DNA from: Lacibacter sp. H407
Lineage (GTDB): Bacteria; Bacteroidota; Bacteroidia; Chitinophagales; Chitinophagaceae
Assembly: GCF_037892605.1 (NCBI RefSeq)
Contig: NZ_JBBKTU010000001.1
Location: 1,550,001 to 1,614,000, forward strand
Direction: 5' to 3'
Length of the DNA stretch: 64,000 bases
The position numbers were made by a program, and so were the translations under genes. The notes beneath the pieces were generated by a model, which saw only the letters and a list, made by a program, of their open reading frames with translations, made no database searches and was not told where the DNA came from. The stretch's first letter is position 1; each line of letters starts with the position of its first letter. This document shows positions 1 through 64,000 of the stretch, piece by piece.

Positions 1-968
1 CAAAGTTTTACAAACGCAATGGCTTCTATTACATTTTTGCACCGGCAGGTGGTGTAAGTACAGGTTGGCAATTAGTACTTCGTTCAAAAAATATTTATGG
101 GCCGTATGAACGCAAAGTGGTGATGGATCAGGGAACTACTACTGTCAATGGGCCGCACCAAGGTGCGTGGGTATCTACACAAACAGGTGAAGATTGGTTT
201 TTGCATTTTCAGGATAAAGATGCGTACGGACGAGTAGTGCACCTGCAACCAATGAAATGGGTGAATAACTGGCCGGTGATCGGTGCAGATAAAGATGGTG
301 ACGGTAAAGGTGAACCTGTTCTCACTTACAAAAAGCCAAACGTAGGAAAAACATTTCCGCTTGCTACTCCGCCTGAATCGGATGAATTCAATTCTCCTTC
401 ATTGGGTTTGCAATGGCAGTGGGAAGCCAATCCGCAACAATATTGGGCGATGGCAACGCCAGCCGGTTCTTTACGGATGTTTTCGGTGCTGAAGCCCGAC
501 TCTATTACATCTGCCTGGGATTATCCAAACATCCTAGGCCAAAAATTTCCGGCCGATGAATTTACTGCTACAACGAAAATTTTGTTCCAGCCAAAATGGG
601 AAGGCGAACGGTTTGGGTTGACCATACACGGCGCCGATTATGCGACTGTTTCTGTGATCAAACGGAAAGATGGGAACTACATTTCTTTTGCGATGTGCAA
701 AGAAGCAGACAGAGGGAAAAAGGAAACAGTACAGGACGGTGAAAAACTCAACAGTAAGGATATTTATTTACGTGTAAAAGTAACACAGGGAGCAGTGTGC
801 GAATTCAGTTACAGTGAAGATGGAATCAGTTTCAAAAAGATTGGCGACCAGTTGAAAGCAAAACCCGGCAGATGGGTGGGCGCCAAAGTGGGTATGTTTT
901 TTACACGGACGAATAAAACAAACGATGCGGGTGTAACGGATGTTGATTGGTTTCGAATTACACAATAA
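1..968 (+). CDS. Glycoside hydrolase family 43 protein, C-terminal part (5' end outside window)
   Basis: The reading frame is open from base 3 with no start in the window, so this is the 3' part of a longer gene; the GTG at 117 is an internal codon. The first ~40 visible residues (KFYKRNGFYYIFAPAGG, then LRSKNIYGPYE) match a late blade of the GH43 five-bladed propeller. Near residue 120 counted from base 3 the propeller gives way to a concanavalin-like sandwich of the type found at the C-terminus of GH43 beta-xylosidases and arabinofuranosidases (DEFNSPSLGLQWQWEANP, ending VDWFRIT). Such enzymes remove xylose or arabinose from hemicellulose or pectin side chains. The signal peptide and the catalytic Asp/Glu cannot be seen. 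It is followed by a Tat-exported oxidoreductase 44 nt downstream. The family is confident; the exact substrate is unknown. Confidence 0.85.
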   Translation, partial: KFYKRNGFYYIFAPAGGVSTGWQLVLRSKNIYGPYERKVVMDQGTTTVNGPHQGAWVSTQTGEDWFLHFQDKDAYGRVVHLQPMKWVNNWPVIGADKDGDGKGEPVLTYKKPNVGKTFPLATPPESDEFNSPSLGLQWQWEANPQQYWAMATPAGSLRMFSVLKPDSITSAWDYPNILGQKFPADEFTATTKILFQPKWEGERFGLTIHGADYATVSVIKRKDGNYISFAMCKEADRGKKETVQDGEKLNSKDIYLRVKVTQGAVCEFSYSEDGISFKKIGDQLKAKPGRWVGAKVGMFFTRTNKTNDAGVTDVDWFRITQ

Positions 969-1012
969 GTTTTCAACGATTGTATACATACTACAACTAC
1001 TAAAATTGCCAT

Positions 1013-2407
1013 ATGGAAAGAAGATCATTCGTAAAATACACGGCAGCAGCAGGTGCATCCTTAATGCTGCATCCTTTCTCTTCAATTGCTGCCGGTTCAG
1101 CCACTAAATTAAAACTCGCACTTGTTGGTACAGGTGTACGTGGTACAAGCTTGTGGGGCAAACAAATTGTCACTGAATTTAAAGATGCCTGCGAATTTGT
1201 GGGTTTGTGTGATATCAATCCCGGCCGGCTTGCTTACGGCAAAGAGTACATGGGTGTAAGCTGTCCTACGTTTATCAACGTAGATGAAATGCTGAAACAG
1301 ATCAAAGCCGATTATGTAATTGTCACAACTGTTGACTCTACACACGACGAAATAATTGTGAAGGCCTTGAACGCAGGCTTCAATGTAATTACTGAAAAAC
1401 CAATGACGACTGACGAAGACAAGTGTCGGCGAATTTTAGAAGCAGAGAAAAAATCAGGCAAAAAAGTAACGGTGGCGTTTAACTATCGCCACAGTGTACA
1501 TGCCATGCAGTTGAAAGAATTGCTGGCAGCTAACCGTGTTGGAAAAATAACCTCTGTTGATTTTAATTGGTATTTGAATGTGAATCATGGCTCCGATTAT
1601 TTCCGTCGTTGGCATGGCCGCATGGCAAAAGGTGGTTCATTATGGGTGCACAAAGCAACACACCATTTTGATTTGCTCAACTGGTGGCTCAATAGTGAAC
1701 CGGTTGAAGTAAGTGCCTATGGTTCGTTGGAGCATTACGGAAAAAACAATGCCTTCCGGGGAACCAAATGCCGTGGTTGCGAACACAAACCCAATTGTAA
1801 ATTCTATTGGGACATTACTGCCAACAAACACAATGTCAACCTGTACGTTAACAACGAGCACCACGATGGTTATATCCGTGATGGTTGTGTGTGGAGCAAC
1901 GACATCGATATTTACGACAAGATGAGTGCGCAGATCATTTATGCAAATGGTGTAACTGTTAACTATTCACTTACCACATATTCGCCCTACGAAGGATGGC
2001 AAATTGCATTCAACGGAATGAAAGGAAGAATTGAAACATGGGAAGATATTCCTTACCTGCAAAAAACGCAGGAAGATCAAGGCAAACGTCATGCAATTGA
2101 AATGAGTAATGCTGATGATGCTGTACCCGGCGAAGTACGGGAGATCATGGCCTGGGATAATTTTGGAAAAGAACATGAAGTGTATACTACGCCAAAAATT
2201 CGTGGCGGGCATGGTGGTGGTGATATTCGTATGCAGCGCAGAATGTTTACCAATACCAACGATAATCCACACCATGTAATGGCAGGAACGAGAGAAGGTG
2301 CCATGAGCATCCTCATTGGTATTGCAGCACGGAAAAGTATTCAACTCAAACGCCCGGTGAAGATCAGTGAGCTTACAGATCTTGTACCAATGGCAAACAG
2401 ATTCTAA
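1013..2407 (+). CDS. Tat-exported Gfo/Idh/MocA family oxidoreductase with a cysteine cluster
   Basis: The protein has 464 residues. The N-terminus MERRSFVKYTAAAGASLML is a twin-arginine signal, so it is probably exported folded with its cofactor. The Rossmann domain begins near residue 34 (LALVGTGVRG) and the family Glu-Lys-Pro motif is at about 128-130 (TEKPM). The C-terminal alpha/beta domain runs to the end. Family members oxidise or reduce sugar hydroxyls with NAD(P). An unusual feature is a cluster of cysteines (C253, C256, C262, C292) in CRGCEHKPNC and DGC context, which could bind a metal or form disulfides in the periplasm. It is followed after 10 nt by a small DUF4440-type gene. The substrate is unknown; a pectin- or hemicellulose-derived sugar is an inference from the neighbours. 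Confidence 0.85.
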   Translation: MERRSFVKYTAAAGASLMLHPFSSIAAGSATKLKLALVGTGVRGTSLWGKQIVTEFKDACEFVGLCDINPGRLAYGKEYMGVSCPTFINVDEMLKQIKADYVIVTTVDSTHDEIIVKALNAGFNVITEKPMTTDEDKCRRILEAEKKSGKKVTVAFNYRHSVHAMQLKELLAANRVGKITSVDFNWYLNVNHGSDYFRRWHGRMAKGGSLWVHKATHHFDLLNWWLNSEPVEVSAYGSLEHYGKNNAFRGTKCRGCEHKPNCKFYWDITANKHNVNLYVNNEHHDGYIRDGCVWSNDIDIYDKMSAQIIYANGVTVNYSLTTYSPYEGWQIAFNGMKGRIETWEDIPYLQKTQEDQGKRHAIEMSNADDAVPGEVREIMAWDNFGKEHEVYTTPKIRGGHGGGDIRMQRRMFTNTNDNPHHVMAGTREGAMSILIGIAARKSIQLKRPVKISELTDLVPMANRF

Positions 2408-2417
2408 AAATTGAAGT

Positions 2418-2855
2418 ATGATAAAGCAACGATTCTTGATGGCTGTTCTTGTATTATTGATCAGCACAACTATATCAGCACAAAGCAAACAGGAAACAGC
2501 CGTTAGTAATGCTGTTGAAAAGCTACGCACTGCAATGGTTAGTGGCGAACGTGCAACACTTGATGCAATAGCTGCTGAGCAGCTCAGTTATGGCCATTCA
2601 AGTGGTTTGATCGAAACAAAAGCGCAGTTTGTAGAGAAGATCGCCAGTGGTCAATCCGATTTTGTTTCAATTGAGTTTAAGAATCAAACCATCAGCATCA
2701 GCAAAAACACAGCAATTGTGCGTCACGAACTGCATGCTGTTACCAACGATAACAACAAACCCGGCGAAGTACACCTCAAGATCCTGCTCATTTGGCAAAA
2801 ACAAGGAAAAGAGTGGAAATTATTGGCCCGTCAGGCAGTCAGAATTACCCCATAA
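2418..2855 (+). CDS. Exported NTF2-like (DUF4440-type) small protein
   Basis: The protein has 145 residues and starts with a clear signal peptide (MIKQRFLMAVLVLLISTTISAQ), so it is periplasmic or secreted. The rest resembles the NTF2-like/DUF4440 cone fold: an N-terminal helix (AVSNAVEKLRTAMVSGERATLDAI), a central YGHSSGLIETKAQFVEKI segment, and C-terminal strands with WKLLARQAVRI. These small folds act as isomerases, ligand-binding proteins or partner domains; no catalytic role can be assigned. It lies 10 nt after the oxidoreductase gene, so the two are probably co-transcribed. The next gene, GH28, is separated by about 200 nt that contain their own promoter-like signals. Confidence 0.75.
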   Translation: MIKQRFLMAVLVLLISTTISAQSKQETAVSNAVEKLRTAMVSGERATLDAIAAEQLSYGHSSGLIETKAQFVEKIASGQSDFVSIEFKNQTISISKNTAIVRHELHAVTNDNNKPGEVHLKILLIWQKQGKEWKLLARQAVRITP

Positions 2856-2922
2856 AACAGACAAACGTACTCCTTCGCAGGTTATTAAACCTGTAATTTT
2901 ATCTGGTTGATTTTGAATCATT

Positions 2923-2956
2923 TTTACGCAACAATTCCCGATAACGATTGCGTAAA
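2923..2956. promoter_or_regulatory. 9-bp inverted repeat upstream of the GH28 promoter, possible operator
   Basis: TTTACGCAA at 2923-2931 is repeated exactly as its reverse complement TTGCGTAAA at 2948-2956, with 16 nt between the arms. It lies about 18 nt upstream of the TTG of a promoter-like sequence for the pectin genes. The position suits an activator or dimeric regulator site. No regulator is identified. A hairpin at the end of the preceding transcript is the alternative. Confidence 0.35.
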
Positions 2957-2973
2957 TAAATCCCTGTATTTCC

Positions 2974-3004
2974 TTGAATATGCTGCCACATAAGGGTAAA
3001 ATTG
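2974..3004 (+). promoter_or_regulatory. Putative Bacteroidota promoter of the GH28-GH105-CE8 operon
   Basis: TTG at 2974-2976 and TAAAATTG at 2997-3004 are 20 nt apart. This resembles the Bacteroidota -33 TTG / -7 TAnnTTTG promoter, with one mismatch in the -7 element. It would start transcription near 3011, about 43 nt before the GH28 start codon. It is a sequence match only. Confidence 0.35.
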
Positions 3005-3053
3005 TACACTCGAAACCTGCGCCAATTCTATTCCTTAACGATTCAACGATGTC

Positions 3054-4706
3054 ATGAAAAAAATCATTCTTATACTTCCTTTTCTTTTAACAGTTTGCGC
3101 AGCGTTTGCACAGTTCAATGTAAAAATGCCCGTGGTGGTTGCTCCCAAATTCAAAAAAGATACAACCAACATTAAGAAGTTTGGCGCTGTTCCCGATGGT
3201 AATACACTCAATACAAAAGCCATCAACAATGCAATTGATGCCTGCAGTAAAAAAGGTGGTGGTGTTGTATTGGTTCCTGCAGGTTTATGGTTAACAGGAC
3301 CGATTGTACTGAAGAGTAATGTGAATCTTCATTTAGCAACAGGATCAACGTTACTGTTTACAGCTGATAAATCGCAATACACACTAGTGAAAGCAAACTG
3401 GGAAGGTTTACCTCAAATGCGTAACCAATCTCCTATCTCTGCAACCGGCGTAAGTAATATTGCTATTACAGGTAAAGGAATTGTTGATGGTAATGGTGAT
3501 GGATGGCGCTCAGTAAAAAGTGATAAGTTAACTGCAGGTCAATGGAAAAAATTAGTTGCGAGTGGCGGTGTGGTGAGTGATGATAAAAAAACATGGTATC
3601 CTTCTGAAGCTTTTATGAAAGCAAGCAAAGGACCGGCAAACCCTGGTGAAATTAAACCTGAACGTGATGCAGCTTACTTTGCAGGCATCAAAGATTTTCT
3701 TCGTCCAAACATGGTGTTGATCACTGAGTGCAAATACATTTTATTAGAAGGCGTAACCTTTCAAAATTCAGCAGCTTGGTGTTTGCATCCATTGATGAGT
3801 GAGCACTTAACTGTCCGCAACATTTTTGTAAAAAATCCCTGGTATGCACAGAATGGTGACGGTATTGATGTAGAAAGTTGCAGCAATGTACTCATTGAAA
3901 ATTCCGTGTTTGATGTGGGTGATGATGCATTGTGTATGAAGAGTGGTCGTGATGCAGAAGGCCGCAAACGTGCAATGCCCACACAAAATGTGATCATTCG
4001 TGGCTGTACTGTGTATGCATCGCATGGTGGTTTTGTTATTGGCAGTGAAATGAGTGGTGGTGCAAGAAACATGTACATCAGCAATTGCACATTCATTGGA
4101 ACAGATATTGGTCTTCGTTTTAAAACAACAAGAGGCCGTGGTGGTGTGGTTGAGAATATCTTCATCAAAGACATCTACATGAAAGATATTCCTGCTGAAG
4201 CCATTTTGTTTGACATGTATTACATGGCGAAAGATCCTGTTCCACTCTTAGGTGAAAAAAGAGAATTACCAAAAGTGGAAGTAAAACCCGTTGATGAAAC
4301 AACCCCGGTGTTCAGGAATTTCCATATCAGCAATGTGTATTGCAATGGTGCAGCAAAAGGCATTTTTGTTAGAGGACTTCCTGAAATGCATGTTAAAGAT
4401 ATTGTTTTAGAGAATATGGTATTGCAGGCCGATAAAGGAATTGATGTGCAGGAAGCAAGCGGTATTACGTTCAAAAATATCCAGATCATTTCTGCTGATA
4501 CAAAACCGGTAGTGGATATTCTCAACAGCGATAATATTTCATTTGATAAGATCACTTACAAAGATGGCAGTGAAGTACTGTTTCGTGTAAGTGGTGATCG
4601 TAATAAAAACATCACGATTAAAAATACAAACGCCAGCAACGCCAAAGAAAAATTGCTTTTGGAATTTGGTGCTGATGCAAAAGAAATTAATTGGTTATCT
4701 AAATAA
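3054..4706 (+). CDS. Glycoside hydrolase family 28 polygalacturonase
   Basis: The protein has 550 residues with an N-terminal signal peptide (MKKIILILPFLLTVCAAFAQ). It is a right-handed beta-helix pectinase that hydrolyses alpha-1,4-galacturonosyl bonds, outside the cytoplasm. All four GH28 signatures are visible: NGDGID (residues 267-272), GDD (289-291), SHGG around H324, and R355-F-K357 in place of the usual RIK. The N-terminal KFGAVPDGNTLNTKAINNAI block is also typical. The length is above a minimal polygalacturonase, as in Bacteroidota exo-acting members. It opens a tight run with GH105 (32 nt later) and pectinesterase, which together form a homogalacturonan-degrading set. Exo- or rhamnogalacturonan-specific action cannot be told apart from sequence alone. 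Confidence 0.92.
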   Translation: MKKIILILPFLLTVCAAFAQFNVKMPVVVAPKFKKDTTNIKKFGAVPDGNTLNTKAINNAIDACSKKGGGVVLVPAGLWLTGPIVLKSNVNLHLATGSTLLFTADKSQYTLVKANWEGLPQMRNQSPISATGVSNIAITGKGIVDGNGDGWRSVKSDKLTAGQWKKLVASGGVVSDDKKTWYPSEAFMKASKGPANPGEIKPERDAAYFAGIKDFLRPNMVLITECKYILLEGVTFQNSAAWCLHPLMSEHLTVRNIFVKNPWYAQNGDGIDVESCSNVLIENSVFDVGDDALCMKSGRDAEGRKRAMPTQNVIIRGCTVYASHGGFVIGSEMSGGARNMYISNCTFIGTDIGLRFKTTRGRGGVVENIFIKDIYMKDIPAEAILFDMYYMAKDPVPLLGEKRELPKVEVKPVDETTPVFRNFHISNVYCNGAAKGIFVRGLPEMHVKDIVLENMVLQADKGIDVQEASGITFKNIQIISADTKPVVDILNSDNISFDKITYKDGSEVLFRVSGDRNKNITIKNTNASNAKEKLLLEFGADAKEINWLSK

Positions 4707-4738
4707 AAACGATTGGCCGTAGCACATAAAAAAGGAAC

Positions 4739-6643
4739 ATGAAGAAACTTATTACAATAGTACTACTTGCAATTACGCTTCAGTCAACTGCTCAAACAAA
4801 ATATAGCGAGAAGATTGCTGCCACAGTTGATAAAATCTGGCCCGATAGTTTACCCATCGGCAGCAGAACCAAATGGAGCTACGACATGGGCGTGGTGCTG
4901 AAAGGTTTTGAAAGCCTTTGGATGCGTACAGGTAATGTGGCTTATTACAATTCCATCAAAAACCGTATGGATTATTTCGTACAAAATGATGGAACGATCA
5001 AAGGATATGAAGCAGAAGAATACAATATCGATCATGTAAACAATGGTAAGCTGGTGTTAATGCTGTATCGTATTACCGGTGCAGACAAGTACAAGAAAGC
5101 AGCCATGCATCTCCGTGATCAGTTGCGTACACATCCTCGTACGAAGGAAGGTGGTTTCTGGCATAAGAAGATTTATACCAACCAGATGTGGTTGGATGGT
5201 TTGTATATGGGTGCTCCGTTCTATGCAGAGTATGCCATGCTCTTTCACGAAGACACAGCCTTTAACGATATTGCCAACCAGTTTATCTGGATGGAGAAAC
5301 ATGCACGGGATCCAAAAACAGGATTACTCTATCATGCATGGGACGAAAGTAAAGAACAGCAATGGGCCAATAAAACAACAGGCACTTCACCGCACTTCTG
5401 GGCAAGAGCAATGGGTTGGTATGCAGATGCATTGGTTGATGCACTCGACTACTTCCCTGCTGATCATCCAAAACGCAAAGACCTCATTGCAATATTGAAC
5501 CGTTTGGTAAATGCCATTGAAAAACAACAAGACCCAACAACTGGTTTGTGGTACGATGTGATGGTATACAATGGTCCCGGTAAAGAGAAAAACTATTTTG
5601 AAGCATCTGCTTCTTCTCAATTTGTATATGCAGTTGCAAAAGGTGTTCGCAAAGGATATTTACCAGCTGCTAAACTTTCGATTGCAAAAAAAGGATATGA
5701 TGGAATTGTAAAACGTTTCATCAAAGAAGAGAACGGTCAAACGAATTTGCATGGCACAGTGAAAGTATCAGGACTTGGTGGCAAGCCTTACCGTGATGGA
5801 AGTTTTGCATACTACATGAGTGAAGATGTGATTGTGAATGATGCAAAAGGTGTTGGTGCATTTTTATTGGCAGCAGGAGAAATGGAACAGTTGCCCACAC
5901 AAGCCATTGGGAAAGGCAAAACTGTTTTGCTCGACCGTTGGTTCAACAGTGAGAAAAAGAAAGATGCTGGCGACCAAATGAGTTACTGGCATTATACATG
6001 GGAAGAAAGAAGTCATGGTGGTTATTATACACTCGGAACTATTTTCGAACGCTATGGTGCAAATCTTAAATCATTAGATGTTGCGCCAACAGCGAGCAAT
6101 CTCAGCAAAGCATCGGTTTATGTAATGGTTGATCCTGATCATATCCGTGATAATCCAAAACCAAATTATGTTACAGCAACAGATGTAGCTGCAATCAGCA
6201 ATTGGGTAAATGCAGGCGGTGTGTTGGTAATATTGGCCAACGACAGTAACAACTGTGATCTGCCTCATTTAAATCTGCTTGCAAATAAGTTTGGCATCAA
6301 CTTCACCAACAACAGTTTGAACATGGTGAAGAATGATACCTATGTGCAAGGTGAAGTAATGCCCGGCGTAAACAATCCTGTTTTCAAAACAACAAAAAGA
6401 ATGTTCCTGAAAGAACTCAGCGAACTCACTGTAAAAGCACCGGCAAAAGCATTGGTAACAAAAGACAATGCTGTGATCATTGCTGTTGCAAAATATGGCA
6501 AAGGAACTGTGTTTGCTGTGGGCGATCCATGGGTGTATAACGAATATATTGATAACAGGAAACTGCTACCCGCAGAATTCGAAAATTATAAAGCAGCAGA
6601 AGACCTTGTAAAATGGCTATTGCAGCAGGCAGTTAAGAAGTGA
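4739..6643 (+). CDS. GH105 unsaturated rhamnogalacturonyl hydrolase with extra C-terminal domain
   Basis: The protein has 634 residues with a signal peptide (MKKLITIVLLAITLQSTAQ). Residues ~25-380 form the (alpha/alpha)6 barrel of GH105 (WSYDMGVVLKGFESLW, HKKIYTNQMWLDGLYMG, FWARAMGWYADALVDAL). This enzyme removes the 4,5-unsaturated uronic acid left by pectate or rhamnogalacturonan lyases and feeds KduI/KduD downstream. The family usually stops near 370 residues. Here residues ~390-634 form a separate alpha/beta domain resembling DUF4350/glutamine-amidotransferase-like folds (ISNWVNAGGVLVILAND, then YGKGTVFAVGDPW). It overlaps the next gene by 4 nt. The hydrolase call is confident; the role of the added domain is unknown. 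Confidence 0.9.
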   Translation: MKKLITIVLLAITLQSTAQTKYSEKIAATVDKIWPDSLPIGSRTKWSYDMGVVLKGFESLWMRTGNVAYYNSIKNRMDYFVQNDGTIKGYEAEEYNIDHVNNGKLVLMLYRITGADKYKKAAMHLRDQLRTHPRTKEGGFWHKKIYTNQMWLDGLYMGAPFYAEYAMLFHEDTAFNDIANQFIWMEKHARDPKTGLLYHAWDESKEQQWANKTTGTSPHFWARAMGWYADALVDALDYFPADHPKRKDLIAILNRLVNAIEKQQDPTTGLWYDVMVYNGPGKEKNYFEASASSQFVYAVAKGVRKGYLPAAKLSIAKKGYDGIVKRFIKEENGQTNLHGTVKVSGLGGKPYRDGSFAYYMSEDVIVNDAKGVGAFLLAAGEMEQLPTQAIGKGKTVLLDRWFNSEKKKDAGDQMSYWHYTWEERSHGGYYTLGTIFERYGANLKSLDVAPTASNLSKASVYVMVDPDHIRDNPKPNYVTATDVAAISNWVNAGGVLVILANDSNNCDLPHLNLLANKFGINFTNNSLNMVKNDTYVQGEVMPGVNNPVFKTTKRMFLKELSELTVKAPAKALVTKDNAVIIAVAKYGKGTVFAVGDPWVYNEYIDNRKLLPAEFENYKAAEDLVKWLLQQAVKK

Positions 6644-7644
6644 GGACGAAGCTGACGATATTGAGTTTTGTAATGGTTTATTTGCTGATCAATTTTTCAG
6701 CAAACAGTCAACAAAGATTGGTGGTTGCACAGGATGGAAGTGGAAATTACAAAACAGTACAGGAAGCCATCAATAGTTTAAGTGATTCATCAGCAGTTAC
6801 AAGATCGATCTATATTAAGAAAGGGATCTACAAAGAAAAGATCTTCATCAAGAAAAATAATCTCGTACTCGAAGGCGAAGACAGAACAACCACTACTATA
6901 ACAGCCGCCATTGCAAGAGATGAATGGCGCTGCGATCATATAGATGATTGGGGCGTTGCCACCATGAATGTTGGCGCCAATGATATTACATTGAAAAACC
7001 TCACCGTCAGCAACAGCTATGGTTTTGATTTTTTGCAAGACAGAGTTGTTGCCTGTGCTGCTGATACTGTGAACAAAAAGAAAACGATCACAAAGGGTGG
7101 TCACCAGATGGCACTGCGAACAATGGGCTGCACAAGGTTAAAAGCCATCAACTGTAATTTCAAAGCTTATGCAGGCGATACAGTGAGTCCATGGGAAGTA
7201 GAGAATGGCATGTGGTATTTCAAAGATTGTGTAATGGAGGGTGGTGTTGATTTTTATTGTCCACGTGGCTGGGCATTTGCAGAGAACTGTGAGTTTATTG
7301 CCAACACCGGCTCTGCTGCAATATGGCATGACGGTTCAAGACATGAAGATTCAAAAACTGTTTTGCTCAATTGCAGGTTTAAAGGTTATGATGGGTTTCT
7401 GTTGGGTCGCTATCATCGTGATGCACAGTTTTATCTCATCAATTGTTTGTTTGCAGATAACATGAAAGATGCGCCCATCTATCGTGTTTCAACAACCAAT
7501 AACATTCAATGGGGCGAACGGATCTACTATTACAATTGTCACCGGAAAGCAGGCAATTATGCCTGGTTCAATAATAATATCAGTAAGGAATTGGTTCAAA
7601 AGATCAATGCACAATGGGTGTTTGGTGAACGATGGAAACCATAA
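6640..7644 (+). CDS. Pectinesterase (carbohydrate esterase family 8)
   Basis: The protein has 334 residues. The start is a GTG that overlaps the GH105 stop as GTGA. It is chosen because it yields the basic start of a signal peptide (MRTKLTILSFVMVYLLINFSANS); the next ATG, at 6673, would cut this short. CE8 enzymes remove methyl esters from homogalacturonan so that GH28 or lyases can act. The beta-helix motifs are present in divergent form: GGHQ (Q156), AGDT (D180, acid/base position), GGVDFY (D204, nucleophile position) and LGR (R257). The usual LGRPW reads LGRYH. Coupling to GH105 by the 4-nt overlap suggests translational coupling. Specificity for methylated oligogalacturonides is an inference. 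Confidence 0.85.
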   Translation: MRTKLTILSFVMVYLLINFSANSQQRLVVAQDGSGNYKTVQEAINSLSDSSAVTRSIYIKKGIYKEKIFIKKNNLVLEGEDRTTTTITAAIARDEWRCDHIDDWGVATMNVGANDITLKNLTVSNSYGFDFLQDRVVACAADTVNKKKTITKGGHQMALRTMGCTRLKAINCNFKAYAGDTVSPWEVENGMWYFKDCVMEGGVDFYCPRGWAFAENCEFIANTGSAAIWHDGSRHEDSKTVLLNCRFKGYDGFLLGRYHRDAQFYLINCLFADNMKDAPIYRVSTTNNIQWGERIYYYNCHRKAGNYAWFNNNISKELVQKINAQWVFGERWKP

Positions 7645-7715
7645 AACAAGAATAGCGATGATCATCAAATAAGAAGATCATTGCTGTTCAGTTAATAATT
7701 TAAAGTGAGCACAAG

Positions 7716-9257
7716 ATGCAGTTATCAAAAGAAACGTTATCGAAATTAAACGGCACGGTACAGTCTGTTCCTGCAGATGCATTGTTTGCATTACCTGAAA
7801 AAGTACTTCAGTTTGGTACAGGTGTGTTGTTACGTGGTTTGCCCGATTATTTTATCGACAAGGCAAATAAGAAAGGCATGTTCAATGGCCGTGTAGTGAT
7901 TGTAAAATCAACTGACAGTGGTGGCACAGATGCATATGAAGTGCAGGATGGTTTATTCACTCATTGCATCAGCGGTATCCGTCAGCAAAAAATTACAGAA
8001 GAGTATATCATCAATGCCTCTGTGAGTCGTGTGCTTTCTGCAAAATCGCAATGGCAGCAGATATTGGATTGCGCTTCCAATCCTGAAATGGAGATCATCA
8101 TCTCTAACACAACCGAAGTTGGAATTGTATTGGTAGAAGAAGATAAGATCACTAACAACCCACCAGTATCGTTCCCGGGCAAACTCCTTGCATTCCTTCA
8201 TGAACGTTATAAAGCATTCAATGGCGATGTAACTAAAGGAATGGTGATTGTACCAACAGAACTCATCACCGACAATGGAACAAAACTCCAGGCCATTGTC
8301 ATGGAACTGGCGCATCTCAACAATCTTGATTATGCATTTATTGATTGGCTGGAAAATGCAAATACATTCTGCAATTCATTGGTCGATCGTATTGTGCCCG
8401 GTAAACTTCCTGTTGCACAACAAAAAGCAACAGAAGCAAAACTAGGTTTCACAGACGAACTAATGATCATGAGTGAACCTTACAGCTTGTGGGCTATTGA
8501 AACATCAAACCCAAAAGTACAAGAGGTATTAAGTTTTGCAAAAGCAGACGATGGGGTTGTTATTACCAATGATATTACCAAACAGCGTGAATTGAAACTT
8601 CGTTTGCTCAATGGTACACATACATTCTCGTGCGGCATTGCTTTCCTTTCAGGTTTTGAAACCGTGAAAGAAGCAATGGAAAACAAAACAATGGGTTTGT
8701 ACGTGTATGATCTCATGCATCATGAAATAGCACCATGTGTTAGTAATGATAAGATTTCGGTGTTGGAAGCACGTGAGTTCTCCGGTAACGTTATCGACCG
8801 TTTCCGTAACCCGTTTATTGAGCATAAATGGATTAGTATTACGCTAAATTATTCGCACAAAATGCGCATGCGTAACATACCTTTACTGCTCAAACATTTT
8901 GAACAGGATCTCTATGTTCCCGGTTCGATGGCATTGGGTTTTGCAGCTTATATTTTATTTATGAAGTGTGAGCACAGTGAAAGTGGCACCTACTATGGTG
9001 AAGCTAACGGTGTAGTTTACCCGATACAGGATGAACACGCCGGTTTTTTCCATCAGCTTTGGAAAAACAATAAACCATCAGATGTAGTGAAGAAGGCATT
9101 GGCGAATGAGCAAATCCTTGGACATGATCTTTCAGAGTTACCCGGTTTTGCATTTGCAGTGAGCTCTTATATGGATGCGATGATGGAGGAAGGTGTGTTG
9201 AACACTGTAAAAAATTACCAGTTAAACAGAGATAAAGTAGAGAGTAATGAAGCATAA
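7716..9257 (+). CDS. uxaB: Tagaturonate reductase (altronate oxidoreductase)
   Basis: The protein has 513 residues and is cytoplasmic. It belongs to the long-chain mannitol dehydrogenase family and reduces D-tagaturonate to D-altronate with NADH in galacturonate breakdown. The N-terminal nucleotide-binding segment KVLQFGTGVLLRGLPDYFID and the central KLRLLNGTHTFSCGIAFLSG (Lys-x5-Asn-x2-H type catalytic block) are diagnostic of UxaB/UxuB. Its end overlaps the start of uxaA by 11 nt, so the two are translationally coupled. UxaB is preferred over UxuB because of the coupling to altronate dehydratase. Some activity on fructuronate cannot be excluded. Confidence 0.93.
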   Translation: MQLSKETLSKLNGTVQSVPADALFALPEKVLQFGTGVLLRGLPDYFIDKANKKGMFNGRVVIVKSTDSGGTDAYEVQDGLFTHCISGIRQQKITEEYIINASVSRVLSAKSQWQQILDCASNPEMEIIISNTTEVGIVLVEEDKITNNPPVSFPGKLLAFLHERYKAFNGDVTKGMVIVPTELITDNGTKLQAIVMELAHLNNLDYAFIDWLENANTFCNSLVDRIVPGKLPVAQQKATEAKLGFTDELMIMSEPYSLWAIETSNPKVQEVLSFAKADDGVVITNDITKQRELKLRLLNGTHTFSCGIAFLSGFETVKEAMENKTMGLYVYDLMHHEIAPCVSNDKISVLEAREFSGNVIDRFRNPFIEHKWISITLNYSHKMRMRNIPLLLKHFEQDLYVPGSMALGFAAYILFMKCEHSESGTYYGEANGVVYPIQDEHAGFFHQLWKNNKPSDVVKKALANEQILGHDLSELPGFAFAVSSYMDAMMEEGVLNTVKNYQLNRDKVESNEA

Positions 9258-10887
9258 AGTTTTAAAAGTACATCCGAAGGACAACGTGATCGTGGCGTTG
9301 ACCAATTTGAAAAAAGGAGAAACCATTTCATTCCAGGGTAATGAGTATGTGTTGCAGGACGATATCAATGCCAAGCATAAATTTTTTGAAAAAGAAATGC
9401 AGCCGGGTGATGAAGCCATCATGTATGGTGTATTGGTAGGCAAGGCGCAAAAACTTATTCCTGCAGGCGGATTGATGACCACAGAAAATCTGAAACATGC
9501 CGCTCTCCCATTTACATATCGCCCTTCGCATTACGAATGGCAGCCACCTGATGTGTCAAAGTTTCAGGGAAAAACATTTAATGGTTATAAGCGAAGCGAT
9601 GGTCGTGTAGGTACTGCCAATTACTGGTTGTTCATTCCAACAGTTTTTTGTGAGAACAGAAATCTCGATGTGATACGTGAAGCCATGCATAATGAATTAG
9701 GTTATGCAGTAACAGCGAAATACAAAAGCTATACTCATCAATTACTCGAAGCATATCAGAAGGGTGAAAACATTGAAGATGTTGACCTCTCTCCTTCTGT
9801 TACTTCACAAAAGATACGTCCGTTTAAAAATGTTGATGGTATTAAGTTTTTAAATCACCAGGGTGGTTGTGGTGGTATTCGCCAGGATGCTGCCGTGCTG
9901 AGTAAATTATTAGCAGCATATGCTGATCATCCAAACGTTGGTGGTGTAACAGTATTGAGTTTGGGTTGCCAGAATTTACAGGTACAGGATTTCAGGAATG
10001 ATCTCAAGCAGCACAATCCCAACTTCGATAAACCGCTGTATGTTTTTGAACAACAGCAATCGCAGAGTGAAGAGCAATTGATCGCTGAAGCGATCCGTAA
10101 AACATTTGAAGGATTGATCGAGATCAACAAACTTGAACGCCAGCCTGCATCACTCGATAAACTTTGTATTGGTGTGAAGTGTGGTGGTAGTGATGGCTTC
10201 AGTGGTATCTCTGCGAATCCTGCTGTTGGTTATGCATCAGATCTTGTTGTTGCATTAGGTGGTAAAATATTATTGGCTGAATTTCCTGAGTTATGTGGTG
10301 TTGAACAGGAACTCATCGATCGCACAAAAGAAAAAGAAAGTGCAGAAAAGTTCATTCACTTAATGACGGCTTATAACGACCAGGCATTGAAAGTGGGTTC
10401 AGGTTTTCACATGAATCCTTCGCCCGGTAATATTAAAGATGGATTAATTACGGATGCCATTAAGAGTGCAGGTGCTGCAAAGAAAGGCGGCACTTCTCCT
10501 GTGGTTGATGTATTAGATTATACAGAACCGGCAACAAAACCCGGCTTGAGTTTGGTTTGCACACCAGGTAACGATGTGGAAGCAACAACAGGTAAAGCGG
10601 CAAGTGGCGCCACATTGATCTTGTTTACAACAGGTCTTGGTACACCAACAGGTAATCCTGTTTGTCCAACTATTAAAGTTTCCACCAACAGTAATTTAAC
10701 CAAACGCATGAACGATATCATTGATATTGATTGCGGACCGGTGATTGAAGGTGAAAAAACAATTGAAGAAATGGGTGAAGCCATTCTTGAATATTGTATT
10801 AAAGCAGCAAGCGGCGAAGTAACACCAAAAGCAGTGATATTGAACCAGGATGATTTCATTCCATGGAAACGTGGTGTGAGTCTGTAA
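9247..10887 (+). CDS. uxaA: Altronate dehydratase
   Basis: The protein has 546 residues. It dehydrates D-altronate to 2-keto-3-deoxygluconate (KDG). An N-terminal SAF-like domain (residues ~1-90) precedes the UxaA catalytic region. That region carries the conserved blocks GRVGTANYWLFIPTVFCENRN, HQGGCGGIRQDAAVL, LSLGCQNLQ and GVKCGGSDGFSGISANPAVG, whose cysteines are consistent with the Fe-dependent family. The ATG lies inside the end of uxaB. The next gene, uxaC, starts 49 nt downstream. Confidence 0.94.
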   Translation: MKHKVLKVHPKDNVIVALTNLKKGETISFQGNEYVLQDDINAKHKFFEKEMQPGDEAIMYGVLVGKAQKLIPAGGLMTTENLKHAALPFTYRPSHYEWQPPDVSKFQGKTFNGYKRSDGRVGTANYWLFIPTVFCENRNLDVIREAMHNELGYAVTAKYKSYTHQLLEAYQKGENIEDVDLSPSVTSQKIRPFKNVDGIKFLNHQGGCGGIRQDAAVLSKLLAAYADHPNVGGVTVLSLGCQNLQVQDFRNDLKQHNPNFDKPLYVFEQQQSQSEEQLIAEAIRKTFEGLIEINKLERQPASLDKLCIGVKCGGSDGFSGISANPAVGYASDLVVALGGKILLAEFPELCGVEQELIDRTKEKESAEKFIHLMTAYNDQALKVGSGFHMNPSPGNIKDGLITDAIKSAGAAKKGGTSPVVDVLDYTEPATKPGLSLVCTPGNDVEATTGKAASGATLILFTTGLGTPTGNPVCPTIKVSTNSNLTKRMNDIIDIDCGPVIEGEKTIEEMGEAILEYCIKAASGEVTPKAVILNQDDFIPWKRGVSL

Positions 10888-10936
10888 GTATAGCAACGAT
10901 TGAAATCGACCATATTTTCTTAGCAAAACAAACGAC

Positions 10937-12379
10937 ATGAAAAAGTTTTTAGACAGTAACTTTTTACTGCAAAGCAAAACAGCCGAGCAACTCTACCACG
11001 AGTATGCAAAGCAAATGCCTATCATCGATTATCATAATCACCTGCCACCAGAGCAGGTAGCAAATAATATCAACTTCGAAAATCTTACGCAGGTGTGGTT
11101 GTATGGCGATCATTATAAATGGAGAGCAATGCGTACGAATGGTGTGAATGAAAAGTTCATCACCGGTAATGCCAGCGATTGGGAAAAGTTTGAACAATGG
11201 GCAGCAACTGTTCCTTATACTTTACGCAATCCATTATATCATTGGACGCATCTTGAACTGCAACGCTATTTCAACATTGAAGAAGTATTGAATGCTGACA
11301 GCGCCAAACGTATTTATGACGATGCTACCGCACAATTGCAGAATGCATCGCATAGTGTGCAAGGTTTATTGCAACAGATGAATGTGAAACTCATCTGCAC
11401 AACAGATGATCCTGTTGATGATTTGAAATACCATCAACAACTTCGTCAGCAAGGCAGCTTCACTAAAATGAATCCTGCTTTCCGTCCTGATAAAGCAATG
11501 AATGTTGATGATACCATCGGCTTCAATAATTATCTCACCTTATTAGAGAAGGCAGCCGATACATCTATCAGCACGTTCAACGATTATTTAGCTGCATTGA
11601 AAAAGCGTCATGACTATTTTGCAGCGAATGGTTGTGCGGTATCTGATCATGGATTGGAAGAGATCTATGCAGAAGATTATACCCAAACAGAGATCGTTGG
11701 CATTTTTGCACAGGTACGCAGCGGCGGCAACTTAACACTTGAAGAAAAGAAAAAATTCAAAAGTGCCATGCTGGTGATCTTTGCTGAATGGGATCATGAA
11801 AAAGGTTGGGTGCAACAATACCATTTAGGTGCATTGCGCAATAACAACAGCCGCATGTTGCAGCAGTTAGGTCCTGATACAGGTTGGGACAGCATCGGTG
11901 ATTTCTCACAAGCAAGAGCTTTATCAAAATTCTTAAACCGTTTAGACAGTAATGATAAACTGGCAAAGACCATCATCTATAACCTGAATCCTGCCGATAA
12001 TGAATTGTTCGCAACCATGATCGGCAATTTCAATGATGGTTCTGTTGCAGGTAAAGTACAATGGGGCAGCGGTTGGTGGTTCCTCGATCAGAAAGATGGA
12101 ATGACCAAACAGATCAATGCACTCAGCAACATGGGACTACTCAGTCGCTTCGTTGGTATGTTGACTGATAGCCGCAGTTTCTTATCCTTTCCACGTCATG
12201 AATATTTCCGTCGTATACTTTGTAATATGTATGGTGAAGAGGTTGAGAATGGAGAATTGCCGAATGATATTGCATTGATCGGCAAAACCATACAGGATAT
12301 CTGTTACAACAACGCAAAACAATATTTCAACCTGCAGCATCTCGATGCAGCAGAAACAGTAACATCAAAAAACATATAA
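10937..12379 (+). CDS. uxaC: Glucuronate/galacturonate isomerase
   Basis: The protein has 480 residues, close to the usual ~470. UxaC interconverts D-glucuronate with D-fructuronate and D-galacturonate with D-tagaturonate, so it is the shared entry point for the pectin and glucuronoxylan routes in this window. The amidohydrolase-like barrel starts with the metal-binding YHNHLPPEQVA; other family blocks are LTQVWLYGDHYKWRAMRTNGV, ICTTDDPVDDL and LTDSRSFLSFPRHEYFRR. It is cytoplasmic. kduD follows 6 nt after the stop, indicating one operon. Confidence 0.95.
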   Translation: MKKFLDSNFLLQSKTAEQLYHEYAKQMPIIDYHNHLPPEQVANNINFENLTQVWLYGDHYKWRAMRTNGVNEKFITGNASDWEKFEQWAATVPYTLRNPLYHWTHLELQRYFNIEEVLNADSAKRIYDDATAQLQNASHSVQGLLQQMNVKLICTTDDPVDDLKYHQQLRQQGSFTKMNPAFRPDKAMNVDDTIGFNNYLTLLEKAADTSISTFNDYLAALKKRHDYFAANGCAVSDHGLEEIYAEDYTQTEIVGIFAQVRSGGNLTLEEKKKFKSAMLVIFAEWDHEKGWVQQYHLGALRNNNSRMLQQLGPDTGWDSIGDFSQARALSKFLNRLDSNDKLAKTIIYNLNPADNELFATMIGNFNDGSVAGKVQWGSGWWFLDQKDGMTKQINALSNMGLLSRFVGMLTDSRSFLSFPRHEYFRRILCNMYGEEVENGELPNDIALIGKTIQDICYNNAKQYFNLQHLDAAETVTSKNI

Positions 12380-12385
12380 TCGAAC

Positions 12386-13147
12386 ATGCAAACATTGGAT
12401 CTTTTTAACCTTTCAGGCAAAACTGCATTGGTAACCGGTTGCGATACCGGTCTTGGTATGGGAATGGCAACAGCATTGGCAGAAGCAGGTGCAGATATTG
12501 TGGGCGCTTCTATTGTAGAAGATTATTCTGCTGTTAAAGCAGCTATTGAAGCAACCGGCCGCAAGTTCACTTATCACCGTGTTGATATTGGCAACCGTGA
12601 AGCACTTTATGCATTCATCAATAAAGTAAAAGCAGAAAATAAAATTGATATTCTTGTGAACAATGCAGGTATCATTATGCGCAAACCTGCTGCTGAACAT
12701 CCTGATGAGTATTGGGATAAAGTAGTTGACATCAACCTCAATGCACAATTCATTCTTGGTCGTGAGTTTGGTAAACACATGATCGATAACGGTGGTGGTA
12801 AGATCATCTTCACTTGTTCATTGTTAAGTTTCCAGGGTGGTATTAATGTACCAGGTTATACTGCAACAAAATCTGCAGTAGCTGGTTTGGTGCGTGCATT
12901 TGGTAATGAGTGGGGAAGCAAAGGTGTTTGTGTAAATGGTATTGCTCCAGGGTATATCGCAACAAATAATACACAGGCTTTGCGTGAAGATGCAGACAGA
13001 AGCAAATCAATTCTTGATCGTATTCCTGTTGGTCGTTGGGGTGTTCCTGCCGATTTTAAAGGACCGGTTACCTTCCTTGCATCATCAGCATCAGATTATG
13101 TAAATGGCACGGTGTTGTTTGTTGATGGTGGATGGATGGCGAGATAA
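12386..13147 (+). CDS. kduD: 2-keto-3-deoxygluconate oxidoreductase, KduD-type SDR
   Basis: The protein has 253 residues. It is a classical short-chain dehydrogenase with the cofactor motif TGCDTGLG (17-24), NNAG near 92-95, and the catalytic S145, Y158 and K162 (YTATK). The TGCxTGLGxGMA start and the C-terminal NGTVLFVDGGWMAR are characteristic of KduD. KduD reduces the 2,5-diketo product of KduI to KDG in the unsaturated-uronate branch. It sits directly before kduI, which supports the call. Confidence 0.9.
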   Translation: MQTLDLFNLSGKTALVTGCDTGLGMGMATALAEAGADIVGASIVEDYSAVKAAIEATGRKFTYHRVDIGNREALYAFINKVKAENKIDILVNNAGIIMRKPAAEHPDEYWDKVVDINLNAQFILGREFGKHMIDNGGGKIIFTCSLLSFQGGINVPGYTATKSAVAGLVRAFGNEWGSKGVCVNGIAPGYIATNNTQALREDADRSKSILDRIPVGRWGVPADFKGPVTFLASSASDYVNGTVLFVDGGWMAR

Positions 13148-13193
13148 CAAAGCCGATAGTTAACAGTAATTAGTCATTAGTAATAAGATAGTC

Positions 13194-14099
13194 ATGGCAA
13201 CAAAAAAGGCAAAAGTTCCGGCAGTTCAATTGAAAGATTATAACAGCAATACTTACATGGATGGAGATATGGAAGTACGTTTTGCTGTGGGACCGGAAGA
13301 AACAAAAGGTTTCGATACACAACAACTCATCGATAATTTTTTGGTGAAAGATCTTCTGGTAGCTGATAAACTGAAATTAGTTTATACGCATTACGATCGT
13401 GTAATTGTTGGTGGTGCAGTTCCTGTATCAAAAACATTAACGCTTCCTAATCATCCCGAATTAAGAGCTGAGTATTTTTTGGAAAGAAGAGAGCTCGGCA
13501 TCATTAACATTGGTGGCAAAGGAACTGTAATTGCAGATGGTAAGAAGTTTGACCTCGATAAACTTTCCTGTTTGTACCTCGGTAAAGGCACACAGAAAGT
13601 AAGTTTTACTTCTGCATCAAAAAAGAATCCTGCTGTGTTCTATTTATTATCATCACCTGCACATGCAACTTATCCAAATGCCATGTTCACAAAAGAACAG
13701 GCATCACCGGTTGAATTGGGCGCAGTTGAAACAGCGAATAAGCGTACGGTTTATAAATACATTCACCTCGATGGTTTGAAAAGCTGTCAATTGGTAATGG
13801 GTTTAACAGTGCTTGCTCCTGGTAGTGTATGGAATTCAATTCCACCACACACACATACACGCAGAATGGAAGTGTATTTGTATTTCGATTTACCGGAAGG
13901 ACAACGCTTATTCCATTTCATGGGTAACCCAATGGAAACAAGACATATGGTAATGACCAACAACGAAGCTGTGATCTCTCCACCATGGAGTACACACTTT
14001 GGTTGCGGCACCACCAACTATGGTTTCATTTGGGGAATGGCCGGTGAAAATTTAGTTTATACTGATATGGACCCGGCTCCGGTTCCAACGCTGAAATAG
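13194..14099 (+). CDS. kduI: 5-dehydro-4-deoxy-D-glucuronate isomerase
   Basis: The protein has 301 residues; the family is usually ~278, and the extra length is a basic N-terminal extension (MATKKAKVPAVQLKD). KduI isomerises the keto form of unsaturated uronate released by GH105 into 3-deoxy-D-glycero-2,5-hexodiulosonate, the KduD substrate. Zinc ligands of the cupin are visible as H219, H221, E226 (PPHTHTRRMEVYLYF) and H268 (PPWSTHFGCGT). The gene is 47 nt after kduD and 3 nt before the first sugar kinase. Confidence 0.93.
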   Translation: MATKKAKVPAVQLKDYNSNTYMDGDMEVRFAVGPEETKGFDTQQLIDNFLVKDLLVADKLKLVYTHYDRVIVGGAVPVSKTLTLPNHPELRAEYFLERRELGIINIGGKGTVIADGKKFDLDKLSCLYLGKGTQKVSFTSASKKNPAVFYLLSSPAHATYPNAMFTKEQASPVELGAVETANKRTVYKYIHLDGLKSCQLVMGLTVLAPGSVWNSIPPHTHTRRMEVYLYFDLPEGQRLFHFMGNPMETRHMVMTNNEAVISPPWSTHFGCGTTNYGFIWGMAGENLVYTDMDPAPVPTLK

Positions 14100-14102
14100 T
14101 TT

Positions 14103-15149
14103 ATGAGTAAAGTGCTTTGTTTTGGAGAATTGTTACTTCGATTGCCGCCTGCCAACGGAGGTGAATGGTTGCGTACCAACCAGGTGCCCGTGTTTGTTGG
14201 TGGTGCCGAACTCAATGTAGCAACAGCACTCGCTACCTGGCAAATGCCGGTGAAGTATTGCACAGCATTGCCAGACAATATCATTACACGTGATATTATT
14301 TCTTTCCTGCAAACAAAAAACATCGACACCTCTCCTATCATTCTTTCAGGCGAACGCATTGGATTGTATTATCTGAAAGAAGGCGCTGATATGAAGAGTG
14401 AAGAGAATGTGTTCGATCGGAAATATTCATCCTTCTCTACGCTTAATACAGGTGTGGTAAACTGGGATGAAATTTTACAGGATGTCGAATGGTTTCACTT
14501 CAGTGCCATTGCTCCTGCTGTGAGTGAAAAAGCTGCAGCGCTATGCCTGGAAGCAGTAAAGGCCGCATCGCAACGGAACATTCCCATTTCTGTTGACTTG
14601 AATTATCGTTCACTGTTATGGAAGTATGGTAAACAGCCTTGGGAAATCATGCCCAGTCTCGTAAAGTATTGCGATGTCATTATGGGCAATATATGGTCAG
14701 CACAAACATTGCTTGGTGTTTCTGTTGATGATAAACTGTTACAACCACGAAGCAAAGAAGTGTTTTTGCAACATGCTACTTACACAGGTAAGCAATTGTT
14801 CGAACGTTTTGTAAACTGTAAGTGGGTTGCCAATACATTTCGTTTTGATGCAGAGGCCGGTAATATCAGTTACTATGCAGCACTCAATACAAAAGAAGAA
14901 CAGGCTGTGAGCCCTGTGTTTGCAACCGATGCCATTGTTGACAAAGTAGGCAGTGGCGATTGCTTTATGGCAGGCCTGATCTATGGATTAAAATCACAAC
15001 ATGCTATACAGGATGTGATCGGTTTTGCTGCAGCTGCTGCTTTTGCCAAGCTGCACGAAAAAGGCGATTCAACACAAAACACAGTAGAGTATATTCAACA
15101 GGTAAGAGCAAAATTTGAAACAACTAAACAACAATCATTTATTTCCTAG
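14103..15149 (+). CDS. PfkB-family sugar kinase, likely 2-keto-3-deoxygluconate kinase (first copy)
   Basis: The protein has 348 residues of the ribokinase/PfkB fold. The N-terminal FGELLLRL and VGGAELNVATALA bind substrate; SVDLNYRSLLWK and the anion-hole/catalytic GSGDCF motif near residue 285 complete the active site. In context it should phosphorylate KDG to KDPG. It is only 3 nt after kduI and 17 nt before a second PfkB kinase. The two are clearly diverged, so one may have another substrate. I leave the symbol empty for that reason. Confidence 0.8.
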   Translation: MSKVLCFGELLLRLPPANGGEWLRTNQVPVFVGGAELNVATALATWQMPVKYCTALPDNIITRDIISFLQTKNIDTSPIILSGERIGLYYLKEGADMKSEENVFDRKYSSFSTLNTGVVNWDEILQDVEWFHFSAIAPAVSEKAAALCLEAVKAASQRNIPISVDLNYRSLLWKYGKQPWEIMPSLVKYCDVIMGNIWSAQTLLGVSVDDKLLQPRSKEVFLQHATYTGKQLFERFVNCKWVANTFRFDAEAGNISYYAALNTKEEQAVSPVFATDAIVDKVGSGDCFMAGLIYGLKSQHAIQDVIGFAAAAAFAKLHEKGDSTQNTVEYIQQVRAKFETTKQQSFIS

Positions 15150-15166
15150 CATTTAAAACAACTGAT

Positions 15167-16192
15167 ATGTCGAAAAAAGTAGTAACACTCGGAGAGATTA
15201 TGTTGCGTTTGTCAACCCCCGATTTTAAACGTTTTGTACAAGCTGATACATTTGATATCACTTATGGTGGTGGTGAAGCAAACGTATCTGCTGCACTATG
15301 TAACTATGGCTTAAACGGAACATTTGTTTCCAAAGTACCTAACAATCCAATCGGTCAATCGGCCATTAATCATTTACGTCGCTATGGTGTAGATACGCAG
15401 TTTGTTGCAAGAGGTGGTGACCGTTTAGGTATTTACTTCCTCGAAACTGGTGCATCTATGCGTGCATCACAAGTAGTATATGATCGTGCAGGTGCATCTA
15501 TTGCAGATGTTGATGCAAGTGAATTTGACTGGGATAAAATTTTCGATGGCGCCGACTGGTTTCATACAACAGGTATTACGCCTGCATTGAGCGATAAAGC
15601 TGCTGCTTTAACGTTGGCTGCATTGAAAGCTGCAAAAGCAAAAGGTATCACCACTTCGATCGATCTTAACTTCCGTAAAAAATTATGGACAAAAGAAAAA
15701 GCCCGTGAAGTAATGACTGGCCTTTGCGAATTTGTTGATGTTTGTATTGGTAACGAAGAAGATGCTGACTTATGTCTTGGCTTCAAAGCAAAAGATACTG
15801 ATGTTACAAAAGGTGAATTGAACCTTGATGGTTTCAAAGATGTATTCCAGCAAATGAAAGCGAAGTTTGGTTTCAAATTCATTGCTTCTTCCTTACGTGA
15901 AAGCCATAGTGCTTCTGATAATGGCTGGAGTGCATTGGTATATGATGGTACTGATTACTATCACACAAAACAATATAGTGTACGTATCGTTGACCGTGTA
16001 GGTAGCGGTGATTCATTTGCAAGTGGTTTGATCTACGGCTTGGTTACAGGCATGCCAATGGGCGAAGCGGCAGAGTTTGGTGTAGCTGCAAGTGCATTGA
16101 AACACACAATTCCTGGTGATCTGAACCACGCAACATTAGGTGAAGTTAAAGACCTGATGAAAGGCGATGGCAGCGGAAGGGTACAACGTTAA
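15167..16192 (+). CDS. kdgK: 2-keto-3-deoxygluconate kinase (second PfkB copy)
   Basis: The protein has 341 residues. PfkB motifs: TLGEIMLRLSTP at the start, GGGEANVSAALCNYG, IDLNFRKKLW, and GSGDSFASGLIYGL with the catalytic Asp. This copy looks the more typical KDG kinase of Bacteroidota, with the DRLGIYFLETGASMR segment. It produces KDPG for the aldolase 584 nt downstream. A perfect 20-bp inverted repeat follows its stop codon. Confidence 0.85.
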   Translation: MSKKVVTLGEIMLRLSTPDFKRFVQADTFDITYGGGEANVSAALCNYGLNGTFVSKVPNNPIGQSAINHLRRYGVDTQFVARGGDRLGIYFLETGASMRASQVVYDRAGASIADVDASEFDWDKIFDGADWFHTTGITPALSDKAAALTLAALKAAKAKGITTSIDLNFRKKLWTKEKAREVMTGLCEFVDVCIGNEEDADLCLGFKAKDTDVTKGELNLDGFKDVFQQMKAKFGFKFIASSLRESHSASDNGWSALVYDGTDYYHTKQYSVRIVDRVGSGDSFASGLIYGLVTGMPMGEAAEFGVAASALKHTIPGDLNHATLGEVKDLMKGDGSGRVQR

Positions 16193-16198
16193 TCAGTA

Positions 16199-16246
16199 AT
16201 GAGTAATGAATGATGAGTGCTCAGTTACTCATCATTCATTACTCAT
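16199..16246. repeat. Perfect 20-bp inverted repeat (TGATGAGTAATGA-type)
   Basis: ATGAGTAATGAATGATGAGT at 16199-16218 pairs with its exact reverse complement at 16227-16246 across an 8-nt loop. It is A/T-rich and built of ATGA/ATGAGT units. Relatives lie on the other side of the next gene (16720-16756). It could form a hairpin between kdgK and the YhcH-type gene, or be a dispersed intergenic repeat. Confidence 0.8.
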
Positions 16247-16269
16247 CATTCATTTTATAAATTACGACG

Positions 16270-16719
16270 ATGATCATTGATACAATCAAGAATGCGCCCA
16301 AATACTTTTCAGCACATCCGTTGTTTGCAAAAGCATTTGAGTACATCCAGCAAACCGACCTGGCAAATGCTGCCGATGGTAAAAGTGATATTGCAGAAGG
16401 TTTAAAAGCCATCATCAGCAATGCACCCGGTAAAACAAAAGAAACCAGTCTGCAGAAATTTGAATGTCATAATAAGAATATCGACATTCAGCTTTGCATT
16501 AAAGGTGTTGAAACCATTGGCTGGAAACCGAGAGAAAAATGTGTAACTCCAAAAGGTGAGTACAACGATGAAAAGGATGTGTTGTTTTACGACGATGCTC
16601 CTGATACGTATTTCCAATTGACCGATGGGCAGTTTGCGATCTTCTATCCGGAAGATGTGCATGCACCGATGATCGGTGAGGGAGAGATTAAGAAGTTGGT
16701 GATCAAAGTGAAGATATGA
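16270..16719 (+). CDS. YhcH/YjgK/YiaL family protein (DUF386)
   Basis: The protein has 149 residues and is cytoplasmic, a cupin-like family found with sugar-acid operons such as yia and yhc. Conserved features are FECHNKNIDIQLCIKGVETIGW and the C-terminal FAIFYPEDVHAPMIGEG, whose His and Glu residues bind metal in characterised relatives. A role in isomerising or anomerising a sugar acid is suggested for the family but is not fixed. Here it is flanked on both sides by ATGAGT-type repeats, unlike the other tightly packed genes of this operon. Confidence 0.85.
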   Translation: MIIDTIKNAPKYFSAHPLFAKAFEYIQQTDLANAADGKSDIAEGLKAIISNAPGKTKETSLQKFECHNKNIDIQLCIKGVETIGWKPREKCVTPKGEYNDEKDVLFYDDAPDTYFQLTDGQFAIFYPEDVHAPMIGEGEIKKLVIKVKI

Positions 16720-16756
16720 GTGATGAATGATGAGTGATGAGTAATGAATAATGAGT
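16720..16756. repeat. Direct-repeat tract of ATGAGT/ATGAAT units
   Basis: The 37 nt after the DUF386 stop consist almost only of GTGATGA, ATGAGT and AATGAAT units, the same units that make the inverted repeat at 16199-16246. No hairpin as strong as that one is seen here. Confidence 0.65.
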
Positions 16757-16775
16757 AAAAACTAAAACGATTCAA

Positions 16776-17438
16776 ATGAGCAAAACACAACAGATATCAG
16801 ATGCAATTGTACAACAGGGTATTCTCCCTTTGTATTTTAATCCAAGCGAAGAAGTAAGTCTTGATGTTTTAAAAGCGATTTACAAAGCAGGCATCAAAGC
16901 AGTTGAGTACACCAATCGTGGCGATGCGGCATTGGCCAACTTCACCAAAATGGTGCAACTGCGTAATGCTGAAATGCCCGGTTTGTTATTAGGAGTTGGT
17001 ACTATTAAGAACATGCAACATGCAACAGATTATATGGCAGCAGGCGCTGACTTTTTAGTAAGCCCCGGCTTTGTTCCTGAAGTTGCTGCCTATTGCGTAG
17101 CGAATGATATTTTTTATGCACCGGGTTGTATGACTCCAACTGAAATTATTGCAGCAGAAAATGCAGGCATTAAGTTTATCAAGTTATTTCCCGGTAATAT
17201 GATGGGTACAGAGTTTTTAACCACTATTAAAGATATCTTCCCTAAATTGTTGTTTATGCCAACAGGTGGTGTAGATACAACCAAAGAAAGTATTGAGAGC
17301 TGGTACAAGGCAGGTGTATGTGCAGTGGGTATGGGTAGCAAACTCATCAGCAAAAAATTAATGGAAGCAAAAGATTATGCAGCGATGGAAGAAGCAACCA
17401 AAGACGTGCTTGCCATTATTGCATCAGTAAAAAAATAA
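16776..17438 (+). CDS. kdgA: KDPG/KHG aldolase
   Basis: The protein has 220 residues, a class I aldolase that splits 2-keto-3-deoxy-6-phosphogluconate into pyruvate and glyceraldehyde 3-phosphate. The Schiff-base lysine is in GIKFIKLFPG (K136); the catalytic Glu is E44 in VEYTNRG. The usual GVGTI and SPGF blocks are present at about 73 and 96, and the phosphate-binding PTGGV follows. It is the last enzyme shared by all uronate routes in the window and is followed 61 nt later by the hexuronate transporter. Confidence 0.93.
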   Translation: MSKTQQISDAIVQQGILPLYFNPSEEVSLDVLKAIYKAGIKAVEYTNRGDAALANFTKMVQLRNAEMPGLLLGVGTIKNMQHATDYMAAGADFLVSPGFVPEVAAYCVANDIFYAPGCMTPTEIIAAENAGIKFIKLFPGNMMGTEFLTTIKDIFPKLLFMPTGGVDTTKESIESWYKAGVCAVGMGSKLISKKLMEAKDYAAMEEATKDVLAIIASVKK

Positions 17439-17499
17439 TAACCACTTCTCGTTTAAGAACGGATCAAAGCGTTTATAAGCGGCGGACAAAACAACGAAC

Positions 17500-19077
17500 A
17501 TGCAACAAGCCATAGGTAAATACAGGTGGACGATCTGTGCTCTACTCTTCTTTGCTACCACAGTGAACTATCTCGACAGACAGGTATTGAGTTTATTACA
17601 ACCTGTATTAGCAGAACGTTTCAACTGGAGCAACAGTGATTATGCAAACATCACCGCAGTATTTCAATTTGGCTATGCCATCAGTATGTTGTTTGCCGGA
17701 AGGTTTATTGATAAGCTTGGCACAAAGAAAGGTTATGCATGGGCCATCATCATCTGGAGCATAGGTGCTATTCTGCATGCGTTGGCTATTCCAATTGGTC
17801 AGTCGGCCGCTACCGTTCTTGGTTTTTTAGGTATGGCATCCGTTAGTGTATCCGTTGTTGGTTTTATGATCGGTCGTGCTGTACTTGCACTTGGTGAAGC
17901 CGGTAACTTTCCTGCAGCTATTAAAGCAACAGCCGAATATTTTCCGAAGAAAGAACGTTCTTTTGCAACAGGTATCTTCAACTCAGGTGCAAACGTAGGT
18001 GCTATTCTTGCACCATTGACAGTTCCTTGGATCGGTGCAAACTGGGGATGGGAAATGGCTTTTATTTTAATTGGCGCAACCGGATTTTTATGGTTGATCT
18101 TCTGGTTAATTTTTTATGATAAAGCAACCGAACAAAAACGTTTAAGCAAAGCTGAGTTCGATTATATCAACAGCGATAAAGAAGACCAGGTTGTTTCAAC
18201 GGATGCAAAAGTTGAAAAAGTTTCATGGACAAAACTCTTAGGCTATAAACAAACATGGGCGTTTACGTTTGGTAAGTTTATGACCGATGGTGTGTGGTGG
18301 TTCTTTCTGTTCTGGTTGCCTGCTTACTTAAAAGCACAATACGGGATGACGAGTTTAGAAATTGCTCTTCCGTTAACTGTTCTTTACAGTATGACAATGT
18401 TTGGCAGCATTGGTGGTGGTTGGTTCCCTGTTTATTATTTCAAGAAAGGATATTCACCATACGATGGTCGGATGAAAGCAATGTTTTTGATTGCACTTAT
18501 TCCATTGGTCGTATTATTTGCACAGCCGTTTGGTGGTTATAGTTTTTGGGTTCCGGTAATTCTGATCGGTATTGGTGCATCTGCACACCAGGCATGGAGT
18601 GCCAACATCTTTACTACAGTAAGTGATATGTTTCCAAAAAAAGCAATTGGCTCGGTGGTGGGTATCGGTGGTATGGCAGGTGGCTTAGGTGGTGTGATTA
18701 TGTCGAAGCTTGGAGGTTATTTGTTTGATAGTTATAAAGCAGCCGGTATTGCTGATGCATGGGTAAAAGCAAAAGCAGATGGGCTGGGCGATTATCTTTC
18801 GAAGATCCAGAATATGAAGCTGGTAAATAAATATGGCGATTCAATTGATCTGAATCAATCTGAATTGAGTGGACTTGCAAAAGAAGTATCAGATCAATTG
18901 AAAACAGTAGATGCTGCTTCGTTTGATCAGTTGCTGCAATTGCAAAAACCATTGGTGCTGGCACAAATGACCACCTCTTATACAATTATGTTTGCCATTT
19001 GTGCAGTTGCATATTTGATTGCGTGGTTGGTAATGAAATCCTTAGTGCCAAAGTATAAGGTGATCGATGACTTATAA
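17500..19077 (+). CDS. MFS hexuronate transporter, ExuT-type
   Basis: The protein has 525 residues with about 12 transmembrane segments, in the inner membrane. The start (WTICALLFFATTVNYLDRQVLSLLQPVL) and FAGRFIDKLGTKKGYAWAIIIWS match the ExuT/GudP branch of anion:cation symporters that import galacturonate and glucuronate. It is longer than the usual ~430-470 because a soluble insert of about 80 residues (approximately 405-485, rich in D, K, Q and S) lies before the last helix. It closes the uronate operon and is followed by a strong terminator. Confidence 0.88.
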   Translation: MQQAIGKYRWTICALLFFATTVNYLDRQVLSLLQPVLAERFNWSNSDYANITAVFQFGYAISMLFAGRFIDKLGTKKGYAWAIIIWSIGAILHALAIPIGQSAATVLGFLGMASVSVSVVGFMIGRAVLALGEAGNFPAAIKATAEYFPKKERSFATGIFNSGANVGAILAPLTVPWIGANWGWEMAFILIGATGFLWLIFWLIFYDKATEQKRLSKAEFDYINSDKEDQVVSTDAKVEKVSWTKLLGYKQTWAFTFGKFMTDGVWWFFLFWLPAYLKAQYGMTSLEIALPLTVLYSMTMFGSIGGGWFPVYYFKKGYSPYDGRMKAMFLIALIPLVVLFAQPFGGYSFWVPVILIGIGASAHQAWSANIFTTVSDMFPKKAIGSVVGIGGMAGGLGGVIMSKLGGYLFDSYKAAGIADAWVKAKADGLGDYLSKIQNMKLVNKYGDSIDLNQSELSGLAKEVSDQLKTVDAASFDQLLQLQKPLVLAQMTTSYTIMFAICAVAYLIAWLVMKSLVPKYKVIDDL

Positions 19078-19099
19078 TTCCCGTTTTTAGTCCAATCGT

Positions 19100-19130
19100 A
19101 AATGCATAGCTAAGAGCTATGCATTTTTTT
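19100..19130 (+). terminator. Rho-independent terminator after the uronate operon
   Basis: A 12-bp perfect stem (AAATGCATAGCT at 19100-19111 with AGCTATGCATTT at 19115-19126) has a 3-nt loop and runs into a T tract. It separates the uronate genes from the copper genes. Confidence 0.9.
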
Positions 19131-19144
19131 ATTTCTGCTTTAAC

Positions 19145-19152
19145 TACTTTTG
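19145..19152 (+). promoter_or_regulatory. Putative -7 element, copper regulator gene
   Basis: TACTTTTG fits the Bacteroidota -7 consensus TAnnTTTG. It ends only 7 nt before the ATG at 19160, so the transcript would be leaderless or nearly so. No TTG is seen 19-20 nt upstream, which may mean activator dependence. Confidence 0.4.
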
Positions 19153-19159
19153 TACGAGA

Positions 19160-19735
19160 ATGAGTACAACGCTTCATATCAAAAATATGGTGTGCGACCG
19201 CTGCGTAATGGTGGTGCGGCAGCAATTGGATGAGTTGCAGTTGGACTATAAAAATATTCAGTTGGGTGAAGTGGAGTTGAGCGAAAATCCCTATCAGGCT
19301 CAACTCGATCAACTACGATTAAACTTAGAAAAGCAGGGCTTTGAATTACTTGATGATAAGCGATCCAAGACGGTTGAAAAAATAAAAACAACCATCGTTT
19401 CATTGATACATGGAAAAGATGCAGATGAGTTGAATCTAAAACTATCTGTTATACTTGAAGAAAAACTCGGGATGGATTACCATTACCTCAGTACATTGTT
19501 TTCATCGGTAGAAGGAATTACGATTGAAAAGTACAGCATCCTTCAACGAATCGAAAAAGTGAAAGAACTCTTGATGTACGACGAAAAAAATCTCAGTGAT
19601 ATTGCATTTGAATTGGGCTATAGCAGCGTACAACATCTGTCACAACAGTTTAAAAAAGTTACAGGTTTAACTCCCACACACTTCAAACAAGTGAAAGATA
19701 ACAGGCGCAAACCGCTTGACAAGATCAACTCCTGA
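19160..19735 (+). CDS. AraC-type regulator with N-terminal HMA-like copper-binding domain
   Basis: The protein has 191 residues. Residues ~1-72 look like a heavy-metal-associated (HMA) fold: a first strand then MVCDRC (C11 and C14 region), helix, strands, and a closing GFELLDD. Residues ~95-185 are an AraC-type double HTH (KVKELLMYDEKNLSDIAFELGYSSVQHLSQQFKKVTGLTPTHFK). A one-protein metal sensor that switches on the copA pump 75 nt downstream is the simplest reading. This differs from CueR/CopY-type sensors of other phyla. Metal binding is inferred from the CxxC and the neighbours only. Confidence 0.85.
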   Translation: MSTTLHIKNMVCDRCVMVVRQQLDELQLDYKNIQLGEVELSENPYQAQLDQLRLNLEKQGFELLDDKRSKTVEKIKTTIVSLIHGKDADELNLKLSVILEEKLGMDYHYLSTLFSSVEGITIEKYSILQRIEKVKELLMYDEKNLSDIAFELGYSSVQHLSQQFKKVTGLTPTHFKQVKDNRRKPLDKINS

Positions 19736-19789
19736 AAATTTTATACAATTCCTGACGAATGCTGTAAGAGCAGCGGCAACGGTTGGTGG

Positions 19790-19797
19790 TAGCTTTG
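19790..19797 (+). promoter_or_regulatory. Putative -7 element of copA
   Basis: TAGCTTTG is an exact TAnnTTTG match, ending 13 nt before the copA ATG. As with the regulator gene, no TTG occurs 19-20 nt upstream. This fits activation by the adjacent AraC-type protein. Confidence 0.45.
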
Positions 19798-19810
19798 TAA
19801 AAACATTGTT

Positions 19811-22078
19811 ATGATACACGAAGCCACCTATCCGGAAGTAAAAAAGAAATCACAAAAGTCAGGTGATTTTATCAAAGAAACATTTCCTGTTCTTGAAATG
19901 ACCTGTGCGGCTTGTGCCGTGAGTGTGGAATCGATGTTGCAATCGGTAGAAGGTGTAAAAAATGCTGGTGTAAACTTTGCCAATCAGGATGCATGGGTTG
20001 AATACGATCCGGCTGTTGCAACGCCTGCCATGTTGCAAAATACAGTCCGCTCGATTGGTTATGATCTGGTGATTGAAAAAGAAAATCAACAGGAAGTAAA
20101 AGAAGCTGCACAGGAAAAACAATACCAAGCCATCCGGCAACGAACCATTTGGTCAAGTATACTTTCAGTACCCATTGTTGTGATCGGCATGTTTTTGATG
20201 GATATGCCGTATGCCAACTGGATCATGCTGATATTGGCAACACCGGTAGTTGGTTATTTTGGCCGAAGCTTTTTTGTAAACGCATATAAACAGGCAACAC
20301 ATCGCAAAGCCAATATGGATACGCTGGTTGCGTTGAGTACAGGTATTGCTTATTTGTTTAGTGCATTCAATACGTTCTATCCTTCGTTTTGGCACAACCG
20401 TGGTTTACATGCGCATGTTTATTTTGAAGCAGCCGCCGTTGTAATTGCATTTATTTCATTGGGTAAAATGCTGGAAGAAAAAGCAAAATCAAATACTTCC
20501 TCTGCTATTAAAAAATTAATGGGGCTGCAACCGAAAACAGTTACTCTCTTATTGCCAGATCAGCAAACAAAAGAAATACCGGTGAGCGAGGTAAAGATCA
20601 ATGATGTGTTGTTGGTAAAGCCCGGTGAAAAAATTCCGGTGGATGGAAGATTGACTGGAGGCGAATCATTTGTAGATGAAAGTATGATCACCGGTGAGCC
20701 AATTCCCGTAGAGAAGAAAGCAAATGATGCAGTATTTGCCGGCACCATCAATCAAAAAGGAAGTTTTCGTTTCAAAGCAGAGAAAGTAGGAGCTGCAACC
20801 TTGCTGGCACAAATTATAAAAATGGTGCAACAGGCACAAGGCAGTAAAGCGCCCGTACAAAAACTGGTTGATAAAATTGCAGGCATTTTTGTGCCGGTTG
20901 TGATCGGTATTTCAATTCTTACGTTTATCATTTGGATGATCGTTGGTGGCGAACAGGCTTTTACGCATGCGTTGTTAACTTCTATTACCGTATTGGTGAT
21001 TGCTTGTCCCTGTGCATTGGGGTTGGCTACACCAACTGCCATTATGGTGGGCGTTGGTAAAGGAGCAGAAAATAATATACTGATCAAAGATGCGGAGAGT
21101 CTTGAACTGGCGCATAAAGTAGATGCAGTGATACTTGATAAAACAGGAACCATTACAGAAGGGAAACCAAGAGTAACCGATATGGTATTAGATCCGGCAG
21201 TAAATCAACAGGACGTAAAAAATATTTTATTTTCAATTGAACAGCAATCGGAACATCCCTTGGCAGAAGCTGTGACACAGTACCTGGAAGAACAAAACAG
21301 CAAAGCTGTTTCAGTACAACAGTTTGAAAGTATTACAGGCAAAGGGATTGCTGCAAAGTATCAGCAAAAGAAATATGTTGTTGGTAACAGCAGGCTGATG
21401 CAGGAAAGAGAAATACGCATTCCTGAAAATTTACAACAGCAGGTTACGCAGTTACAGGAGCAGGCAAAAACAGTGTTGTTGTTTGCAGAAGGCCAATTGG
21501 TAATTGGTATTATTGCGATAGCCGATCGTGTAAAGGAGGGTTCAAAGCAAGCCATTGCAACACTGGAGCAACAAGGTATTGAAGTGTATATGCTCACGGG
21601 CGATAATCAACAAACGGCAAAAGCAATTGCTGCAGAAGTAGGGTTGAAGCATTACAAGGCAGAAGTATTGCCGGCTGATAAAGCAGCTTTTGTTGAAACC
21701 CTACAAAAGCAAGGAAAAACGGTAGCAATGGTAGGCGATGGAATTAACGACAGTCATGCACTTGCGCAAGCCGATGTAAGTATTGCCATGGGCAAAGGGA
21801 GTGATATTGCAATGGATGTTGCAAAGATGACATTGATCACTTCTGATTTGAATAGTATTCCGAAGGCTTTGAAGCTTTCTGATAAAACAGTACGAACCAT
21901 CAAACAAAATTTGTTCTGGGCATTTATTTACAACCTCGTTGGTATTCCAATTGCGGCAGGTATTTTATATCCCATCAATGGATTTTTACTTGACCCTATG
22001 CTTGCAGGTGCTGCCATGGCGCTGAGCAGCGTAAGCGTTGTAAGTAACAGCTTGCGCTTGAAACTTGCAACACTCTAA
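19811..22078 (+). CDS. copA: Copper-exporting P1B-type ATPase
   Basis: The protein has 755 residues and is an inner-membrane pump exporting Cu(I). One N-terminal HMA domain with MTCAAC (C32, C35) is followed by the P1B membrane pairs. The actuator TGEP is near 294-297, the intramembrane CPC at 399-401 marks Cu/Ag specificity, the phosphorylation DKTGT is at 443-447, the SEHP motif at 480-483, and the hinge [20 protein letters not shown] lies in the P-domain. The length is normal for a single-HMA CopA. It is preceded by its presumed regulator and followed by a CopZ-like chaperone. Confidence 0.95.
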
Positions 22079-22164
22079 TCTGAAAATGTTATAACCGGCT
22101 GTATCAATTGTATAACAACAACAGCTCAACCAAATTTTAATTTTACATTTTAAAATAAACAACA

Positions 22165-22380
22165 ATGAACACACTTACATTTAAAACAAACATCAAATGC
22201 TCCGGCTGTATAGCGACTGCAACTCCTTTTTTGGATAAAGTAGCTGGCGAAGATAATTGGGAAGTTGATGTTGCAAATCCTGAAAAAATACTTCGTATTG
22301 AAGCTGATCAATCGGTTACTGCCGAACAAGTGATCAAAGCTGTGGAAGAAGCAGGTTATAAAGCAGAAGTTGTAAAGTAA
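22165..22380 (+). CDS. CopZ-like copper chaperone (HMA domain protein)
   Basis: The protein has 71 residues, a single HMA domain of normal size. The metal-binding loop is IKCSGC (C12, C15), followed by the helix IATATPFLDKV and a C-terminal VIKAVEEAGYKAEVV. It should carry Cu(I) to CopA in the cytoplasm. The lysine-rich first strand and the C-S-G-C loop differ from the M-T-C-x-x-C of CopA. The gap to copA is 86 nt and contains a weak inverted repeat (GTTATA/TATAAC). Confidence 0.88.
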   Translation: MNTLTFKTNIKCSGCIATATPFLDKVAGEDNWEVDVANPEKILRIEADQSVTAEQVIKAVEEAGYKAEVVK

Positions 22381-22406
22381 AGTAACAGTTCCTGCACGGT
22401 AACCGG

Positions 22407-22450
22407 AGCCGGGTAGTTGGTTGATGCCTCAACTTTCTACCCGGCTTTAA
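22407..22450 (+). terminator. Hairpin terminator after copZ
   Basis: AGCCGGGTAG (22407-22416) pairs with CTACCCGGCT (22437-22446). Inside the loop GTTGA and TCAAC pair again, giving one long two-part stem. A short T/A-rich tail follows. It ends the copper operon. Confidence 0.8.
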
Positions 22451-22517
22451 AATAAACATTCACTCCGCAAATAGGCTGCAAAGTGAGTTCGTTCTTTTAC
22501 ATTCTAAAACAGTGTAT

Positions 22518-22955
22518 ATGAACCAGCTTTCGTTTCCCTTTTCGAATAAATGCTACTTCAGTTTCGGCAATGGTAAGCAGCAACTGGCACCGGTTGAAGC
22601 GGAAGAAGCCGTTACCACAGCTGAAATTTATCAATCGCTCAACCATCGTTCGGTACATAGTTTCCGTAAACCATTGGTTTTACATTTTCCCGGTACCGAT
22701 CAGCAAAGTGCTGTTTGGTTTGGGTATTCGTTTGATGTGGAAGTGATATTGGTAGATGCGCAAGGAGCGATCAGCAAAACATTTGTAATGCCAAAGCACA
22801 AGGAAGGCGATGCGTTGTTTGTACAGTTTTTTGTTGATTATGCGTACGCTATTCTGGCGCCTGTTGGTTTTTGCAAAAAGTGGGGTGTACGTGAAATGGA
22901 TACAACCGCTAAACTTACATCGTTTACCTTCCTGCACAAACGAAAAGTGAGTTAA
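22518..22955 (+). CDS. Hypothetical protein, possibly DUF192-like
   Basis: The ATG at 22518 (MNQLSFPFSNK) is preferred to the in-frame GTG at 22512; the protein has 145 residues. It has no signal peptide. The middle (FRKPLVLHFPGTDQQSAVWFGYSFDVEVILVD, interrupted here for length, then AQGAISKTFVMP) loosely resembles the DUF192 pattern of a hydrophobic strand, a W, a polar loop and a D-x-x-G turn. The canonical WMKNT is not present. It stands alone between a terminator and the thermonuclease gene. No function can be given. Confidence 0.6.
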   Translation: MNQLSFPFSNKCYFSFGNGKQQLAPVEAEEAVTTAEIYQSLNHRSVHSFRKPLVLHFPGTDQQSAVWFGYSFDVEVILVDAQGAISKTFVMPKHKEGDALFVQFFVDYAYAILAPVGFCKKWGVREMDTTAKLTSFTFLHKRKVS

Positions 22956-22984
22956 ATACGTTTAAGCTGAAAGACCATAGAAGC

Positions 22985-23413
22985 ATGCGATTATTGTTGA
23001 TTTACATTTTATTGATGACTATCTCTGCAATACCGATCAGTCGTACAACTGTATTGAAAGGAAAGGCGGTGAAGATTATTGATGGTGATACATTCGATTT
23101 GTTGGTTGGCACAACCCTTCATCGCATTCGACTCGCTGGTATTGATGCGCCTGAAAAGAAACAGGATTTTTCCAATGCATCGAAGCAATTGCTGGCTCAA
23201 TTGTGCAATGGTCAGCTGTTAACGGTTGTGGTAACAGATGTTGATCGTAACAAGCGAAAAATTGCTGAGCTGTATGATGCACAAAAGAAATGGATCAACA
23301 AAGAGCTGGTGTTGCAGGGTATGGCATGGCACTTCAAGCAATACTCATCGAACAGGGAATTGGCAAATGCTGAGTTGCTGGCAAGAAAAAAAGAGTGGGA
23401 TTGTGGTCTGTAA
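22985..23413 (+). CDS. Thermonuclease (SNase) family protein, C-terminus frameshifted
   Basis: The protein has 142 residues with an N-terminal hydrophobic segment, so it is exported or membrane-anchored. It is a staphylococcal-nuclease-like OB-fold: KIIDGDTFDLLVG, HRIRLAGIDAPE with the catalytic Arg and Asp region, then DRNKRKIAELYD and NKELVLQGMAWHFKQYS. The family normally ends with GLWxxxxPIAPWxWRK. Here the frame stops at WDCGL, and that missing end is encoded in the -1 frame after an A7 run at 23386-23392. The visible protein therefore lacks its conserved tail unless slippage occurs. Confidence 0.85.
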   Translation: MRLLLIYILLMTISAIPISRTTVLKGKAVKIIDGDTFDLLVGTTLHRIRLAGIDAPEKKQDFSNASKQLLAQLCNGQLLTVVVTDVDRNKRKIAELYDAQKKWINKELVLQGMAWHFKQYSSNRELANAELLARKKEWDCGL

Positions 23414-23457
23414 AAGATCCTATAGCACCTTGGGATTGGAGGAAGGGTAGGCGTTAA
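23386..23457 (+). other. A7 slippery site and -1 frame tail of the thermonuclease
   Basis: The zero-frame codons are AGA AAA AAA GAG, forming the heptamer A AAA AAA at 23386-23392. Shifting by -1 there gives RVGLWSVKDPIAPWDWRK and then GRR before a TAA at 23455-23457. That restores the normal family C-terminus. An eighth A in the run would do the same, so an indel or a sequencing error is the simplest alternative to programmed or transcriptional slippage. Confidence 0.8.
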
Positions 23458-23460
23458 TAC

Positions 23461-23545
23461 TTGTGCACTTTGTGAATCCCTCGTGTTCTTCGTGTAAAAA
23501 AATTGCAGCACAAAGTTCACAAAGCTTTGCACGAAGGGCGCAAAG
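23461..23545. repeat. Inverted pair of CTTTGTG/CTTCGTG-type repeats between convergent genes
   Basis: The left half (23461-23495) reads GCACTTTGTGAAT then CTCGTGTTCTTCGTG. The right half (23510-23545) contains the same kind of units on the opposite strand (CACAAAGTTCACAAAG, GCACGAAGGGCGCAAAG). Such units recur between genes in many Bacteroidota. Imperfect pairing could end transcription from both sides. Confidence 0.55.
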
Positions 23546-23553
23546 AAAAATTG

Positions 23554-24570
23554 TTAATAATACCCCATCGCTTTCTTCAGTTCTTCCTTCATTCGTTTTT
23601 TTAACGACGCAGGTTTGATCACTTTCATTTCATTACAAATACCCAATAGCTGATGAACAAACTCTTCTGTCACGGTAACTTCTAATTCAACTACCAGTTT
23701 ATCATTTGATTCTTTAATGATCTGTTGTGTATGATGCATCGGGCTTACCTGCAACATGCGGGATGCAGGACCATATACTTCCATTACAACTTTCTCTTTT
23801 GGCTTTGGACCTTCCATAATGCCGGTGGAATATTTAAAGAAATCATCCGGATTAAAATCACGACGGTATTTAAATGCTTTGGTTCCCTTCTCTAAACCAG
23901 TGATACGGTCGAGTGCATAGGTAGTAAAATTGTTGTGCTTATTCGTCCAGCCGATGAGATACCATTTGTTACGCACTTCTTTCAACAAGTAGGGTTCCAG
24001 TTCGTGTGAACGTGTTTCGTTTTTGTAAATATTGAAATAGGTAAACGTGATCGGCAACCGGTTGACAATGGTTTCATACAATGGTTTGATCCAGTCTTTC
24101 CCCTTTTGTGTCACCGGTTTTTCAAACTGTACATATTGATTAATCGAAGGGTCTTCAAGATTTGCTGAAAGCGATAAACGGGTATTGATCTTTTCAATCG
24201 CTTCTTTCAGATTTTCAAACAGCGGAACATCGGCAAATAAACTCAGCGTATGTGCGGCGCTGCGTAACGCTTCACTCTCATCTTCATTCAACGACATGCC
24301 ATCGATGCTGTACTCAGCATCTTCATAAAAATAACCTTTGTGTAAACGATCGTATTTAATGGGAGCAAAATAACCCAGTCCCGCATCTTCACGCATGGCG
24401 ATCATATCCTTTTCAATGGTGGAAACTGAAATGTCATCTGCCATATCGCCGTATAACTCTTCCATACACCGCTGACGGATGTATTCCTTCGTAGGGTATT
24501 TGTGTTGACGGTTACGCAAACAACGATCGATGATGCGATAGCGGATAGCGGCACTTTTGTTTACAGGCAT
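23554..24570 (-). CDS. WYL-domain transcriptional regulator (YafY type)
   Basis: The protein has 338 residues and is cytoplasmic. An N-terminal winged-helix region (about 1-65, AIRYRIIDRCLRNRQHKYP, then VSTIEKDMIAMRED) is followed by a WYL sensor domain at about 140-260 (LEPYLLKEVRNKWYLIGW, then TTYALDRITGLE) and a C-terminal WCX-like extension. WYL proteins respond to nucleic-acid or small ligands and can repress or activate. It is 102 nt downstream of uxuA on the same strand, so it may be read through from that operon. Its target is unknown. Confidence 0.88.
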   Translation of the reverse strand: MPVNKSAAIRYRIIDRCLRNRQHKYPTKEYIRQRCMEELYGDMADDISVSTIEKDMIAMREDAGLGYFAPIKYDRLHKGYFYEDAEYSIDGMSLNEDESEALRSAAHTLSLFADVPLFENLKEAIEKINTRLSLSANLEDPSINQYVQFEKPVTQKGKDWIKPLYETIVNRLPITFTYFNIYKNETRSHELEPYLLKEVRNKWYLIGWTNKHNNFTTYALDRITGLEKGTKAFKYRRDFNPDDFFKYSTGIMEGPKPKEKVVMEVYGPASRMLQVSPMHHTQQIIKESNDKLVVELEVTVTEEFVHQLLGICNEMKVIKPASLKKRMKEELKKAMGYY

Positions 24571-24672
24571 ACTACGACTCTTCTTTCATCGAAAGTAAGA
24601 AGCTTTTGTTTGATGGGATGATATAAGCAAGGTATCTGACGTTTTCAACGTCCTGATACCAGCCTCCGAAAA

Positions 24673-25836
24673 TTAAAGCGCTTTATCCAATGCATATTCT
24701 ACCCCTCTCAATTCAGCCAAACCTTTTAAGCGGCCAATTGCAGAATAACCGGGATATGTTTTCTTCTTGAGATCGTCGAGCATTTGATGACCGTGATCGG
24801 GACGCATCGGAAGTGAAATATTTCTTCTGCGTTGCAGTAATACAATTTCTTTGATTACATCAAACATTTCTGTATCACCAGCTAAATGATCGGCTTCGAA
24901 AAAATTTCCTTCTGCATCACGCTTGGTATTCCGTAAATGAAGAAAATGAATGTTGTCACCAAAACGTTTCAACATGGCAGGAACATTATTATCCTTCCTT
25001 GCACCAAACGAACCTGTGCAGAAACACAATCCGTTTGCAGGTGAAGGAACTGCAGCTAACAGATCAGCAGCATCCTGTTCCGTACTCATAATACGTGGCA
25101 GGCCCAACACAGAGTAGGGAGGATCGTCGGGATGAATCGCCATTTTCAAACCGCATTCTTCGGCAACCGGAACCACCTGTTGTAAAAAATAAAACAAATG
25201 TTCTTTGAGTTTTGCAACAGTAATGCCTTCGTATTTTTTTAATTCTGTCAATACCTGTTCTGGCGTAAATGCATCATCACTGCCGGGAAGGCCCAGCATC
25301 ATATTGCTGAAGAGTTTTGTACGTTGTTCCTTATCCATCGCACCAAAGCGTTCATTCGCTCTTGCAATCTCTTCTGCTGAATAATCCGCAATTGCATCAG
25401 GGCGTTGTAATAAGAACAAATCAAAAATTACGTAATCAATTCGGTTGAAATAAAGTGCTGTACTGCCGTCCGGCATCGGGTAGGCAATATCTGTACGTAA
25501 CCAATCGAGCACCGGCATAAAATTATACGTTACCACTTTCAATCCGCAAGCGGCGATATTACGCAAGCTTGCTTTATAGTTTTCTATGTGATACATATAG
25601 TTGCCCGACTGACGTTTGATATCATCACTCACAGGCAGACTTTCGATTACCGTCCACGTCATACCTGCATCTTCGATCAGTTGTTTACGGAGGAGGATCT
25701 CATCGCTTGTCCAGATGTCGCCAACAGGCACATGATGAAGAGCTGTAACAACACCTGCACAACCGGCCTGGCGAATGTCAGCTAAACTTACCGGATCATT
25801 TGGTCCATACCAGCGCATGGTTTGATGCATCAACAT
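24673..25836 (-). CDS. uxuA: Mannonate dehydratase
   Basis: The protein has 387 residues, normal for the UxuA family, and is cytoplasmic. It dehydrates D-mannonate to KDG in glucuronate catabolism. The start MRWYGPNDPVSLADIRQAG, the HHVPVGDIW block, MAIHPDDPP (metal site) and the late MRPDHGHQMLDDL are all diagnostic. The M at residue 1 is used, although MHQTMRW at residue 3 also fits the family start. It follows xylA after 177 nt that contain two hairpins, so its expression may be separated from the xylose genes. Confidence 0.94.
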   Translation of the reverse strand: MLMHQTMRWYGPNDPVSLADIRQAGCAGVVTALHHVPVGDIWTSDEILLRKQLIEDAGMTWTVIESLPVSDDIKRQSGNYMYHIENYKASLRNIAACGLKVVTYNFMPVLDWLRTDIAYPMPDGSTALYFNRIDYVIFDLFLLQRPDAIADYSAEEIARANERFGAMDKEQRTKLFSNMMLGLPGSDDAFTPEQVLTELKKYEGITVAKLKEHLFYFLQQVVPVAEECGLKMAIHPDDPPYSVLGLPRIMSTEQDAADLLAAVPSPANGLCFCTGSFGARKDNNVPAMLKRFGDNIHFLHLRNTKRDAEGNFFEADHLAGDTEMFDVIKEIVLLQRRRNISLPMRPDHGHQMLDDLKKKTYPGYSAIGRLKGLAELRGVEYALDKAL

Positions 25837-25905
25837 AGTATTTCTTTTTTACGAAATTAATACAGAAGAGTTTCTTATCCTTCATTTTCAGCACTGAGAA
25901 AATAA

Positions 25906-25962
25906 AAAATGAGTTGCAACTGTAACTTACCCGTTTACGGCAACACAGTCGCAACTCATTTT
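25906..25962 (-). terminator. Hairpin with T tract between xylA and uxuA
   Basis: AAAATGAGTTGC (25906-25917) and its reverse complement GCAACTCATTTT (25951-25962) form a 12-bp perfect stem with a 33-nt loop. In the leftward direction the stem is followed by a run of Ts. It may end or attenuate the GH30-xylB-xylA transcript before uxuA. Confidence 0.6.
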
Positions 25963-25968
25963 ATAAAT

Positions 25969-26004
25969 TTGTTTGTTTAAAACGACAACGTTGTAAACAA
26001 ACAA
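25969..26004 (-). repeat. Second hairpin just after xylA
   Basis: TTGTTTGTTTA (25969-25979) pairs with TAAACAAACAA (25994-26004), enclosing the palindrome ACAACGTTGT. It starts 10 nt after the xylA stop codon. It could stabilise the xylA mRNA end or act with the next hairpin in termination. Confidence 0.6.
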
Positions 26005-26013
26005 CTGTTCATT

Positions 26014-27342
26014 TTAAATAAAGCGGTTCACAATATTTTCCAGATATTCCTGTTTGCCGCTTTTCGCTGCAGGTTCACCGTTTTCTAATGCATAAGCACG
26101 CAGATCTTCCAGCGAAAGTTTCCCTTCTTCAAATTCTTTTCCTTTACCACTATCAAATGAAGCGTAACGATCAGTTCTGATTTTTTTGTAATCAGATTTC
26201 TGTAAAATATCATCTGCAATAATGAGTGAACGGGCAAATGTATCCATACCACCAATGTGAGCATGGAACAGATCTTCCGGATCGGTACTGTTACGGCGGA
26301 TCTTCGCATCGAAGTTGATACCTCCACCTGCAAGACCACCGGCTTCAACAACCACCAGCATTGCTTCTACTAATTCATTTACATTATTCGGGAACTGATC
26401 AGTATCCCAGCCGTTTTGATAATCGCCACGGTTGGCATCCATTGAACCAAGCACACCTGCATCAGCAGCTACCTGTAATTCATGTTGGAATGTATGACCG
26501 GCTAATGTTGCATGGTTTACTTCAATGTTAATTTTGAAATCATTCAACAGATCGTACTGACGTAAAAAGCCAATCACTGTTTCACAATCATAATCGTATT
26601 GATGCTTGCTTGGTTCACAAGGTTTTGGCTCAATAAAGAACGTTCCTTTAAAACCATTTTTGCGTGCATAATCTTTTGCTGTGTGTAAGAAACGGGCAAG
26701 ATGTTCTTTTTCACGTTGCATGTTGGTATTGAGCAAGCTCATATATCCTTCACGTCCACCCCAGAACACATAGTTCTCACCACCCAATGCAATGGTTGCA
26801 TCCAATGCCGCTTTCACTTGTGCTGCTCCGTGAGTGAGCACATGAAAATCGGGATTGGTAGCAGCACCATTCATGTAACGGCGGTTTGAAAACAGGTTGG
26901 CAGTACCCCATAAAAGCTTTACACCACTTGCTGCCTGCTTTTCGCCGAGGTATTGTGTTAATGCCTGAAGCCTGCGATCATTTTCATTGATGTCGTTGGT
27001 ATAATCCACCACGTCCACATCATGAAAACAATAATAAGGCAGATTCAATTTGGTGATAAATTCAAATGCAGCATCAGCTTTATCTTTTGCACGCTCAACT
27101 GCATCGCTCTTCGAATCCCATGGAAAAATATGCGTTGGTTCGCCAAACGGATCTGCACCGCTGCCTACAAAGCTGTGCCAGTAAGCACAGGCAAACCGTA
27201 ACCATTCTTTCATACTCTTACCGGCTACGATCCTGTTTTCATCATACCAGCGAAATGCCAATGGGTTATCGGTTCCTGCTCCTTCAAATTTGATTTGAGG
27301 AATACCCTTGAAAAATTCTGTTTGTCCTGTTACTACTGTCAT
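26014..27342 (-). CDS. xylA: Xylose isomerase
   Basis: The protein has 442 residues, the longer class II form, and is cytoplasmic. It converts D-xylose to D-xylulose. The catalytic His is in YCFHDVDVV. Metal and substrate residues are in [28 protein letters not shown] and [20 protein letters not shown]. It lies 51 nt downstream of xylB and completes the xylose entry route for sugar released by the xylanolytic enzymes of this window. Confidence 0.96.
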
Positions 27343-27393
27343 TGGTTGTTTATTTGCCTGCTGTTGTGCAGCAGCGTTATCGATTGGTTGTTT

Positions 27394-28872
27394 TTAACTC
27401 AGTTGTTTCTGAAGCAATGTATTCCATTCTTCATATAAAGCATTATACTGTTGTGCTGTACCGTCTGGTTCAACCACAGCTAATGGTGTTGCATGGCTGA
27501 ATGCTTCTTTCGGATGTTTGTAAATACCTGCACCAATACCTGCACCCAACGCTGCACCTACACTTCCATCACAATTGTGCAGCTCTACCGGTATATTCAA
27601 TGTATTTACAAATGCTTTGGTAAACACATCGCTTAAAAACATATTGGCTTTGCCTGCACGAATGATCGACGGATTCATTTTATTTTCCCGCATAATATCC
27701 AGGCCATAGCGGAATGCGAATGCGATGCCTTCCTGCGAAGCACGGTACAGATGCGCATTTGTATGAATGTTGAGATCAAGTTGCTGCACATGTGCGCCCG
27801 CAATTTTATTTTCAAGCATTCGCTCTGCGCCATTGCCAAACGGGAGTACGAATAAACCATTGCTGCCAATTGAAACCGTTGCTGCAGCTTCATTCATTTC
27901 TTTGTATGATTGATTTCCGGTTGTGTTTTTTACCCAACGGTTGAGAATACCGGTTCCATTGATGCAAAGTAACACCCCAATACGCTTTTGTGTTGCGGTA
28001 TGGTTAACATGTGCAAAACTATTGATACGTGATTGCGGATCAAACGTAAGCTGATCGCTCACTCCATAAATTACACCACTTGTACCAGCCGTGGCTGCTA
28101 CTTCACCAGCTTCCAGTACATTCAATGAGAGTGCATTATTTGGTTGATCACCTGCTTTGTAGGTAACAGGTATTCCTGATTTTAATCCCAGCGTCGCAGC
28201 GTTTGCAGGTGAAAGCTGTCCGTGTTCGGTAAACACATCTCTGATTTCAGGGATTACTGATTTACTAAAACCATAATGATTGAACACATCTTCCGACAAT
28301 TCATTCTTCACAAAATCCCAGAACACGCCTTCCGATAATGCAGAGATACTTGTTGTGGCAGAGCCCGTTAGTTGCAAAGCAATATAATCGCCCGGCAACA
28401 TGATTTTACTGATCTGTTCGTAAAGAGCAGGTTCATGTTGTTTTACCCAAGCCAGTTTGCTTGCCGTGAAATTGCCCGGTGAGTTTAATAAATGTTGTAA
28501 TGATTTTGATGGACCAATTTCATCGAATGCCTGGTTACCGATTTCAACTGCACGACTATCGCACCAGATGATGCTGTCACGCAACACGTTGTTGTTTTTA
28601 TCAAGCACTACCAATCCATGCATCTGGTAGGAGATGCCAATCGCTTGAATATCGATCGGGTTATATTTTTTCGTTGCGTTCGCTTTTAAAATTGCCTGCT
28701 GTGTATGTTCCCACCAATTGAGAGGTGACTGTTCGGCCCAGCCGGGTTGTTTTGAAATGATCTCCGTTTCAGTTTCGGGATAACTCACCGACACAATACG
28801 CTCCTGCGTTTGCGCATCAACAACCGACACTTTTATAGATGAAGTACCAATATCAATTCCTAATAACAACAT
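27394..28872 (-). CDS. xylB: Xylulokinase
   Basis: The protein has 492 residues of the FGGY carbohydrate kinase family. LGIDIGTSSIKVSVVD is the first phosphate loop; GISYQMHGLVVLD and IIWCDSRA bind sugar; TAGTSGVIYGVSD is the adenosine-motif region. It phosphorylates D-xylulose to xylulose 5-phosphate for the pentose phosphate pathway. The order GH30-xylB-xylA on one strand, behind the operator region at 30.4-30.65 kb, suggests xylan-dependent control. Confidence 0.94.
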   Translation of the reverse strand: MLLLGIDIGTSSIKVSVVDAQTQERIVSVSYPETETEIISKQPGWAEQSPLNWWEHTQQAILKANATKKYNPIDIQAIGISYQMHGLVVLDKNNNVLRDSIIWCDSRAVEIGNQAFDEIGPSKSLQHLLNSPGNFTASKLAWVKQHEPALYEQISKIMLPGDYIALQLTGSATTSISALSEGVFWDFVKNELSEDVFNHYGFSKSVIPEIRDVFTEHGQLSPANAATLGLKSGIPVTYKAGDQPNNALSLNVLEAGEVAATAGTSGVIYGVSDQLTFDPQSRINSFAHVNHTATQKRIGVLLCINGTGILNRWVKNTTGNQSYKEMNEAAATVSIGSNGLFVLPFGNGAERMLENKIAGAHVQQLDLNIHTNAHLYRASQEGIAFAFRYGLDIMRENKMNPSIIRAGKANMFLSDVFTKAFVNTLNIPVELHNCDGSVGAALGAGIGAGIYKHPKEAFSHATPLAVVEPDGTAQQYNALYEEWNTLLQKQLS

Positions 28873-28901
28873 AACGAAATGTACATTTTGGTTTTAAAAG
28901 A

Positions 28902-28925
28902 GGGGGAATGAAGACACATCCCCCC
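28902..28925 (-). terminator. G/C hairpin between GH30 and xylB genes
   Basis: GGGGGAATG and CATCCCCC arms face each other across a short loop. Read leftward, a TCTTTT tail follows. It could lower transcription into xylB/xylA relative to GH30. Confidence 0.5.
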
Positions 28926-28979
28926 GTTGTTGATTATGACCCTTAACAAACTAACATGATTATCATTTTCTGTTTTCTA

Positions 28980-30218
28980 CTATTGTTCTACAAACGTTAC
29001 CACACTGTTGGGAGGTAATGTAAATTCAAAACTGTTATTAGCTGATGCTACAGCTGTGCCTTGCTCAACGTTCTTGGTTGAGGTGGTTACATACGGAACA
29101 AATGAAGCTGCAGTTACACCATCAAATGTAATTTTCTGCTTCACATTGTACGAACCTACATTGATCGCTACCACTACTTTTTTAGATCCATTTTTATAAG
29201 CTGATAGCAATACATCCAATCTTGAATTTGCCGACATACCTACTCTTACTGCGCCGGGTTTAATGAACCTTGCAAAATGCGAAATAATATATCCACGTCT
29301 TGTAACAATCCCATCCTGTCCTATCGGTCCGTAAAATCGTTTACCATACCACCATATGTAGGCGTTGAAATTTGCTTTTGTCAAACAATCGTGTATTTCA
29401 ACAGCAGTACTAATACCAGATGAATAGGTTGAAAGCGTATCCAGATGTTCTGTCATCCAGATCTGCTTTCCTTTACTTCTGATCTGCGGGTTATCGATAA
29501 TGCCACCACCATAAATATGCGTACCGAAAATATCGAGGTTGGCAACGGCAGCATCGTCGGCTAAAATTGTATTGATATAGGTTTGATTGTTATTCACCAG
29601 TTCAGGCGCCATTAATTTAGTAGCAGTAACGGCAGCACCGTGGTTCTTTAAAAAATCTCTCATTTCTGTTCCGGTCCAAACACAACTTTCATAATTGGTA
29701 TCCCAATCAGGTTCATTCTGCACAGATACTGCATGTAGAGGGGCACCGTTGTTCGCCATATACAGCGCAAAATCATTCAGGTATTTTGCATATGCAGCGG
29801 CACTATCCGGAATCAGTTTGCCACTGATAATGCTGTTGTTTGTTTTCATCCGGGCTGGTGGGCTCCACGGACTGGCAAGAATAATTGCTCCACGTTGTAT
29901 GGCAGCCTTTGCATAGTTCAATTCAGTTGCTCTCCATGCATCATCAGAAGCTATTCTTATTCGGAGAATATTCAATCCCACTTGTCCGTTTGCTGAACCA
30001 AACAATCGGTCAAACTCTTCTGAAGTTAATGCAGTTGTATTCGGCGGTGTAAAAACGGTTGCACAACCAAACCCTTGAATCACTTGTTTATTTTCATTTG
30101 TAAGAACAGTAGCAGCAGCATCAAGTGTAGCGATGACGGGAGTTGTATTTTTATTCTCACTTTTCTTGCAGGAAAGCAGAACCAAAAACAGAAATGGGAA
30201 AATTTTATTGATGGTCAT
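28980..30218 (-). CDS. GH30 family xylanase (glucuronoxylanase type), lipoprotein
   Basis: The start at 30218 (MTINKIFPFLFLVLLSC) is chosen over the upstream in-frame ATG at 30299 because it directly begins a lipoprotein signal with the lipobox LLSC. The mature protein has about 395 residues and is probably on the outer membrane. It has a (beta/alpha)8 barrel plus a C-terminal beta domain. The acid/base is E169 in VQNEPDW and the nucleophile E257 in WMTEHLD. The ASPWSPPARMKTN block is typical of GH30 xylanases. Members of subfamily 8 cut xylan next to methylglucuronosyl branches, which fits the GH67/GH115 enzymes nearby; the exact subfamily is an inference. Confidence 0.9.
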   Translation of the reverse strand: MTINKIFPFLFLVLLSCKKSENKNTTPVIATLDAAATVLTNENKQVIQGFGCATVFTPPNTTALTSEEFDRLFGSANGQVGLNILRIRIASDDAWRATELNYAKAAIQRGAIILASPWSPPARMKTNNSIISGKLIPDSAAAYAKYLNDFALYMANNGAPLHAVSVQNEPDWDTNYESCVWTGTEMRDFLKNHGAAVTATKLMAPELVNNNQTYINTILADDAAVANLDIFGTHIYGGGIIDNPQIRSKGKQIWMTEHLDTLSTYSSGISTAVEIHDCLTKANFNAYIWWYGKRFYGPIGQDGIVTRRGYIISHFARFIKPGAVRVGMSANSRLDVLLSAYKNGSKKVVVAINVGSYNVKQKITFDGVTAASFVPYVTTSTKNVEQGTAVASANNSFEFTLPPNSVVTFVEQ

Positions 30219-30422
30219 GAAAAGTAAATTTGTTGGCTGTGCTTTAGCGAATACTTGCTGTTTCGATGAGATAAAACATCGGTAAAACAGCAACAGCATT
30301 TCTGTAACAGTACAGAACGTTGCAACAAAGAAGCAAGTGGTGCTGGCAAAACAATCAATTCTATCATAAAAAGCACTGATGTTAAGTAGAAGCCTATTTC
30401 CGGAAAATGAAGGAAGTCAGAA

Positions 30423-30438
30423 TTGTAATCGGTTGCAT
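30423..30438. promoter_or_regulatory. LacI-type operator, downstream copy, GH30 operon
   Basis: TTGTAATCGGTTGCAT is a 16-bp imperfect palindrome with central CG, closely matching the three other copies in the window. It sits inside the predicted leader, 209 bp from the promoter-proximal copy. Confidence 0.65.
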
Positions 30439-30607
30439 GGCGGGAGCCAGAAAACAGATGACTTTTCCAATTGCTTACAGATTTCTGTTACGTTGTTTAC
30501 AACAGCGATCAGCCACTTTTTCCTCCTATTAACGGTCAACTCAAACTCAGTAATTCCCACTGTTGCGAAACAATTAACCCAGACATTTGGCAGGTTGAAT
30601 TCAAAAG

Positions 30608-30637
30608 CTAATGTAGGGATTTTTTTTTAAAATGCAA
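30608..30637 (-). promoter_or_regulatory. Promoter of the GH30-xylB-xylA operon
   Basis: Read leftward, TTG (complement of 30635-30637) and TACATTAG (complement of 30608-30615) are separated by exactly 19 nt, a good fit to TTG-N19-TAnnTTTG. The same arrangement, with the same TACATTAG, occurs before susC. Start of transcription would be near 30601. Confidence 0.65.
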
Positions 30638-30647
30638 CCGATTGCAT
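30632..30647. promoter_or_regulatory. LacI-type operator covering the -33 element, GH30 operon
   Basis: ATGCAACCGATTGCAT is a near-perfect 16-bp palindrome with a central CG, the hallmark of LacI-family operators. It covers the TTG at 30635-30637, so a bound repressor would block RNA polymerase. The tandem LacI genes at 43.4-45.5 kb are the candidate regulators. Confidence 0.75.
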
Positions 30648-30742
30648 ATTTGTTTAAATTTTATTGAAACTCGCTGCGCAATAACTGGGTTCAGTGACCA
30701 ATATTCAATAGGTTTCTTGGGGGGAGGCTTGTTCCTTTAGCC

Positions 30743-32869
30743 TTAATTTCGTTTGATTTGATTCCATGCTTTCGTTACACTCTCCACCGGAAGTTTGCAC
30801 GTAGCATTGGTACATACATAGATCATCGTTTTATTGACCTGTAATTTATCCTGCAACAGGGGGAGGTTCTCTTCGTTTGCTGAACCCATGAACAGACAAT
30901 CGGGTAAATATTTTTTCTGCAACTCACGATTCCGGCTTTGTGCTTCGCTTCCCATTACAGCTACCTCGTAAGTTCCGTAAGTCATCAACCCCGACAATGA
31001 ACACCATTGTGCATGCCAGGCCGGTTGTTCGTTTATTTTACTGGCAGCAACAGTTAGCATGCGTGTGCTTTTGTTCAAATAGGTAGTATCAGATAGAAAT
31101 GTAGCAAGCGAATAAAGAACACCGGCCATCACTGCATTGGATGAAGGAATCACGTGATCCTGAATATCTATTTTCCTTACAACCAGATTAGCAGCATTTG
31201 CAGCTGTATAAAAAAACATGCCCGATGATGGATCGTAAAAATGACCCAACGAATAATCGGTGATCAGCTTTGCCTGCATGAGCCAATGTTTGTTAAACGT
31301 AAGCTGATATAATTTTAAATAGGCAGATGCCAGCCATGCATAGTCATCAAGAAAAGCATCAACCGAAGCTTTACCATCTTTGTAACTACGCAACAAGTGC
31401 CCGTCTTTTCCCAACATATTTTTTTCGAGGAACTCCGCATTTGTAGTTGCTTTTTGCAAATACGTTTCGTTGCCCGTTGCTGCAAACGCATCGAGGTATG
31501 CTTTGAGCATGATGGCATTCCAGGAGGTTAGAATTTTATCATCAACTGCGGGTTTCCTTCGTTTATTCCGTTCTGCAAATAGTGTTTGTCGGGTTTTATT
31601 CAACTGCGTAGTAAAGTCAACCACATTGATGTTGTTGGCAACTGCAAATGCAGCCGGCCGTTGAGTTGTGTAAAGAATATTTCGTTTCTTTTCCCAATTT
31701 CCCTGTGGCCGAACATGATAATAGGCAGCAATGGATGCAGCGTTTTCTTTGCCGGTTGTTTTTACAAACGCATCATAGTCCCATGCATAGAATGCACCTT
31801 CGTCGCCATCTGTTTCTGCATTTAACGAGCTATAAAAACCTCCAGCAGGCGATGAAAGTTCCCGATCAATAAAATCAAGTGTTTCAGTAAAAACAGTTTT
31901 ATAAAATTCATCGTTGGTCAATTGATAGGCGTGTGCATACAGGCTGATCAACTGACCATTGTCGTACAACATTTTTTCAAAATGAGGAACACGCCATAAA
32001 CTATCGGTACTGTAACGGGCAAACCCACCACCAATATGATCATACAATCCACCCAATGCCATTTTTTCAAGTGTAGTCGTGGCGGTTTTTAATGCAGTAG
32101 TATCACCTGTGAGATAATGGTACTGCAATAAGAATTCCCAAACGGACGGAGTGGGAAATTTTTGTTTTCCTTGCAGACCTCCGTTAACAAGATCAATTTG
32201 ATCGATCGCTGTTTGAAACATTGCCTGATAGCCGGCTTTGTTTCCTCGATCCGCTGTCGTAATATTTTTAAACAGAAGACTGTCGCTGTCAATGATACCA
32301 TAGGTAAGCGAATTTGCCTGCAACACAACCTTGCTGTATTTATTTTTATAACTGTCGCTGATTTGTTGGAGCAGTGTAAGCCAGGTTTCTTTTGTATAAT
32401 AGGTGCCTGCAAAAAAAGGTTTGCCGTCAGGAAGTGCAAATGCATTGAGTGGCCAACCTGCTTCTCCTTTATTCAACAGTTGACAAGCGTGCATGTAAAT
32501 ATTATCAAGATCAGGACGTTCTTCTCTATCCACTTTGATGCACACAAAAGACTCGTTCATTACTCTGGCAACTGCAGTATCCATAAAGGTTTCACGTTCC
32601 ATTACATGACACCAGTGGCAGGATGCATAGCCAATGCTGATCAATAAAGGTTTGTTTTCCTGTTTTGCTTTGGCGAGTGCTTCATCGCCCCATTCATACC
32701 AGTCAACAGGATTATCTGAATGCTCTTTCAGGTATGGACTTGACGCATGCTGCAAACGGTTTTGTGTTTGTTTCTGTTGCAGGTTTGTACAACCTGATAC
32801 AAACAAGAACAAAAGCATGATCCCATAACACGAATTTCTACACAACTCTTTTTTTGTTTTTGCAAGCAT
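30743..32869 (-). CDS. DUF255 thioredoxin-like protein (YyaL/SSP411 family), lipoprotein
   Basis: The ATG at 32869 is chosen over an in-frame TTG at 32881; the protein has 708 residues. An N-terminal lipoprotein signal (FLFVSGC) puts it outside the cytoplasm, unlike most family members. Residues ~35-200 are the thioredoxin-like DUF255 domain (HSDNPVDWYEWGDEAL, YASCHWCHVM with the CxxC, and VDREERPDLD). The rest is an (alpha/alpha)6-type region related to six-hairpin glycosidases (GGLYDHIGGGFARYSTD, VPHFEKMLYDN). Its biochemical role is not established. It lies 12 nt after the FG-GAP gene and seems to end the susC-led gene run. Confidence 0.87.
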   Translation of the reverse strand: MLAKTKKELCRNSCYGIMLLFLFVSGCTNLQQKQTQNRLQHASSPYLKEHSDNPVDWYEWGDEALAKAKQENKPLLISIGYASCHWCHVMERETFMDTAVARVMNESFVCIKVDREERPDLDNIYMHACQLLNKGEAGWPLNAFALPDGKPFFAGTYYTKETWLTLLQQISDSYKNKYSKVVLQANSLTYGIIDSDSLLFKNITTADRGNKAGYQAMFQTAIDQIDLVNGGLQGKQKFPTPSVWEFLLQYHYLTGDTTALKTATTTLEKMALGGLYDHIGGGFARYSTDSLWRVPHFEKMLYDNGQLISLYAHAYQLTNDEFYKTVFTETLDFIDRELSSPAGGFYSSLNAETDGDEGAFYAWDYDAFVKTTGKENAASIAAYYHVRPQGNWEKKRNILYTTQRPAAFAVANNINVVDFTTQLNKTRQTLFAERNKRRKPAVDDKILTSWNAIMLKAYLDAFAATGNETYLQKATTNAEFLEKNMLGKDGHLLRSYKDGKASVDAFLDDYAWLASAYLKLYQLTFNKHWLMQAKLITDYSLGHFYDPSSGMFFYTAANAANLVVRKIDIQDHVIPSSNAVMAGVLYSLATFLSDTTYLNKSTRMLTVAASKINEQPAWHAQWCSLSGLMTYGTYEVAVMGSEAQSRNRELQKKYLPDCLFMGSANEENLPLLQDKLQVNKTMIYVCTNATCKLPVESVTKAWNQIKRN

Positions 32870-32881
32870 GAAATAATTCAA

Positions 32882-35800
32882 TTAGTTGCGCTTTTCAAAA
32901 ACACGCAGGCGGTCATTGTTCGAACTTACAAGAATAGCGGAGCGATTTCCTGTATTGATCAACTGAATATCCTTTACATTATAGGGAACAAAAAATCCAC
33001 TTGCCATTGGCATGTAACTTTTGAATTCGTTATTGCCTAACCCTTTCAGAAAAACACCCGGAGAAGCATCAGCAGGAGTAGTTTCCACTTCCACATCAAA
33101 TTTATTTCCTGCCATGAGAATGTCTTTAATGCCATCTCCATCAAAATCTTTTACAATAATGCCGTTAACTGTTGAAAGCTGTGCCTCCATCGGCAACTTC
33201 TTTGCGGTGAACTTTCCTTTTTCGTTCACAAATACGACTGTAGAAAAAAGATGGGCTTGATGATGCAGAGCTGATTTTAAAGCATCATCACCTAAAATAC
33301 CTGTGAGATCACTTTCTGCAAACGATAAGTAAGTTGGAAATTTTTCTGTGATCATCGGGCATTGTTGCGATGTACATTCTCTTCCACGGATCGGAACCAT
33401 TTTATTGCTCAGATGCTTGGCAAGAAAAATATCGTTGGTACCATTGCCGTCAAAATCTTTTGCATACACTTCAAATGGTTTTTCAATGCTTGCCTGGAAC
33501 TTATAATTTTCTCCAAGGTTACCCGCAATTAAATCAAGATCACCATCACCATCAATATCATCTGCTACCAGTTTGTTCCACCAACCTGCTGTTTGATCAA
33601 CGCCGTAGTTGACGGAAACATCTTTCATTTTTCCTTTTGTGTATTCAAATACTTTAACAGGCATCCATTCGCCGGCCAATATTAACTCAACTTTTTTATC
33701 ACCATTTAAATCAGCTCCGATCGCTGATTTAACCATGCCGATATTGAGCAAGTCCGGCGCCAGTTCATTTGTTTTGTCAACAAACTTTCCTTTTTCGTTG
33801 ATCAATAAATAGCTTGTTGGCGGATAAGGATATTTATGTGCCATTACTTCTCCACCTCTGAATAAATCAAGATCGCCATCACCATCAACATCAAATGCAA
33901 CTACACATGATCCACTGCTGATAGTGGCAGGCAGAACCGATTTTGTAAAATTTCCTTTGCCATCATTGATGTACAATCGATCCTGATACATACCGGAACC
34001 TTCATTAAATTCACTGCCACCGCTTACCACATAAAGATCCAGATCTTTATCACCGTCTGCATCAAACAGCAACGTACCCATGTCTTCATATTTCTTATCT
34101 GCGTCAAACGCAGCAATAGTTTGTTTTACAAACGTTCCATTTAACTGCAAATACAAACTACCCGATTGATCTTTTGCTCCGCCAATAAAAAAATCTTCTG
34201 TACCATCAGCATTTACATCACCAGTAGCAACGAAGGGACCACTGCGGCTGAATTCATGCGGTAGTAATACCTGGTCAACATATTCATCCAGCTTATTTTC
34301 AGTATGCAGAAATGGAGTTGAAAGAAATTGATTGGTTACTTCAGCAAATAAGGGATCGTACACATAACGAGGATTACCTGATTGGACGGCTTGTTGATAG
34401 TTTACTTTTACAACCTGGTTCGTGGTAAGATTTTGCAAGCTGTTTGATTTTCCATCGGGCCATACAATTACTGCACTGTCGATCTTGTTAGTTTTTCCAA
34501 CACCAAAATGTACAACAGGATCGTTGGACGAAAGATAGCCACGCACTGTTTTTTGTTGAAAGAATTGCTGCAGCTTGCCTTCGTAATACAAAGAGATCTT
34601 TGCACCAATACCATCTCTGTTTTGTGCCGGACCCTCCATCTTCAAGCGCAGGAAATTATTTTTCTTATCAGTTACATTCTCGTACAGATCAGATTCTCCA
34701 TCAAGATTGTTGATCACAAGATCGAGATCACCATCATTATCAAAATCAGCAACAGCAGCTCCGTTTGAAAACGTACTGTCTTTGAAGCCCCATGCTTCAG
34801 AAACATTTTCAAATTTCAGTCCGCCTTTATTTTTGAAAAGATAATTCCTCACTTTAATGGGATCATAGATACTCATGTATTCTTTAAATCCTTTTGAAAA
34901 CATTTCTTCAGCCGAGTTGTACTTGTTCATGTTTGCACGGATGTACATTTCCTGCTTTTGCTGAATATCTCCATCGAACAGATCACGACGGTATCCATTG
35001 GCAACGAAAATATCCCTGTATCCATCGTTATCAAAATCAGATGCAAGTGTAGACCAGCTCCATTCGGTTTTCGAAATACCTGCCATTTGCGATACATCAC
35101 TGAAAAATCCATTACCATGATTCAGGTGAAGCACATTGTGCATGTATTGTTTGTGAAAACCGCTGTCAACGATCGCCCAAAATCCCTGCACATCCATACG
35201 TGGCATGGAAACTTTGGAACGCTTATAATTTTCCGGAAGCATTTCCATCACCAGAATATCTTCAAATCCATCGTTGTTGAGATCGGCGATATCAGCGCCC
35301 ATGGAAAAAAGCGAAAGATGATTGGTCATCGATTTCACTTCATCTTTAAACGTTCCGTTTTTTTGATTGATGTAGATGTAATCATTATCGGCATAATCGT
35401 TGGAAACAAAAATATCTTCCCAACCATCGTTATTGAGATCGGCAGTAACTACCGACAATGCATAGCCGAAATTATTTTTGATCCCTGCCTGTTTCCCGAT
35501 CTCAGTGAACTTGCCATTATCATTCCGGTACAATTTATCCCTGCAAAGATCCGGAGGGTTTCGTTTGCCGGATACCATTCGTGAAAGACCTAAGTAGAAT
35601 GAATCGGGACGGTTGGTTAGATACATGTCCAGATCATTATCATTATCCATATCAAAAAAAGCCGCATTGATCGAATAACTCTTGTCGTCCAGTCCGTATT
35701 TTTTTGCTTCTTCTTTAAATGTGAGATCGCCATTGTTAACGAATAACAGGTTTGTCCGTTCTTCATCTGTATCCTTATAACCACCTCTGCAAACATAGAT

Positions 35801-36232
35801 GTCCATAAACCCATCGCTGTTGATATCAACAAACGTTACACCGTTATCCCAACCCTTGCCACCATCAACATTTGCAGTGCTGGTAATATCTTTAAACTTC
35901 ATTCCCCCTTGGTTGAGGTATAGTTTATTAGGCACTTCATTTCCTGTAAAATAAATATCCATCAATCCATCGTTGTTCACATCTGCTGTGGCTACGCCGG
36001 CACCATTGTACACATACGCAAATGTGTCGAAATAATTACGATGGTAATTTTCTTCTACCATGTTGGTAAAATTGATGCCACTTTGCGATGTAGTCACTTT
36101 ATTAAAAACAGGATCGGCAGAAGATGTGGTGGTATCTCCCGTAGTATTTTTTTCTTTACATCCTGATGAAAGGATGAGTATGAACATGCCAATGATACAT
36201 GCAGTGCATGCGAATACAGTTTTTCTTGTCAT
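32882..36232 (-). CDS. Large FG-GAP/VCBS repeat lipoprotein with ASPIC/UnbV domain
   Basis: The start at 36232 (MTRKTVFACTACIIGMFILI) is chosen because it gives a lipoprotein signal ending SSGC and removes the overlap with the upstream gene that the ATG at 36310 would create. About 1116 residues. It contains many calcium-binding-like repeats (DVNNDGLMDIY, DINSDGFMDIY, DFDNDGDLDLV, DIDGDGDLDLI) that form beta-propellers. Near the middle is an ASPIC/UnbV region (RDGIGAKISLYYEGKLQQFFQQ, VHFGVGKTNKIDSAVIVWPDG). It is probably surface-exposed and may bind glycans or partner proteins. It follows the haloperoxidase gene by 22 nt; the two are likely co-expressed. Function unknown. Confidence 0.88.
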   Translation of the reverse strand: MTRKTVFACTACIIGMFILILSSGCKEKNTTGDTTTSSADPVFNKVTTSQSGINFTNMVEENYHRNYFDTFAYVYNGAGVATADVNNDGLMDIYFTGNEVPNKLYLNQGGMKFKDITSTANVDGGKGWDNGVTFVDINSDGFMDIYVCRGGYKDTDEERTNLLFVNNGDLTFKEEAKKYGLDDKSYSINAAFFDMDNDNDLDMYLTNRPDSFYLGLSRMVSGKRNPPDLCRDKLYRNDNGKFTEIGKQAGIKNNFGYALSVVTADLNNDGWEDIFVSNDYADNDYIYINQKNGTFKDEVKSMTNHLSLFSMGADIADLNNDGFEDILVMEMLPENYKRSKVSMPRMDVQGFWAIVDSGFHKQYMHNVLHLNHGNGFFSDVSQMAGISKTEWSWSTLASDFDNDGYRDIFVANGYRRDLFDGDIQQKQEMYIRANMNKYNSAEEMFSKGFKEYMSIYDPIKVRNYLFKNKGGLKFENVSEAWGFKDSTFSNGAAVADFDNDGDLDLVINNLDGESDLYENVTDKKNNFLRLKMEGPAQNRDGIGAKISLYYEGKLQQFFQQKTVRGYLSSNDPVVHFGVGKTNKIDSAVIVWPDGKSNSLQNLTTNQVVKVNYQQAVQSGNPRYVYDPLFAEVTNQFLSTPFLHTENKLDEYVDQVLLPHEFSRSGPFVATGDVNADGTEDFFIGGAKDQSGSLYLQLNGTFVKQTIAAFDADKKYEDMGTLLFDADGDKDLDLYVVSGGSEFNEGSGMYQDRLYINDGKGNFTKSVLPATISSGSCVVAFDVDGDGDLDLFRGGEVMAHKYPYPPTSYLLINEKGKFVDKTNELAPDLLNIGMVKSAIGADLNGDKKVELILAGEWMPVKVFEYTKGKMKDVSVNYGVDQTAGWWNKLVADDIDGDGDLDLIAGNLGENYKFQASIEKPFEVYAKDFDGNGTNDIFLAKHLSNKMVPIRGRECTSQQCPMITEKFPTYLSFAESDLTGILGDDALKSALHHQAHLFSTVVFVNEKGKFTAKKLPMEAQLSTVNGIIVKDFDGDGIKDILMAGNKFDVEVETTPADASPGVFLKGLGNNEFKSYMPMASGFFVPYNVKDIQLINTGNRSAILVSSNNDRLRVFEKRN

Positions 36233-36254
36233 CTTATTTCGTTTTACTGAGTGT

Positions 36255-37718
36255 TCAGTTTTTTTCGCCTGTGTGGTATAAATATTTCTGCCACACCAGT
36301 GCAGCAACATTACGTCCTAACTTCAAGCCTTCTTCATTTTCACATTGAATATGATAGCCTCCCAACACTCTTGATAGACCAGCCATATTCGCTGTTTCAG
36401 TAAATGTGGGAAATGATAAAGTTACTTCAGCTCCTGTATGTTCTGGCTCAGTCATTTCACCAGGTTTACGTTTTACCTCCACTCCAAATTTATCGCTCCC
36501 GGTAAAGAGCCGCAGAATTTCGGCACAGGCACCACTGATAGTACTATGACCTGAAATGTAACTAGGGAAAGGCGGACATAAAAATGTTTCGGGGGAATAG
36601 GGTCGCCATTCCTGTCCCGGCATTTCAATCATTCCTTTATCAGGACCACCCCAACCTTTGATTGTTTTATCTTTAAAATAATAATGCACCAGTGTATAAG
36701 GTCGTGCAAAATCATATTCCATTTTTGTATCCCAACATGCAATAAAACCATCCATAGCAGCAGCTTCAACAGCAAAATACATTTTTACGTCCTGATCTAA
36801 TGAATGGTTATCACGAATAGAAACATCCTGCGCAAAAATGAGCCAATGCCCTGCTTGTTGAACCGATTTTGGTCCGTCACGCATAAATTCCACCAATGCT
36901 TTTTGCTCATTGGAAAGTGCAGCTTGTAATTCCACTACTTCTTTCACTTCCTTTTCTAATTGTGCAGAGCCAATGGCAGGCGGAGGTTGACAACGAAACT
37001 GGCTGCCGGAGTCTAATAACAACGGCTTTACTTTACCCCAGTGTGGGGTTAAACAGGCGGGAGCAAATTTTCCGCCTTTACCGTCTGCAAAATATTTTGG
37101 CTGCCAACGTTTAATATCGATGAGTGTATCGGCGCTGTTGATGGGTATATAACCGGTATAATCTGAATAGACTTTTCCATTGGAGCCGGGCATTGTGCCT
37201 GTTTGATTGGATCCATCATTCAATCTTGCTTCGATAACTGTTTTGGCAGCAAGATTGCCAATACCCTCTGGTGTGGTTGGATCTGTTGAGTTATTATCCG
37301 GATCCAAACCAAATTCTTTCATTTTGTTGCGAAGCATTGTTGAATCGCTGTAAAAATATTCCAGCATAGCACGGTAAGCTGCATAGCTGATGGCAATTTC
37401 TTTGTTTTTTATTGTCCGTTCTTCTTCCGGTACCCGCTCAACCTGTTGCAGGTATAGGGGTCGGGCCTTTTCATCGTACCTCGACCATGCATCGAAAACA
37501 GCCGTCCACACAAGTCCCAACATTCGTGCTGTTACAGTAGGGCGTGGTCGAAATGTTTCGGTATCATTGGCAGTTGCTTCTAATGAGATTTTCCCCCATT
37601 GGTACGCTCTGTTATTGGTACCTGTTGGTTCTTCTGTAAGTTGTTTGTTGTTGCCGCTGCAAGAACAGAGAGCAACAACAAGAATAAAAAGTTGGATATA
37701 GCGACTCTTACCCTTCAT
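36255..37718 (-). CDS. Vanadium-dependent haloperoxidase / PAP2-fold lipoprotein
   Basis: The protein has 487 residues with the lipoprotein signal MKGKSRYIQLFILVVALCSC. The full vanadate-binding set of the PAP2/haloperoxidase fold is visible: KMEYDFARP (K332, R339), PSYISGH (S389, G390, H391) and SRVLGGYH (R450, H456), with the spacings K-x6-R-P, P-S-x-x-S-G-H and S-R-x5-H. Such proteins oxidise halides with peroxide or act as acid phosphatases; which one applies here cannot be read from sequence. Its position directly downstream of susD and before the UnbV lipoprotein is the odd feature for a xylan locus. Confidence 0.9.
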   Translation of the reverse strand: MKGKSRYIQLFILVVALCSCSGNNKQLTEEPTGTNNRAYQWGKISLEATANDTETFRPRPTVTARMLGLVWTAVFDAWSRYDEKARPLYLQQVERVPEEERTIKNKEIAISYAAYRAMLEYFYSDSTMLRNKMKEFGLDPDNNSTDPTTPEGIGNLAAKTVIEARLNDGSNQTGTMPGSNGKVYSDYTGYIPINSADTLIDIKRWQPKYFADGKGGKFAPACLTPHWGKVKPLLLDSGSQFRCQPPPAIGSAQLEKEVKEVVELQAALSNEQKALVEFMRDGPKSVQQAGHWLIFAQDVSIRDNHSLDQDVKMYFAVEAAAMDGFIACWDTKMEYDFARPYTLVHYYFKDKTIKGWGGPDKGMIEMPGQEWRPYSPETFLCPPFPSYISGHSTISGACAEILRLFTGSDKFGVEVKRKPGEMTEPEHTGAEVTLSFPTFTETANMAGLSRVLGGYHIQCENEEGLKLGRNVAALVWQKYLYHTGEKN

Positions 37719-37772
37719 AATAACAATACAATTAAAGTAAAATTTTTGGCAATAGGCTCTCTTTTTTAGAAC

Positions 37773-37805
37773 AAACCGGGAACCAGACGAACTGGTTCCC
37801 GGTTT
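37773..37805 (-). terminator. Strong hairpin after susD
   Basis: AAACCGGGAACCAG (37773-37786) and CTGGTTCCCGGTTT (37792-37805) form a 14-bp perfect stem with a 5-nt loop, 39 nt after the susD stop. The T-rich tail is weak in the leftward direction (TGTTCT). It may terminate or partly attenuate transcription before the haloperoxidase gene. Confidence 0.75.
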
Positions 37806-37843
37806 GCAAAGATTCTGATAGTATCGAACTGAACGATTAGTTC

Positions 37844-39628
37844 TTATTCATATCCCGGATTCTGTGGGAACTTTGGTCCTTCCGACACAAGGTTGATCTG
37901 CGTTTGTGGTATTGGCCGAAGCATATTAAATGGCTGAACACCGGCAGCACCTTCAGGATTATACAATTTTACACGATCCACCAGTTTCTTTGTACGGGCA
38001 AGATCCCACCAGCGGGTATCTTCTGCATACAATTCCCTGCTGCGTTCATCCAGAATAAAATCAAGTGTTATCTGACCGGCGGTAACCTGTTGTGCGATCA
38101 CAGCGGCAGCGTATTCTGCGGGAGACTGATTTAATTTTAATGCGGAACGTGTACGTAACACATTGATCATATCCGCAGCATCCTGTAAAGTACCACCACC
38201 TTTCAACGCAGCTTCTGCAGCAATGAGGTACACTTCAGAGAAACGGAAGAGGATATATGGTCTGTCTGAATAGTCATTCAGATTTCCTCTTGTTGAGTCA
38301 TCAAATTTCCGAACATTCGGATAGTAGCTCGCAGTATAAGGAACTGTAGCTCCCGGTAAGTGATTTGGTTCAAACATAATTCCTTTGAACGCCGCTCTTT
38401 CTGCCGGTGTAACCAGGCGATCACGCATCCAGATCGATGTATCAATACCGTTGATCAGCTGACCTCTTGGTGTTACTGCACCGTTGGATCCTCTTACAGA
38501 CATTTCGGAGCTGTTAGAAAGCCAAACTGTTTGGAAGGTTCCTTCATAACGTGCATCTGTTGCTCTGTTAGCAAAGGCAACATCCATAATATACCTTGTG
38601 TTGGGGCGGATCCGTTGGAATGGACGACCATTGTTGATATCACGAACCGTAACATTAGCACCACCACCTGCCGGATAATTTGCATTGATAGTGGGATAGT
38701 TTGGACGCCAGAAGAAATTGGCTTTGTTTTCTGCTCCATTGGTAGCACCGGCACCTACTGCTGAGTTTTGACCGAACTTCAGATCTTTCGTATGATCGAT
38801 CACCATCAATACTTCAGAACTGTATTCCTGTCCTTCTCTGAAAATATTTCCGAAATAAGGCAAGAGATTTAAACCGTAGGTTGCTTTGTTATCGATCAAC
38901 GATTTTGAAATGGTATATGCTTGCTGAAAATCATTTGGCTGCGCTACTGTAGACCAACCTCTCCAGAGATGGGTTTTAGCCAAAAGGAACAGAGCGGTTG
39001 ACTTGGTTGCCGGCTTACCTAAACCTGCTGCAGGTGTATTCGGTAAATCAGCAGCCGCTTCCGTTAGATCTTTGATGATCTGTGCATACACATCTGCAAT
39101 TGGAGATGGTGCATCAGCAGCAGAGGCAGACGTATTGAAGGTTGTTTTTAATGGAACAGAACCAAACGTTGTTACCAAATAAAAGTAATTGAACGCACGC
39201 AGGAATTTAGCTTGTGCCAGCAACTGTGTTTTTTGTGCAGCCGGGATATTCGCAGCAGCACCATATTCCAATACACCGTTGGCTGTATTGATATTGATGA
39301 ACAAGCCGTTCCAAAAACCTAAGTAATTATCGGTGTTACTTTTGATGACCGCATTGTTATATTCAAACCAGTGCTGTACATCAGCCGCAGCACCTTTCAG
39401 AGATTCATCAGTACCTGCGTTAAATAACTGGGTGAAAATTTGCGTACCCCAATGTCCACGGAAGCTGGAATAAATACCTGCAATTGCTCCCTGAATACCA
39501 TCGGAGGTAGAAAAGAATGAGGGCGTAAACCCTGTTCTTGGCTGTTCGTCCAATAATTTCTTACAACCGGTGGCGGCAAGAAGCAAGGAGCCCAGAAACA
39601 GACTGAATATTATTTTCTTATGTTTCAT
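37844..39628 (-). CDS. SusD/RagB-family outer-membrane glycan-binding lipoprotein
   Basis: The protein has 594 residues. The signal MKHKKIIFSLFLGSLLLAATGC has a clear lipobox. It has the SusD TPR-like helical core (LLAQAKFLRAFNYFYLVTTFGSVPL) and the closing blocks PYILFRFSEVYLIAAEAAL, DFILDERSRELYAEDTRWWDLARTK and PIPQTQINL. It caps the SusC channel and captures oligosaccharides. It is 18 nt downstream of susC. The ligand is inferred to be glucuronoxylan oligosaccharides from the operators and neighbours. Confidence 0.95.
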   Translation of the reverse strand: MKHKKIIFSLFLGSLLLAATGCKKLLDEQPRTGFTPSFFSTSDGIQGAIAGIYSSFRGHWGTQIFTQLFNAGTDESLKGAAADVQHWFEYNNAVIKSNTDNYLGFWNGLFININTANGVLEYGAAANIPAAQKTQLLAQAKFLRAFNYFYLVTTFGSVPLKTTFNTSASAADAPSPIADVYAQIIKDLTEAAADLPNTPAAGLGKPATKSTALFLLAKTHLWRGWSTVAQPNDFQQAYTISKSLIDNKATYGLNLLPYFGNIFREGQEYSSEVLMVIDHTKDLKFGQNSAVGAGATNGAENKANFFWRPNYPTINANYPAGGGANVTVRDINNGRPFQRIRPNTRYIMDVAFANRATDARYEGTFQTVWLSNSSEMSVRGSNGAVTPRGQLINGIDTSIWMRDRLVTPAERAAFKGIMFEPNHLPGATVPYTASYYPNVRKFDDSTRGNLNDYSDRPYILFRFSEVYLIAAEAALKGGGTLQDAADMINVLRTRSALKLNQSPAEYAAAVIAQQVTAGQITLDFILDERSRELYAEDTRWWDLARTKKLVDRVKLYNPEGAAGVQPFNMLRPIPQTQINLVSEGPKFPQNPGYE

Positions 39629-39646
39629 ACTATAAAGTTTAGAAGA

Positions 39647-42600
39647 TTAAAATCGAACATTAACTCCAAAAATGATCTGACGTGAAGGAGGGACACCCAT
39701 GCCTACAGTTATAGCACGTCCCTGAACAGGGTTCAAACCACCACCTTGGGAAGCCACCGCATTACCTGTACCATTACCTTCCGGATCAATACCTAAACCA
39801 TCTCTTACCAACGGAGCCCATAAAATGAATGGATTCTGTGCTGATACATAGGCTCTGATTCCGCTTATTTTTGCTTTGCTCAAAAACTTCTCAGGGATAT
39901 TATATCCGAAGTCAATTGTTCTGAGTTTAATGAAAGAACCATCACGATAAGTAAGCGTTGAAGTAAAGAGCAAGGCATCTTTACTTGCATCTGGCTGCGG
40001 GAATGCATTGGTTGGATTAGTTGGAGTCCAGTAATCAACTTTCAGTTGGTTTACACGGCTATTCAGGAAGAAGGGGTAACCGGCACCACCACCATCAGCA
40101 GACAGATAGTTAGCAACCACTGTTTGTCCGAAACGGCCAAACAGCACGATGTTCAGATCAAAATTTTTGAATTCAAAACGGTTGGATAAACCTGCTACAA
40201 GTTTTGGTTGGAAATTACCTACGATCTGCCTGTCAGCATCGTTAATCACGTTATCCTTATTTACATCTTCAATTTTGATATCACCAGGAGCAACTCCATA
40301 TACAGTAGCCTGGGCTGCCTCAGATGTTTGCCAGATACCAACTTTTTTGTAATCAAAAATAGTCGTGATTGGTTGTCCAACAAACCATCCGTTGGCACGA
40401 TCTTGTTGAAGTCCTAACTGCAACGCAACAATTTTTTCACGGTTAAAGAAGCCATTGAAATCAGTGGTCCATCTGAAACCGCTTTTGCTTTCGATATTGA
40501 CACTGCTTACTGAAAACTCTAAACCATAGTTTGCAGTTTCGCCTACATTCACAAGGATGCTGTTCACACCATTACTGCGTGGCAACTCACGGTTCAACAG
40601 GATATCGGTTGTGTTGTTTCTGTAAAAATCAACAGAGCCCGTAATACGATTCTTCAACAAACCGAAATCAAGACCGATGTTGATGCCCGATGTTTTCTCC
40701 CATGTAAGATTTGGGTTCGGGCTCGTGTTAATAAGATAACCATTTACATAATTGACACCAATGGCCGTACCTGATCCGAAATTGTAGAAGTTGTTACCCA
40801 AGCTGCCCAATGTTGTGTATGCTCCGATACCAGCATTCGAACTGATACCCCAGCCGGCTCTTAATTTAAGGCTTGAAATAGCTGTAACATTCTGCATAAA
40901 CTTCTCATTAGCGATATTCCAACCTAAAGAAAGGGCAGGATAGGTTACCCACTGATTACCGGGAGCCAACACAGATGCACCATCTGTACGCACCGTAGCA
41001 GTAAGGAGATATCTGTCATCAAACGAATACACAGCTCTGCCCATATAACCAATCAAAGCAGATTCATTGAAATTACCGCCCTGAGGGTTGATCGTATTTA
41101 CCTGAAGCCAGTTATAATCCTGCAAAAAATCGGCAGGCACACCTTGTCCGTTAAATTGCTGTGCACGGAAATGATTTTTTTGAACTTCCTGAAGCGCTAA
41201 CACTGTCAGTTTATGCTTACCGGCAAAGGTTTTATTATACTCCAATGAGTTATTGATCGTGTATTGCCATCCTTCTGAATTGTTCTGACTCAAGTTAGAA
41301 CCGGCAGGAGTTGCATTGATGTTAAATACAGTGTTTGGTCCTGTATAGTTGCTTGCAAGTGTTTGCGACCAGCCATAACCAAATGTTGATTTGAATTTCA
41401 GATCTTTCAGGATCTTGATCTCAGCATAAAAATTATGCTGGAACTGATATCTCCTGTTAAATTCCTTGATCAGGTCGTTATTGCCAATAGCAGTAAGCGG
41501 ATTGATCTGTGCGTTATCAACCCCTTGTAAAGCAGCGGGTTTAAAGTTAATTGTTCCATCGTCATTATAAGGCTTGTACAACGGCCCCAGTCTTGTACCT
41601 GCGCCGTATGCGTTTGTACCAAGTCTGTTGGCACGCAACAAAGTATTAAAGCTGGTAAATCCAACCTTAATGCGATCCGAAATTTTATGATCGATGTTTA
41701 CATTAAAGGAATACCGGTTGAGGCTCTGGTCATGTATAATGCCGGTCTCATTGTAATAGCCCACACCAAAAGAGTATTGTGTTCTGTCGGTACCTCCTCT
41801 AACACTTATGTCGTGACTGGTACGAATCCCTTGTGTCAACAACAGATCCTGCCAATCGGTGCTCACACCTGCCGCAAGGTTTGCCTGTTCCGTTGCATTT
41901 AATGCATAAGGATTGTTGTTGGCAGGGTTTGGTTGACCTTGTCTTGCATCTGTTTTAAACTGCGCATATTCTTCACCATTAAACAAACGATACGTGCCAA
42001 TTGCATTTACAACACCTACATACCCGTTATAGGTTGCGGTTGCTTTTTGCGAAGTACCACGTTTGGTTGTAATGATGATTACACCATTAGAACCACGTGA
42101 TCCGTAAATAGCTGTTGCAGACGCATCTTTTAAGATATCCAGACTCGCAATGTTATCCGGATTAATATCATTCACACTACCTCCATACACCATTCCGTCA
42201 ACTACAATCAACGGATTGTTGTTGCCGGTAAGTGAACGGTTACCACGAATGCGGATTTGACCCCCTGCGCCAATCTGCGTGCTGTTATTCACAATATCAA
42301 CACCCGGAGCACGCCCTTGTAGCTGGTTAAAAATATTCGGCGCCTTGATCTCGTTCAAGGTTTCACCTTTAATTGTAATAGTAGATCCGGTTACATCTTT
42401 TTTGCGTTGTGTGCCATAACCGATAACAACCACTTCTTCAAGTGCTTCGCCACCTACTACCAGATCAATGGTAATGGTGGTCTGGTCGCCGATGCGAACT
42501 TCTTTGTCAGCATAACCTACCGCTGAAACTACCAAGGTGTTTCCTCTGGAAGCACTGATCGTGAAGGCACCATTATTATCGGTGGTGGTTCCTTTGTTGG

Positions 42601-42793
42601 TTCCTTTAAGAGTGATCGAAGCACCACTTAATGGAGTGCCATTTTCACCGTTCACTGTACCTTTTACAGTAATGTCTTGAGCTGATACCTGATTTGGTAT
42701 GAGCAATACCTGTAACAGGATCGCAAATACAAAAGCAGGAAAATTTGCCGCCAGTTTTTTGAATAGGGGCAAACTGATTTTTTTCTTTGGCAT
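39647..42793 (-). CDS. SusC/RagA-family TonB-dependent outer-membrane transporter
   Basis: The ATG at 42793 (MPKKKISLPLFKK) is used instead of a TTG at 42799; about 1048 residues. The signal ends NQVSAQ. A CarboxypepD_reg domain (ITVKGTVNGENGTPLSGASITL) leads into the plug, with VVVIGYGTQRKKDVTGS and LIVVDGMVYGG, and a 22-strand barrel. The end is VNVRF, with the expected C-terminal aromatic. No STN domain is present, so it does not signal through an ECF anti-sigma factor. Control is more likely through the LacI operators upstream. It imports oligosaccharides with SusD. Confidence 0.95.
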   Translation of the reverse strand: MPKKKISLPLFKKLAANFPAFVFAILLQVLLIPNQVSAQDITVKGTVNGENGTPLSGASITLKGTNKGTTTDNNGAFTISASRGNTLVVSAVGYADKEVRIGDQTTITIDLVVGGEALEEVVVIGYGTQRKKDVTGSTITIKGETLNEIKAPNIFNQLQGRAPGVDIVNNSTQIGAGGQIRIRGNRSLTGNNNPLIVVDGMVYGGSVNDINPDNIASLDILKDASATAIYGSRGSNGVIIITTKRGTSQKATATYNGYVGVVNAIGTYRLFNGEEYAQFKTDARQGQPNPANNNPYALNATEQANLAAGVSTDWQDLLLTQGIRTSHDISVRGGTDRTQYSFGVGYYNETGIIHDQSLNRYSFNVNIDHKISDRIKVGFTSFNTLLRANRLGTNAYGAGTRLGPLYKPYNDDGTINFKPAALQGVDNAQINPLTAIGNNDLIKEFNRRYQFQHNFYAEIKILKDLKFKSTFGYGWSQTLASNYTGPNTVFNINATPAGSNLSQNNSEGWQYTINNSLEYNKTFAGKHKLTVLALQEVQKNHFRAQQFNGQGVPADFLQDYNWLQVNTINPQGGNFNESALIGYMGRAVYSFDDRYLLTATVRTDGASVLAPGNQWVTYPALSLGWNIANEKFMQNVTAISSLKLRAGWGISSNAGIGAYTTLGSLGNNFYNFGSGTAIGVNYVNGYLINTSPNPNLTWEKTSGINIGLDFGLLKNRITGSVDFYRNNTTDILLNRELPRSNGVNSILVNVGETANYGLEFSVSSVNIESKSGFRWTTDFNGFFNREKIVALQLGLQQDRANGWFVGQPITTIFDYKKVGIWQTSEAAQATVYGVAPGDIKIEDVNKDNVINDADRQIVGNFQPKLVAGLSNRFEFKNFDLNIVLFGRFGQTVVANYLSADGGGAGYPFFLNSRVNQLKVDYWTPTNPTNAFPQPDASKDALLFTSTLTYRDGSFIKLRTIDFGYNIPEKFLSKAKISGIRAYVSAQNPFILWAPLVRDGLGIDPEGNGTGNAVASQGGGLNPVQGRAITVGMGVPPSRQIIFGVNVRF

Positions 42794-43087
42794 AGTCAAT
42801 TCTAGTTTTGAGTTTAACAGTTAAATTATGAGCAGTGTGAAGAGAAAAAGTAATGCGATCCTATGGGTCAGGATGAGGGAAATAAATCAAGGAAACAAAG
42901 TGCTGTTGCGGGAAGTCGTGACTGACAGGCGTATTATACAATAGAGAAACTGCACTCGAATGCAAAGACCTGAATTTGTCTTTGAAGAAGGCAGTCGTGA
43001 AAATTACACGCAAGGCAATCAATCTTCTCATATCAGCAGTTATCGTTAAACCACAATCCGATTGGTGTTGGATGTGGTGATTTTAAG

Positions 43088-43103
43088 TTGCAATCGGTTG
43101 CAT
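43088..43103. promoter_or_regulatory. LacI-type operator, downstream copy, susC
   Basis: TTGCAATCGGTTGCAT is a 16-bp near-palindrome with central CG, inside the predicted susC leader and 206 bp from the promoter-proximal copy. It may allow DNA looping by a LacI-family dimer of dimers or act as a roadblock. Confidence 0.7.
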
Positions 43104-43269
43104 AAACCTCTAAAAAAATAGCATTAAATCCAGTTAATGCCGCAAAGAATATTTTCTTCGGTGCTCAATCTTTATTAATTGATTAAATGAAAAAATTTCC
43201 TCTCTAGTGAAATGCAAATAAAGCGGCAGAGTACACTTAAAACTACCCTGACTACTTAAGTTCCGAAAG

Positions 43270-43299
43270 CTAATGTAGGAATTATTTTTAAAAATGCAA
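43270..43299 (-). promoter_or_regulatory. Promoter of the susC-susD operon
   Basis: Read leftward, TTG (complement of 43297-43299) and TACATTAG (complement of 43270-43277) are 19 nt apart, the same -7 sequence and spacing as at the GH30 operon. The flanking AAAGCTAATGTAGG block is also shared by the two promoters. Transcription would start near 43263. Confidence 0.65.
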
Positions 43300-43309
43300 C
43301 CGATTACAT
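43294..43309. promoter_or_regulatory. LacI-type operator covering the -33 element, susC
   Basis: ATGCAACCGATTACAT matches the GH30-operon operator at 15 of 16 positions. It overlaps the -33 TTG of the susC promoter and lies upstream of the divergent lacI genes, so it could also control these. Confidence 0.75.
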
Positions 43310-43329
43310 TAATTTTTTAAAAAAACTTC

Positions 43330-43337
43330 TACCTTAG
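43330..43337 (+). promoter_or_regulatory. Possible -7 element of the lacI-led operon
   Basis: TACCTTAG resembles TAnnTTTG and lies 33 nt before the lacI start codon at 43371. No clear TTG stands 19 nt upstream. The adjacent operator suggests autoregulation. The match is weak. Confidence 0.3.
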
Positions 43338-43370
43338 AGCGATCAACCATATTTTTCTTCTGCTTCTAAG

Positions 43371-44402
43371 ATGCATAAAGATGTAACTATTTACGACCTT
43401 GCCCGTGAGCTTAACTTATCGCCTGCTACTATCAGCAGGGGGCTAAAGAAGAGCAATGCCGTTAATGATGATACTCTGGCCCGGATATTAAACAAAGCAG
43501 AAGAGATGGGCTACCGTCACAACAACTTTGCCAGTAGTCTCCGCAACAGACGAACACAAACCATTGGCGTCATCGTTCACCGGATGAATAGCTATTTTAT
43601 GGCAACGGTGGTGGCCGGCATTGAAGATGTTGCGAGGAAAGAGGGATATCATATAATCATCACGCAGTCATTGGAAAAAAAAGAGTTGGAGAAAACGAAT
43701 GCTCAAACTTTGTTCGACAAACGAGTGGACGGTTTACTGATTTCTCTTGCATTCGATACCACTGATCTCACACATTTGGAGCCCTTCTTTGATAAACATA
43801 TTCCGGTAATTTCCTTTGACCGGCCGTTACCCTCTGATAAAAGTGCCTGTGTAGTAATTGATAATTATCAGGCCGCCCACAATGCGGTAACCCATCTAAT
43901 TGCGCAGGGATGCAGTCGCATTATGCATATTGGCGGAAATTTATTGAGAGATGTTTATGCAGAACGACTCAGGGGTTACAGGCAGTCGCTGGAAGATAAT
44001 AACATCGCCTACGATGAACATCTTGTTTTTATCTGCGAATTGAATGAGCAGGATGGCATCGATGCCGCCAACTATATTCTTTCATTAAGCATGCGTGAAC
44101 GACCAGATGCCGTATTTTGTGCTAACGACGTTTCGGCTGCATACTGCATGAGTCGGTTAAAAGAGCATGGCATTAAAATACCGGAAGAGATTGCTTTTGT
44201 TGGGTTTAACAACGATGCGTTAAGCAGAGTGATCGAACCAAACTTAACAACGATTGATAACCCGGGTTATGCGATTGGCGAAGCGGCTGCAACAGGATTG
44301 TTCAATGTTTTGAAAGGCGATGAAACAGCACTGAAAACAAACAAGCTTGTGTTGAAGTCACCCCTTTTAGTAAGAGCGTCATCGAAACGATTGAAAGGTT
44401 AG
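43371..44402 (+). CDS. LacI-family transcriptional regulator (first of tandem pair)
   Basis: The protein has 343 residues. The N-terminal HTH (VTIYDLARELNLSPATISRGLKK, hinge near 45-60) is followed by a periplasmic-binding-protein-like sensor domain (TIGVIVHRMNSYFMATVVAGIED, DGLLISLAFDTT, AFVGFNNDALSRVIEPNLTTID). It is divergent from susC, and operators of LacI type lie between them. The probable effector is a xylan-derived sugar or uronate. It is 26 nt upstream of a second LacI gene of the same build; the pair likely arose by duplication. Confidence 0.93.
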   Translation: MHKDVTIYDLARELNLSPATISRGLKKSNAVNDDTLARILNKAEEMGYRHNNFASSLRNRRTQTIGVIVHRMNSYFMATVVAGIEDVARKEGYHIIITQSLEKKELEKTNAQTLFDKRVDGLLISLAFDTTDLTHLEPFFDKHIPVISFDRPLPSDKSACVVIDNYQAAHNAVTHLIAQGCSRIMHIGGNLLRDVYAERLRGYRQSLEDNNIAYDEHLVFICELNEQDGIDAANYILSLSMRERPDAVFCANDVSAAYCMSRLKEHGIKIPEEIAFVGFNNDALSRVIEPNLTTIDNPGYAIGEAAATGLFNVLKGDETALKTNKLVLKSPLLVRASSKRLKG

Positions 44403-44428
44403 CGTATTTTTCAAAACCAACCAGAGCC

Positions 44429-45457
44429 ATGAAAGAAAAAAAGGAAGTTACTATTTATGATATTGCACAGTTGCTGGATCTTTCTACTGCAACCATCAGC
44501 CGTGCGCTGAAAGATCATCCGGCGATCAGTAAGGTTACAAAAAAGAAAATTCAGGATGCAGCGAAAGAAATGGGGTACCGTCATAATAACTTTGCCAGTA
44601 ACCTGCGCAAACAAAAGACAAACACCATCGGTATTATCGTTCATGAATTGAACAGTAACTTCATAACATCTGTATTGGCAGGTATTGAGAAGATCAGTAC
44701 CGAAGCAGGTTACGACCTGATCATAACACACTCCTCCGAAAGTTTTAAAAAAGAGGCTGCCAATGTACTCAACTTATTTCACAAAAGGGTGGATGGCATT
44801 ATTGCTTCACTATCTTTTGATACAAAGGGGTTGGATCATTTTCAGCCTTTCTTCGATAAAAATATTCCGGTTATCTTTTTTGACAGGGTGGAAGAAAATT
44901 CAGATAACGCCAAAGTGGTGATCGATAACTATAAAAGCGGTTACCAGGCAACGAATCATTTAATTGAGCAGGGTTGTAAAAAGATCGTGATTGTAACAGC
45001 CAATCTAAATCGGAACGTTTATTCGCAACGCTTCAAAGGGTATAAAGATGCGTTGTTTGATCACAGTATTCCATTCGACGAAAGTCTTGTGCTTATCAAA
45101 GATCTGAGTGAAAAATGCGGTCGTGAAGCTGCTTTACAGATCATGGAAATGCATCCTATGCCGGATGCAGCATTTATCACCAATGATTTTTCGGCTGCTG
45201 TATGTATTAAAACATTGAAAGAACATGGCTACCGCATTCCTGAAGATATTGCCATTGTTGGCTTTAATAACGATGCGATCAGCACATTGATTGAACCCCA
45301 ACTTACCACCATCGACTATCCCGGTATTGATATCGGCGAAATTGCTGCACGTAATTTAATTGCACACCTGAAAGGTGATATCAAGATCACACAGACAAAC
45401 ACCATCATTGTAAAGTCAGAATTAATTATCCGTCAATCCTCGCTTCGTAAAGGATGA
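44429..45457 (+). CDS. LacI-family transcriptional regulator (second of tandem pair)
   Basis: The protein has 342 residues, alignable over its whole length with the preceding gene (shared MGYRHNNFAS, FDKRVDG-like, DNYxxxxxATxHLIxQGC and IVGFNNDAxSxxIEPxLTTID blocks). HTH: VTIYDIAQLLDLSTATISRALKD. The recognition helices share ATISR, so both may read similar operators; ligand pockets may differ. Its stop is 7 nt before the GH67 start, which places both regulators in the same operon as the alpha-glucuronidase. Confidence 0.93.
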   Translation: MKEKKEVTIYDIAQLLDLSTATISRALKDHPAISKVTKKKIQDAAKEMGYRHNNFASNLRKQKTNTIGIIVHELNSNFITSVLAGIEKISTEAGYDLIITHSSESFKKEAANVLNLFHKRVDGIIASLSFDTKGLDHFQPFFDKNIPVIFFDRVEENSDNAKVVIDNYKSGYQATNHLIEQGCKKIVIVTANLNRNVYSQRFKGYKDALFDHSIPFDESLVLIKDLSEKCGREAALQIMEMHPMPDAAFITNDFSAAVCIKTLKEHGYRIPEDIAIVGFNNDAISTLIEPQLTTIDYPGIDIGEIAARNLIAHLKGDIKITQTNTIIVKSELIIRQSSLRKG

Positions 45458-45464
45458 TGCTGTA

Positions 45465-47615
45465 ATGATTACCAACATGAAGAGATTAAACGTATTGCTG
45501 CTGTTATTGATCTGTGGTTCGCTTGTACGGGCTGAGAATGGATATGATCTGTGGTTACGTTATGTGCCCATCAAAAACACATCTCTGCTTGTTCAATACA
45601 AAAAACAAATTGCAACACCTGTTGTACTGGGTTCATCAGCAACTGCGGCGGCAGCACGAAAAGAATTGTCAACTGCTTTTACTGGATTAACAAGAAACCG
45701 ATACATAGTCAATAGTACGATCGCTTCATCAAGTGCATTCATAGCAGGCACTGTACAGTCATCTGCTGTTTTAGCTGCACTAGTTACAAAAGAAGAATTG
45801 AATCGCATTGGTGATGAAGGCTTCATCATAAAAGCAAAACCGGGCAAAACATTTATTACCGGCAATACAGATATAGCTGTGCTCTATGGTATTTTTCATT
45901 ATTTGCGATTATTACAAACTAATCAGCAGGTTAGTAATCTCAATATTGTTTCAGTACCCAAGCTGAAATTACGTATGCTCAACCATTGGGATAATCTTAA
46001 CCGCACAGTTGAGCGTGGCTATGCAGGATTTTCGATTTGGGATTGGCATCGGCTTCCTACGTTTATCGATCAACGTTATATTGATTATGCAAGAGCGAAT
46101 GCATCTATCGGCATTAATGCTGTTGCATTAACAAACGTCAATGCAAATTCCATTATCCTTACGCCTGCTTATCTTGAAAAAGTAAAAAAACTGGCGGATG
46201 TATTTCGTCCATACGGTATAAAAGTATTTTTAACTGCACGCTTCAGTTCACCAATTGAACTCGGCAGATTGAAAACGGCTGATCCCTTGGACGCAACTGT
46301 ACAACAATGGTGGACTGCAAAAGCGAATGAGATCTACTCACTCATTCCGGACTTTGGTGGGTTTTTGGTAAAAGCAAACAGCGAAGGACAACCCGGTCCG
46401 CAGGATTATAAACGTACCCATGCCGACGGTGCAAATATGTTGGCCGCTGCTGTAGCTCCGCATAAAGGAATTGTGATCTGGCGTGCATTTGTGTATGCAG
46501 CAGAAAATCCGGTTGATCGACACAAGCAGGCAAACGATGATTTTGTTCCGCTCGATGGAAAGTTTAATAGCAATGTAATGGTGCAGGTAAAGAATGGTGC
46601 CATTGATTTTATGCCACGTGAACCTTTTCATCCGTTGTTTGGTGCCATGCCGAAAACGCCGTTGATGATGGAATTCCAGGTAACACAGGAATATTTAGGG
46701 CAGGCAACCAATTGGGTTTTTCTTGCACCTTTATTTAAAGAGGTATTAGACAGCGACACCTATGCAAAAGGAAAAGGAAGCACGGTTGCGAAAGTGATCG
46801 ATGGCAGTTTAGATGATCATGCACTGAATGGGATGACGGGTGTTGCAAACATCGGTAACGATATTAATTGGACAGGGCATCCAATGGCGCAGGCCAATTG
46901 GTATGCATTGGGACGACTGGCATGGGACTACAATACTACCAGTGATGCCATTGCAGATGAATGGCTGCGGATGACGTTTTCCAATGATGCTGCGTTTGTA
47001 GCAACAACAAAAAATGTGATGTTACGCAGCAGAGAAATTATGGTTGATTATATGAACCCGATTGGATTGCATCATATCATGGCAACAGGTCATCATTACG
47101 GCCCCGGTCCGTGGGTAAGTAATCTCAATCGTCCTGAATGGAATCCTGTTTATTATCACAAAGCAGATAGTGTGGGGATTGGTTTTAATCGCACTGCTAC
47201 CGGCAGTAATGCAATTGGGCAATATCATCCTGAAGCAAGGAAACATTGGGAAGATATTTCAACAATCGATGAAAAGTATTTGCTTTGGTTTCATCATGCA
47301 TCATGGACACATAAAATGAAAAGCGGCCGCAGCTTATGGAACGAACTTGTTTACAGATATTATACAGGTGCAGATAGTGTAAAATGGATGAAACAGGAAT
47401 GGTTGAAACAACAATCAAAAATTGATGAGCAACGTTTCAGAGAAGTAAGCATGTTGCTCGATACGCAACTGGACGAAGCAAAGTGGTGGCGCAACGCATG
47501 TTTGCTCTACTTCCAGACCTTCTCCAAACAACCAATTCCTTCGAACTACGAACAGCCCGATAAAACATTAGACTATTATAAAAGTTTACGTTTCCCGTTT
47601 GCACCGGGCAACTAA
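45465..47615 (+). CDS. GH67 alpha-glucuronidase
   Basis: The protein has up to 716 residues. An upstream AGGA favours the ATG at 45465, but the ATG at 45477 also gives a good signal peptide (MKRLNVLLLLLICGSLVRA). It releases (4-O-methyl-)glucuronate from the terminal xylose of xylo-oligosaccharides. Family blocks are visible: an N-terminal swivelling domain, LRMLNHWDNLNRTVERGYAG, FGGFLVKANSEGQPGPQDY, and MEFQVTQEYLGQATNWVF. The signal peptide suggests periplasmic action. GH115, which takes glucuronate from internal positions, is two genes downstream. Confidence 0.94.
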   Translation: MITNMKRLNVLLLLLICGSLVRAENGYDLWLRYVPIKNTSLLVQYKKQIATPVVLGSSATAAAARKELSTAFTGLTRNRYIVNSTIASSSAFIAGTVQSSAVLAALVTKEELNRIGDEGFIIKAKPGKTFITGNTDIAVLYGIFHYLRLLQTNQQVSNLNIVSVPKLKLRMLNHWDNLNRTVERGYAGFSIWDWHRLPTFIDQRYIDYARANASIGINAVALTNVNANSIILTPAYLEKVKKLADVFRPYGIKVFLTARFSSPIELGRLKTADPLDATVQQWWTAKANEIYSLIPDFGGFLVKANSEGQPGPQDYKRTHADGANMLAAAVAPHKGIVIWRAFVYAAENPVDRHKQANDDFVPLDGKFNSNVMVQVKNGAIDFMPREPFHPLFGAMPKTPLMMEFQVTQEYLGQATNWVFLAPLFKEVLDSDTYAKGKGSTVAKVIDGSLDDHALNGMTGVANIGNDINWTGHPMAQANWYALGRLAWDYNTTSDAIADEWLRMTFSNDAAFVATTKNVMLRSREIMVDYMNPIGLHHIMATGHHYGPGPWVSNLNRPEWNPVYYHKADSVGIGFNRTATGSNAIGQYHPEARKHWEDISTIDEKYLLWFHHASWTHKMKSGRSLWNELVYRYYTGADSVKWMKQEWLKQQSKIDEQRFREVSMLLDTQLDEAKWWRNACLLYFQTFSKQPIPSNYEQPDKTLDYYKSLRFPFAPGN

Positions 47616-47616
47616 A

Positions 47617-47639
47617 CCCCTATCCCCTAAAGGGGGGAT
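47617..47639. repeat. CCCCTAAAGGGG-type repeat, first copy
   Basis: CCCCTATCCCCTAAAGGGG directly follows the GH67 stop and contains its own small hairpin (TATCCCC/GGGGATA). Its reverse complement recurs at 47726-47745 inside the next gene with one change in the core. Confidence 0.7.
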
Positions 47640-47709
47640 AAGAACTGAATTGTTCTAATAGTCTGACTAAATGAATTAATATTATTGTTTAACAAAACAA
47701 ATAAAATAA

Positions 47710-48480
47710 ATGAGTATTCAAAGCGCCCCTTTAGGGGATGGGGGTAAAAAAGTAGCGATTGTAACGGGAGGTGGATCAGGATTAGGATTAGCAATTGCGA
47801 AAGCATTTACAGCAAACAACGTCAAAACAATTATTGTTGGACGGGATGAAGAAAAATTAAAAGCCGCAAAAGCTGAATTGGGCGAAAATGGTTTTTATAA
47901 GACCTGCGACCTGAGTGACCTTTCATCTATTCCTGCTTTGATCGAAAATATTCTTGCTGAGTTTGGACAAATTGATATTCTGGTAAATAATGCAGGCATC
48001 AATCAAAAGAAAGTATTTGAAGAAGTAACCGATGAAGAATTTCAACGCATTCTTACAACAAACGTGACAGCTGTATTCAGCATCAGTCGTGAAGTGGTGA
48101 AAGATATGTTGAAACGAAAAAGTGGTTGCATCATCAACATCAGTTCAATGGCAGCACAATATGGATTGCCAAAAGTAATTGCATACAGTGCAAGCAAAAC
48201 AGCGATCGATGGAATGACAAGAGCAATGGCGGTTGAGCTTTCACCAAATGGTATTCGTGTAAACGCAATTGCACCCGGGTTTATTTATAGTGCAATGACA
48301 GAAAAAGCATTGAACAGCGATCCCGAACGGAAAGCAAAAGTATTTAACCGCACACCAATGGGCCACATGGGACAACCCGAAGATATTGGTGGAGCAGCTT
48401 TATACTTAGCCAGTGATGCAGCAAAATATGTAACAGGTGTTGTGTTGCCGGTTGATGGTGGCAACAGCATTGGTTTCTAA
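47710..48480 (+). CDS. SDR-family oxidoreductase, candidate fructuronate reductase
   Basis: The protein has 256 residues. It is a classical SDR: cofactor motif GGGSGLG (20-26), NNAG near 93-96, catalytic Y159 and K163 (YSASK), and C-terminal VLPVDGGNSIGF. It resembles gluconate 5-dehydrogenase/KduD-type enzymes. Because it lies between GH67 and GH115, and no second UxaB/UxuB-family gene is in the window, reduction of fructuronate to mannonate (the role of the SDR-type UxuB of Bacillus) is a plausible job. Codons 6-12 (APLGDGG) coincide with a dispersed repeat, so the N-terminus is unusual. No better start codon is available. Confidence 0.8.
   Translation: MSIQSAPLGDGGKKVAIVTGGGSGLGLAIAKAFTANNVKTIIVGRDEEKLKAAKAELGENGFYKTCDLSDLSSIPALIENILAEFGQIDILVNNAGINQKKVFEEVTDEEFQRILTTNVTAVFSISREVVKDMLKRKSGCIINISSMAAQYGLPKVIAYSASKTAIDGMTRAMAVELSPNGIRVNAIAPGFIYSAMTEKALNSDPERKAKVFNRTPMGHMGQPEDIGGAALYLASDAAKYVTGVVLPVDGGNSIGF
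47726..47745. repeat. CCCCTTTAGGGG-type repeat inside the SDR coding sequence
   Basis: CCCCTTTAGGGGATGGGGGT matches the reverse complement of the copy at 47617 except for about one or two bases. It encodes residues 6-12 of the SDR. The inverted pair is about 90 nt apart and could fold across the intergenic gap. Confidence 0.65.
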
Positions 48481-48500
48481 AGTGATGAACGATTGATCTC

Positions 48501-48536
48501 AACCTGTTCTGTATTGCATGCAGTGCAGAACAGGTT
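48501..48536 (+). terminator. Hairpin between SDR and GH115 genes
   Basis: AACCTGTTCTG (48501-48511) and CAGAACAGGTT (48526-48536) form an 11-bp perfect stem around TGCATGCA. Only a short T run follows, so it may be an attenuator or an mRNA-stabilising stem 17 nt before GH115. Confidence 0.65.
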
Positions 48537-48553
48537 TAATATAGAAAACAGGT

Positions 48554-51112
48554 ATGAAAAAAACGATCTTGCTTGTCGTACTTTCTTGTGTTTGCATGTC
48601 ATATAGCAATGCACAACTGCTTGCAGAAACTGCAAGCCCTTCGTCCTATGCGTTATCCAACGCTACAATTCTCGTTGATAAGGATGATCATGCTGTTGTA
48701 AACAAGTCGGCACTTTTTTTTGCAAGTGATATGCAATCGGTTACATTGAAACAATTGCCGATCAGCAATACCGTTTCAAATGCAACAGGTACAGCCATCA
48801 TTATTGGTTCTGCTGACAAATCATCTTTCATCAAACAACTCATCCAACAAAAGAAAATCTCAGTTGCAGATATCAAAGGCAAGTGGGAAGCGTATAAGAT
48901 ACTTACTGTAAAAAATCCGGTAAAAGGAATTGATCAGGCGCTTGTAATTGTCGGCAGCGACAGAAGAGCAACAGCATTCGCTGTTTTTGAATTGAGTAAA
49001 CAAATTGGTGTATCGCCCTGGTATTGGTGGGCCGATGTACCTGTTCAAACAAAAAAAGAAATCTATATCAATGCAAGTGCAACGATCAGCGATGCTCCAA
49101 AAGTGAAATACCGTGGCATCTTTATTAACGATGAAGCACCTGCACTCAGCAATTGGAGCAAAGAAAAATTCGGCGGCTTCAATTCAAAATTTTATGCAAA
49201 GGTGTTTGAGTTGATGCTTCGTTTAAAATCCAACTACATCTGGCCTGCTATGTGGGGCAATGCATTTTACGATGATGATTCACTCAATATAAAAGTTGCA
49301 GATGAATATGGCATTGTGATCGGTACATCACATCACGAGCCATTGATGCGTGCACATGCTGAATGGGCCAGATATGGCAAAAAACAAAAATGGAATTACG
49401 ACAGTACAGAAGCCGGACTGAAAGAATTCTGGCGAGGTGGTATGCAGCGTGCATGGAACGAAAAAATTGTAAGCGTTGGTATGCGTGGTGATGGTGATGA
49501 ACCAATGAGCAGGGAAACAGCTACCTCGCTTCTTGAGCGAATTGTAAAAGACCAACGAAAAATTATTGCAGATGTAACCGGCAAGCCGGCTGAAAAAACA
49601 CCTCAACTCTGGGCTTTGTACAAAGAAGTGCAGGATTACTATGATAAAGGCATGCGAGTGCCCGATGATGTAACGCTTTTGTTGTGCGATGATAACTGGG
49701 GTAATCTACGCAAGTTGCCCAAAGTTGGAGAGAAGCCACGCAAAGGTGGTTACGGTATTTATTATCACTTCGATTATGTAGGTGGTCCACGTAATTACAA
49801 ATGGCTTAATACAAATCCGCTGCCACGTATTTGGGAGCAGATGCATTTGGCATACGAGCATAATGTAAAAGATATCTGGATAGTAAATGTGGGTGATATC
49901 AAACCAATGGAACTTCCCATTTCGTTCTTTTTAGATTATGCATGGGATCCAACAAAGATTGACGCTGCAGAAATTCAAGCGTACACAGTAAAATGGGCTG
50001 CACAACAATTCGGAACAAAACATGCAACTGCTATTGCCGAACTGCTTGCGAAATATGCGAAGTACAATGGCAGAAGAAAACCTGAACTGCTGGACGACAG
50101 AACATACAGTTTATTTTATGGCGAATGGGAAAATGTAGTAAATGATTACAATGACTTACTTACCAAAGCAGAAGAGATCAACAGTGAATTAGCAGCCGAA
50201 CAAAAAGACGCCTTCTTTCAACTGGTGCTGCATCCAATTAAAGCTTGTGCAAATCTCAACGACATGTATTACAACGTTGCGATGAATAAAGAGGCGTTTA
50301 AAGAAAAGTATGAATCAACTGTTGAATATGCTGATAGGGTAAAAGAGCTATACAACAAAGATTCGCTCATTACCATTGAATACCACAAACTCAATAACGG
50401 GAAGTGGAATCACATGATGAGTCAAACACATATTGGTTATACCTATTGGCAGCAACCTCCGTTTAACAGAATGCCGAAAGTGAATTATCTGCCGGAAGGC
50501 ACTGTATTTAAAGATGAGATCATACAGATAGGCGCTGTACCCGCAGCAAAACCACCGGCTGATGCAAAGCCAAATAGTTTTATCGAACGATTTGCTGTTG
50601 TATCAATTGAAGCAGCGCATTTCACCAAAGCAAACAACAGCAAAACAATTTCATGGAAGCTGTTGCCCGATCATGGCAGAACAGGTGATGCAGTTACAAC
50701 AGTTCCTGTAACAGCACCCGAACAGCAACCTTCCGCATCAACTCCGTTTCTGGAATATGAAATGTATACCTACAGTAAAGACAGTTTCACGATCCACGCA
50801 TACTTCTCTCCTTCATTGAATTTTCATAATACAGAAAATGGTTTGCAGTATGCCATTTCTGTTGATGATGAAGCGCCACAAATCATCAGCCTGAATAAAG
50901 AAGATAAAAACAGCATCAGCGGTATCTGGAATAAATGGGTGGGCGAAAATATTATCATTAAAACAAGTAAACATAAGATCAACAAACCCGGTAAGCATGT
51001 GATCAAATACTGGATGGTGAACAGTGGCGTGGTATTGCAAAAATTGGTGGCTGATTTTGGTGACATGAAACCAAGTTATCTGGGTCCACCTGAAACAAGA
51101 ATCAACAAATAA
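48554..51112 (+). CDS. GH115 xylan alpha-1,2-glucuronidase
   Basis: The protein has 852 residues with a signal peptide (MKKTILLVVLSCVCMSYSNAQ). GH115 cleaves methylglucuronate from both internal and terminal xylosyl residues of polymeric xylan. Signature blocks: YRGIFINDEAPALSNW, MLRLKSNYIWPAMWGNAFY, GMRGDGDEP, LLCDDNWGNLRKLP, and IWIVNVGDIKPMELP. The C-terminal ~170 residues (from about 680) form the extra beta domain usual in the family. It works with GH30, GH10 and GH67. Confidence 0.95.
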   Translation: MKKTILLVVLSCVCMSYSNAQLLAETASPSSYALSNATILVDKDDHAVVNKSALFFASDMQSVTLKQLPISNTVSNATGTAIIIGSADKSSFIKQLIQQKKISVADIKGKWEAYKILTVKNPVKGIDQALVIVGSDRRATAFAVFELSKQIGVSPWYWWADVPVQTKKEIYINASATISDAPKVKYRGIFINDEAPALSNWSKEKFGGFNSKFYAKVFELMLRLKSNYIWPAMWGNAFYDDDSLNIKVADEYGIVIGTSHHEPLMRAHAEWARYGKKQKWNYDSTEAGLKEFWRGGMQRAWNEKIVSVGMRGDGDEPMSRETATSLLERIVKDQRKIIADVTGKPAEKTPQLWALYKEVQDYYDKGMRVPDDVTLLLCDDNWGNLRKLPKVGEKPRKGGYGIYYHFDYVGGPRNYKWLNTNPLPRIWEQMHLAYEHNVKDIWIVNVGDIKPMELPISFFLDYAWDPTKIDAAEIQAYTVKWAAQQFGTKHATAIAELLAKYAKYNGRRKPELLDDRTYSLFYGEWENVVNDYNDLLTKAEEINSELAAEQKDAFFQLVLHPIKACANLNDMYYNVAMNKEAFKEKYESTVEYADRVKELYNKDSLITIEYHKLNNGKWNHMMSQTHIGYTYWQQPPFNRMPKVNYLPEGTVFKDEIIQIGAVPAAKPPADAKPNSFIERFAVVSIEAAHFTKANNSKTISWKLLPDHGRTGDAVTTVPVTAPEQQPSASTPFLEYEMYTYSKDSFTIHAYFSPSLNFHNTENGLQYAISVDDEAPQIISLNKEDKNSISGIWNKWVGENIIIKTSKHKINKPGKHVIKYWMVNSGVVLQKLVADFGDMKPSYLGPPETRINK

Positions 51113-51142
51113 TATTTATACATCTTGCCTAAATCAAAAAAC

Positions 51143-52255
51143 ATGAAAAAGTTCATTTCGAAATTCGCTGTTGCTGCAGCAATACTGGCTTGCTTTGCAT
51201 ACTGTACAAGCACAAGCAGAATGGGTGCTGCCGGCAATTCGCTGAAGGATGCCTATAAAAATGATTTCCTTATCGGCACTGCATTAAATACGCAACAGAT
51301 CGAAGAACGAGACAGTAAAGCTAATGCATTGATCGTACAGCAGTTCAATGCTATTACCCCGGAAAATATTATGAAGGCAGAGATTATTCATCCTGAATGG
51401 GACAGATATAATTTTGACCTGGCCGATAAAATTATTGCGTATGGCGCAAAGAATAACATGAAAGTGAATGGCCATACACTCATCTGGCATAGTCAACTGC
51501 CGCAATTTGCAAGAAGAATTAAAGATGTTGATTCATTCAAAACATTTTTCACCAATCACATCAACACGGTTGCCAGCCGTTACAGCGGTAAGATCTTTTC
51601 ATGGGATGTAGTGAACGAAGCATTGAACGAAGATGGCACTATGCGCAAATCAATCTTTCTTGACAGAATGGGAGATGGTTTTGTAACAGAAGCTTTCCGT
51701 CTTGCAGAAAAAGCATCCCCCGGTACTGAACTCTATTACAACGATTATAATAATGAACAACCAAAAAAACGTGAAGGTTGTCTTGCACTCGTGAAGAAAG
51801 TACAGGCTGCCGGTGTGCGTATTGATGGCGTAGGCATACAAGGCCACTGGCATTTAGGTCGTGTACCGTTCAAGGATATTGAAGAAAGTATTCTTGCTTA
51901 TCATGCATTGGGTTTGAAGGTAATGATCACTGAGCTTGATATCGAAATGCTGCCCCGCAATTTTCAAGGTGCAGACGTTAATCAACGCCAGGCTTCCAAT
52001 CCTGAATTGAATCCTTATGCAAATGGAATTCCCGACAGCTTACTGCAAAAACAGGCAAACGATTATGCCAACCTGTTCAAATTGTTTTTGAAACACAAGG
52101 ATAAAATTACACGTGTTACTTTTTGGGGTGTTGATGATGGACAAAGCTGGCTTAACGGATGGCCGGTGCGTGGCAGAACGAATTATCCTTTGCTGTTCGA
52201 TCGTGCATTTCAACCCAAACCTGCATATCATGCAGTAATGGCTTTAAAAAAATAA
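51143..52255 (+). CDS. GH10 endo-1,4-beta-xylanase
   Basis: The ATG at 51143 is chosen over an in-frame TTG at 51125. The protein has 370 residues with an N-terminal signal that may carry a lipobox (AILAC), so it may be anchored. It is a TIM barrel with acid/base E159 (WDVVNEALNEDG) and nucleophile E264 (MITELDIEML). HTLIWHSQLP and GIQGHWHL are standard subsite blocks. It cuts the xylan backbone and supplies oligosaccharides to SusCD or the GPH transporter. It lies 30 nt after GH115 and 28 nt before the transporter. Confidence 0.95.
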   Translation: MKKFISKFAVAAAILACFAYCTSTSRMGAAGNSLKDAYKNDFLIGTALNTQQIEERDSKANALIVQQFNAITPENIMKAEIIHPEWDRYNFDLADKIIAYGAKNNMKVNGHTLIWHSQLPQFARRIKDVDSFKTFFTNHINTVASRYSGKIFSWDVVNEALNEDGTMRKSIFLDRMGDGFVTEAFRLAEKASPGTELYYNDYNNEQPKKREGCLALVKKVQAAGVRIDGVGIQGHWHLGRVPFKDIEESILAYHALGLKVMITELDIEMLPRNFQGADVNQRQASNPELNPYANGIPDSLLQKQANDYANLFKLFLKHKDKITRVTFWGVDDGQSWLNGWPVRGRTNYPLLFDRAFQPKPAYHAVMALKK

Positions 52256-52283
52256 TTCATTGGCCGGTCAATAAACAATACAC

Positions 52284-53720
52284 ATGGAATCATCATCACA
52301 AAAATTATCAGTAAAAGAAAAAGTTGGGTATAGCTTGGGCGATCTTGCAGCTAACCTTGTATTTCAAACTCTCGTAACTTACCTGGCTTACTTCTATACA
52401 GATATTTACGGACTCGATACCAATCATGCATCGGCACTGATGTTGGTGGTAGGCTTGATTGCTGCGTTTGCATTTAATCCTATCATTGGTGCCATTGCAG
52501 ACAGAACGGTTTCCAAGTGGGGAAAATTTCGTCCATGGATCTTGTTTACAGCTGTCCCTTTGGGTGTAATTGCACTACTTGCTTTCAGCACACCTGATTT
52601 TTCGTATAAGGGGAAAGTGATTTATGCAGTAGTTACTTACACGCTCTTGTTGTTATTGTATGCAGCCAACAATCTTCCTTACTCTGCATTGAGTGGTGTG
52701 ATTACCGGCGATATGAAAGAACGCAACAGTTTATCGGCTTATCGATTTGTAGCGGTGATGTTTGCACAGTTTTTTGTACAGGTATTTATGCTGCCAATCA
52801 TAGTAGCAGCTGGCGGAGGCGATAAAGCCGTTGGTATTGAAAAAGTAATGACGTGGCTAGCCATCATCGGAACCGTGATGTTACTTATTACTTTCTTCAC
52901 AACCAAAGAGCGCATTGTACCAAAGCCGGAACAGAAATCAAGTTTAAAAGAAGATCTGGCAGATATCTTTAAAAACAAGCCTTGGATAATTATGTTGGTG
53001 TTGACCATCCTTGTGTTTATTACGCTGGCGATGAAAGGTGGTTCCTATGTTTACTATTTTGAAAATTACGTCGACAAAAGTCGTTTAACGGAATTTATCA
53101 CACCCATCTTAAATGGTTTTTCGAATATTGGTATCAACTTTTTTGGTGAAGATCCTGTGTCAGCAGGTTTTGGTTTGTTTAATGCAGGCGGAATTATTTT
53201 CATGATTGTGGGCATTGGTTTTTCCAAACGTCTTGCAGATAAATATGGTAAACGGGATGTATTTGGAGTAGCCTTGGTTATTTCAACCCTGTTTATCTTT
53301 TTATTTTATTTCTTCTCATCAACCTCGGTTGAGCTGATGTTTGGTTCACAAATTTTGCATGGCTTTTTCTATGGCATCACGATTCCACTTCTATGGGCCA
53401 TGATCGCTGATGTGGCCGATTACAGCGAATGGAAAAACAACCGTCGGGCAACCGCCATCATTTTCTCAGCCATGATGGTTGGGTTGAAAACAGGATTAAG
53501 TGTCGGCAATGCACTACTGACATGGATATTGGGACTGTTTGATTATACTGCCAACAGTGAAACGGCACAGACAGCAACGGCCATAGAAGGAACCAAACTG
53601 TTAGTGAGTGTATTCCCATCGATTCCTTTTTTACTTGGAGCAGGCTTGTTATTCTTTTATGAGATCAACAAGAAGATGGAGACTCAGATTGAAAACGATT
53701 TAAAAGCACGCCGGGCTTAA
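52284..53720 (+). CDS. GPH-family sugar:cation symporter (xyloside/uronoside type)
   Basis: The protein has 478 residues with about 12 membrane segments in the inner membrane. The family motif is clear: NPIIGAIADRTVSKWGKFRPW, followed by NNLPYSALSGVITGDMKERNSL and WAMIADVADYSEWKNNRRAT. Relatives (MelB, XynB-type, YicJ) import xylosides, galactosides or glucuronides. It sits between a GH10 xylanase and an apparently cytoplasmic GH43, which supports uptake of xylo-oligosaccharides. Confidence 0.9.
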   Translation: MESSSQKLSVKEKVGYSLGDLAANLVFQTLVTYLAYFYTDIYGLDTNHASALMLVVGLIAAFAFNPIIGAIADRTVSKWGKFRPWILFTAVPLGVIALLAFSTPDFSYKGKVIYAVVTYTLLLLLYAANNLPYSALSGVITGDMKERNSLSAYRFVAVMFAQFFVQVFMLPIIVAAGGGDKAVGIEKVMTWLAIIGTVMLLITFFTTKERIVPKPEQKSSLKEDLADIFKNKPWIIMLVLTILVFITLAMKGGSYVYYFENYVDKSRLTEFITPILNGFSNIGINFFGEDPVSAGFGLFNAGGIIFMIVGIGFSKRLADKYGKRDVFGVALVISTLFIFLFYFFSSTSVELMFGSQILHGFFYGITIPLLWAMIADVADYSEWKNNRRATAIIFSAMMVGLKTGLSVGNALLTWILGLFDYTANSETAQTATAIEGTKLLVSVFPSIPFLLGAGLLFFYEINKKMETQIENDLKARRA

Positions 53721-53750
53721 AACTTATAACCTGAAACTTAAAACTATTCT

Positions 53751-54788
53751 ATGCCAGAAGATAGCATTGATCATATCGACTTCGACGAATTAAACAAACG
53801 GGCCATTTCGCAACCGTTGGTGAAACATATTTACACCGCTGATCCGTCGGCACATGTATTTAATGGAAAAATTTATATCTATCCTTCGCATGATGTCGAT
53901 GCCGGTGATGCGTTTGATGATCTCGGAAGCCATTTCGCCATGGAAGACTATCATATTCTTTCTATGGATTCACCAACAAGTGAAGCTGTTGATAACGGTC
54001 TTGCATTGCATGTAAACGATGTGCCGTGGGCCGCAAAGCAAATGTGGGCACCCGATGCTGCAGAAAAAGATGGCAAGTATTACTTATTCTTCCCGGCAAA
54101 AGATCACAAAGGTATTTTCAAAATTGGTGTGGCCGTAAGTGATTCACCTGTTGGGCCGTTTACGCCACAACCGGAAGCAATCAAGAACAGTTTCTCCATT
54201 GATCCTGCTGTGTTCAAAGATGATGATGGAAGTTATTATATGTACTTCGGTGGTATCTGGGGCGGACAATTACAACGTTGGCGCACTGGGAAATTTAATG
54301 CTGATCAACCTGAAAGTCCGGTTGCATTTTTACCGGAAGAAAACGAACCGGCATTATGTCCAAAGATAGCAAAGCTTACAAATGATCTGTTAGAATTTGC
54401 TGAAGATGTAAAAGATATTTTGATAACTGATGAAAACGGTCAACCGCTTTTGCAAGGTGATACCGACCGACGTTTTTTTGAAGCAAGCTGGATACACAAA
54501 TACAACGGCAAATATTATTTCTCCTATTCAACCGGCGATACACATTATCTCTGTTATGCCATTGGCGATAATCCTTATGGCCCATTTAAATATGCCGGCA
54601 GAATTTTAGAACCTGTTGTTGGATGGACATCACATCATTCGATCTGTGCAATCGAAAACAAATGGTATTTGTTTTATCACGACAGCAGTTTAAGTAAAGG
54701 TGTTACGCATTTACGCAGTGTGAAAGTAACCGAGCTTATTCATGATGAAAATGGTTTCATCAAAACAATTAAGCCTTACAACGATTAA
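53751..54788 (+). CDS. GH43 enzyme without signal peptide (intracellular xylosidase/arabinofuranosidase)
   Basis: The protein has 345 residues. The N-terminus (MPEDSIDHIDFDELNKRA) is acidic and has no export signal, so it likely acts on imported oligosaccharides. It is a five-bladed propeller with catalytic Asp in YTADPSAHV, the middle Asp in SIDPAVFKDDDGSYYMYFGG, and the general acid Glu in FFEASWIHKYNGKYYFSYSTG. It lacks the C-terminal sandwich of the next gene. It follows the symporter by 30 nt. Xylosidase versus arabinofuranosidase action is open. Confidence 0.9.
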   Translation: MPEDSIDHIDFDELNKRAISQPLVKHIYTADPSAHVFNGKIYIYPSHDVDAGDAFDDLGSHFAMEDYHILSMDSPTSEAVDNGLALHVNDVPWAAKQMWAPDAAEKDGKYYLFFPAKDHKGIFKIGVAVSDSPVGPFTPQPEAIKNSFSIDPAVFKDDDGSYYMYFGGIWGGQLQRWRTGKFNADQPESPVAFLPEENEPALCPKIAKLTNDLLEFAEDVKDILITDENGQPLLQGDTDRRFFEASWIHKYNGKYYFSYSTGDTHYLCYAIGDNPYGPFKYAGRILEPVVGWTSHHSICAIENKWYLFYHDSSLSKGVTHLRSVKVTELIHDENGFIKTIKPYND

Positions 54789-54801
54789 ATAATAAAATCA
54801 G

Positions 54802-56469
54802 ATGAAGAAATTTCTCTTAACCCTCTCTTTTGCAATTGTAATGTTTTTTACAAACGCACAAACCTTTAATAATCCCATACTCGCAGGGTTCTATCCTGAT
54901 CCAAGTATTTGCAGAGTGGGAAATGATTATTATGTAACTACTTCTACGTTCGCTTATTTTCCCGGTCTGCCGATTTTTCACAGTACTGATTTGGTGAACT
55001 GGAAACAGATCGGCAACGCCATGGATCGTGAAGAGCAATTGGATCAAACCAATGCAGGTGTATCAAGAGGTTTGTTTGCTCCAACCATTCGCTACCATAA
55101 AGGAACGTTTTACATTCTTTGTACATTGATCGATAAGAAAGGAAATTTCATCATCACAGCAAAAGATCCCAAAGGCCCATGGAGCAATCCCATCTGGTTA
55201 CCGCAGGTACGTGGCATTGATCCATCGATTGATTTTGTTGATGACAAAGCCTATGTTGTTTACAATAATGATGCACCAGATAACAAGCCATTGTACAATG
55301 GTCACCGCACTATCCGCATGTATGAATTTGATATTGATGCAATGAAAGTAGTAGGTGAAGAAATTTTATTGGTGAATGGCGGAACCGATCTTTCAAAAAA
55401 ACCAATCTGGATTGAAGCGCCGCATATTTTCAAAAAAGATGATTGGTATTATTTGATTTGTGCTGAAGGGGGAACAGGATACAATCATACAGAAGTTGTG
55501 TTCAGAAGCAAATCTGTAAAAGGGCCGTATGTTTCATATGAGAAGAATCCGATTCTTACACAAAAGCATTTGGATAAAAAACGACCTAATCCTATCACAA
55601 CTACAGGTCATGCTGATTTTGTAGAAACACCCGATGGAAAATGGTATGCTGTTTTTCTTGCCTGTCGTCCTTACAATGATGATTTTTATACAACCGGTCG
55701 TGAAACATTTTTGCTGCCTGTTGAATGGAAAGATGGCTGGCCGCATATACTCGAAGGAGAAGCAACAGTACCCTACACATTACCTGTTCCGATGCCTGCC
55801 ATTACTAAAAAAGTAAATAATCCTTTTGGCGGTAACGTTACGTTCAGAGATGACTTCAAGAACGATCAATTTGATTTCCGTTATCTCTTCCTTAGAAATC
55901 CTGAAAAAGATGTGTACAGTTTAACAGCAAAAAAAGGATCGCTGCAATTAGCATTACGTCCGCAAACTGCTACTGAACGGAAAAGCCCTTCTTTTCTTGG
56001 CTACCGTCAGAATAATCTGAAAGGATATGCTTCTACCTGCATCAATTTCACAGCAGCATCAGAAAAAGAAAAAGCAGGCATGCTGATTTTTCAGAGCGAG
56101 AACTTCTATTACTTCCTCTGCAAATCTGTTGAAAACGGAGAGCCCGTTGTTCAGTTATTCAAATCTCCGGCAAGAGGTAAAACAGAAGCTGAACTGCTGG
56201 CATCGCAAAAATTAAATTCATCAAAAGAACTGTTTTTAAAAATTGAAGCAAGAGCAGATACCTATGCTTTCTTTTTTGGAGAAAAGAAAAACCAATGGAA
56301 ACTTTTGAAAGAAGGAGTTGATGGTTCGTTCCTTACAACAAAAGTTGCAGGTGGATTTGTAGGGAGTCTGTTTGCATTATACGGCACGTCCAACGGTGCA
56401 CCTACATCATCAGTGGCTTTGTACGATTGGTTTGAGTATAAAGGAGACGATGACGCTTTTAAAAAATAA
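54802..56469 (+). CDS. GH43 beta-xylosidase/arabinofuranosidase with C-terminal sandwich domain
   Basis: The protein has 555 residues with a signal peptide (MKKFLLTLSFAIVMFFTNAQ). The propeller carries the catalytic Asp in FYPDPSICRVGNDYY, the middle Asp in GIDPSIDFVDDKAYVVY and the acid Glu in WIEAPHIFKKDDWYYL. From about residue 350 a concanavalin-like domain follows (RDDFKNDQFDFRYLFLRNP, ending VALYDWFEYKG), the arrangement of GH43 subfamilies 1, 11 and 12. Exported, so it acts outside the cytoplasm on xylan fragments. It starts 13 nt after the intracellular GH43. Confidence 0.92.
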   Translation: MKKFLLTLSFAIVMFFTNAQTFNNPILAGFYPDPSICRVGNDYYVTTSTFAYFPGLPIFHSTDLVNWKQIGNAMDREEQLDQTNAGVSRGLFAPTIRYHKGTFYILCTLIDKKGNFIITAKDPKGPWSNPIWLPQVRGIDPSIDFVDDKAYVVYNNDAPDNKPLYNGHRTIRMYEFDIDAMKVVGEEILLVNGGTDLSKKPIWIEAPHIFKKDDWYYLICAEGGTGYNHTEVVFRSKSVKGPYVSYEKNPILTQKHLDKKRPNPITTTGHADFVETPDGKWYAVFLACRPYNDDFYTTGRETFLLPVEWKDGWPHILEGEATVPYTLPVPMPAITKKVNNPFGGNVTFRDDFKNDQFDFRYLFLRNPEKDVYSLTAKKGSLQLALRPQTATERKSPSFLGYRQNNLKGYASTCINFTAASEKEKAGMLIFQSENFYYFLCKSVENGEPVVQLFKSPARGKTEAELLASQKLNSSKELFLKIEARADTYAFFFGEKKNQWKLLKEGVDGSFLTTKVAGGFVGSLFALYGTSNGAPTSSVALYDWFEYKGDDDAFKK

Positions 56470-56541
56470 GCAGTTACATTATTAAAGATGTAATTGGCTG
56501 TTATATTTTGTTCAATTAAACCAGGATCAAATCATATTACA

Positions 56542-59160
56542 ATGAAATCATTTCTTGCCATTCTTACAACTGTTGTTTGCTTAACAGCAACAGCGCAGGA
56601 TTACAAATCGTTCCCGATGTGGAATACAAAACTTTCCATTGAACAACGGGTGAATGATGTAGTGAGCCGTTTAACACTGGAAGAAAAAGTTGCGCAGATG
56701 CTCAATGCAACACCTGCGATTCCAAGACTCGGCATCCCTGCTTATGATTGGTGGAATGAAGTATTGCATGGTGTGGCAAGAACGCCTTTCAAGACAACTG
56801 TATTTCCACAGGCGATTGGTATGGCAGCAACATGGGATACAAATTCATTGTACCGCATGGCCGATTATTCTGCATTGGAAGGAAGAGCCATTTACAGCAA
56901 AGCAGTTGAACAGGGACGTACTGCTGAACGTTATCTCGGTCTCACCTACTGGACGCCCAACATCAACATCTTTCGTGATCCACGCTGGGGTCGTGGACAG
57001 GAAACATATGGCGAAGATCCGTTCCTAACGGCAATGCTTGGTCGCTCTTTTGTACGTGGCTTACAAGGCGAAGACCCGAAGTATTTAAAAGCAGCGGCTT
57101 GTGCAAAACATTATGCTGTTCATAGCGGACCTGAACCATCCCGTCACTCCGATAATTTTAATCCTACTGCTTATGATTTGTGGGATACTTATCTGCCTGC
57201 ATTCAAAGAATTGATTGTTGATGCAAATGTGGCGGGTGTAATGTGTGCTTACAATGCGGTTGATAAACAACCTTGCTGCGGTAATGATCAACTGATGAAT
57301 GATATTCTCCGCAAACAATGGAAGTTCAATGGTTATGTAACCAGCGATTGCTGGGCCGTAGATGATTTTTATAAATATCACAAAACGCATAAGGATGCAA
57401 CAACATCAGCTGTGGATGCAGTGATCCATGGAACAGATTTGGAGTGCGGTGTTACAGTGTATAAAACATTGGTAGATGCCGTAAAAACCGGAATGATCAC
57501 AGAAGCACAACTGGATATTTCACTGAAGCGTTTGTTTACGATACGTTACCGTTTGGGCATGTTCGATCCGGTATCAATGGTGAAGTATGCACAAACTCCC
57601 TCTTCTGTGTTGGAGAGTGCACCGCATCAGGCACATGCATTAAAAATGGCACAACAATCGATCGTGCTGTTGAAGAATGAAAAAAATACATTGCCACTCA
57701 GCAAAAAAATTAAGAAGATCGTGGTGCTGGGTCCGAATGCTGATAACAGCATTGCTGTTCTTGGCAACTATAATGGTACACCCTCAGAAATTATAACGAT
57801 ACTGAAAGGAATTCAAAACAAGGTTGGCAATACAGTCGAAGTGGTTTATGAAAAGGCTATCAATTTTACCAACGATACATCTTTGGTGTATGCTGATGTA
57901 AGTAATCAGTATTTGTATGAAGGCAAAAAAGGATTTAAAGCAGAGTATTATTCAAATAAAGAATTGCAGGGAGAACCTGCTGTTGTACAAACTGAAGCAG
58001 GCGTTGATCATTTCTGGCAAGAAGGTCAGCAGGTATTGGGAAACATCCGTGCAAATAATTTTTCTGCTCGTTATACAACCAACTTCACTGCGGCAGCTGA
58101 TGGATCTATTCTGTTTGAAGTGGAAGCAGATGATGGTTATAAACTTTCCGTTGATGATAAAGAAGTATTGAATGCATGGACAAGAAACCGCTGGGGTGCA
58201 AGAACCTATAAACTAAATACAGTAAAAGGGAAAACCTACAAACTGGTTCTTGAATATTGGCAGGGTGAAGGAAAAGCCAATGTAAAATTAAAAGCAGGCA
58301 ACTTGCAACAATTGAATTATGCTGACCTACTCAAAAAAGTGAGTGATGCTGATGCAATTGTTTATGCAGGTGGTATCTCTCCACAATTGGAAGGTGAAGA
58401 AATGCGTGTGGATTATCCGGGCTTTAATGGCGGCGATCGTACAACTATTGCGTTACCAACTGTGCAAACTGAATTGATGAAAAAGCTACATGCAACGGGG
58501 AAGCCTGTTGTGTTTGTAATGCTCACAGGTAGTGCCATTGCTACTCCATGGGAAAGTGAAAATATTCCTGCTATTGTGAACGCATGGTACGGTGGACAAA
58601 GTGCAGGTACTGCTGTTGCAGATGTTTTGTTTGGTGATTATAATCCAGCCGGTCGTTTACCTGTTACATTTTACAAGAGTGATAATGATCTTCCAGGTTT
58701 CCTTGACTATTCAATGGAAGGAAGAACCTATCGTTATTTCAAAGGCGAAGCATTGTATCCGTTTGGTCATGGTTTGAGTTATTCAATGTTTAACTACAGT
58801 GGTTTACAGTTACCAAAAACAATTGCAGCAAATAAACCTGTTACTGTTACAGTAACCGTGAAAAATACAGGAAAGCGGGATGGAGATGAAGTGGTACAGT
58901 TGTATGTATCACACCAACAAACAAAAAGCAAAGCACCAATTCGTGCATTGAAAGGATTTAAACGCATTGCCTTAAAAGCAGGTGAAAGTAAAACCATCAG
59001 TTTTAAACTTACTCCTGAAGAATTAGCATTGGTGAATGAAACAACTGGTAAGTATTATCAACCTAAAGGAAAAGTACAGATCAGTGTCGGTGGCGGGCAA
59101 CCGGGTGTGAAAAACAAAACAACAAGCAATGTAGTAAGCTCACAGCTTCTTATTCAATAA
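56542..59160 (+). CDS. GH3 beta-xylosidase/glucosidase with inserted PA14 domain
   Basis: The ATG at 56542 is chosen over an in-frame TTG at 56494, giving a signal peptide MKSFLAILTTVVCLTATAQ; 872 residues. The N-terminal barrel has the nucleophile D269 in GYVTSDCWAVDDF and KHYAVHSGPEPSRH. The alpha/beta sandwich domain (IVVLGPNADNS) is split by a PA14 domain at about 460-590 (FKAEYYSNKELQGEP, DGYKLSVDDKEVL). The C-terminus is a fibronectin-III-like domain (VTVKNTGKRDGDEVVQLYV). Xylosidase action is inferred from the cluster; xylan-locus GH3 enzymes of this form are common. Confidence 0.93.
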   Translation: MKSFLAILTTVVCLTATAQDYKSFPMWNTKLSIEQRVNDVVSRLTLEEKVAQMLNATPAIPRLGIPAYDWWNEVLHGVARTPFKTTVFPQAIGMAATWDTNSLYRMADYSALEGRAIYSKAVEQGRTAERYLGLTYWTPNINIFRDPRWGRGQETYGEDPFLTAMLGRSFVRGLQGEDPKYLKAAACAKHYAVHSGPEPSRHSDNFNPTAYDLWDTYLPAFKELIVDANVAGVMCAYNAVDKQPCCGNDQLMNDILRKQWKFNGYVTSDCWAVDDFYKYHKTHKDATTSAVDAVIHGTDLECGVTVYKTLVDAVKTGMITEAQLDISLKRLFTIRYRLGMFDPVSMVKYAQTPSSVLESAPHQAHALKMAQQSIVLLKNEKNTLPLSKKIKKIVVLGPNADNSIAVLGNYNGTPSEIITILKGIQNKVGNTVEVVYEKAINFTNDTSLVYADVSNQYLYEGKKGFKAEYYSNKELQGEPAVVQTEAGVDHFWQEGQQVLGNIRANNFSARYTTNFTAAADGSILFEVEADDGYKLSVDDKEVLNAWTRNRWGARTYKLNTVKGKTYKLVLEYWQGEGKANVKLKAGNLQQLNYADLLKKVSDADAIVYAGGISPQLEGEEMRVDYPGFNGGDRTTIALPTVQTELMKKLHATGKPVVFVMLTGSAIATPWESENIPAIVNAWYGGQSAGTAVADVLFGDYNPAGRLPVTFYKSDNDLPGFLDYSMEGRTYRYFKGEALYPFGHGLSYSMFNYSGLQLPKTIAANKPVTVTVTVKNTGKRDGDEVVQLYVSHQQTKSKAPIRALKGFKRIALKAGESKTISFKLTPEELALVNETTGKYYQPKGKVQISVGGGQPGVKNKTTSNVVSSQLLIQ

Positions 59161-59178
59161 CATTAAACATCAGTCATT

Positions 59179-60357
59179 ATGAGCAGCAATAAATCAGGCA
59201 GAAGAAAATTTTTGCAAGACGCAACAAAAGCTTCCGGCTTAATGCTGTTTGCGCCAATGGCCGGCAAGTTTAAATCGATCCAATCGACAGAAAAGAAAAA
59301 GGAACTTGTTATTCCACCGGGCAAAATAAAATTCGCCGTTATCAGTATCAATCATCCCCATATTTATGGAATGACGGATGCAATTAAAAGAGGTGGTGGA
59401 GAATTAGTGGCGGTCTATGCAAAGGAAGCTGATTTATTGGCTGCATTTTCTAAAGCATATCCTGAAGCGAAATTGGCAAAAAATGAAAACGAAATTTTAG
59501 AAGACCCTTCCATTCATTTGGTTTTAAGTTCAGGCATTCCGGATGAAAGAGCTCCGCTTGGTATTCGTGTGATGAAGCACGGGAAAGATTATTTAACCGA
59601 TAAACCCGGAATTATTACTTTACAACAATTGGCTGAAGTAAAGAAAGTACAAAAGGAAACAAAACGGATTTACTCCATCATGTATAGTGAAAGGCTGGAG
59701 AACAAAGGCACAGAAAAAGCCAGTCAATTGGTAAAAGCCGGTGCAATCGGTAAGATTATACAAACAATAAATTTAGCGCCACATCGCATCAGCAACAAGT
59801 TTGGCACTTCGGGCTTAGCCGTAAGACCAGATTGGTTCTGGGATAAAAAACGCTATGGTGGAATATTAACTGATATTGGCTCTCACCAATTTGATCAGTA
59901 CTTACATTTTACAAATACAACAGAAGCAACTGTACTGATGTCGCAGGTAGGCAATGTACATTTTCCCGAAGCTCCATTGTTTGAAGATTTTGGAGATGTG
60001 ATGTTGAGTGGAAATGGTGGCGTGGGTTATATAAGGGTAGATTGGTTTACACCTAACGGTCTCGATAGCTGGGGCGATGGAAGATTAACCATTTTAGGTA
60101 CCGACGGATATATTGAGGTAAGAAAGAACATCGACATTCTTTCCGGTAATAAAGGCGGCAATCAATTATACTTGGTCAATCAAAAAGAAACAATTCACAT
60201 GGATTGCAACAATGAAGCACTTCCATTCGGGCCATTATTTGTTGATGATGTAGTGAACCGGACTGAAACCGCCATGAGCCAGGCGCATTGTTTTTTGGCA
60301 ACAGAGCTTGCCTTAATTGCACAGAAAAAAGCAAAGGTGATGAATTTGAAAAAATAA
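59179..60357 (+). CDS. Tat-exported Gfo/Idh/MocA family oxidoreductase
   Basis: The protein has 392 residues. The N-terminal GRRKFLQDATKASGLMLFAPMA is a twin-arginine signal. The Rossmann domain starts near residue 50 (KFAVISINHPHIYGM, a divergent form of the G-x-G-x-x-G loop), and the catalytic region has YLTDKPG in place of the usual E-K-P, a notable change. The late part has GGILTDIGSHQFDQYLHF. The reduced nucleotide motif raises the possibility of altered cofactor use. The substrate is unknown. It lies 18 nt after GH3 and 15 nt before another member. Confidence 0.85.
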   Translation: MSSNKSGRRKFLQDATKASGLMLFAPMAGKFKSIQSTEKKKELVIPPGKIKFAVISINHPHIYGMTDAIKRGGGELVAVYAKEADLLAAFSKAYPEAKLAKNENEILEDPSIHLVLSSGIPDERAPLGIRVMKHGKDYLTDKPGIITLQQLAEVKKVQKETKRIYSIMYSERLENKGTEKASQLVKAGAIGKIIQTINLAPHRISNKFGTSGLAVRPDWFWDKKRYGGILTDIGSHQFDQYLHFTNTTEATVLMSQVGNVHFPEAPLFEDFGDVMLSGNGGVGYIRVDWFTPNGLDSWGDGRLTILGTDGYIEVRKNIDILSGNKGGNQLYLVNQKETIHMDCNNEALPFGPLFVDDVVNRTETAMSQAHCFLATELALIAQKKAKVMNLKK

Positions 60358-60372
60358 TTTTCTGCAAATGCC

Positions 60373-61797
60373 ATGAAATGGTCAACTAAAAATATTGCCA
60401 TGCAAAATGAAAAAAGAAAAGGTATTGGAAGAAGAAAATTTCTAAAAGATACCATTAAAACAGCAGCAGGCACTGCCATTGCCTTGCATTTACCATCCAT
60501 TGTGCCAGCAAGCGTATTTGGAAAAAATGCACCAAGCAATCGTATTAATGTTGCAGCTATTGGTACAGGAAGAATCTCCCGTGGTCATGATATGCCGGGA
60601 GTTTGGAAACATGATTACGCACAGATCATGGCTGTTTGTGATCTCGATCTAAAGAGAGCAACAGAAGGTAAGAAATTAGTGAATGACTATTATACAAAGA
60701 GAGACAACAAACCATACGATGGTGTAAAGCTTTATACCGATTTCCGGGAGCTACTGCTTAATAAAGATATTGATGCCGTATTGATCAGCACACCAGATCA
60801 TACACATGCAATGATTGGTGCTGCAGCGGCACGTGCAGGAAAACATATCTACATGCAAAAGCCTGCATCGTTAACTATTGCAGAAGGAAGGATTATCAGC
60901 AATGTTGTACAGAAAAGTGGTGTGAAGTTTCAAATAGGAAGTCAGCAGCGAAGCAGTGATCAATTTCGTTATGCAGCAGAGCTTGTTCGCAATGGACGCA
61001 TTGGTGAATTGAAGACAGTGTATGTTGGTTTACCCGGCGATCCTCCCGGTGGTAAGAAAGATGAAATGCCGCTTCCTGCAAATTTCAATTACGATATGTG
61101 GCTTGCATCAACACCTGATGTGTATTATACAGAAGACAGAGTTCATCCACAAAATGGTTATGGCCGCCCCGGTTGGTTGCGTTGCGAACAATTTGGTGCA
61201 GGTATGATCACAGGTTGGGGAGCACATCATATTGACAGTGCACATTGGGGCATGGGTATGGAAGCAAGCGGCCCAACAGAAATCTGGACACAACATGTTG
61301 AATTTGCAAAAGATGGTTTATGGGATGTGCATGGTATTTTTAAAACGGGTGCGAAATATGCAAGCGGTGTAACAATGATGGTGAGTAATGAGTTTCCGAA
61401 TGGGATAAAATTTGAAGGAACGAAAGGATGGATCTTTGTTTCGAGAGGCGATTACCAGGCAACATCCAGCGACCCCAATGCAGGAACTGTGCAGGCCAAG
61501 AAGATTGATGCAAGCGATCCTAAACTACTCACATCTGTAATTGGCGAAAACGAATTTCATTTTACCGTAAGTAACGATCATCATGGTAATTGGCTGGAAG
61601 CCATTCGTGATAATAAAAAAACGATCGCACCTGTTGAAGAAGCACATCGTGCATGCTCCGCTTGTTTGTTGCACCACATCTCCATGAAGCTGAAACGGAA
61701 ATTGTATTGGGATCCTGCAAAAGAACAATTCAAAAATGATGCGGAAGCAAACGGCATGTTATCCCGACCGCAACGGAAAGGATATGAAGTGATATAG
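60373..61797 (+). CDS. Tat-exported Gfo/Idh/MocA family oxidoreductase
   Basis: The protein has 474 residues from the first ATG; the ATG at 60400 (MQNEKRKGIGRRKFLKDT) is an equally good start. A twin-arginine signal (GRRKFLKDTIKTAAGTAIAL) is followed by a full Rossmann loop (VAAIGTGRISRGHD) and the family YMQKPASLTIAEG block near 166. The C-terminal part has GWGAHHIDSAHWGMGMEASGPTEIW, with potential catalytic His residues. Periplasmic sugar oxidation or modification is the general expectation. It is probably co-transcribed with GH3. Confidence 0.87.
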   Translation: MKWSTKNIAMQNEKRKGIGRRKFLKDTIKTAAGTAIALHLPSIVPASVFGKNAPSNRINVAAIGTGRISRGHDMPGVWKHDYAQIMAVCDLDLKRATEGKKLVNDYYTKRDNKPYDGVKLYTDFRELLLNKDIDAVLISTPDHTHAMIGAAAARAGKHIYMQKPASLTIAEGRIISNVVQKSGVKFQIGSQQRSSDQFRYAAELVRNGRIGELKTVYVGLPGDPPGGKKDEMPLPANFNYDMWLASTPDVYYTEDRVHPQNGYGRPGWLRCEQFGAGMITGWGAHHIDSAHWGMGMEASGPTEIWTQHVEFAKDGLWDVHGIFKTGAKYASGVTMMVSNEFPNGIKFEGTKGWIFVSRGDYQATSSDPNAGTVQAKKIDASDPKLLTSVIGENEFHFTVSNDHHGNWLEAIRDNKKTIAPVEEAHRACSACLLHHISMKLKRKLYWDPAKEQFKNDAEANGMLSRPQRKGYEVI

Positions 61798-61840
61798 TCT
61801 CCAAATGAAAAGTGTCGAATCAAAAAATAAACAATCCATC

Positions 61841-63781
61841 ATGAAACAGCTGGTCATTGCCTGTGTTTTCGTTTTAGCCGTTGTAAATACTTACAAACTA
61901 AACGCACAAGTAAAGTTGCCGCAGATCGTAAGGGACAGTATGATTCTGCAAAGAGATATTCCGGTAAACATCTGGGGATGGAGTGCAGTGAATGAAAAAG
62001 TAAGTGTAAAGTTTAATGGGAAAACATACAAGACAAAAGGTAATGCCGAAGGCAAGTGGCTCATCAAACTACCCGCAACAAAAGCAGGTGGACCTTATAC
62101 TATCGACATAACTGCAAGCAACAAGATCAGCCTCAAAGAAATTTTATTTGGCGATGTTTGGTTTTGCAGCGGTCAATCAAATATGGTGCATCAACTCAAC
62201 ATTCATGATGTAACCTATGCAAAAGAAATAGCCGAAGCAAATGATCCGCAGATTCGTCAATTCTGGGTGCCAACACTCACCAGTTTGCAAGGCCCGCAAC
62301 AAAATTTGCCAAGTGGATACTGGAAAGCAGCCGTGGGCGAAGACATCCGACCATTCTCTGCAGTAGCTTATTTCTTTGCCAAACATTTACACGAAAAATA
62401 CAAAGTACCCATCGGCATCATCAATGCAAGTGTTGGAGGTACACCGATAGAAGCATGGACGAGTGAAGAAGGATTAAAAGATTTTGCTGCATTGCAAACA
62501 ACGATCAACAAAAATAAGGACACAGCTTATCTCAACAGTCTTACTCGCAGACCTCCCGGTGGTGGACCAAGACCAGCACCACCAGTTGATGCTGGTTTGA
62601 GCGGAACAACAAAATGGTTTGATGTAAACTTTGTTCCTAAAGGATGGCGTTCAATCAACATCCCGGGTTATTGGGAAGACCAAGGCATTAAAGATTTGAA
62701 TGGTGTTGTTTGGTACAGAAAGGAAATTGATATTCCTGCATCCATGGTTGGCAAAGCGGCCAAAGTTTTTCTTGGACGGATCATTGATGCAGATGAATTA
62801 TACATCAACGGTGTGCGTGTAGGCAACACAACCTATCAATATCCACAACGCAGATACACTGTTCCTGCAACTGTATTAAAAGCAGGAAAAAATGTTTTCG
62901 TTGTTCGTGTTACGAACAACGCAGGCAAGGGTGGTTTTGTACCCGATAAACCGTATTGCATTTTTGCTGGCACTGATACTGTTGATTTAAAAGGAACATG
63001 GCAATACAAAGTGGGTCTTGTAAACCGTCCATTTGCCGGAGGTGGTTTTGGTGGCGGCGGTATCAATGCACAAAATCAACCGGCGGCATTGTACAATGCA
63101 ATGATTGCGCCTGAAATAAATTATACCATCAAAGGATTTCTTTGGTACCAGGGCGAAAGCAATGCAGGCAGGCCACAGGAATACGGCGCTTTGCAAACTG
63201 CACAAATTCGTGACTGGCGCAGCAAATGGAACCAAGGTGAGTTGCCTTTTCTGTATGTGCAATTGCCCGGCTTTATGGATTATAATTATCTCCCTTCCGA
63301 AAGTGGCTGGGCCACACTTCGTCAACAGCAATTACAAACGCTTGCTGTTCCAAATACAGCAATGGCCGTGGCTATTGATCTGGGTGAGTGGAACGATATT
63401 CATCCGGATAATAAAAAAGATGTTGGTATTCGTTTGGCATTGGCAGCACGCAAACTTGCTTACAACGAAAACATCATTTACTCGGGCCCGTTATTTCAAT
63501 CGGCACAAATCGACGGCAATAAGATCGTTGTTTCATTTCAACATATAGGCAGCGGTTTAATTACAAATGATGGAGAAGAGTTGAGTGAGTTTGCTATTGC
63601 AGGTACTGATAAAAAATTTGTATGGGCCAAAGCAAAAATTGAGGGCGACAAAGTAATTGTGTGGAGCGATGAAGTGAAAGAACCAATCTATGTACGCTAT
63701 GCCTGGGCCGATAATCCGGTGCAACCGAACCTATATAACAAAGAAGGTTTACCTGCTTCACCCTTTACAACTGAAAAGTAA
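61841..63781 (+). CDS. SASA-type carbohydrate esterase (sialate O-acetylesterase family), likely acetyl-xylan active
   Basis: The ATG at 61841 (MKQLVIACVFVLAVVNTYKLNAQ) gives a clean signal peptide and is preferred over 61805; 646 residues. SGNH-type hydrolase: CSGQSNM holds the nucleophile Ser (S113), GESNAG is the second block, and NDIHPDNKKDVG carries the catalytic His. A beta-sandwich resembling GH2-type jelly rolls (FVPKGWRSINIPGYWED, VVWYRKEIDIP, LGRIIDADELYINGVRVGN) is inserted between the halves, after a Pro/Gly-rich linker. The database name says sialate; in this gene cluster O-acetyl groups of xylan are the likelier target. The next gene begins 2 nt later. Confidence 0.88.
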   Translation: MKQLVIACVFVLAVVNTYKLNAQVKLPQIVRDSMILQRDIPVNIWGWSAVNEKVSVKFNGKTYKTKGNAEGKWLIKLPATKAGGPYTIDITASNKISLKEILFGDVWFCSGQSNMVHQLNIHDVTYAKEIAEANDPQIRQFWVPTLTSLQGPQQNLPSGYWKAAVGEDIRPFSAVAYFFAKHLHEKYKVPIGIINASVGGTPIEAWTSEEGLKDFAALQTTINKNKDTAYLNSLTRRPPGGGPRPAPPVDAGLSGTTKWFDVNFVPKGWRSINIPGYWEDQGIKDLNGVVWYRKEIDIPASMVGKAAKVFLGRIIDADELYINGVRVGNTTYQYPQRRYTVPATVLKAGKNVFVVRVTNNAGKGGFVPDKPYCIFAGTDTVDLKGTWQYKVGLVNRPFAGGGFGGGGINAQNQPAALYNAMIAPEINYTIKGFLWYQGESNAGRPQEYGALQTAQIRDWRSKWNQGELPFLYVQLPGFMDYNYLPSESGWATLRQQQLQTLAVPNTAMAVAIDLGEWNDIHPDNKKDVGIRLALAARKLAYNENIIYSGPLFQSAQIDGNKIVVSFQHIGSGLITNDGEELSEFAIAGTDKKFVWAKAKIEGDKVIVWSDEVKEPIYVRYAWADNPVQPNLYNKEGLPASPFTTEK

Positions 63782-63783
63782 AA

Positions 63784-64000
63784 ATGAACAAAGCATTCTG
63801 TTTAGTTGCAGTATTCATCATTACATTCCTTGTACGCTCTAACGGTCAGGGACAATTGCCGCATTTAGCCAAAGTGGGTAACAGAACGCAACTCATTGTA
63901 CAGGATCAACCGTTTTTGGTATTAGGCGGAGAATTGGGCAACTCAACTGCTACTACCATGGAAAACATGGAGCCGGTTTGGCCACGGCTGAAAGCTATGA
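63784..64000 (+). CDS. GH35-like beta-galactosidase family protein, N-terminal part (truncated by window end)
   Basis: The ATG lies 2 nt after the preceding stop, and the frame is open to the window edge (72 codons). A signal peptide (MNKAFCLVAVFIITFLVRSNGQ) is followed by GNRTQLIVQDQPFLVLGGELGNS and MEPVWPRLKAM, the usual N-terminus of GH35/DUF5597 enzymes of Bacteroidota. Catalytic residues are beyond the window. It would remove galactose side groups of hemicellulose or pectin. Confidence 0.75.
   Translation, partial: MNKAFCLVAVFIITFLVRSNGQGQLPHLAKVGNRTQLIVQDQPFLVLGGELGNSTATTMENMEPVWPRLKAM

Follow-up and report, generated by a model that had tools for sequence, protein, structure and literature searches.

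How the xylan and xylose genes of Lacibacter sp. H407 are controlled is the question raised by a 64,000-nucleotide stretch of its genome (the window, the whole stretch that was analysed), for which an original prediction proposed that one or both of the LacI-family proteins encoded there repress GH30-xylB-xylA and susC-susD together. The xylan loci of gut Bacteroides are mostly under the control of hybrid two-component systems or sigma factors. Judged from comparative sequence evidence, the cluster is probably a local regulon in which LacI-type repressors govern the use of glucuronoxylan and xylose, built around the following genes.

24673-25836, minus strand: uxuA, mannonate dehydratase (TIGR00695 above cut-off)
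26014-27342, minus strand: xylA, xylose isomerase (TIGR02630 above cut-off)
27394-28872, minus strand: xylB, FGGY kinase (best NCBIfam match xylulokinase, below cut-off)
28980-30299, minus strand: GH30 glycoside hydrolase, xylanase-like (Pfam PF14587 and PF02055; XynC model NF052681 below cut-off)
37844-39628, minus strand: susD (PF07980)
39647-42792, minus strand: susC, TonB-dependent receptor (Pfam; ATG at 42792)
43371-44402, plus strand: LacI1, LacI-family regulator, the faster evolving (PF00356, PF13377; identities)
44429-45457, plus strand: LacI2, LacI-family regulator, the slower evolving (PF00356, PF13377; AlphaFold model)
45465-47615, plus strand: GH67 alpha-glucuronidase family protein (family match)
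48554-51112, plus strand: GH115 family protein, with an intragenic operator (family match)
51125-59160, plus strand: GH10, MFS transporter, two GH43 and GH3 (13-30 bp gaps between ORFs)

Leftward, susC and susD are followed by genes for VCPO/PAP2-like, ASPIC/FG-GAP and DUF255 thioredoxin-like proteins, and behind the second module come GH30, xylB, xylA, uxuA and the gene for a WYL protein. Rightward the order is lacI1, lacI2, GH67, SDR, GH115, GH10, MFS, GH43, GH43, GH3, two GFO/IDH/MocA oxidoreductases and a SASA-type esterase; 10 of the 12 gaps here are 30 bp or shorter (the other two measure 94 and 73 bp), and we infer that these genes form one transcript. Neither a hybrid two-component sensor nor an ECF sigma factor was found among 23 of the 25 ORFs of at least 150 aa between 23554 and 63781, the two remaining ORFs overlapping larger genes on the opposite strand. 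No NrtR-family regulator was found beside the xyl genes, the regulators present being those of the LacI family and the WYL protein. The WYL-domain protein (23554-24570) was considered as a candidate regulator; it lies beside the xyl genes in the related genome G003 and not in the stretches examined of G012 and G005, and it is not favored because those stretches lack it and the sites are LacI-type palindromes. As a separate observation, the VCPO/DUF6851-PAP2, ASPIC/UnbV FG-GAP and DUF255 thioredoxin-like proteins stand in a row behind susCD (30743-37718), and the same trio also adjoins xylan genes in G011, G001 and locus L078.

The two operator-promoter modules are present at 30608-30647 and 43270-43309, where their elements, together with a divergent -7 box, were read directly from the DNA.

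30632-30647, no strand assigned: O1 of the GH30-xylB-xylA promoter, ATGCAACCGATTGCAT (exact pattern match, one of three in the genome)
30608-30637, minus strand: predicted GH30-xylB-xylA promoter (TTG 30637-30635, N19, TACATTAG 30615-30608; core shared with G011)
43294-43309, no strand assigned: O1 between susC and lacI1, ATGCAACCGATTACAT (exact pattern match; position kept in relatives)
43270-43299, minus strand: predicted susC promoter (TTG 43299-43297, N19, TACATTAG 43277-43270)
43330-43337, plus strand: predicted -7 box of the divergent lacI1 promoter, TACCTTAG

As originally described, both modules have the identical spacing of a TTG, exactly 19 nt and TACATTAG, with a 16-bp CG-centred palindrome over the -33 TTG. 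Read leftward the palindromes are ATGCAATCGGTTGCAT (30647-30632) and ATGTAATCGGTTGCAT (43309-43294), and the G of GCTAATGTAGG falls one base to the left of the starts given earlier, a trivial offset. The TTG and the TAnnTTTG box are typically spaced 19 nt apart. TACATTAG differs at one defined position from TAnnTTTG, the box described for Bacteroidota promoters in the available part of PMC9723704. Across the 13 regulatory regions compared, TACATTAG stands at N19 in eight, among them the susC promoters of G011, G003, G002a, G001a and G004; G005 and two lacI2-uxuA regions (one each in G001 and G002) differ, both of the latter lacking the leftward TACATTAG, and elsewhere the susC-side box is TACTTTAG, in G009 (N19) and G012 (N20). 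The susC-side O1 also fronts the rightward genes lacI1-lacI2-GH67-GH115-GH10, which the original prediction had not included. The TACCTTAG box recurs in 7 of the 11 lacI-facing regions compared, the other four carrying variants, and no TTG lies 19 nt from the predicted -7 box of the lacI promoter. An Rfam search of the window gave no match at gathering scores.

We propose that, without inducer, dimers of LacI1 and/or LacI2 would sit on the 16-bp palindrome, where occupancy of O1 would cover the -33 TTG of the leftward susC-susD and GH30-xylB-xylA-uxuA promoters and act by promoter occlusion. A repressor on O1 would also reach the rightward lacI1-lacI2-GH67-GH115-GH10 promoter at its -33 position, and for this reason the LacI proteins may repress themselves together with the enzymes encoded behind them. 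A sugar derived from xylan or glucuronate would serve as the inducer that releases the repressors. Joint LacI repression of GH30-xylB-xylA and susCD is upheld to the extent that one operator type links both and goes with the neighboring LacI proteins; the regulon as first drawn was incomplete, in that lacI1-lacI2-GH67-GH115 is also fronted by the operator, the operators are paired and one of them is intragenic.

The search pattern, ATGYAAYCGRTTRCAT, was derived from the sites themselves, and its count therefore gauges how specific the motif is to the cluster and is not an independent discovery. In the 4.87-Mb genome the pattern has three exact places (30632, 43294 and 48731 of the window), where base composition predicts approximately 0.03 exact matches genome-wide; all three lie in the cluster, and the notion that the 16-mer might be equally common at unrelated genes does not hold. 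With up to one mismatch there are 8 genome places, compared with 2 for a reversed control, and five of the eight are in the cluster (binomial chance of at least five of eight within 18.3 kb, ~4e-11). Allowing a second mismatch raises the total to 57 genome places, compared with 30 for the reversed control, implying that the weak matches are mostly background. Within the window, up to three mismatches gave 12 matches with both strands counted (8 distinct places), whereas 100 shuffles of the window averaged 1.44 matches with a maximum of 9. Two of the one-mismatch places, at 303688 inside a short ORF and at 3936422 inside another ORF, were taken as chance. A further one-mismatch, operator-like sequence at genome position 215974 (L066 position 3975) lies upstream of an ORF near a distant susC; judged by eye from its sequence, this ORF resembles an ECF sigma factor, and the operator-like sequence is retained in G002, G003 and G011, where conservation extends to the flanks as well.

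Across the related genomes the exact sites follow GH67 and, except in G006, the LacI proteins. They are present in all 10 same-genus genomes with GH67 and in none of the 4 without it (GH67 is present in 10 of 14 genus genomes, with a contig-edge fragment in G006), and they accompany LacI1/LacI2 in nine of the ten site-bearing genomes. The exception, G006, is a draft of 800 contigs with no LacI match above 35% and with its sole exact site in GH115; its lack of LacI is possibly an assembly gap. We also collected 56 loci with LacI2 relatives, of which we could use the 52 whose match lay 300 bases or more from the start of the locus, and scanned for sites with up to one mismatch to TGYAAYCGRTTRCA within 600 bp upstream of the LacI homologue. 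Among homologues sharing at least 50% identity, 22 of 27 had such a site; the count was 7 of 16 in the 35-49% range and 0 of 9 at lower identity, and the reversed control gave 0 of 52. The 27 include same-genus loci (L075, L076, L077, L083 and L098, from G009, G001, G002 and G012), without which the count is 18 of 22, and of the five close homologues lacking a near-exact site in the 600 bp one, L075, has a site at -621. The true binder could instead be a different LacI paralog or a LacI-family global regulator, with LacI1 and LacI2 acting elsewhere, as might be argued from seven further LacI-family matches in the genome besides LacI1 and LacI2, from the two-mismatch count above control (57 versus 30) and from the exact site without close LacI1/LacI2 in the G006 draft. 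The company of exact sites with LacI1/LacI2 in nine of ten genomes and the near-exact sites upstream of lacI genes in other genera make this very unlikely, and we retain LacI1 and LacI2 as the putative binders. Set apart from these counts, distant LacI relatives (37-39% identity) in the Flavobacteriaceae-type genomes of L108, L112, L114, L115, L116 and L122 carry sites resembling TGTAATCGATTACA close to their lacI genes, often two of them and with symmetric centres, and in some of these loci uxuA or SDR genes are close by.

Both proteins have PF00356, PF00532 and PF13377 (a helix-turn-helix with a periplasmic-binding-protein-like sensor), as members of the LacI/GalR family do. The hinge leucine of this family is present as L59, which is invariant in FAS(N/S)LR across 14 aligned proteins and which we take to be the equivalent of LacI Leu56 at the CG step, and O1, O2 and the GH115 operator are 16-bp near-palindromes with a central CG, the even type recognized by LacI proteins. 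An AlphaFold model of LacI2 (mean pLDDT 85) matches the structures of CcpA, PurR and LacI, with a low-confidence hinge. Compared with each other, the window's LacI1 and LacI2 show 53% identity; LacI2 shares 90-94% with its orthologues in G011, G003, G002, G001 and G009 and 76% in G004, and LacI1 shares 66-74% in G011, G003, G002 and G001 and 57% in G004. In a tree of 50 proteins the LacI1 and LacI2 groups are separate (support 100/98 and 100/100), with weak deeper forks, and since both groups include other Chitinophagaceae the duplication is older than the genus. The proteins have 342-343 aa compared with 360 for LacI, and a Lac-type tetramer would not be expected because LacI2 (342 aa) is shorter and its profile alignment ends at LacI residue 312.

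The regulators of G012 (L057:2980-3987), G005 (L060:16851-17861) and L086:10001-11011 appear composite. Their first 62 residues group with Lacibacter LacI1 (local support 0.92-0.99), whereas the remainder falls with LacI2-type proteins at a support of only 0.36-0.55 and an identity of 69-75% to LacI2 versus 48-50% to LacI1; first-part identity to LacI1 versus LacI2 is clearly different in G012 (80/67%), and the difference is small in G005 (68/62%) and L086 (73/70%). This suggests that the DNA-binding domain was exchanged between the tandem paralogs. No second LacI match above 35% was found in G012 or G005, and because their single regulators keep the operator pair, the LacI1-type DNA-binding domain can be tied to the operator. 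Loci with LacI2 but without an adjacent LacI1 also keep the site (G001b, G002b and L080, the last with one LacI2 and a site in a 21-kb locus), and the tie of the LacI2-type domain is weaker because G001 and G002 have LacI1 elsewhere and G009 has a shortened LacI1. This shortened gene (G009:C3:380723-381202) has its end in another frame in a draft assembly, and the adjacent operator is kept.

Each module has a second operator, O2, approximately 207 bp downstream, which the original prediction lacked.

30423-30438, no strand assigned: O2 of the GH30 leader (1 mismatch; 209 bp from O1; pair also in G011 at 204 bp)
43088-43103, no strand assigned: O2 of the susC leader (1 mismatch; 206 bp from O1; partner in relatives at up to 2 mismatches)

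In 9 same-genus genomes, 13 regulatory regions carry O1 as an exact match outside GH115, and every one of them has a partner O2 at 204-230 bp, 212.7 bp on average; this partner has up to one mismatch in 10 regions and two mismatches in three, namely G009 and the lacI2-uxuA regions of G001 and G002. Over eight of them (seven susC-side regions and G009, where xylB takes the place of susC; G005, two GH30 regions and two lacI2-uxuA regions were left out), mean pairwise identity is 0.98 for O1, 0.85 for the promoter core and 0.93 for O2, and the stretch between core and O2 is at 0.61 compared with 0.59 for shuffled sequence. The two modules might also have arisen as a promoter duplication with no common regulation, and the second module is indeed found upstream of GH30 only in G000 and G011 among the stretches examined; yet the window's two regions are no more alike than shuffled sequence outside O1, core and O2, so that only the operator and promoter parts are common to both, and we consider a mere duplication barely credible beside shared control by the LacI proteins.

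The pairing allows for a repression loop, in which LacI dimers at O1 and O2, directly or as a LacI1-LacI2 assembly, close a ~210-bp loop and shut the divergent promoters. Comparable loops are those of gal or ara in E. coli. Such a loop would account for the narrow 204-230 bp spacing in 13 regions, held although the intervening DNA is fully diverged in the eight compared, and for the opposite orientation of O1 and O2 in 11 of the 13. The 13 related spacings, however, did not cluster by helical phase (R 0.25 at 10.5 bp, p ~0.44; R 0.19-0.31 and p 0.28-0.62 for repeats of 10.0-11.5 bp), leaving a rigid loop unsupported, and LacI2, with 342 aa against 360, aligns only to LacI residue 312; we regard the loop as possible but unlikely. 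The operator centre is consistently asymmetric (AACCGATT, one half AAC and the other AAT); the O1 centre is the same in all 13 regions, and in 11 of them O2 runs opposite to O1. A heterodimer as the source of this asymmetry is weakened by G012 and G005, which have one such regulator each and equally asymmetric sites.

An additional operator, also new relative to the original prediction, lies within an enzyme gene.

48731-48746, no strand assigned: operator inside the GH115 coding sequence, ATGCAATCGGTTACAT (exact pattern match)

It starts 177 nt into GH115 and lies within a 23-nt run that is invariant in five species, and it is present in G006 too (six species). This run is the second longest invariant run of the 2556-nt codon alignment, the longest being 28 nt, and the adjoining 60-nt windows have 57% (three run bases included) and 30% identical columns. 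The site is absent from GH115 of G004 and G012, and no GH115 was found in the locus stretches examined of G005 and G009; for these reasons it seems restricted to one clade. Conservation of the 16-mer for protein reasons alone would fit with the amino acids DMQSVTLK, identical in the five aligned species, and with the one longer invariant run of the gene (28 nt), but we find it rather improbable: the codons ATG CAA TCG GTT ACA TTG are identical in all five species, so that the Q, S, V, T and L codons are all unchanged where, in GH115 overall, just 217 of the 602 degenerate codons that encode a shared residue are the same across the five species, the protein sequence around the site is variable, and the invariant run is an exact match to the operator pattern. 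Taken as an operator, the GH115 site, like O2 (~170 bp into the predicted leader), would be an auxiliary operator in transcribed DNA. Given the absence of helical phase and of an expected Lac-type tetramer, we favor over a rigid loop the tentative reading, a little short of an even chance, that the main role of the auxiliary operators is to stop polymerase during elongation, as roadblocks, or to increase the repressor concentration locally. A more elaborate arrangement, in which LacI1 and LacI2 with exchangeable DNA-binding domains would act jointly on the asymmetric inverted operators ~210 bp apart and bridge promoter and leader as a mixed LacI1-LacI2 complex, with the GH115 operator tuning the distal operon, appears doubtful.

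A sequence-defined LacI regulon of this kind would tie uptake across the outer membrane to xylan enzymes and to the use of xylose in the cytoplasm of environmental Bacteroidota; its conserved leader and intragenic operators would be specific cases of LacI-family sites in transcribed DNA, and the operator could be used for xylan regulon prediction in related genera. The original suggestion of a LacI-based alternative for xylan loci was overstated, the idea not being new: XylR of Xanthomonas is of the LacI type (PMC13282271; see also the review PMC10766802) and LacI genes occur in Bacteroidota xylan loci. As the available text of PMC13282271 describes them, the Xanthomonas xylan CUT loci are alike in placing a LacI-type repressor over TonB-dependent uptake and xylan enzymes; XylR is proteobacterial and is likened here by description, not by orthology or operator, and in Lacibacter the paralogs are two in tandem, the operators are paired and one operator is intragenic. 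Closer in phylum, KdgR, UxaR, UxuR and UxmR of Bacteroides are LacI-family uronate regulators (PMC3878776, PMC4052901), which recalls uxuA in the Lacibacter cluster, but the excerpts of these sources list them for monosaccharide uronates rather than for a xylan locus with susCD. UxuR2 of Algoriphagus marincola HL-49 is similar as a predicted LacI-family regulator of two sugar loci in Bacteroidota, although these are galacturonate and glucuronate loci and the likeness is drawn without motif comparison (PMC5507952, in part). XylR of Bacteroides thetaiotaomicron is a xylose regulator of the same phylum, but the portion of PMC3878776 at hand assigns it to the NrtR family, not to LacI.

LacI-family genes are also found in the Gramella flava xylan loci (PMC5306329), and LacI is among the regulators of beta-1,3-xylan loci, most of which are in Bacteroidota (PMC12125979). 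As in Lacibacter, a LacI-family gene there accompanies xylA, xylB and TonB-dependent transporters, but the likeness stays at the annotation level, the accessible sections of both papers not describing an operator or regulon. Among the matches listed from the open-licence literature, Bacteroidota LacI proteins and xylan meet in annotation-level mentions only, and this operator or a Lacibacter xylan regulon is not described. With regard to operators, the relevant part of PMC4052901, a large comparative study, gives LacI-family operators as mostly even palindromes with a central CG, and places less than 1% of sites in coding regions and approximately 7% more than 200 bp upstream. The E. coli lac operators and the PurR site in purB (PMC4052901, same part) are alike in that a LacI-family operator occurs at the promoter and in coding DNA; compared with these, the Lacibacter leader operator is ~210 bp away and the coding operator ~5.4 kb downstream, in the fifth gene. 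Switches of this type are well known, but the layout, with pairs ~210 bp apart and one site in an enzyme gene, is unusual.
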